Virus record (IMG/VR): IMGVR_UViG_3300026094_000052
Location: 1 to 20,042 of that record
DNA: 20,042 nt
Origin: a virus
Strand: one strand, 5' to 3'
Shown: one piece after another, positions 1-20,042 of the stretch
How the letters are laid out: each line of letters begins with the position of its first letter
Numbering within the stretch: position 1 is the stretch's first letter
Position numbers and translations under genes: made by a program
The notes under the pieces: model-generated
Database searches by the model: none
What the model was told of the DNA's origin: nothing
The model's input: the letters and a program-made list of their open reading frames with translations, nothing else

Positions 1-959
1 ACGCTAATGGACATGTAACCGGCATAACCACGGGCGCGACTGGCGACATCGCCGCAGTCACTGCGGGCTCTGGTCTTACGGGTGGCGGGTCAAGCGGGTC
101 AGTTACGCTAAACCATGCGGATACTTCAAGCCAAGGTTCGGTTAATAACTCCGGTGATACTGTTATTCAAGGCATCACTCTTGATGGGTTTGGTCATATT
201 ACTGGCATTAGTTCTACGACAGTCGGTGGTGGTGGTGGTGGTGGCGCTTCTTCTATTGACGACCTATCCGACGCCAAAGCTACAGGAAGTAGTCTTGCAT
301 TGGGTAATTTAGCAGCGCCGAACTCGAACGGCGGACTTAATGTCTCTGTCGGTGTGGAGTGTGCTGAAGATTTAGCTGGTGGTTATGGTAATACATACAT
401 TGGTCACAGCAACAGCCAAGATGCGGCTGCTGGTATTTGGAACACATCCGTTGGCTCATCGTCAGCCTCAGAAGGCATGGCCTCCACAGCTATTGGCAGG
501 TTTTGCGATACAAACAACTACTTCAACTCAACTGTCTTAGGGTTCGGTGCTTTTAGTGGTGCAGATAACGAAATCACTTTAGGTAACGGTAGCATAGATA
601 CTCTAATATGTGCGGCGACAACAATTACTGCTCCGTCTGATAGGCGTGATAAGAGGGATATTACACCCGTCAAAGCCGGGTTAGATTTTGTAAATAAATT
701 GCAGCCTGTAGATTTTGTTTGGGATAAAAGAGATGGCAGCCGCAAAGGTCAGAAAGACATAGGTTTTATTGGCCAAGACCTCAAACAAGTGCAAGAAGAT
801 ACGGGTATCACTATTCCAAATCTTGTAAGAGAAGTAGAAGAAGACAAGATACAAGCATCTTATGGAACTCTGCTTCCTGTAATGGTTCAGGCTATCAAAG
901 ACTTATCTTACAAGGTAGAAATCCTTGAGACCAGATTAAAAGAACTTGAAGGAGAATAA
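1..959 (+). CDS. Tail fibre protein with C-terminal S74 self-cleaving chaperone (5' end outside window)
   Basis: The frame is open from base 3 to the stop at 957-959, so the start lies upstream and 318 codons are visible. The first part has glycine/threonine-rich beta segments common in marine phage fibres ('AGSGLTGGG', 'LDGFGHITGI'), then a run of seven glycines (bases 225-245) that looks like a flexible linker. The last 107 residues are an intramolecular chaperone of the peptidase S74 family. The motif SDRRDK starts at base 636; its Ser and Lys, five residues apart, match the self-cleavage dyad known from endosialidase-type fibres. Further family marks are 'DIGFIGQDL' and the end 'VMVQAIKDL' followed by a leucine-heptad coiled coil. 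By family knowledge the domain drives trimer folding and is then released by cutting before the Ser. Which fibre this is cannot be told. The S74 assignment is firm. Confidence 0.88.
   Translation, partial: ANGHVTGITTGATGDIAAVTAGSGLTGGGSSGSVTLNHADTSSQGSVNNSGDTVIQGITLDGFGHITGISSTTVGGGGGGGASSIDDLSDAKATGSSLALGNLAAPNSNGGLNVSVGVECAEDLAGGYGNTYIGHSNSQDAAAGIWNTSVGSSSASEGMASTAIGRFCDTNNYFNSTVLGFGAFSGADNEITLGNGSIDTLICAATTITAPSDRRDKRDITPVKAGLDFVNKLQPVDFVWDKRDGSRKGQKDIGFIGQDLKQVQEDTGITIPNLVREVEEDKIQASYGTLLPVMVQAIKDLSYKVEILETRLKELEGE
951..954 (+). promoter_or_regulatory. Ribosome binding site deciding the start of the 83-residue gene
   Basis: GGAG lies six bases before the ATG at 961. It overlaps the last codons of the fibre gene. 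It favours ATG 961 over an in-frame TTG at 946, which has no such site and lies deep inside the upstream gene. Confidence 0.6.
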
Positions 960-960
960 A

Positions 961-1212
961 ATGACTGAACAACTTACAGCAGATCAAATTGAAAAACAAT
1001 ATTCACGTTGCTTAGTCAGTGTAAATATTATTAATAAAATCTTAAACGGTGACGCAGATAATATATTAACTGATCCAAAAGAAAGAGAGTACGTTATCAG
1101 TATTAATATAAAGTATTTGGAAAATAAGCGACAGTCTGACTTCTGGACCAATGAAGATATGACTCCAATCGACGAAGCTATTGCTTCTGGAAATGCTGCT
1201 ATTGTGAGATAA
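961..1212 (+). CDS. Small fibre-associated protein of unknown function (83 aa)
   Basis: The gene begins one base after the stop of the S74 fibre gene, behind a good GGAG site, so it is probably co-translated with it. The product is 83 residues, mostly helical in appearance, with no signal peptide or membrane segment. Its C-terminal half reads 'NIKYLENKRQSDFWTNEDMT' and then 'AIASG'. Similar 'DFW-x-x-EDhT' endings are, as far as I recall, common in small proteins encoded next to fibre genes of marine T4-like phages, but I cannot name a family. The end resembles that of the 84-residue protein at 6412-6666, suggesting a distant paralogue. A fibre-assembly helper is possible but unproven; position is the only functional clue. 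Confidence 0.7.
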   Translation: MTEQLTADQIEKQYSRCLVSVNIINKILNGDADNILTDPKEREYVISINIKYLENKRQSDFWTNEDMTPIDEAIASGNAAIVR

Positions 1213-1215
1213 ATA
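1208..1215 (+). promoter_or_regulatory. Late promoter box (GATAAATA)
   Basis: GATAAATA differs from the T4 late box TATAAATA only at the first base and fits the NATAAATA form reported for marine T4-like phages. It overlaps the stop of the 83-residue gene and lies 28 bases before the ATG at 1244, a suitable distance. The 12 bases ATAAATAACAGT (1209-1220) recur exactly at the late box upstream of the 677-residue gene (6693-6704), which supports a real signal. Confidence 0.55.
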
Positions 1216-1243
1216 ACAGTACTGAACATAAAAGGTAAAGAGC

Positions 1244-1699
1244 ATGCCGACTAAATTAAAACCAATGGGCGTTGAGTTTCCTGACGGTACTACGCAGACT
1301 AGTGCAGCTGTTATTGGTTTAGAAGATGGAGTTTTTTCTAAAGCAACCAAACGCGAGGTAGCTTGGAAAAAAACTGGTAATGACACTGCCGAATCAGCAA
1401 CGGACTTAGTTGTTGAAGTAAATGGTACTGTTGTCGAAATTCCGTCGGGCACTAGTATCCAAATGCCATCCGGTGGATTAGTTGCGGGGACCGATTATGG
1501 TATTTTTGCTACAGAGCAAGGCACATTGGTTGCAAGTGAAGATTTTAGTAGCTTTACCCTTGAAATAACTGATGATAGAACCGGTACTGCTATATCAAAT
1601 GCCGCGGTAGGTATTGAACCACAAGAAACACTTTTTGAAGATACTACAATTAACTACCTTGGGAGCACAAAGAATTGTCGCATGAGGTTGATACTCTAA
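1244..1699 (+). CDS. Short tail-fibre-like protein, apparently frameshifted near its 3' end
   Basis: As read, this gives 151 residues. The N-terminus has 'GVEFPDGTTQTSAA', a motif that opens many phage tail fibre and receptor-binding proteins. A beta-rich middle follows ('VAGTDYGIFATEQGTLVASE'), typical of fibre head modules. The last residues in this frame (after about residue 140) look random. The -1 frame entered at 1663 instead gives 25 residues with a clean heptad pattern ('HEVDTLTTRLDNIE') ending at the stop 1738-1740. The intact ancestor was probably about 165 residues with a C-terminal trimerising coiled coil. The start at 1244 follows a candidate late box and a weak purine-rich site (GGTAAAG). 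No S74 dyad is present. The protein may be a shortened derivative of a longer fibre; its function is inferred only from the N-terminal motif and the neighbours. Confidence 0.72.
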   Translation: MPTKLKPMGVEFPDGTTQTSAAVIGLEDGVFSKATKREVAWKKTGNDTAESATDLVVEVNGTVVEIPSGTSIQMPSGGLVAGTDYGIFATEQGTLVASEDFSSFTLEITDDRTGTAISNAAVGIEPQETLFEDTTINYLGSTKNCRMRLIL

Positions 1700-1740
1700 C
1701 AACAAGACTTGATAATATTGAGAATAACCACAGTAAATAA
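1663..1740 (+). other. Out-of-frame coiled-coil tail of the preceding fibre-like gene
   Basis: Reading from GAG at 1663 in the -1 frame gives 25 codons to TAA at 1738-1740: EHKELSHEVDTL followed by TTRLDNIENNHSK. Leucine/valine/isoleucine spacing is that of a coiled coil, and 'KELS-x-EV-x-x-L' resembles the coiled coils that close S74 domains, such as the end of the first gene here. The shift falls at GGG 1661-1663. Adding one G there would join the two frames without a stop. I see no canonical slippery heptamer in the zero frame. Confidence 0.65.
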
Positions 1741-1744
1741 CCAG
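1734..1744 (+). promoter_or_regulatory. Weak late-promoter-like sequence
   Basis: TAAATAACCAG resembles the TAAATAACAG core of the boxes at 1209-1220 and 6693-6704 but lacks the leading TA of TATAAATA. It sits in the gap before the 691-residue fibre gene, 28 bases upstream of its ATG. It contains the stop codon of the frameshifted tail, so the match may be partly coincidental. Confidence 0.25.
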
Positions 1745-1771
1745 CCGAGCACTTAGAAGGATAGCGCGAAG

Positions 1772-3847
1772 ATGGCAATTAAGATTCAAGGCGATACCGT
1801 CATATTTGATGACAAGGTATTTCAAGTAGGTTCAGGTACCACAGCAGAACGACCAGAATCACCACAGGTTGGAATGATTCGGTTTAATACAGAACTTAAT
1901 TCACTGGAGCAGTATAACGGTACCGAATGGGTTGGACTTATCGGTTCTGACTCTGCCGATAATATTGGTGAGTTTACTCTGACAGAATCTGGTGGCACAA
2001 TTTTCAGTTCAGAGGCAGGTACCGGCGACGAGGGTTCTGGTAACTTTTTTGCTGGACAGTCTGCCGGACTCTGTAATACAACCGGTTCACACAATACCTT
2101 CATCGGTTGCTTTGCCGGACTCAACAACACCACTGGTGACAACAACAACTTCTTTGGTAGTAATGCCGGACTCAACAACACCGCTGGTGACCATAATAAC
2201 TTCTTTGGTAATAGTGCCGGAGTCTCCAATACAAGCGGTGCATACAATAACTTCATTGGTCGCCTTGCCGGACTTGGAAATACAACTGGTGACCACAACA
2301 ATTTCTTTGGTTCGAGCGCTGGAATTTGTAATACAGAAGGTAGACATAATAATTTCATTGGTAGCCAAGCCGGATGTGGCAATATAAGCGGTGATCACAA
2401 TACCTTCATTGGGTTTCGTGCCGGATGCTCTAATACAACCGGGTCGGACAATACCTTTATTGGACAGGTTGCCGGATTCTCCAACACAGCCGGTTGCCAT
2501 AATGCCTTTATTGGCAACCAGTCCGGAGCTGGTAATACAACCGGTTCACACAATACCTTCTTTGGTTACCGTGCCGGATGCAAAAATACAACCGGTTCAC
2601 ACAACACCTTTATTGGACAGGTTGCCGGATTCTCCAACACAGCCGGTTGCCATAATGCCTTTATTGGCAACCAGTCCGGGTTTAACAACACTACTGGCAT
2701 CGATAACAACTTCTTTGGTAGATCCGCTGGATGTTCCAATACAACCGGCTCGAATAACAACTTTTTTGGTAGATCCGCTGGATGTTCCAATACAACCGGC
2801 TCGAATAACAACTTTTTTGGTCAAACCGCTGGATTCCTCAATACAACTGGTTTTAACAATAATTTCCTTGGTGATAGTGCTGGAATCTTCAGTAAAACAG
2901 GCTCAGACAATAACTTCTTTGGTACTTTAGCGGGAGCCTTAAATGACACCGGTTCATATAATAACTTCTTTGGTAATTTAGCTGGACGCTCCAATAATGA
3001 CGGCTCATATAATACCTTCATCGGTAATAATGCCGGTCGTTACAATAGTGGCGGCTCATATAATACCTTCATCGGTAATGATGCCGGGTTTAATAGCACT
3101 ACCGGTATTAATAACAACTTCTTTGGTAATGGGACTGGATGCAGTAATACAACCGGTTTTGATAACAGCTTCTTTGGTTCGGCTGCCGGATGCTCCAATA
3201 CAACCGGATCGGATAACAGCTTCTTTGGCCGCGCTGCCGGACTCTGTAATACAACCGGTTCTAATAATACGTTTATCGGTGATAATGCCGGAATATGCAA
3301 CACAACCGGTTCGTGTAATAACTTTATTGGTCAGTGCGCCGGACGTTATAATACAGGCGGTTCGAATAACTTAGCCTTCGGTCTCAATTCTGGTACTACA
3401 GGAATTACGCCAGATGGTCTTTTCAATTTAACGACCGAGTCCAATCGAATCATTATGGGCAACGCAGATCACACCTGCGCTCAGATCCAGGTCGGTTGGA
3501 CCGTTGTTTCAGATGTTCGTGATAAATGTGTATTTGGCACTGTTCCTCATGGTCGTGGATTCCTCGAAAAGATTAATCCGATCGAGTTCTCGTTTAAGGA
3601 TAGAAAAACCGATGAGATTACCGATCCGAACGGTAAAAGAAGATATGGGTTTTCTGCTCAGGACGTGCTTGAGGCAGAAGGCGATCATCCTGTAATAGTA
3701 TCGACAGAGAATAATGATAAACTTCAGATGACCAATGATCATCTAATTCCTGTTCTTGTAAACTCAATTAAAGAGATGTCATCAGAAATTGATAAAATGT
3801 CGTCAGAAATTCAAGAATTAAGAACAATGATTAATACAACCGAATAA
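1772..3847 (+). CDS. Long repeat-containing tail fibre with S74 self-cleaving chaperone (691 aa)
   Basis: The start follows AGAAGGA (about 11 bases upstream). Residues 1-58 form a known marine fibre entry module ('FQVGSGTTAERPESP', 'YNGTEWVGLIG'). Residues 100-541 are 26 consecutive units of exactly 17 residues with consensus x-x-N-T-T-G-S-x-N-N-F-F/I-G-x-x-A-G. Such short regular Gly/Asn repeats suggest a stacked beta-helical shaft, akin to trimeric autotransporter head repeats, although those have a different period. Residues 580-691 are an S74 chaperone with SDVRDK (Ser580, Lys585 as cleavage dyad), 'RRYGFSAQDVLEAE', and a closing coiled coil rich in 'SSEI'. Self-cleavage before Ser580 would leave a 579-residue mature fibre. 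Nineteen of the 26 units contain an N-X-S/T motif, and the array holds 16 cysteines, unusual for a phage fibre. The fibre role is confident; the receptor is unknown. Confidence 0.88.
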   Translation: MAIKIQGDTVIFDDKVFQVGSGTTAERPESPQVGMIRFNTELNSLEQYNGTEWVGLIGSDSADNIGEFTLTESGGTIFSSEAGTGDEGSGNFFAGQSAGLCNTTGSHNTFIGCFAGLNNTTGDNNNFFGSNAGLNNTAGDHNNFFGNSAGVSNTSGAYNNFIGRLAGLGNTTGDHNNFFGSSAGICNTEGRHNNFIGSQAGCGNISGDHNTFIGFRAGCSNTTGSDNTFIGQVAGFSNTAGCHNAFIGNQSGAGNTTGSHNTFFGYRAGCKNTTGSHNTFIGQVAGFSNTAGCHNAFIGNQSGFNNTTGIDNNFFGRSAGCSNTTGSNNNFFGRSAGCSNTTGSNNNFFGQTAGFLNTTGFNNNFLGDSAGIFSKTGSDNNFFGTLAGALNDTGSYNNFFGNLAGRSNNDGSYNTFIGNNAGRYNSGGSYNTFIGNDAGFNSTTGINNNFFGNGTGCSNTTGFDNSFFGSAAGCSNTTGSDNSFFGRAAGLCNTTGSNNTFIGDNAGICNTTGSCNNFIGQCAGRYNTGGSNNLAFGLNSGTTGITPDGLFNLTTESNRIIMGNADHTCAQIQVGWTVVSDVRDKCVFGTVPHGRGFLEKINPIEFSFKDRKTDEITDPNGKRRYGFSAQDVLEAEGDHPVIVSTENNDKLQMTNDHLIPVLVNSIKEMSSEIDKMSSEIQELRTMINTTE
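2453..2526 (+). repeat. 74-bp perfect direct repeat, copy 1 (copy 2 at 2606-2679)
   Basis: Bases 2453-2526 and 2606-2679 are identical. They are offset by 153 bases, exactly three 51-bp units. They encode 'TFIGQVAG' and 'FSNTAGCHNAFIGNQSG'. This points to a recent in-register duplication or gene conversion. Confidence 0.88.
2606..2679 (+). repeat. 74-bp perfect direct repeat, copy 2
   Basis: This is identical to bases 2453-2526. The flanking units differ, so the duplicated block was about one and a half repeat units long or has been partly overwritten since. Confidence 0.88.
2714..2815 (+). repeat. Two identical 51-bp units in tandem
   Basis: Bases 2714-2764 and 2765-2815 are identical and encode the same 17-residue unit (GRSAGCSNTTGSNNNFF) twice. 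A single-unit duplication this exact indicates very recent slippage or unequal recombination. Confidence 0.9.
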
Positions 3848-3855
3848 TATTATAA

Positions 3856-3884
3856 TTTACATCACTTGCTATATGTGGTATAAT
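3856..3884 (+). promoter_or_regulatory. Sigma70-type promoter with extended -10
   Basis: TTTACA (3856-3861) is followed after exactly 17 bases by TATAAT (3879-3884), and TG at 3876-3877 gives an extended -10 (TGGTATAAT). Transcription would start near 3891, about 25 bases before the ATG at 3917. The region is AT-rich, so chance is not excluded, but the match in both boxes plus spacing is close to ideal. It differs in type from the TATAAATA late boxes elsewhere in the window and would let the host polymerase transcribe the glycosyltransferase/sulfotransferase genes. Confidence 0.62.
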
Positions 3885-3897
3885 ATATACTATTATA
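3879..3897. repeat. Inverted repeat over the -10 box and start site
   Basis: TATAATA (3879-3885) and TATTATA (3891-3897) are perfect inverted copies separated by five bases. They cover the -10 box and probable start point. It could be an operator-like site, but all-A/T palindromes are frequent in AT-rich gaps, and the hairpin would be too weak for a terminator. Confidence 0.3.
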
Positions 3898-3916
3898 GCA
3901 AAAATGGTCATATATT

Positions 3917-4567
3917 ATGGAAGAAGTATTAATAGCTACACCGTGTCTTGACCAAAAGGTTGATGCATACTTTGTCGACAGCTTATCAGAGTCTATAAAA
4001 CTCGGTATAAAATATGATTTAAATATTAGGTGTACCTTTCTTGCAAACGAGAGTATTCTTCCGATGGCAAGGAATGAATTACTGAATCTTGCATATCAAC
4101 AAGAATATGATACGGTTGTTTTTATTGATGATGACGAATGTTGGGGTGCACAAACGTTAATCGATATTATTTTATCTGAAAAGGATGTTGTCACCGTACC
4201 TGTCGTAAATAAAAGTGATGGTGGGAATGCATATAATATCTGGCTTCCTGACGTAAAGGACAGGGTTATAGATTCTGATGATGGATATATCCAGGTGGGA
4301 AAAACGGGAACCGGGTTTCTCAAGTTATCAAAAAATACTATCTCCGCTTTATGGAAATCAAATGACAGTATTGAATTTAGAGGTAATATTCTAAAAAATA
4401 TCTGTGAGTATACATATAATGACGGTAGTTTTGTAGGAGAAGATATTACACTTTCGAATAAGATTAAAAAATTAGGGTATGACATTTGGTGTAATCCATA
4501 CCATACTGTTTCTCATATTGGCAATAAAATGTATCAAGGCGACTTTAAGTTGAAACATAAACTATGA
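3917..4567 (+). CDS. GT-A-fold glycosyltransferase-like protein (216 aa)
   Basis: The N-terminal 'EEVLIATPC' strand and 'LPMARNELLNLA' are followed by 'YDTVVFIDDDE' (Asp71-Asp73), a DXD-type metal/nucleotide-sugar site of GT-A glycosyltransferases. Later 'GKTGTGFLKLSK', 'VGEDITLSNKIKKLG' (Glu175, Asp176, candidate acidic catalytic region) and 'SHIGNKMYQG' (His200) follow the usual order of GT2-like enzymes ('GED...G...IW..P...H.G'). At 216 residues it is compact, with no signal peptide or membrane segment, so it would act in the host cytoplasm. It is the first gene after the sigma70-type promoter, has a poor ribosome site, and overlaps the next gene by ATGA. It probably transfers a sugar from a nucleotide donor; donor and acceptor are unknown. 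Family confidence is good, exact activity low. Confidence 0.78.
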   Translation: MEEVLIATPCLDQKVDAYFVDSLSESIKLGIKYDLNIRCTFLANESILPMARNELLNLAYQQEYDTVVFIDDDECWGAQTLIDIILSEKDVVTVPVVNKSDGGNAYNIWLPDVKDRVIDSDDGYIQVGKTGTGFLKLSKNTISALWKSNDSIEFRGNILKNICEYTYNDGSFVGEDITLSNKIKKLGYDIWCNPYHTVSHIGNKMYQGDFKLKHKL

Positions 4568-5469
4568 AAGAATCAAAATACAGCATTTTTCATGTACAAG
4601 GCGGTATTGGAAAACACATTGCAGCCACCGCAGTTGCAAAGGCAATTACGAATAATTATCCCGATCGTAAACTCATAGTAGTTTGCGCGTATCCAGAGAT
4701 CTTTATTAATCTGGGGTTTGTAGATCGAGTATATCAGATAGGCGCAACGCAGTATTTTTATCAAGAATACGTCCAGAATAAGGATTCAATTCTGTTTCAC
4801 AACGAACCATATTATACAACGAACCACATCCATGCTCGTAAAAAATTAATTGAGAATTGGTGTGACATGTATGGCATTACGTATTCTGGTGAAAAGCCTC
4901 ATCTTAAATTTAATAGGCTTCAGTATAATCTGTCGAAGGATTTTTGGAGTCGAGAAAAACCATTGATGATTCTTCATACAAACGGAGGTCTCATGACCAA
5001 GGATGCAAAACCGTATTCGTGGACACGAGACATGCCGGTTGAGATTGGTCAAGAAATTGTTAACCATTACAAGAAGGACTACCATATCTTTCAGCTCACG
5101 AAACTAAACTCACCTAAATTAAAAGATACCGAACATGTCTTTGCTACGCAGGGACAGACACTTTCGTTGATGGAATACTTTAGTATTATTTTGCATTCAG
5201 AGAAAAGAGTCCTAATTGATTCATGCGTACAACACGCGTGTGCGGCACTTGACAAAAAATCGACGGTGCTTTGGAACGGAACAAGTCCCAATGTGTTTGG
5301 TTACGATTTGCATGATAACATTAAGACTGATGTGCCATACGATTTTAAATTGCCTGGAAGTTATCTATTTGACTTTGACTTTAATGGCAATGAGGTTGAA
5401 TATCCATTTGCCGATGACGTGCAACCTTTTGATATAGATAAAATTATTGAATCTGTTGATAATCAATAA
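4564..5469 (+). CDS. GT9/heptosyltransferase-like protein (301 aa)
   Basis: The start overlaps the previous stop (ATGA), indicating translational coupling. Residues 9-60 read 'FHVQGGIGKHIAATAVAKAI' and later 'LIVVCAYPEIFINLG', like the N-terminal Rossmann domain of ADP-heptose:LPS heptosyltransferases (family GT9), where a G-x-G-D/x loop and 'yP...i.vv' are typical; Lys17 stands where many GT9 enzymes have Asp. Residues 215-247 ('RVLIDSCVQHACAALDKKS', then 'NGTSPNVFGY') match the C-terminal nucleotide-binding part of the same family, where 'D-T/S-x-x-x-H-x-A-A-A-L-G' is characteristic (Asp219, His224). The protein is therefore a two-domain GT-B-type enzyme, slightly shorter than bacterial heptosyltransferases. 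It probably adds a second sugar after the GT-A enzyme. Substrate is unknown, and loss of the usual Asp could mean a changed donor or weak activity. Confidence 0.68.
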   Translation: MKESKYSIFHVQGGIGKHIAATAVAKAITNNYPDRKLIVVCAYPEIFINLGFVDRVYQIGATQYFYQEYVQNKDSILFHNEPYYTTNHIHARKKLIENWCDMYGITYSGEKPHLKFNRLQYNLSKDFWSREKPLMILHTNGGLMTKDAKPYSWTRDMPVEIGQEIVNHYKKDYHIFQLTKLNSPKLKDTEHVFATQGQTLSLMEYFSIILHSEKRVLIDSCVQHACAALDKKSTVLWNGTSPNVFGYDLHDNIKTDVPYDFKLPGSYLFDFDFNGNEVEYPFADDVQPFDIDKIIESVDNQ

Positions 5470-5482
5470 AGGATTGCCATAA

Positions 5483-6409
5483 ATGAAGGAAATGATTGCT
5501 GAAATTATGCGTGAGGAAATGATGCGAGACTCAAAAGACTATTATTTTATGGCGGGGTTGCCAAGATCGGGAAGTACACTACTTTCTGCCATTCTAAATC
5601 AGAATCCAAAGTTTTATTCTGGGCCAAGTTCTCCGGTTACAGGACTTATGTTTATGCTTGAGAACACGCTTAACCAGGATGAGCTATTTAAGGCATATCC
5701 CAAGAACGAGCAGGCTGCGCGGATAATCTCTAATGTAATTCGTGATTATTATAGTGATGTCGAAGAGTCCGTTATTTTTGATAAAAATCGATCATGGGTC
5801 AATAGAATTCATTATATTTCTGGTTATATTGGTGTTGAACCAAAAATTATTTGCCCAGTAAGAAATCTTGATGAAATTTTTACATCGTTTATTACAATGC
5901 ATCGTCGTAACCCATACGAGGTAAATGGTAGAATTAATTTTATCGACGAGATGTTAGTTAAAAGTAATATACCTTTGACTGATGACAATCGGTGTCAGTT
6001 TCTCGCAAGTGATAATGGCATTGTAGGGCAGAGTTATAATGGAATTAAGCAAGCATTAATCCAAGGATATCAGAGGTATATTCATTTTATTGAATACGAT
6101 GATTTAATTAACGAACCAGAAAACACAATTAAAAAATTATATGACTTTCTTGATGAAGAGTATTATGATCATGACTTTAAAAATCTTGAAAATATTCATC
6201 AAGAGGCCGATTCGTCGGTATATGGGTTTACGGATATGCATGATGTAAGAAAGGAACTTGAAAAAACATCACCCGACCCAACAGAAATTCTCTCTGAGTT
6301 TATTACTAATCAATGTAAAAATGCGGAATTTTGGAGAGATTTAGATGAAATTGATACAGCTAATAATGACAATTCGGACGAAACCAATTCAACATTTATA
6401 GGAGCATAG
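5483..6409 (+). CDS. PAPS-dependent sulfotransferase-like protein (308 aa)
   Basis: Residues 21-34 ('YFMAGLPRSGSTLL') are the 5'-phosphosulfate-binding loop of P-loop sulfotransferases, with the invariant Arg-Ser-Gly-Ser-Thr. 'CPVRNLDEIFTSFI' provides the 3'-phosphate site, with Arg127 and Ser135 eight residues apart as in the family. 'VIFDKNRSW' (98-105) and 'IEYDDLINEP' with 'LYDFLDEEYY' match later conserved parts. The family moves sulfate from PAPS to hydroxyl groups of sugars, lipids or tyrosines. The length is normal for a soluble bacterial enzyme, with no membrane anchor. The start at 5483 follows AAAGGA by nine bases; in-frame ATGs at 5492 and nearby are alternatives. It follows two glycosyltransferase-like genes, so a sulfated sugar is the simplest product. 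Family is confident, acceptor unknown. Confidence 0.85.
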   Translation: MKEMIAEIMREEMMRDSKDYYFMAGLPRSGSTLLSAILNQNPKFYSGPSSPVTGLMFMLENTLNQDELFKAYPKNEQAARIISNVIRDYYSDVEESVIFDKNRSWVNRIHYISGYIGVEPKIICPVRNLDEIFTSFITMHRRNPYEVNGRINFIDEMLVKSNIPLTDDNRCQFLASDNGIVGQSYNGIKQALIQGYQRYIHFIEYDDLINEPENTIKKLYDFLDEEYYDHDFKNLENIHQEADSSVYGFTDMHDVRKELEKTSPDPTEILSEFITNQCKNAEFWRDLDEIDTANNDNSDETNSTFIGA

Positions 6410-6411
6410 AA

Positions 6412-6666
6412 ATGGAAGAACTAAACGAAGTACAGAAAACAATCAAGGCAGCCCGCGATAGCGTATGGGTAATCGAAAGCACGATTGAACAGATTGATGG
6501 TGGTGACGAATTTACCGAGGAATTTTATAATTTAATTGACAGAAACGTCGGGCATCTAAAAAACGTTGTTGCTAGAACTGAGATAACAGAGTCTGATGAG
6601 GATATCACCGACCTTAATGCAGCAATTACGGCTGGTGAGACAAGGTTGTCCGCCTATAAGGAGTAA
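6412..6666 (+). CDS. Small helical protein of unknown function (84 aa)
   Basis: A strong AGGAG (6400-6404) precedes the ATG by seven bases and lies in the last codons of the sulfotransferase gene, so the two are co-translated. The product is acidic and predicted helical from its heptad-like spacing ('LNEVQKTIKAARDSVWVIE'). Its C-terminal half ('NVGHLKNVVARTEITESDED' then 'LNAAITAG') echoes the end of the 83-residue protein at 961-1212. I recognise no family. It is the last gene of the sigma70-promoter unit and is followed by the tandem late boxes, so it could belong to either the modification genes or the fibre helpers. Confidence 0.7.
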   Translation: MEELNEVQKTIKAARDSVWVIESTIEQIDGGDEFTEEFYNLIDRNVGHLKNVVARTEITESDEDITDLNAAITAGETRLSAYKE

Positions 6667-6677
6667 TCCGTATTTGA

Positions 6678-6685
6678 TATAAATA
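6678..6685 (+). promoter_or_regulatory. Late promoter box 1 (TATAAATA)
   Basis: This exact T4 late consensus TATAAATA lies in the 67-base gap after the 84-residue gene, 14 bases upstream of a second identical box. T4-like late promoters need only this -10-like element plus phage sigma and sliding-clamp factors. It would drive the 677-residue gene and those downstream. Confidence 0.65.
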
Positions 6686-6691
6686 ATTTTG

Positions 6692-6699
6692 TATAAATA
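6692..6699 (+). promoter_or_regulatory. Late promoter box 2 (TATAAATA)
   Basis: A second exact TATAAATA in the same gap, 34 bases before the ATG at 6734, leaves room for a start near 6706-6711 and a short leader. Its downstream bases ACAGT match those after the box at 1208. Of the two boxes this is the better placed. Confidence 0.72.
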
Positions 6700-6733
6700 A
6701 CAGTGTTAGTTAACTGATTATTCCGGGGTAAAA

Positions 6734-8767
6734 ATGTCAGATCTTCCTGATCTTCCGCTTGAGGAACTTATTAATCGAGAATTAGGTAAAAATTCTCGAG
6801 AAAAGATTAATGAAATTGTTCGTTTCATTAATAATATTGATGAGCTTCTTCCGCCAGGACCACCCGGACCTCCGGGGCCAGAAGGTGATCCCGGTAAGGA
6901 CCTTAATATACTTCTTAATGTAATTGGGTTTTCGGAAGACGCAAGCGGATTTCCTGATACTGCTGAACTTGGCAATGCATGGTTACTTGTCGGTGATGGG
7001 AGTCAGGAAGATGCTGAGGTTTATATTTGGGTCGGAGATCAGTGGGAATTTGCATTTGAGTTTACTGTTCAGCCATTAGATCCATTTCTTAATGTACTTT
7101 ATGTTACTAAGAATGGAAGCGATGATCAATATGATGGATTTTCACCAGAAAAATCTTTTTTTACAATCGGTGCGGCCCTTCAAGCAGCTAGTGAACTTGA
7201 TACCCCCGTAAGTATAAAGGTCTATCCCGGTACATATGTTGAGGATGGCAATTTAGAAATTCCCCCTAACTGTTCGCTTATCTCTGATAGCGGTCAATAT
7301 GTAACAAATATAGTTGCCTCACAGATATGTCGCGATGAATTTCGTAATATGTTTCTTGTGAATTCTGGTTGTTATGTACAAGGATTTACATTTAGAAATC
7401 AAAAGATAGACAATTTTAATGACCCCTCTGGCGGATTTGCAATTGCCTTTGCCCCTGGTGCTACAATTATCCGAACTCCTTATATTCGTGATTGTAGTCA
7501 GGTTAGTAATTATGAAGGAGATGCAATTACAAATGCTTTAGAACAAATTCCTGACGGCTTTTCATTTGATAATGATAATTATACAGTTGAACCTAATCCT
7601 CAGGTAGGAGCCGGAGGAGGGGTGATTCTTGTTGACCGAGCAGTATTAAATCCAAATTCCATTTTTCCAGGTATGTTATCGTTTGGCGCAACACCTAGAT
7701 CACCAAACGGTCTAGGTTACGTGGTAAAAAATGGCGGCTACATGAACGGCATCAGTTCAATTTCAATCTTTACTCAATGTGGATTCTATGCGTTAAATGG
7801 TGGGCAGCTAAGTTTGAATAACTCGGCTACACAGTTCGGAGATGTATCAATTCGTGCAAGAGGATTTACATGGGTCGTAAGACCGTTGGATTCAACAGAT
7901 ACACATAAATCAGATACGGCCGCAAATTTAATTCTTAATAATCAAGATGTAATTATTGATGATATGTGGGATGCTCTTGTTGGTGAATATGGTGCATTGG
8001 TAAACATACCCGAACAAGAAGAATCGTTCAAAAGTGTTGCTAATAATCTATGTAGGGCACTTAGATTTGATTTACGAGACGGTGGTGACGAGGTTACAAA
8101 GTCGTTTACTCTTACTCGATTTGATTATCAGGCAGAGTATGTATTTGAATCAGAATTAAAGGATCCTTATATTTTTTCGTGGGAATTTATTAGAGATCGG
8201 ATTAATACTCTTCTATCGGGCGATTCAGACTCACAATCAGCAGTAAATGGGTTAATTAATACCGTACTTATTGGTACTATAAATGGTGCGCCTCCAACAG
8301 AAAACGTATCGTCTGTTGAGGGCGACCCAGATTCTGAGCTCTCAGGATTTATTGGTGCAAATCTCGATGGATCTACTCCGATTATTCTTGCTGAAGATAC
8401 GTTACTCCTCTGGCAATATGATGAGGAATATGATATATGGGAAGACATAGGATTAACTCAAAAAATTAGATTTGGATCAATTGTCGAAAGCCTTGCCCAT
8501 CAATTTAATAATGCCGGTGCAGGAGTTAACTCAAATGCTCTTCCATTAAACGTAGGTAAACCGGGACAAAATCGAGACGTGCCTTTTACAGTACTTCAAC
8601 AAAATTTTGGCCGAGTAAGATGGTCCGGTTCAGACGAACGAAATAATCAGTACTTTGCCGGTGGCACAAGAATTAATGGCGTTACTGGTCGTCTTGAAGG
8701 CACACCATTTACCAGCGGTGTTAGACAAATTGCCCGAAGGATTGCTAATTCTCGTGGATTGATTTAA
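6734..8767 (+). CDS. Virion structural protein with collagen-like stretch and beta-helix (677 aa)
   Basis: An acidic helical N-terminus leads into five Gly-X-Y triplets at residues 42-56 (PGPPGPPGPEGDPGKD), a short collagen-like trimerising segment. Next come 'NAWLLVGDGS' and 'EVYIWVGDQWEF', a small module often joined to collagen stretches in phage fibres. Residues 121-185 read 'VLYVTKNGSDDQYDGFSPEK' and 'IKVYPGTYVEDGNLEI', the usual entry to a pectate-lyase-type right-handed beta-helix ('V.PGTY.E'). The C-terminus ('VLQQNFGRVRWSG', 'GVRQIARRIANSRGLI') is unlike S74 domains. By position it replaces T4 baseplate/fibre genes around 9-10, and similar proteins are, to my knowledge, virion components of marine T4-like phages. 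The start follows GGGG by five bases and two late boxes. A baseplate-to-fibre connector or beta-helical spike is likely; no enzymatic residues can be assigned. Confidence 0.78.
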   Translation: MSDLPDLPLEELINRELGKNSREKINEIVRFINNIDELLPPGPPGPPGPEGDPGKDLNILLNVIGFSEDASGFPDTAELGNAWLLVGDGSQEDAEVYIWVGDQWEFAFEFTVQPLDPFLNVLYVTKNGSDDQYDGFSPEKSFFTIGAALQAASELDTPVSIKVYPGTYVEDGNLEIPPNCSLISDSGQYVTNIVASQICRDEFRNMFLVNSGCYVQGFTFRNQKIDNFNDPSGGFAIAFAPGATIIRTPYIRDCSQVSNYEGDAITNALEQIPDGFSFDNDNYTVEPNPQVGAGGGVILVDRAVLNPNSIFPGMLSFGATPRSPNGLGYVVKNGGYMNGISSISIFTQCGFYALNGGQLSLNNSATQFGDVSIRARGFTWVVRPLDSTDTHKSDTAANLILNNQDVIIDDMWDALVGEYGALVNIPEQEESFKSVANNLCRALRFDLRDGGDEVTKSFTLTRFDYQAEYVFESELKDPYIFSWEFIRDRINTLLSGDSDSQSAVNGLINTVLIGTINGAPPTENVSSVEGDPDSELSGFIGANLDGSTPIILAEDTLLLWQYDEEYDIWEDIGLTQKIRFGSIVESLAHQFNNAGAGVNSNALPLNVGKPGQNRDVPFTVLQQNFGRVRWSGSDERNNQYFAGGTRINGVTGRLEGTPFTSGVRQIARRIANSRGLI

Positions 8768-8781
8768 TAAACTTATTTTTT

Positions 8782-8798
8782 GGAGACAAATGTAAATG
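8782..8798 (+). promoter_or_regulatory. Ribosome binding site followed by a start-stop (ATGTAA) and the true ATG
   Basis: GGAG (8782-8785) is followed four bases later by ATG-TAA (8790-8795) and directly by ATG at 8796, the start of the 142-residue gene. The first ATG gives a one-codon reading frame; only 8796 leads into a gene. Initiation at the first ATG might reduce translation of the second. Confidence 0.4.
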
Positions 8799-9224
8799 GA
8801 TCCCATTATTACAGATCAAGCACCATCAGCAAAACCATTTGCTGTGTCACAATTTCTTACAACAGCGTATAATGATATTATTGTTGTTCGTGGGTTTAAT
8901 GTACCTGAAGTAGGATTTTCTGCCGATAGACGTGATGTTCCTGGTGTTGCAGAAATTTCATCACCACTTATTCTTGCAAATAATACGGGTTCGGCAAAGA
9001 CTGTTAGTGTAAGAATTCAAAGAGGTGGAGCAAATTTTATTATTGTAAATGATATAATTGTTGAGGCAAATGATGTTGTTTATTTGCCATTAAATGGTCA
9101 ATTTCTTTTATCGGATACCAATGATAGACTTCAAGCAGTTGCTGATGCCAATGGCGCCGTAACTGCGCATATCTCGTATACACAAGGCCAGGCGGAATTA
9201 AATAATCCTCTCGGTGATAACTAA
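8796..9224 (+). CDS. Small beta-rich virion protein (142 aa)
   Basis: The sequence is almost wholly beta-strand in character: 'LTTAYNDIIVVRGFNVPE', 'TVSVRIQRGGANFIIVNDII', 'VVYLPLNGQFLLSD', 'RLQAVADANGAVTAHISYTQ'. This order (strand on time-invariant T/Y residues, 'LANNTGSAKTVSVRI', 'L-x-L-x-G-x-F-x-L', 'AxANGAVxxHISY') is that of small structural proteins encoded among fibre genes of many marine phages, probably a jelly-roll-like decoration or fibre-joint protein. No signal peptide or catalytic motif is present. It sits between the beta-helix protein and the 819-residue fibre, overlapping the latter by one base (TAATG). The name is by resemblance only; a role in attaching the following fibre is inference. 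Confidence 0.66.
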   Translation: MDPIITDQAPSAKPFAVSQFLTTAYNDIIVVRGFNVPEVGFSADRRDVPGVAEISSPLILANNTGSAKTVSVRIQRGGANFIIVNDIIVEANDVVYLPLNGQFLLSDTNDRLQAVADANGAVTAHISYTQGQAELNNPLGDN

Positions 9225-11683
9225 TGAAAACACAGAAACGTCTTAATGATAATATTATTGGACCGAGTAAAAAATACTCTACTCCAATTACTCTCGATCC
9301 TGCGTATTATGAAGGCGCTATCATTTATGCAGATGGCGAGTTATATTATTCAAATGGAGAGGTTTGGCAAAATCCCGCAATTGAACTACCGGATAATATT
9401 TGGGTAGGCGATATAGATCTAGAGAATGATACCAATAAATCACTAAGATTTCAAAGAAAAACAACCGCCGAAACCGATTCATTTACTGGTGAACCGGGAC
9501 AGGTCACAGTAGATACAACAAAAAACACGCTCGTGGTTCATGATGGTACTACAGGTGGTAGTACACTTGTATCTGAATTAGGTTCACAGTCGCTTTCAAA
9601 TAAAACGTTAAATCTGAGTGATACGACCATAACTGGAATCAATGGTGACGGACTTAATGTAAGTGAAGGCGAGCTAAATATTGACCGTACTGTAGTGGTT
9701 ACCACAGATAGCAATCAAACCATTACTGGTACAAAAACATTTAATTCGCAAATACTGTTAAATAATGCAAACGGAATTAGAACCAATCAGTCATCATTTA
9801 ATCTCATTCCTCAAAATGCAGTAAACGTAAATATCGCAAATGCTGCTACAAATATTTCCATTGCTTCCAGTGAAGGCGAGACGGTAATAAACAATAGTCT
9901 TGTAGTAGAAAAAGATCTTATTGTAAATGGTGATACCGTAACAACATCAACCGATATATTAATTTTAGAAGATAAGATTCTTTCTTTACTTAATCTTGAA
10001 GAATCAGGTGATCCAGAACCAACCGACGGTCTTGCAGACGGTGGTGGTATCGAATTAAACGGCACCACCGTAAAGGAATTTAAATGGTTCGATTCAACAG
10101 AGGCATGGACAAGTTCTGAAAATATTGATATTAACTCGGGTAAATCTTACTTAATTAATGGCGAGTCGGTATTATCCGAAAATACTCTTGAATCAGCTAT
10201 TACAGATTCCTCACTTACATCAGTCGGTACCTTAACAACCGGAACCTGGAATGCAACTGCAATTTCGTCTTTATACGGTGGTACAGGTCAGACAAGTTAT
10301 ATCGACGGTGAATTACTTATTGGTAATAGCGATGGTAATACTCTTGGTAAGGCTCGGCTTACAGAAGGTTCAGGTATTTCCATTTCCAATGGAAACGCTT
10401 CAATTACAGTATCCAATTCTGATCCTGGATCCGCGCAAAACATTTTTAAGAATATTGCGGACGAAACTGGCAATACACAGTTTTCTACGGAAACTAATAA
10501 CGATACAATCAGATTCGCTGGTAGTGGAACAGCATCTGTTGCGTTTAGTGAAGAAACCAATACTATAACAATTAATACACCTGAGGCAACACTTGCGCCC
10601 GCTGAAAACGGTGGGATAAATGTGGTCGAAGGTACAATAAGTGTTGATAATACTGTTGTTCGTACCTCTGGTGATCAAACCATAGATGGCGTAAAAACAT
10701 TTAATAGTTCCATAGATGGAGATATTAATGGCAATGCCGGCACAGCTACGGCGCTTGAAACTGCTCGTACAATTAACGGTGTGTCATTTGACGGTACAGA
10801 AGATATTACTGTTTCAACGACAACAACCGAATCTCTTACGGCAGGGGACGGTCTTACCGGAGGTTCATTTGATGGTACCACAGCAGTAACCTTTGCAAAC
10901 GGTGATAAAGGTTCTGATCAGAGTATTTTTAAGACAATTCGTGACGAATCCGATGCCAATCAAATTACTGCAAACGGAAATTCTGATTTTATTAAGTTTG
11001 TCGGTGGTACCGGTACAGATATTACGTTTAATTCAAGTGAAAACACTATTACGATTGAATCCACTGGCGAAGAAGTTCCTGAGCCTGACGTATTTAAAAA
11101 TATCGGGGATTCTAATGGCGCAGTTCAATTTTTTGCCGAAGGTGCAAATGACACATTATTATTTGATGGCGAGGGTGATACTAACGTCACTTTTGTTCAA
11201 GACACAGAAAATAATACAAAAACTGTAGTTATATCCACTGATTCAAGCATTGATATAACCGATAATAATACCACAAATTCCGATTTATATCCAGTCTTTA
11301 GTAACGAAACTGTCGGTAATATTACTGGATTAAATGTAAATTCACAAAGGCTCACATTTAATCCATCAACTGGCACGCTTGCTGCTACAAACTTTAATTC
11401 ACTTTCTGATGCTAGATACAAGACCAATATAAATAAAATTCGTAACCCTCTTGGAACCATCGAAGAAATTGAGGGCGTGTCATTTAATTGGAAGGAAACC
11501 GGTGAACAATCAATTGGTTTTATTGCACAGGAAATTGAAAAGGTTCTTCCAGAACTAGTATATTCCGATGATAGTGGAAGAAAATTGCTGTCATATGGTA
11601 ATATTACAGCATTACTTCTTGAGGCAATTAAACAGCAGCAAGTGATGATTAATCAATTAATGAACGATAGGTCTGATAAATAA
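9224..11683 (+). CDS. Large modular tail fibre with S74 self-cleaving chaperone (819 aa)
   Basis: The start overlaps the previous stop (TAATG). Residues about 86-112 ('GEPGQVTVDTTKNTLVVHDG') are a widespread fibre module also seen at the base of tropism-determinant proteins. The middle carries two 'D/NQTI-x-G-x-KTFNS' units, 'GTLTTGTWNATAI', 'YGGTGQTSY', and three related units of about 50 residues opening with 'IFKNIAD', 'IFKTIRD' and 'VFKNIGD'. Residues 728-819 are an S74 domain: SDARYK (Ser728, Lys733) is the cleavage dyad, followed by 'SIGFIAQEIEKVLPELV' and a C-terminal 'ALLLEAIKQQQVMINQL' coiled coil. A mature 727-residue trimeric fibre is expected. 'GNAGTATALETARTING' with 'FDGTEDI' recurs in the next gene, showing shared modules. 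It is probably a main long or side fibre in the place of T4 genes 11-12; the receptor is unknown. Confidence 0.87.
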   Translation: MKTQKRLNDNIIGPSKKYSTPITLDPAYYEGAIIYADGELYYSNGEVWQNPAIELPDNIWVGDIDLENDTNKSLRFQRKTTAETDSFTGEPGQVTVDTTKNTLVVHDGTTGGSTLVSELGSQSLSNKTLNLSDTTITGINGDGLNVSEGELNIDRTVVVTTDSNQTITGTKTFNSQILLNNANGIRTNQSSFNLIPQNAVNVNIANAATNISIASSEGETVINNSLVVEKDLIVNGDTVTTSTDILILEDKILSLLNLEESGDPEPTDGLADGGGIELNGTTVKEFKWFDSTEAWTSSENIDINSGKSYLINGESVLSENTLESAITDSSLTSVGTLTTGTWNATAISSLYGGTGQTSYIDGELLIGNSDGNTLGKARLTEGSGISISNGNASITVSNSDPGSAQNIFKNIADETGNTQFSTETNNDTIRFAGSGTASVAFSEETNTITINTPEATLAPAENGGINVVEGTISVDNTVVRTSGDQTIDGVKTFNSSIDGDINGNAGTATALETARTINGVSFDGTEDITVSTTTTESLTAGDGLTGGSFDGTTAVTFANGDKGSDQSIFKTIRDESDANQITANGNSDFIKFVGGTGTDITFNSSENTITIESTGEEVPEPDVFKNIGDSNGAVQFFAEGANDTLLFDGEGDTNVTFVQDTENNTKTVVISTDSSIDITDNNTTNSDLYPVFSNETVGNITGLNVNSQRLTFNPSTGTLAATNFNSLSDARYKTNINKIRNPLGTIEEIEGVSFNWKETGEQSIGFIAQEIEKVLPELVYSDDSGRKLLSYGNITALLLEAIKQQQVMINQLMNDRSDK

Positions 11684-12810
11684 TGTCAACTCAGTTAACA
11701 ACAAGAATATCCGAAGGCGGTACTGGTGTAACGGTAAAAGATGCGCCGCTCACAAATTCGGAAGTTGATAATAATTTTATTTCTCTTAAAGACAATAAAC
11801 TTGAGGCTTCGAGTAATTTAAGCGATTTAACTAACGTTACGGCAGCCAGAAGTAATCTTAATGCTGTATCTACGGATGGTTCAAACGCCTCCGGTACGTG
11901 GTCAATATCTGTTAGCGGCAATGCCGCGACCGCAACGGCACTTCAAAACTCCGTTAAAATTAATAATATTGATTTTGATGGGACTGAAGATATAGATGTT
12001 GTTACTGGAATAATTTCATCTGGTTTTGGCATATCAAATTTTGCTGACTGGGATACTCAGACTGATATTACAATAGCAATTGACTCATCCGAAATTGCTA
12101 CAATTAAATCTGATCAGACAATTTCCGGTACAAAAACTTTTTCTGAGCCTATTACTCTTTCTAAAGAGACCACTGAAACAGATCATGCGGTTCGTGCTGA
12201 TCGTACCATTTCAGCCGGAGACGGTTTAACGGGTGGTGGAAATTTAACTGCCGACAGAACAATAGATGTTGATAACACCGTTGTTCGAACCACTCGTAAG
12301 ATAAGTACGGGAGAGGGTATTAGCGGCGGCGGTGATTTAGATTCAGATTTAACTCTATCTGTGGACGATACCGTTGTTCGTACTACAGGTACTCAAGAAC
12401 TCAGCGCTACCCAAATAGATTCACTGGGTGTGGGTACTCCTGCTTCAGAAGTTTCAGGTGAAATTAGGGCAACGGATAATATTACGGCATTTTATTCCTC
12501 TGATAGAAGACTGAAGGAAAATATAACTGAAATTGATTCTGCGTTGGGTAAAATTGCAAATATTTCTGGTGTTAATTTTGATTGGACAGACGAGGAATTA
12601 GACCGTCGTGGAGGCATCGATGATCTTTTTGTCCGTAAAAAATCTGTTGGTGTTATTGCCCAAGAAATTGAATCTGTTCTTCCAGAAGCTGTCGGTACAA
12701 GAAATGACGGATATAAAGGTGTTAGATATGAACTTATTGTACCACTTTTGATTCAAGCAATCAAAGAACAACAAGAGGTGATCGAATCTATTATTGATAA
12801 GATTCGATGA
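11683..12810 (+). CDS. Short tail fibre with S74 self-cleaving chaperone (375 aa)
   Basis: The ATG overlaps the previous stop (TAATG), so it is likely coupled to the 819-residue fibre. The N-terminus '[20 protein letters not shown]' followed by 'NNFISL' is a typical virion-attachment start of marine phage fibres. The shaft has two 'ISxGxGxxGGGxL' units joined by 'DDTVVRTT' linkers (roughly residues 180-245). Residues 273-375 form the S74 domain with the classic SDRRLKENI motif (Ser273, Lys278), '[18 protein letters not shown]', '[20 protein letters not shown]'. After cleavage a 272-residue fibre would remain. Modules shared with the larger fibre upstream ('AATATAL', 'FDGTEDI') suggest that the two arose by duplication and trimming, and they may compete for or stack on the same site. 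Fibre identity is confident, exact role open. Confidence 0.87.
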
Positions 12811-12814
12811 GAAT

Positions 12815-13723
12815 ATGTCCTTAAAAAGTGGTGAAATATCAGTATCTGAAATTAATGCTGCGAGAGGTGTAGCTGAGACAGCAGAAACTTCGTTTAATGA
12901 CCTTAAGGAATTTTCTGACGGCGCAAGAGAAACAATACCAAATGAGGAATTTACATTATCAGATGTAATTAAATTTTATCCGGTATCTGATTTAAAATCC
13001 GATGGTACAAATTTTCCTATTAATATAGAGGAAAGACCAGAGTATCTTGATCCCGATATTATTACCATTGAAGTGTATGAGAATGAAGGAATCTATATTC
13101 TTGGCCCTATTACCGATATGACGAGTTTTTTCCATCCTATTCGAGGGCAAAATCCTGACATTGGGCTTTGGGATGTAAGTACCGTACATACAATGAGAAA
13201 TGCATTTAAATTTTCCATTATGAAGAATATTGATTTTTCTGAGTGGGACACATCAAATGTAACTGATATGTTTGAAATGTTTGGACGTACTAACAGATTT
13301 GTTGGCACAGGTTTAGCTAATTGGGACACATCGTCTGTCACTGATATGGGATTTATGTTTTTTAGAGCATTAGAATTTAACGAGGATATAGGCAGTTGGG
13401 ATACGTCATCTGTTACCAATATGGAAAGAATGTTTATTGAGGCGCTTACATTTAATCAAGATATAGGTGATTGGGATACATCGAATGTTACTGATATGAC
13501 CTCTATGTTTGCTAACGCATTCGAATTTAATCAAGATATAGGTGATTGGAACACATCGTCTGTCACTGATATGGAAGGAATGTTTAGTGGTGCAAGAGAC
13601 TTTAATCAAGATCTAACCGGATGGAACGTTGTTAATATTCCAGAAAAACCTGAACGGTTTGCTAATAATTCTGCATTTGAGGAATCGAACTATCCCATCT
13701 GGGGTACAACAGGTTCACCATAA
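12815..13723 (+). CDS. BspA-type leucine-rich-repeat virion protein (302 aa)
   Basis: Residues 1-33 ('[19 protein letters not shown]') resemble the short N-terminal segment ('SGxISxSxI') that anchors several marine phage virion proteins. Residues from about 99 to 271 are BspA/DUF285-type repeats, consensus W-D-T-S-S-V-T-D-M-x-x-M-F-x-x-A-x-x-F-N-Q-D-I-G, with Trp at 119, 144, 170, 195, 220, 245 and 270, a period of 25 (once 26). The family occurs on surface proteins of bacteria and protists and mediates binding. There is no signal peptide or membrane anchor, consistent with assembly on the virion. I chose ATG 12815; an in-frame TTG at 12794 would add seven residues but overlaps the S74 fibre. 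The ribosome site is weak. It occupies the place of T4 wac (fibritin) just before gene 13. A receptor-binding or whisker-like role is inferred. Confidence 0.8.
13169..13624 (+). repeat. 75-bp tandem coding repeats (25-residue BspA units)
   Basis: About six units run between Trp119 and Trp270 of the BspA-type protein, with a 25-residue period and a single 26-residue unit. The last three full units are closest ('[16 protein letters not shown]' and variants), with long identical DNA stretches such as TTTAATCAAGATATAGGTGA at two places. Internal duplication at the C-terminal side seems the most recent. Confidence 0.85.
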
Positions 13724-13744
13724 TACTAAATAGGATATTTTTGT

Positions 13745-14488
13745 ATGATTCCTAATTCACGACAAAGTCTGATTGATTACTGTCTCCGCAATCTTGGTGC
13801 ACCGGTACTTGAAATTAATGTCGATGAGGATCAAATCGAGGACCGTGTCGACGAGGCACTTCAGTTCTATCGTGAGTATCATTCTGATGCGATCTATCAT
13901 GACTTCTTTAAGCATGAGATTACTCAGGAAGATCGTGACAATCAGTATATTCCAATTCCTGATGCTCTTATTAATGTTGTAAAGGTTCTCCCGTTGTCGT
14001 ATGATAATGCGTCGGTATCGATGTTTGATGCACGATATCAGATGGCGCTAAACGATATGTACAACCTCGGTTTTGCCGGCAGTCTTTCGAATTATGTGCA
14101 TGTCCAGAATTATATCTCGACTGTCGATATGATGATTAATGGTACGCCGCAGGTTGAATTTAATCGTCATATGAACCGACTGTATCTGAATATTGATTGG
14201 GAATATAGACTTCAGGTTGGAGAGTATGTCGTGGTTGAAGGTTATCGTATTATTGACCCTAATGAACACACAGATATCTACAATGATATGTTTCTTAAGC
14301 GTTATCTTACCGCACTTATTAAGCGACAGTGGGGAATCAATCTTAAAAAATTTGAGGGGCTTGAACTTCCTGGTGGTATTACACTGAATGGACAACAAAT
14401 ATATGACGAGGCTACCGAGGAGATTCGTCAGGTTGAGGAAGAAATGCAACTGAAATATGAAATGCCTGCCAATTTTTTTGTAGGATAA
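13745..14488 (+). CDS. gp13: Neck protein gp13 (head completion)
   Basis: The N-terminus 'SRQSLIDYCLRNLGAPVLEI' and 'NVDEDQIEDRVDEALQFYRE' is the signature of T4-like gp13, which with gp14 forms the neck that closes the filled head and lets the tail join. 'YHDFFKHEITQEDRDNQYIP' and 'ALIKRQWGINLKKFEG' later in the chain agree with the family. It has 247 residues against 309 in T4, as is usual for shorter marine members. AGGA nine bases before the ATG at 13745 supports the start. Gene order 13-14-15 downstream confirms the assignment. Nothing is odd except a 12-base identical sequence at its two ends, noted separately. Confidence 0.93.
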   Translation: MIPNSRQSLIDYCLRNLGAPVLEINVDEDQIEDRVDEALQFYREYHSDAIYHDFFKHEITQEDRDNQYIPIPDALINVVKVLPLSYDNASVSMFDARYQMALNDMYNLGFAGSLSNYVHVQNYISTVDMMINGTPQVEFNRHMNRLYLNIDWEYRLQVGEYVVVEGYRIIDPNEHTDIYNDMFLKRYLTALIKRQWGINLKKFEGLELPGGITLNGQQIYDEATEEIRQVEEEMQLKYEMPANFFVG

Positions 14489-14494
14489 TACTAA

Positions 14495-15442
14495 ATGCCG
14501 ACCAATGTGTTCATCTCGCAATCGGTTCGATCGGAACAGATGTTATTCGAAGACATTGTGATCGAAGCACTCAAGATGTATGGACAGGATGTCGTATATC
14601 TTCCGCGAGAGGTTAAAATATCCGATGAGGTATTGAACGAAGAGTTTGCAAGTTTCCGTGCTGCATATACGATTGAGATGTATATTGCAAACACGGAAGG
14701 CTTTGAGGGCGACGGAAATCTTCTTTCTAAGTTCGGTCTTGAGATTCGCGATCAAGCAACGTTTATTGTATCAAGAAAACGTTTCTCTGAACTAGTTGAT
14801 ATTCAAGATAATGCCCTTTGTGAGGATCGCCCACGAGAGGGTGATCTCATTTACCTTCCTCTTTCGAACTCATTGTTCCAGATAAAGTTCGTTGAGCACG
14901 AACAACCATTCTATCAAATCAGCAATCTGCCGACATATGAGCTTCAATGCGAATTGTTCGAATATTCAAATGAAGATTTTAGTACTGGGATTGAAGCAAT
15001 TGATGATTTTCAAATGTACAATGGCACGAGATACGCGATTGAGGTGCAGGGCGGCGAAATTGGTTTTGCATACGGTGATGAAATCAAACAAACTGTTGAC
15101 GATACCGTTGATCCACCAATAGAGATTATCGGTCGAGTATCTGGCTTTAACGAGACTGATGAGGCAGGTGGTTTTGTTCAGAGAACCGCTGATTTGTATT
15201 TTGATCAATTGTATGTATCCGATGGTTCGCGTCCTCGTCTTCAGATGGGACAACCGCTTATTAACTCAACGCGTGATCATTCTGATTGGACAATTACTAA
15301 GATATATGATCTTGATGACGGTGATGAGTACGTATTCCCGTCGGATGAATTTGCCGATAATAGTACGTTCGAACTCGAGTCAGAACAGATTATTGACTTT
15401 TCAGAAATAAATCCATTCGGCGATCCAAGAGAGAATTCATAA
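14495..15442 (+). CDS. gp14: Neck protein gp14 (head completion)
   Basis: 'SVRSEQMLFEDIVIEALKMY' and 'GQDVVYLPREV' form the conserved N-terminus of T4-like gp14, the partner of gp13 in the neck. Further family parts are 'FGLEIRDQATFIVSRKRF', 'RPREGDLIYLPLSNSLFQIK' and 'FYQISNLPTYELQCELFEYS'. The protein has 315 residues compared with 256 in T4; the extra length lies mainly in the C-terminal half after about residue 190. The start is six bases after the gp13 stop, with AGGA nine bases upstream inside the gp13 end. The stop overlaps the gp15 start (TAATG), so 13-14-15 are translated as a unit. Confidence 0.93.
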   Translation: MPTNVFISQSVRSEQMLFEDIVIEALKMYGQDVVYLPREVKISDEVLNEEFASFRAAYTIEMYIANTEGFEGDGNLLSKFGLEIRDQATFIVSRKRFSELVDIQDNALCEDRPREGDLIYLPLSNSLFQIKFVEHEQPFYQISNLPTYELQCELFEYSNEDFSTGIEAIDDFQMYNGTRYAIEVQGGEIGFAYGDEIKQTVDDTVDPPIEIIGRVSGFNETDEAGGFVQRTADLYFDQLYVSDGSRPRLQMGQPLINSTRDHSDWTITKIYDLDDGDEYVFPSDEFADNSTFELESEQIIDFSEINPFGDPRENS

Positions 15443-16440
15443 TGTTTGATCAGTATTTTTACCATGAACATACACGAAGGGCCGTTTCTGTATTCGGCAC
15501 ACTTTTTAATAATATCAGTATTGTTAAACGTGACGGTTCCAATAAGGTACTGACAACCTCAAAGGTTCCTCTTTCGTATGGGCCAAGACAAAAGTTTCTT
15601 GCAAGAATTCGTCAAGAGGCAAATCTTGATGATCCAAAACTTGCAATTAAACTTCCTCGTATGTCGTTTGAAATTACCGATATCTCATACGATGAATCAA
15701 CTCGACTTGCTCGCGGTACACAATATAAAATACCAGGATCAAGTAATCAGTCGACGCGGACAATGTTCTATCCGTCTACGTATAGACTTTCGTTTGAACT
15801 GAACATTCTATCAAAACACACGGACGATGCTCTTCAGATACTTGAACAGATTCTTCCGTTTTTCCAACCCGAATATACTGTGACAGTAAACGAGGTTGAT
15901 AATAACTTTAAATCGGATATGCCGTTCACTCTTACTGGAGTGTCCATGGACGATGACTACGAGGGCGACCTTCTTTCAAGACGATCAATTATCTATACGC
16001 TCACATTTGAGACACGCGTTAAATATTATGGGCCACTTGATAGTGAGTCATCAATTATTCGTGAGGCAAAAACAAATTTATCTGATGTGGATATGACACC
16101 GACGGGAGAGCCATTCTCATCACAGAATCTTACAGTATCACCATCGGATGCAAATGAATCCGATGAGTTTACCGTGAATGTATCGTTTGATCCTAAGGTA
16201 TACGAGTCTGCAATACTTTCGTATGATACGGTAACAAATGGTCCGATTGTTGATTCCGAAACCTTGATCGGTCAGATATCTGGCGCGACTGCAGTTGTGT
16301 CTGGCGAACCTACTTCCGATTCAGTGACGGTGACGGTACCTGATGATAAGTTTGAGGTAGGCGAAATCGTGGTCGGTGCAACATCGGGTGCATCGTTCGT
16401 GATTACTGACATTGAACCAATATGGAATACGCTGTCATGA
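15442..16440 (+). CDS. gp15: Tail terminator / proximal sheath stabiliser gp15, with extra C-terminal domain
   Basis: Residues 1-205 carry the T4-like gp15 pattern: 'FDQYFYHEHTRRAVSVFGTL', 'FNNISIVKRDG', 'VPLSYGPRQKFLARIRQ', 'LPRMSFEITDISYDESTRLA', 'YRLSFELNILSKHTDDALQI', 'EQILPFFQPEYTVTVNEV'. gp15 caps the finished tail tube and sheath and binds the neck. At 332 residues it exceeds T4 gp15 (272). Residues about 215-330 look like an added beta domain with two related halves ('LIGQISGATAVVSGE' and 'IVVGATSGASFVITDIE'), a module also seen in other marine phage virion proteins. It overlaps gp14 by one base and gp16 by four. Core identity is confident; the role of the extension is unknown, possibly exposed at the neck. 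Confidence 0.92.
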   Translation: MFDQYFYHEHTRRAVSVFGTLFNNISIVKRDGSNKVLTTSKVPLSYGPRQKFLARIRQEANLDDPKLAIKLPRMSFEITDISYDESTRLARGTQYKIPGSSNQSTRTMFYPSTYRLSFELNILSKHTDDALQILEQILPFFQPEYTVTVNEVDNNFKSDMPFTLTGVSMDDDYEGDLLSRRSIIYTLTFETRVKYYGPLDSESSIIREAKTNLSDVDMTPTGEPFSSQNLTVSPSDANESDEFTVNVSFDPKVYESAILSYDTVTNGPIVDSETLIGQISGATAVVSGEPTSDSVTVTVPDDKFEVGEIVVGATSGASFVITDIEPIWNTLS

Positions 16441-16799
16441 GTAATGAAGAAAACGAGATTAATGACGACTACGACTACGCTCGTTCGAAATACTATAATC
16501 TTGCGGAAAAGGGTGACGAAGCCATTGATCTGATGCTCGACCTTGCTCGTGAGTCTGAACATCCTCGTGCATTTGAAGTACTGTCAAATATGCTGAAACA
16601 GAATGCCGAGGTCGCCGACCGATTGATGGACCTACAGAAGAAAAAGAAGGAAGTCCGTCTGATTGATCAGAAGCAGATACCTAATGGTAATATGACGCAA
16701 AATAATGTATACGTTGGATCTACAACCGACCTTCAACGCATGCTTCATAAACGTATGGACGAGAACTCAGTAATAGATCAAGACAGCGACGAAGAGTAA
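16437..16799 (+). CDS. gp16: Terminase small subunit gp16
   Basis: The gene lies between gp15 and the large terminase and is 120 residues, shorter than T4 gp16 (164). 'YYNLAEKGDEAIDLMLDLA' followed by 'SEHPRAFEVLSNMLKQNAEV' and 'LMDLQKKKKEVR' is the helical-hairpin oligomerisation core of T4-like small terminases, which form rings, bind viral DNA and stimulate the packaging ATPase. The first residues are acidic and disordered. I chose ATG 16437 because it overlaps the gp15 stop as ATGA, the usual junction in this cluster; an in-frame ATG at 16422 would add five residues. The stop overlaps the gp17 start (TAATG). Confidence 0.88.
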   Translation: MSNEENEINDDYDYARSKYYNLAEKGDEAIDLMLDLARESEHPRAFEVLSNMLKQNAEVADRLMDLQKKKKEVRLIDQKQIPNGNMTQNNVYVGSTTDLQRMLHKRMDENSVIDQDSDEE

Positions 16800-18415
16800 T
16801 GTCAGATCAGCGAATGCAAGGTCAGTCGTCCACCTCATATCTCGGCAACGCGAACATTAAACGTGATGGTGTCGAGCAAGAGTGGACCCAGCATGAAATC
16901 AATGAATACGCGAAGTGCCTGAAGGATCCGGTATACTTTGCCGAGAACTATATTAAGGTCATTTCGCTCGACGGTGGTCTTGTACCATTTGATCTTTATC
17001 CGTATCAGGAAAAGATGTTTCAGCACTTTAACGAGAATCGGTTCTCGATTGTCCTTGCATGTAGGCAGTCGGGTAAATCGATCTCGTCTGTCGTATTTCT
17101 TCTATGGTACGCGGTATTCAATCCAGAGAAAACAGTTGCGATCCTTGCGAACAAGGGCGCCACCGCAAAAGAAATGCTGGCGCGTGTCACCCTCGCGCTT
17201 GAGAACCTACCTTTCTTCCTTCAACCTGGGTGTAAGGCACTGAATAAGACATCGGTAGAATTCTCGAATAACTCTCGGATTATTGCATCGTCGACGTCGT
17301 CATCATCAATCCGTGGTTTCTCAGTGAACCTACTGTTCCTTGACGAGTTTGCGTTTGTCCAAAATGACGCAGAGTTTTACACATCGACATATCCCGTCAT
17401 CTCGTCGGGTAAAAATACCAAGATTATTATTACATCCACCGCAAACGGTCTTGGTAACGTATTCCATAAACTATGGGAAGGTGCTGTCCAAGAGACGAAT
17501 AACTTTAAACCGTTTCGGATTGACTGGTGGGACGTGCCAGGTCGTGACGAGAAATGGAAACAAGAGACAATTGCCAATACGTCCGAACTTCAGTTTAAAC
17601 AAGAGTATGGAAATGACTTCTTGGGTTCGGGTAACACGCTCATCTCTGGTGACAAGTTGCTGAAACTTAAATCAGAAAATCCTATATACGAACAGGATTC
17701 GGTACGAGTATTCGAGCGACCAAATCCGGATTCTGAATATATGATGTTCGTCGACGTGGCAAAGGGTCGAGGACGAGACTACTCGACCTTTAATATTATT
17801 GACGTGTCGACCAAGCCGTTCAAGCAGGTTGCGGTATTCCGTGACAATATGATATCACCACTGTTGTTTCCCGATATCATCTACAAGTATGCAAAGACCT
17901 ATAACGAAGCGTATGTTGTCATCGAGTCGAACGATTCTGGTGAAACAGTCTGCAATGGTCTCTATTACGAACTTGAATACGAAAATGTGTTTGTCGAGTC
18001 TGCCGTAAAGGCAGGTGCAATCGGTGTACATATGAGCCGTAAGGTCAAGCGGATCGGCACATCAACAATGAAGGATCTGATTGAACAAGACCAGATTGTC
18101 CTCCGAGACGCATACACGATAATGGAGCTGTCAACATTTGTAGCAAATGGATCATCATTCGGCGCGTCTGATGGTAACCATGACGATTTGGTGATGAATC
18201 TGGTTCTATTCGGCTGGTTTACAACGACACAGATGTTTGCCGAATATGCAGATGTCGATGTTAAGAAAATGATTTATGCAGAACAGATGAAAATGATCGA
18301 AGACGATATGTTACCTTTCGGTGAGATTGATAACGGACTTGATAATCGCTTTGAGGTCGTTGATGGTGACGTATGGACAACGAGTGATGACGATCAGTTC
18401 GGTACATTTTTCTGA
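16799..18415 (+). CDS. gp17: Terminase large subunit gp17 (packaging ATPase and nuclease)
   Basis: This is a complete T4-like large terminase of 538 residues (T4: 610). The ATPase domain has Walker A 'ACRQSGKS' (87-94), Walker B 'NLLFLDEF' with Asp182 and catalytic Glu183, and the coupling motif 'TSTANG' (212-217). The nuclease domain has 'MFVDVAKGRGRDYST' (Asp319), 'VIESNDSG' (Glu376) and 'GNHDDLVM' (Asp462 or 463). The Asp-to-Glu spacing of 57 equals that of T4 Asp401-Glu458. It pumps DNA into the prohead and cuts concatemers at the end. It is coupled to gp16 by TAATG. No catalytic residue is missing. It is visibly richer in G and C at third positions than the fibre genes, fitting a conserved core gene. 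Confidence 0.97.
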   Translation: MSDQRMQGQSSTSYLGNANIKRDGVEQEWTQHEINEYAKCLKDPVYFAENYIKVISLDGGLVPFDLYPYQEKMFQHFNENRFSIVLACRQSGKSISSVVFLLWYAVFNPEKTVAILANKGATAKEMLARVTLALENLPFFLQPGCKALNKTSVEFSNNSRIIASSTSSSSIRGFSVNLLFLDEFAFVQNDAEFYTSTYPVISSGKNTKIIITSTANGLGNVFHKLWEGAVQETNNFKPFRIDWWDVPGRDEKWKQETIANTSELQFKQEYGNDFLGSGNTLISGDKLLKLKSENPIYEQDSVRVFERPNPDSEYMMFVDVAKGRGRDYSTFNIIDVSTKPFKQVAVFRDNMISPLLFPDIIYKYAKTYNEAYVVIESNDSGETVCNGLYYELEYENVFVESAVKAGAIGVHMSRKVKRIGTSTMKDLIEQDQIVLRDAYTIMELSTFVANGSSFGASDGNHDDLVMNLVLFGWFTTTQMFAEYADVDVKKMIYAEQMKMIEDDMLPFGEIDNGLDNRFEVVDGDVWTTSDDDQFGTFF

Positions 18416-18429
18416 GAGTTTTCGGATTT

Positions 18430-18437
18430 TATAAATA
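18430..18437 (+). promoter_or_regulatory. Late promoter box (TATAAATA) before the tail sheath gene
   Basis: This exact T4 late consensus lies in the 91-base gap between gp17 and the sheath gene, 69 bases before the ATG at 18507. It would give a leader of about 55 bases. A dedicated strong late promoter fits the very high amount of sheath protein needed. The rest of the gap shows no clear hairpin or terminator. Confidence 0.72.
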
Positions 18438-18506
18438 GTACCAATGACACACCACCGTATTATGCGAATTCTTATCAATTTTACTGAGAGAAGAGAGGAA
18501 TAACCC

Positions 18507-20042
18507 ATGGCTTTTCAGGTTTCTCCTGGAGTTGAGATCAATGAGATTGATCTTACCAATGTGGTTCCGGCCGTTTCGACATCAATCGGTGCTATCGCAG
18601 GCGCATTTGCCTGGGGCCCCGTTGATCGCGTCGTTCAGGTTGGTTCCGAAAATCAGTTGGTAGATCGGTTCTTTGAGCCCAACGACACAACATTTAAATA
18701 TTTTCTGCCTGCCTCGCAGTTCCTACAATACGCAAACGATCTTCGTGTTGTTCGTGCTGAGCAAGAAGGCATGCTTAATTCATCCTCTGGTGCTGCTGGC
18801 ATTCTGGTTAAGAATGAGGAGCACTACGAAACAGTTACGTTCGACGCTGATCAGCAGTTTGTCTCAAAGTTCCCGGGTGAATTGGGCGACTCAATCGGCG
18901 TGTATGTGGTCACCAACGCGACTGCATTTAACGATCCAATGTTTTCAGAATTTGCTGATCGTTTTAACTTTGCCCCAGGTACAAGTGATTACGCTAATTC
19001 TCGCGGTGTTGAAGACGATGAACTTCACATTGTTATTGTTGATGAAGGCGGTCAAATTACTGGTACTAGAGGTGCTATTCTTGAAATTTGGGAAGGTTTG
19101 TCGCAGGCTCGCGACGCAAAGGCCAATAACGGTCAGACAAACTACTATGTTGAGGTAATTAATCAGCAGTCACGTTTTGTCTGGGTCGGTACTGCTGATT
19201 CACAGCTATCGGATTCGGGTAAGCGAACCACTGATTCTACACTTCCCACCGCCGGTTCGGATGCTGTCCCTCAGTATACCACGGTCGATGATGTCCTTGG
19301 TTATGAGTTGGTGAATGGTTCAGATGGTACTGCCGCAGAGCCAACGGTAGGTGAGCTTGAGCTTGCGTATAATCTGTTTGCCGATGCTGAAACAATTGAC
19401 ATCAATTTTCTAATCGGCGCCCCGGTTTCAGAGACTGATGATAATGAACTGGCGGAGCATCTCATCGCGATTGCCGAAGATCGTAAGGATGTTGTTGCAT
19501 TTGTTTCACCTGCTATTTCGCGTACTGTGAATCAAGTTGATGCAGTGGACAACGTAAAGGAATGGGCTGATTCAATTATTTCATCATCCTATGCGGTTTT
19601 TGATTCTGGCGCGCTGTATGTCTTTGACAAGTACAATGATACATTCCGCTGGATCAATGCTGCCGGTGATATTGCCGGTCTTTGTGCCTTTACTGACAAC
19701 GTGCAGGATCCTTGGTTCTCACCCGCCGGCTTCAATCGTGGTCAGGTTCGCGGCGTCACCAAACTTGCATTTAATCCGATTAAGACTGAGCGTGATACAC
19801 TGTATAAGGCTCGTGTCAATCCGATCGTCTCGTTCCCTGGGGAAGGTATTATTCTCTTTGGTGACAAAACGGCTCAGGTTAAGCCTTCTGAGTTTGATCG
19901 GATTAACGTGCGGCGCCTGTTTATCGTCCTCGAGAAGGCAATTGCCACAGCTGCCAAATTCCAGCTGTTCGAGCTTAACGATGAGTTCACACGTGCTCAG
20001 TTCCGTAATCTTGTCGAGCCCTTCCTGCGTGATGTTCAGGGC
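18507..20042 (+). CDS. gp18: Tail sheath protein gp18 (3' end outside window)
   Basis: The frame is open from ATG 18507 to the window end: 512 codons visible, against 659 residues in T4 gp18. GAGGA (18495-18499) lies seven bases upstream. The N-terminus 'VSPGVEINEIDLTNVVPAVS' and 'GAIAGAFAWGPVDRVVQVGS', then 'FLQYANDLRVVRAE', match contractile phage sheath proteins. The last visible part, 'RRLFIVLEKAIATAAKFQLF' and 'RNLVEPFLRDVQG', is the conserved C-terminal domain that forms the inner sheath and mediates contraction. The middle ('DAETIDINFLIGAPVSETDD', 'GLCAFTDNVQDPWFSPAGFN') also fits. The sheath surrounds the tail tube and shortens at infection. Codon use is more G/C-rich than the fibre genes, as expected of a highly expressed gene. 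Roughly the final quarter is missing. Confidence 0.96.
   Translation, partial: MAFQVSPGVEINEIDLTNVVPAVSTSIGAIAGAFAWGPVDRVVQVGSENQLVDRFFEPNDTTFKYFLPASQFLQYANDLRVVRAEQEGMLNSSSGAAGILVKNEEHYETVTFDADQQFVSKFPGELGDSIGVYVVTNATAFNDPMFSEFADRFNFAPGTSDYANSRGVEDDELHIVIVDEGGQITGTRGAILEIWEGLSQARDAKANNGQTNYYVEVINQQSRFVWVGTADSQLSDSGKRTTDSTLPTAGSDAVPQYTTVDDVLGYELVNGSDGTAAEPTVGELELAYNLFADAETIDINFLIGAPVSETDDNELAEHLIAIAEDRKDVVAFVSPAISRTVNQVDAVDNVKEWADSIISSSYAVFDSGALYVFDKYNDTFRWINAAGDIAGLCAFTDNVQDPWFSPAGFNRGQVRGVTKLAFNPIKTERDTLYKARVNPIVSFPGEGIILFGDKTAQVKPSEFDRINVRRLFIVLEKAIATAAKFQLFELNDEFTRAQFRNLVEPFLRDVQG

Follow-up and report, generated by a model that had tools for sequence, protein, structure and literature searches.

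A conserved cassette for putative glycan sulfation beside the fibre genes of aquatic T4-like phages

Phage sulfotransferases are usually listed as auxiliary genes of sulfur metabolism; they have been recorded as auxiliary metabolic genes (PMC10829341, PMC13079714, PMC12285232) and their function has been described as unclear (PMC10580990), and cysC is regarded as an unvalidated sulfur-assimilation gene in phages (PMC12713726). What does such a sulfotransferase do when its gene lies with two glycosyltransferase genes between the fibre genes of a phage? We analyzed this arrangement in a 20,042-base IMG/VR virus contig (the window), where neck, tail-sheath-stabiliser and terminase genes of T4 type at 13745-18415 give the locus a genomic context that reads as T4-like. 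No near-identical DNA was found when phage records were searched with the window.

A preliminary description had placed four ORFs, coupled by an ATGA overlap and short gaps, between two fibre blocks, and this layout was confirmed (Table 1). The GTA and GT9 genes overlap at 4564-4567, the gap between GT9 and SULT is 13 bp, and the small gene follows SULT after 2 bp. Both neighbours are fibre-like: the upstream gene matched a tail spike PHROG at 1.7e-45 and its S74 chaperone scored exactly at the Pfam curated cut-off, and the downstream gene matched tail-fibre PHROGs. The upstream fibre protein, encoded directly 5' of the cassette, is a candidate substrate.

Table 1. Features of the cassette and its flanks in the window
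Feature	Position	Strand	Basis or remark
Repeat fibre protein with NTTGS/NTFIG-type repeats and C-terminal S74 intramolecular chaperone	1772..3847	+	PF13884, PHROG
Predicted sigma-70-type promoter, TTTACA-N17-TATAAT, extended -10 TGG	3856..3884	+	11/12 matches
Hairpin in the fibre-GTA intergenic gap	3866..3901	+	z = -3.0
GT-A fold glycosyltransferase (GTA), predicted	3917..4567	+	phrog_1574, AlphaFold model, VIA, invariant motifs
GT9-fold glycosyltransferase (GT9), predicted	4564..5469	+	Model, VIA, PF01075 in homologues, motif alignments
PAPS-type sulfotransferase (SULT), Sulfotransfer_3, predicted	5483..6409	+	PF13469, PF00685, phrog_27463, invariant PAPS-site residues
Small protein accompanying the sulfotransferase	6412..6666	+	Homologue neighbourhoods
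Two T4-type late promoter matches, TATAAATA	6678-6685, 6692-6699	+	Precede the second fibre gene
Second fibre gene with collagen-like GPPGPPGPEGDPG stretch	6734..8767	+	Tail-fibre PHROGs, translation

SULT is clearly a PAPS-type sulfotransferase as judged from its sequence. It matched PF13469 at 7.4e-15 (56.2 bits against a cut-off of 27), PF00685 at 4.1e-12 and phrog_27463 at 2e-83, and it has the GLPRSGST 5'-phosphosulfate loop together with Arg127 and Ser135 for the 3'-phosphate, both invariant in 29 homologues. The earlier call of a P-loop sulfotransferase (GLPRSGSTLL; Arg127/Ser135) thus stands on a Pfam match and an invariant PAPS site. Similarity to the Nod-factor sulfotransferase NoeE, which sulfates a sugar, was weak and local over the PAPS loop (9e-5); the phage protein differs from NoeE-type enzymes in reaching only 21 of 500 bits, far under the NCBIfam cut-off, and in its genomic context. 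At least 588 sulfotransferase relatives are present in IMG/VR. The small protein travels with the predicted sulfotransferase, which was found within 1.5 kb in 30 of 35 distinct homologues; of the remaining ones, 3 lay at contig edges and 1 was in a cassette upstream of GTA.

Sequence matches of GTA were weak (phrog_1574 at 2e-15), and PDB sequence searches with the single protein or its profile gave no meaningful match. The AlphaFold model (pLDDT 88.6) was closest among solved folds to STIV A197 (2c0n, VIA Z 18.3, 19% identity), likewise a single-domain GT-A enzyme but one belonging to an archaeal virus, followed by collagen glycosyltransferase domains and many GT-A enzymes at Z 13-17. To our knowledge, no acceptor of STIV A197 has been established. 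Residues DDD 71-73, E175/D176 (GED 174-176) and H200 were invariant in 25 homologues, so that both the predicted fold and the acidic DXD-type metal motif are present and the previous GT-A-like assignment, made from the DDD at 71-73, is borne out.

For GT9, no match to Pfam was obtained at E 1 and none of meaning in PDB sequence searches with the single protein or its profile, although 21 of 27 homologues matched PF01075 (best 7e-4). The model (pLDDT 81.8) has a GT-B fold of the GT9 type: it aligned to the GT9 enzyme 3tov over 266 residues (VIA Z 21.5) and over its whole length to the heptosyltransferases WaaF (Z 19.3), WaaC (18.6) and TibC (17.6), with epimerase-type folds following only at about Z 11. 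It shares with these three a C-terminal D-[ST]-G-L-x-H-like nucleotide-binding motif, kept as DSxxQH in the phage family, where Asp219 and His224 are invariant, but identity to them is about 11%. The N-terminal GD-motif Asp, which is catalytic in WaaC, is absent; in a gap-free alignment the Asp of WaaF falls on Lys17 of the phage protein (GK), and this Lys, which also stands in place of the equivalent Asp of WaaC, is invariant in 28 sequences. The preliminary description of a GT9/heptosyltransferase-like protein was right about the fold and the Asp219/His224 region but had overlooked the missing Asp of the heptosyltransferase GD motif. Since the C-terminal motif is kept and Lys17 replaces the Asp, the protein is best regarded as a predicted GT9-fold enzyme with an altered catalytic site, a candidate rather than an established heptosyltransferase, and its chemistry or donor may differ. 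When 84,980 prokaryote genomes were searched with pattern-level sensitivity, 45 pattern matches came up, none of them a relative.

Relatives of the block were collected using SULT, GTA, GT9 and the small protein as queries, and GT9 homologues were clustered at 95% identity into 64 groups, 62 of which had enough flank to be judged. In 60 of these 62 distinct loci, 40 of type I and 20 of type II, GT9 had a SULT homologue no farther than 3.5 kb away. The type I order is fibre-GTA-GT2(-methyltransferase)-GT9-SULT-small-(RfaE2/cupin)-(APS-kinase-like), often with gp13 next. The type II order is fibre-SULT-one or two small ORFs-GT9, followed in some loci by another fibre-like gene, and in L120 type II cassettes are flanked by fibre-like genes on both sides. 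The check proposed earlier, a search of related phages for the same block next to fibre genes, thus succeeded and yielded two gene orders. The preliminary description had not noticed that the unit is conserved and usually larger, nor the second gene order, nor the promoter and hairpin described below. Because the block is kept across dozens of distinct viral contigs, a chance origin is excluded; its gene order marks it as a cassette that aquatic T4-like phages have conserved. Of 37 distinct type I relatives, 35 have a GT2 gene separating GTA from GT9. This gene is missing from the window, where GTA and GT9 overlap instead, and an APS-kinase-like gene, found in 23 of 38 type I relatives, is likewise absent, so that the window cassette reads as a reduced form lacking the GT2 gene and the kinase.

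Fibre genes accompany the cassette in many of these loci. A fibre homologue was found no more than 700 bp upstream in 16 of 30 type I and 10 of 18 type II distinct loci; for roughly half of the loci, the closest gene that can be recognised as a fibre lies elsewhere than directly upstream. In 20 large records SULT was nearer to a fibre gene than under random placement (combined p 2.6e-9, a value that is overstated because fibre-less records were excluded, the set may include closely related records and fibre genes are concentrated in a single region). The repeat fibre is far commoner than the cassette, with homologous fibres in 88 phage records and sulfotransferase homologues in only 9; the cassette is therefore optional to the fibre.

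Gene content of the relatives bears on the supply of substrates. Their APS-kinase-like proteins contain a P-loop, scored 27.2 and 49.9 bits against PF01583 (cut-off 21.1), exceeded the Pfam cut-off in 6 of 16 records and matched the solved APS kinase 2yvu, but did not reach the NCBIfam curated cut-off, and for this reason we infer PAPS supply by these proteins only as a proposal supported by the above matches. Some relatives also encode an adenylyltransferase domain resembling RfaE domain II (RfaE2-like); such a domain would be in keeping with a GT9-fold enzyme that uses an ADP-heptose-like donor. The most likely product of the paired conserved enzymes would be a sulfated glycan, the more so because so many type I relatives carry the kinase-like gene.

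The cassette also appears to have its own transcription signals. The predicted sigma-70-type promoter lies in the 69-base gap before GTA, and sites with at least 10 of 12 matches were found in 18 of 58 distinct cassette upstream regions against about 1.5 expected from Markov-shuffled sequence (11/37 type I with 1.1 expected, 7/21 type II with 0.4 expected; non-redundant relatives). This promoter-like site on the first gene of the cassette is new here. Strong hairpins (z below -2.5), several with T-runs, occur in 11 of the 17 gaps examined between fibre and GTA genes of type I loci, window included, and in 0 of 7 gaps of type II loci. The T4 late motif TATAAATA marks the neighbouring genes instead: among relatives it was found at 13 of 37 fibre starts and 9 of 16 gp13 starts (about 1 expected), that is 22 of 53 fibre and gp13 genes against 4 of 58 distinct cassette upstreams. 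In the window no exact TATAAATA precedes GTA, and the four matches across its whole length, taken alone, are no more than chance. With a sigma-70-type promoter of its own and the late motif at fibre and neck genes, the cassette is likely to be transcribed separately from the surrounding late genes, and the type I form seems to be shielded from the fibre transcript and transcribed by a host-type polymerase. A seeming late promoter before the sulfotransferase of 11 relatives was rejected, as TATAAATA at that near-fixed place encodes DINK, a conserved peptide at the end of GT9.

Together, constant pairing with a glycosyltransferase, placement by fibre genes and a sigma-70-type promoter point to chemistry on surface glycans that may control how phage and host recognise each other, and give a widespread sulfotransferase family a concrete candidate target, the fibre or the host surface. 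Position narrowly favours the fibre as acceptor and the early-type promoter favours the host surface. With confidence somewhat short of even, we favour a conserved, separately transcribed glycan-sulfation cassette with the adjacent repeat fibre protein as its most likely acceptor. The GT-A and GT9-fold enzymes would add sugars one after another, and the sulfotransferase would transfer sulfate from PAPS to their product. Nucleotide sugars and PAPS would come from the host or from other phage enzymes, larger relatives bringing APS-kinase-like and RfaE2-like genes, and virions would leave the cell with sulfated, negatively charged fibres. The fibre is preferred because its homologues lie close upstream and SULT is found near fibres; we also counted in its favour that none of the cassette genes examined was identified as serving polysaccharide export, that the nearest GT-A fold is that of STIV A197 and that GT9 resembles TibC, a protein heptosyltransferase. 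Against it we counted the early-type promoter, which fits modification of the host surface at least as well, the fibre's lack of need for the cassette, its frequent absence from the position directly upstream, and the missing GD-motif Asp. The fuller claim, that aquatic T4-like phages put a dedicated sulfated glycan on their own adhesive repeat fibres by an altered, phage-specific GT9-fold enzyme, is offered a little more tentatively. If true, these would be the first sulfated virion fibres known to us in phages.

Virion glycosylation as such has a precedent in mycobacteriophages that encode glycosyltransferases (PMC12619734, citing Freeman et al. 2023), but in those phages it is capsid and tail tube subunits that are modified, and the passages of that article on these phages describe no sulfate step. 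Within the open-access literature searched on phage sulfotransferases with virion glycosylation or fibres, no description of the cassette was found. It has the appearance of a genuine pathway, as yet undescribed, for placing a sulfated sugar on fibres or on the infected cell.

The infected cell is the basis of the strongest alternative, doubtful in our view but deserving weight: soon after infection the cassette would add a sulfated sugar to the host surface (LPS or capsule) and so keep competing phages from adsorbing or progeny from re-adsorbing, and fibre adjacency would reflect joint exchange of receptor-binding and receptor-altering genes. The promoter ahead of the cassette and the hairpin insulating it from the fibre gene speak for this reading, and WaaC and WaaF, relatives of GT9, act on LPS. 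UDP-galactopyranose mutase and additional GT2/GT4 enzymes are encoded in some relatives, and in phage S-SRM01 the sulfotransferase gene belongs to a cluster of sugar genes, among them an epimerase and a glycosyltransferase, close to a tail fibre gene. However, none of the cassette genes examined was identified as a flippase, polymerase, ligase or lipid-linked initiating enzyme, the fibre neighbourhood is maintained in both gene orders, and a lytic phage would benefit for a single burst only.

The remaining alternatives are each improbable. The sulfotransferase might act on tyrosines or on some acceptor other than a sugar in proteins of the virion or the host, the glycosyltransferases serving separately, and human TPST1 was indeed the best solved-structure sequence match of the SULT profile (8.6e-11). 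However, the GEET stretch of TPST, whose Glu is catalytic, aligns with GPSS in the phage family, so that this Glu is absent, and the constant pairing with GT9 suggests a sugar acceptor. Just as improbably, the genes could be selfish or neutral cargo that plays no part in infection in most circumstances and is carried by an exchange hotspot in the fibre region; the variable region and variable content, with the GT2 gene and kinase missing in the window, would agree with this, but core active-site residues are invariant in 25-29 homologues and gene order and promoters are conserved. Least probable is hypermodification of the phage DNA by the cassette, in which a sulfated sugar would shield the DNA from host nucleases: DNA-modifying phage glycosyltransferases give a precedent and an early-type promoter would fit, but the thymidylate synthase/dCMP hydroxymethylase family occurs in only 3 of 25 cassette-bearing records, which are possibly fragments, and the cassette adjoins fibre genes rather than DNA metabolism genes. 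A suggestion that phage sulfotransferases may modify nucleotides or proteins has been published (PMC10829341). A role in defence or counter-defence was rejected, PADLOC giving no meaningful match and one weak P-loop match in the kinase.

Among named phages, the sulfotransferase closest to that of the window is in AG-345-L05 (52% identity), where a GT9 homologue adjoins it, followed by those of S-SKS1 (41%), S-SRM01 (32%) and S-SCSM1 (22%), and these three differ in that none matched the window GT9 protein. The records of all four carry the label 'sulfotransferase' only or no annotation. Photosystem genes are present in 3 of 14 larger records, and with the cyanophage and marine single-cell phage relatives they indicate that at least part of the group infects cyanobacteria.

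Fibre proteins beside the cassette carry collagen-like GPP or GxQ repeats (positions 6734-8767 of the window and 9382-10743 of the related viral record L007), and collagen glycosyltransferases were among the fold neighbours suggested by modelling for the cassette GT-A enzyme. Some relatives encode a 2OG-Fe(II) oxygenase; prolyl hydroxylases belong to this type of enzyme. Regular N-T-T-G motifs were found in the repeats of the other window fibre (1772-3847) and of its homologues; in sequence they match N-x-T sequons, and they may be either glycosylated or purely structural.

Among the related loci (L handles in the table), the fusion of APS-kinase-like and NMN-adenylyltransferase-like domains was strongly conserved. 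In L151, a type II cassette is followed immediately by the carbamoyltransferase gene. The second sulfotransferase (SULT) of L260 sits apart, elsewhere in the same phage genome, with a small protein of its own in the order small-SULT. The promoters of L120 and L229 differ in their spacer sequences.

Location of additional features in the window and in related viral loci
Feature	Location	Description
APS-kinase-like + NMN-adenylyltransferase-like domain fusion	L002 10030-10884 and homologues	
NodU-type carbamoyltransferase	L151 8162-9844	
Second SULT	L260 5001-6136	diverged, 36% identity
Perfect sigma-70 consensus promoter, TTGACA-N17-TATAAT	L120 5903-5952	between fibre and SULT
Perfect sigma-70 consensus promoter, TTGACA-N17-TATAAT	L229, 5' of SULT	between fibre and SULT
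DUF285-repeat protein	window 12794-13723	four DUF285 repeats, PF03382, 2e-122

The DUF285-repeat gene of the window directly precedes the gp13-like neck gene. Repeats of this type are found in bacterial surface proteins, and phage families similar to the encoded protein exist.
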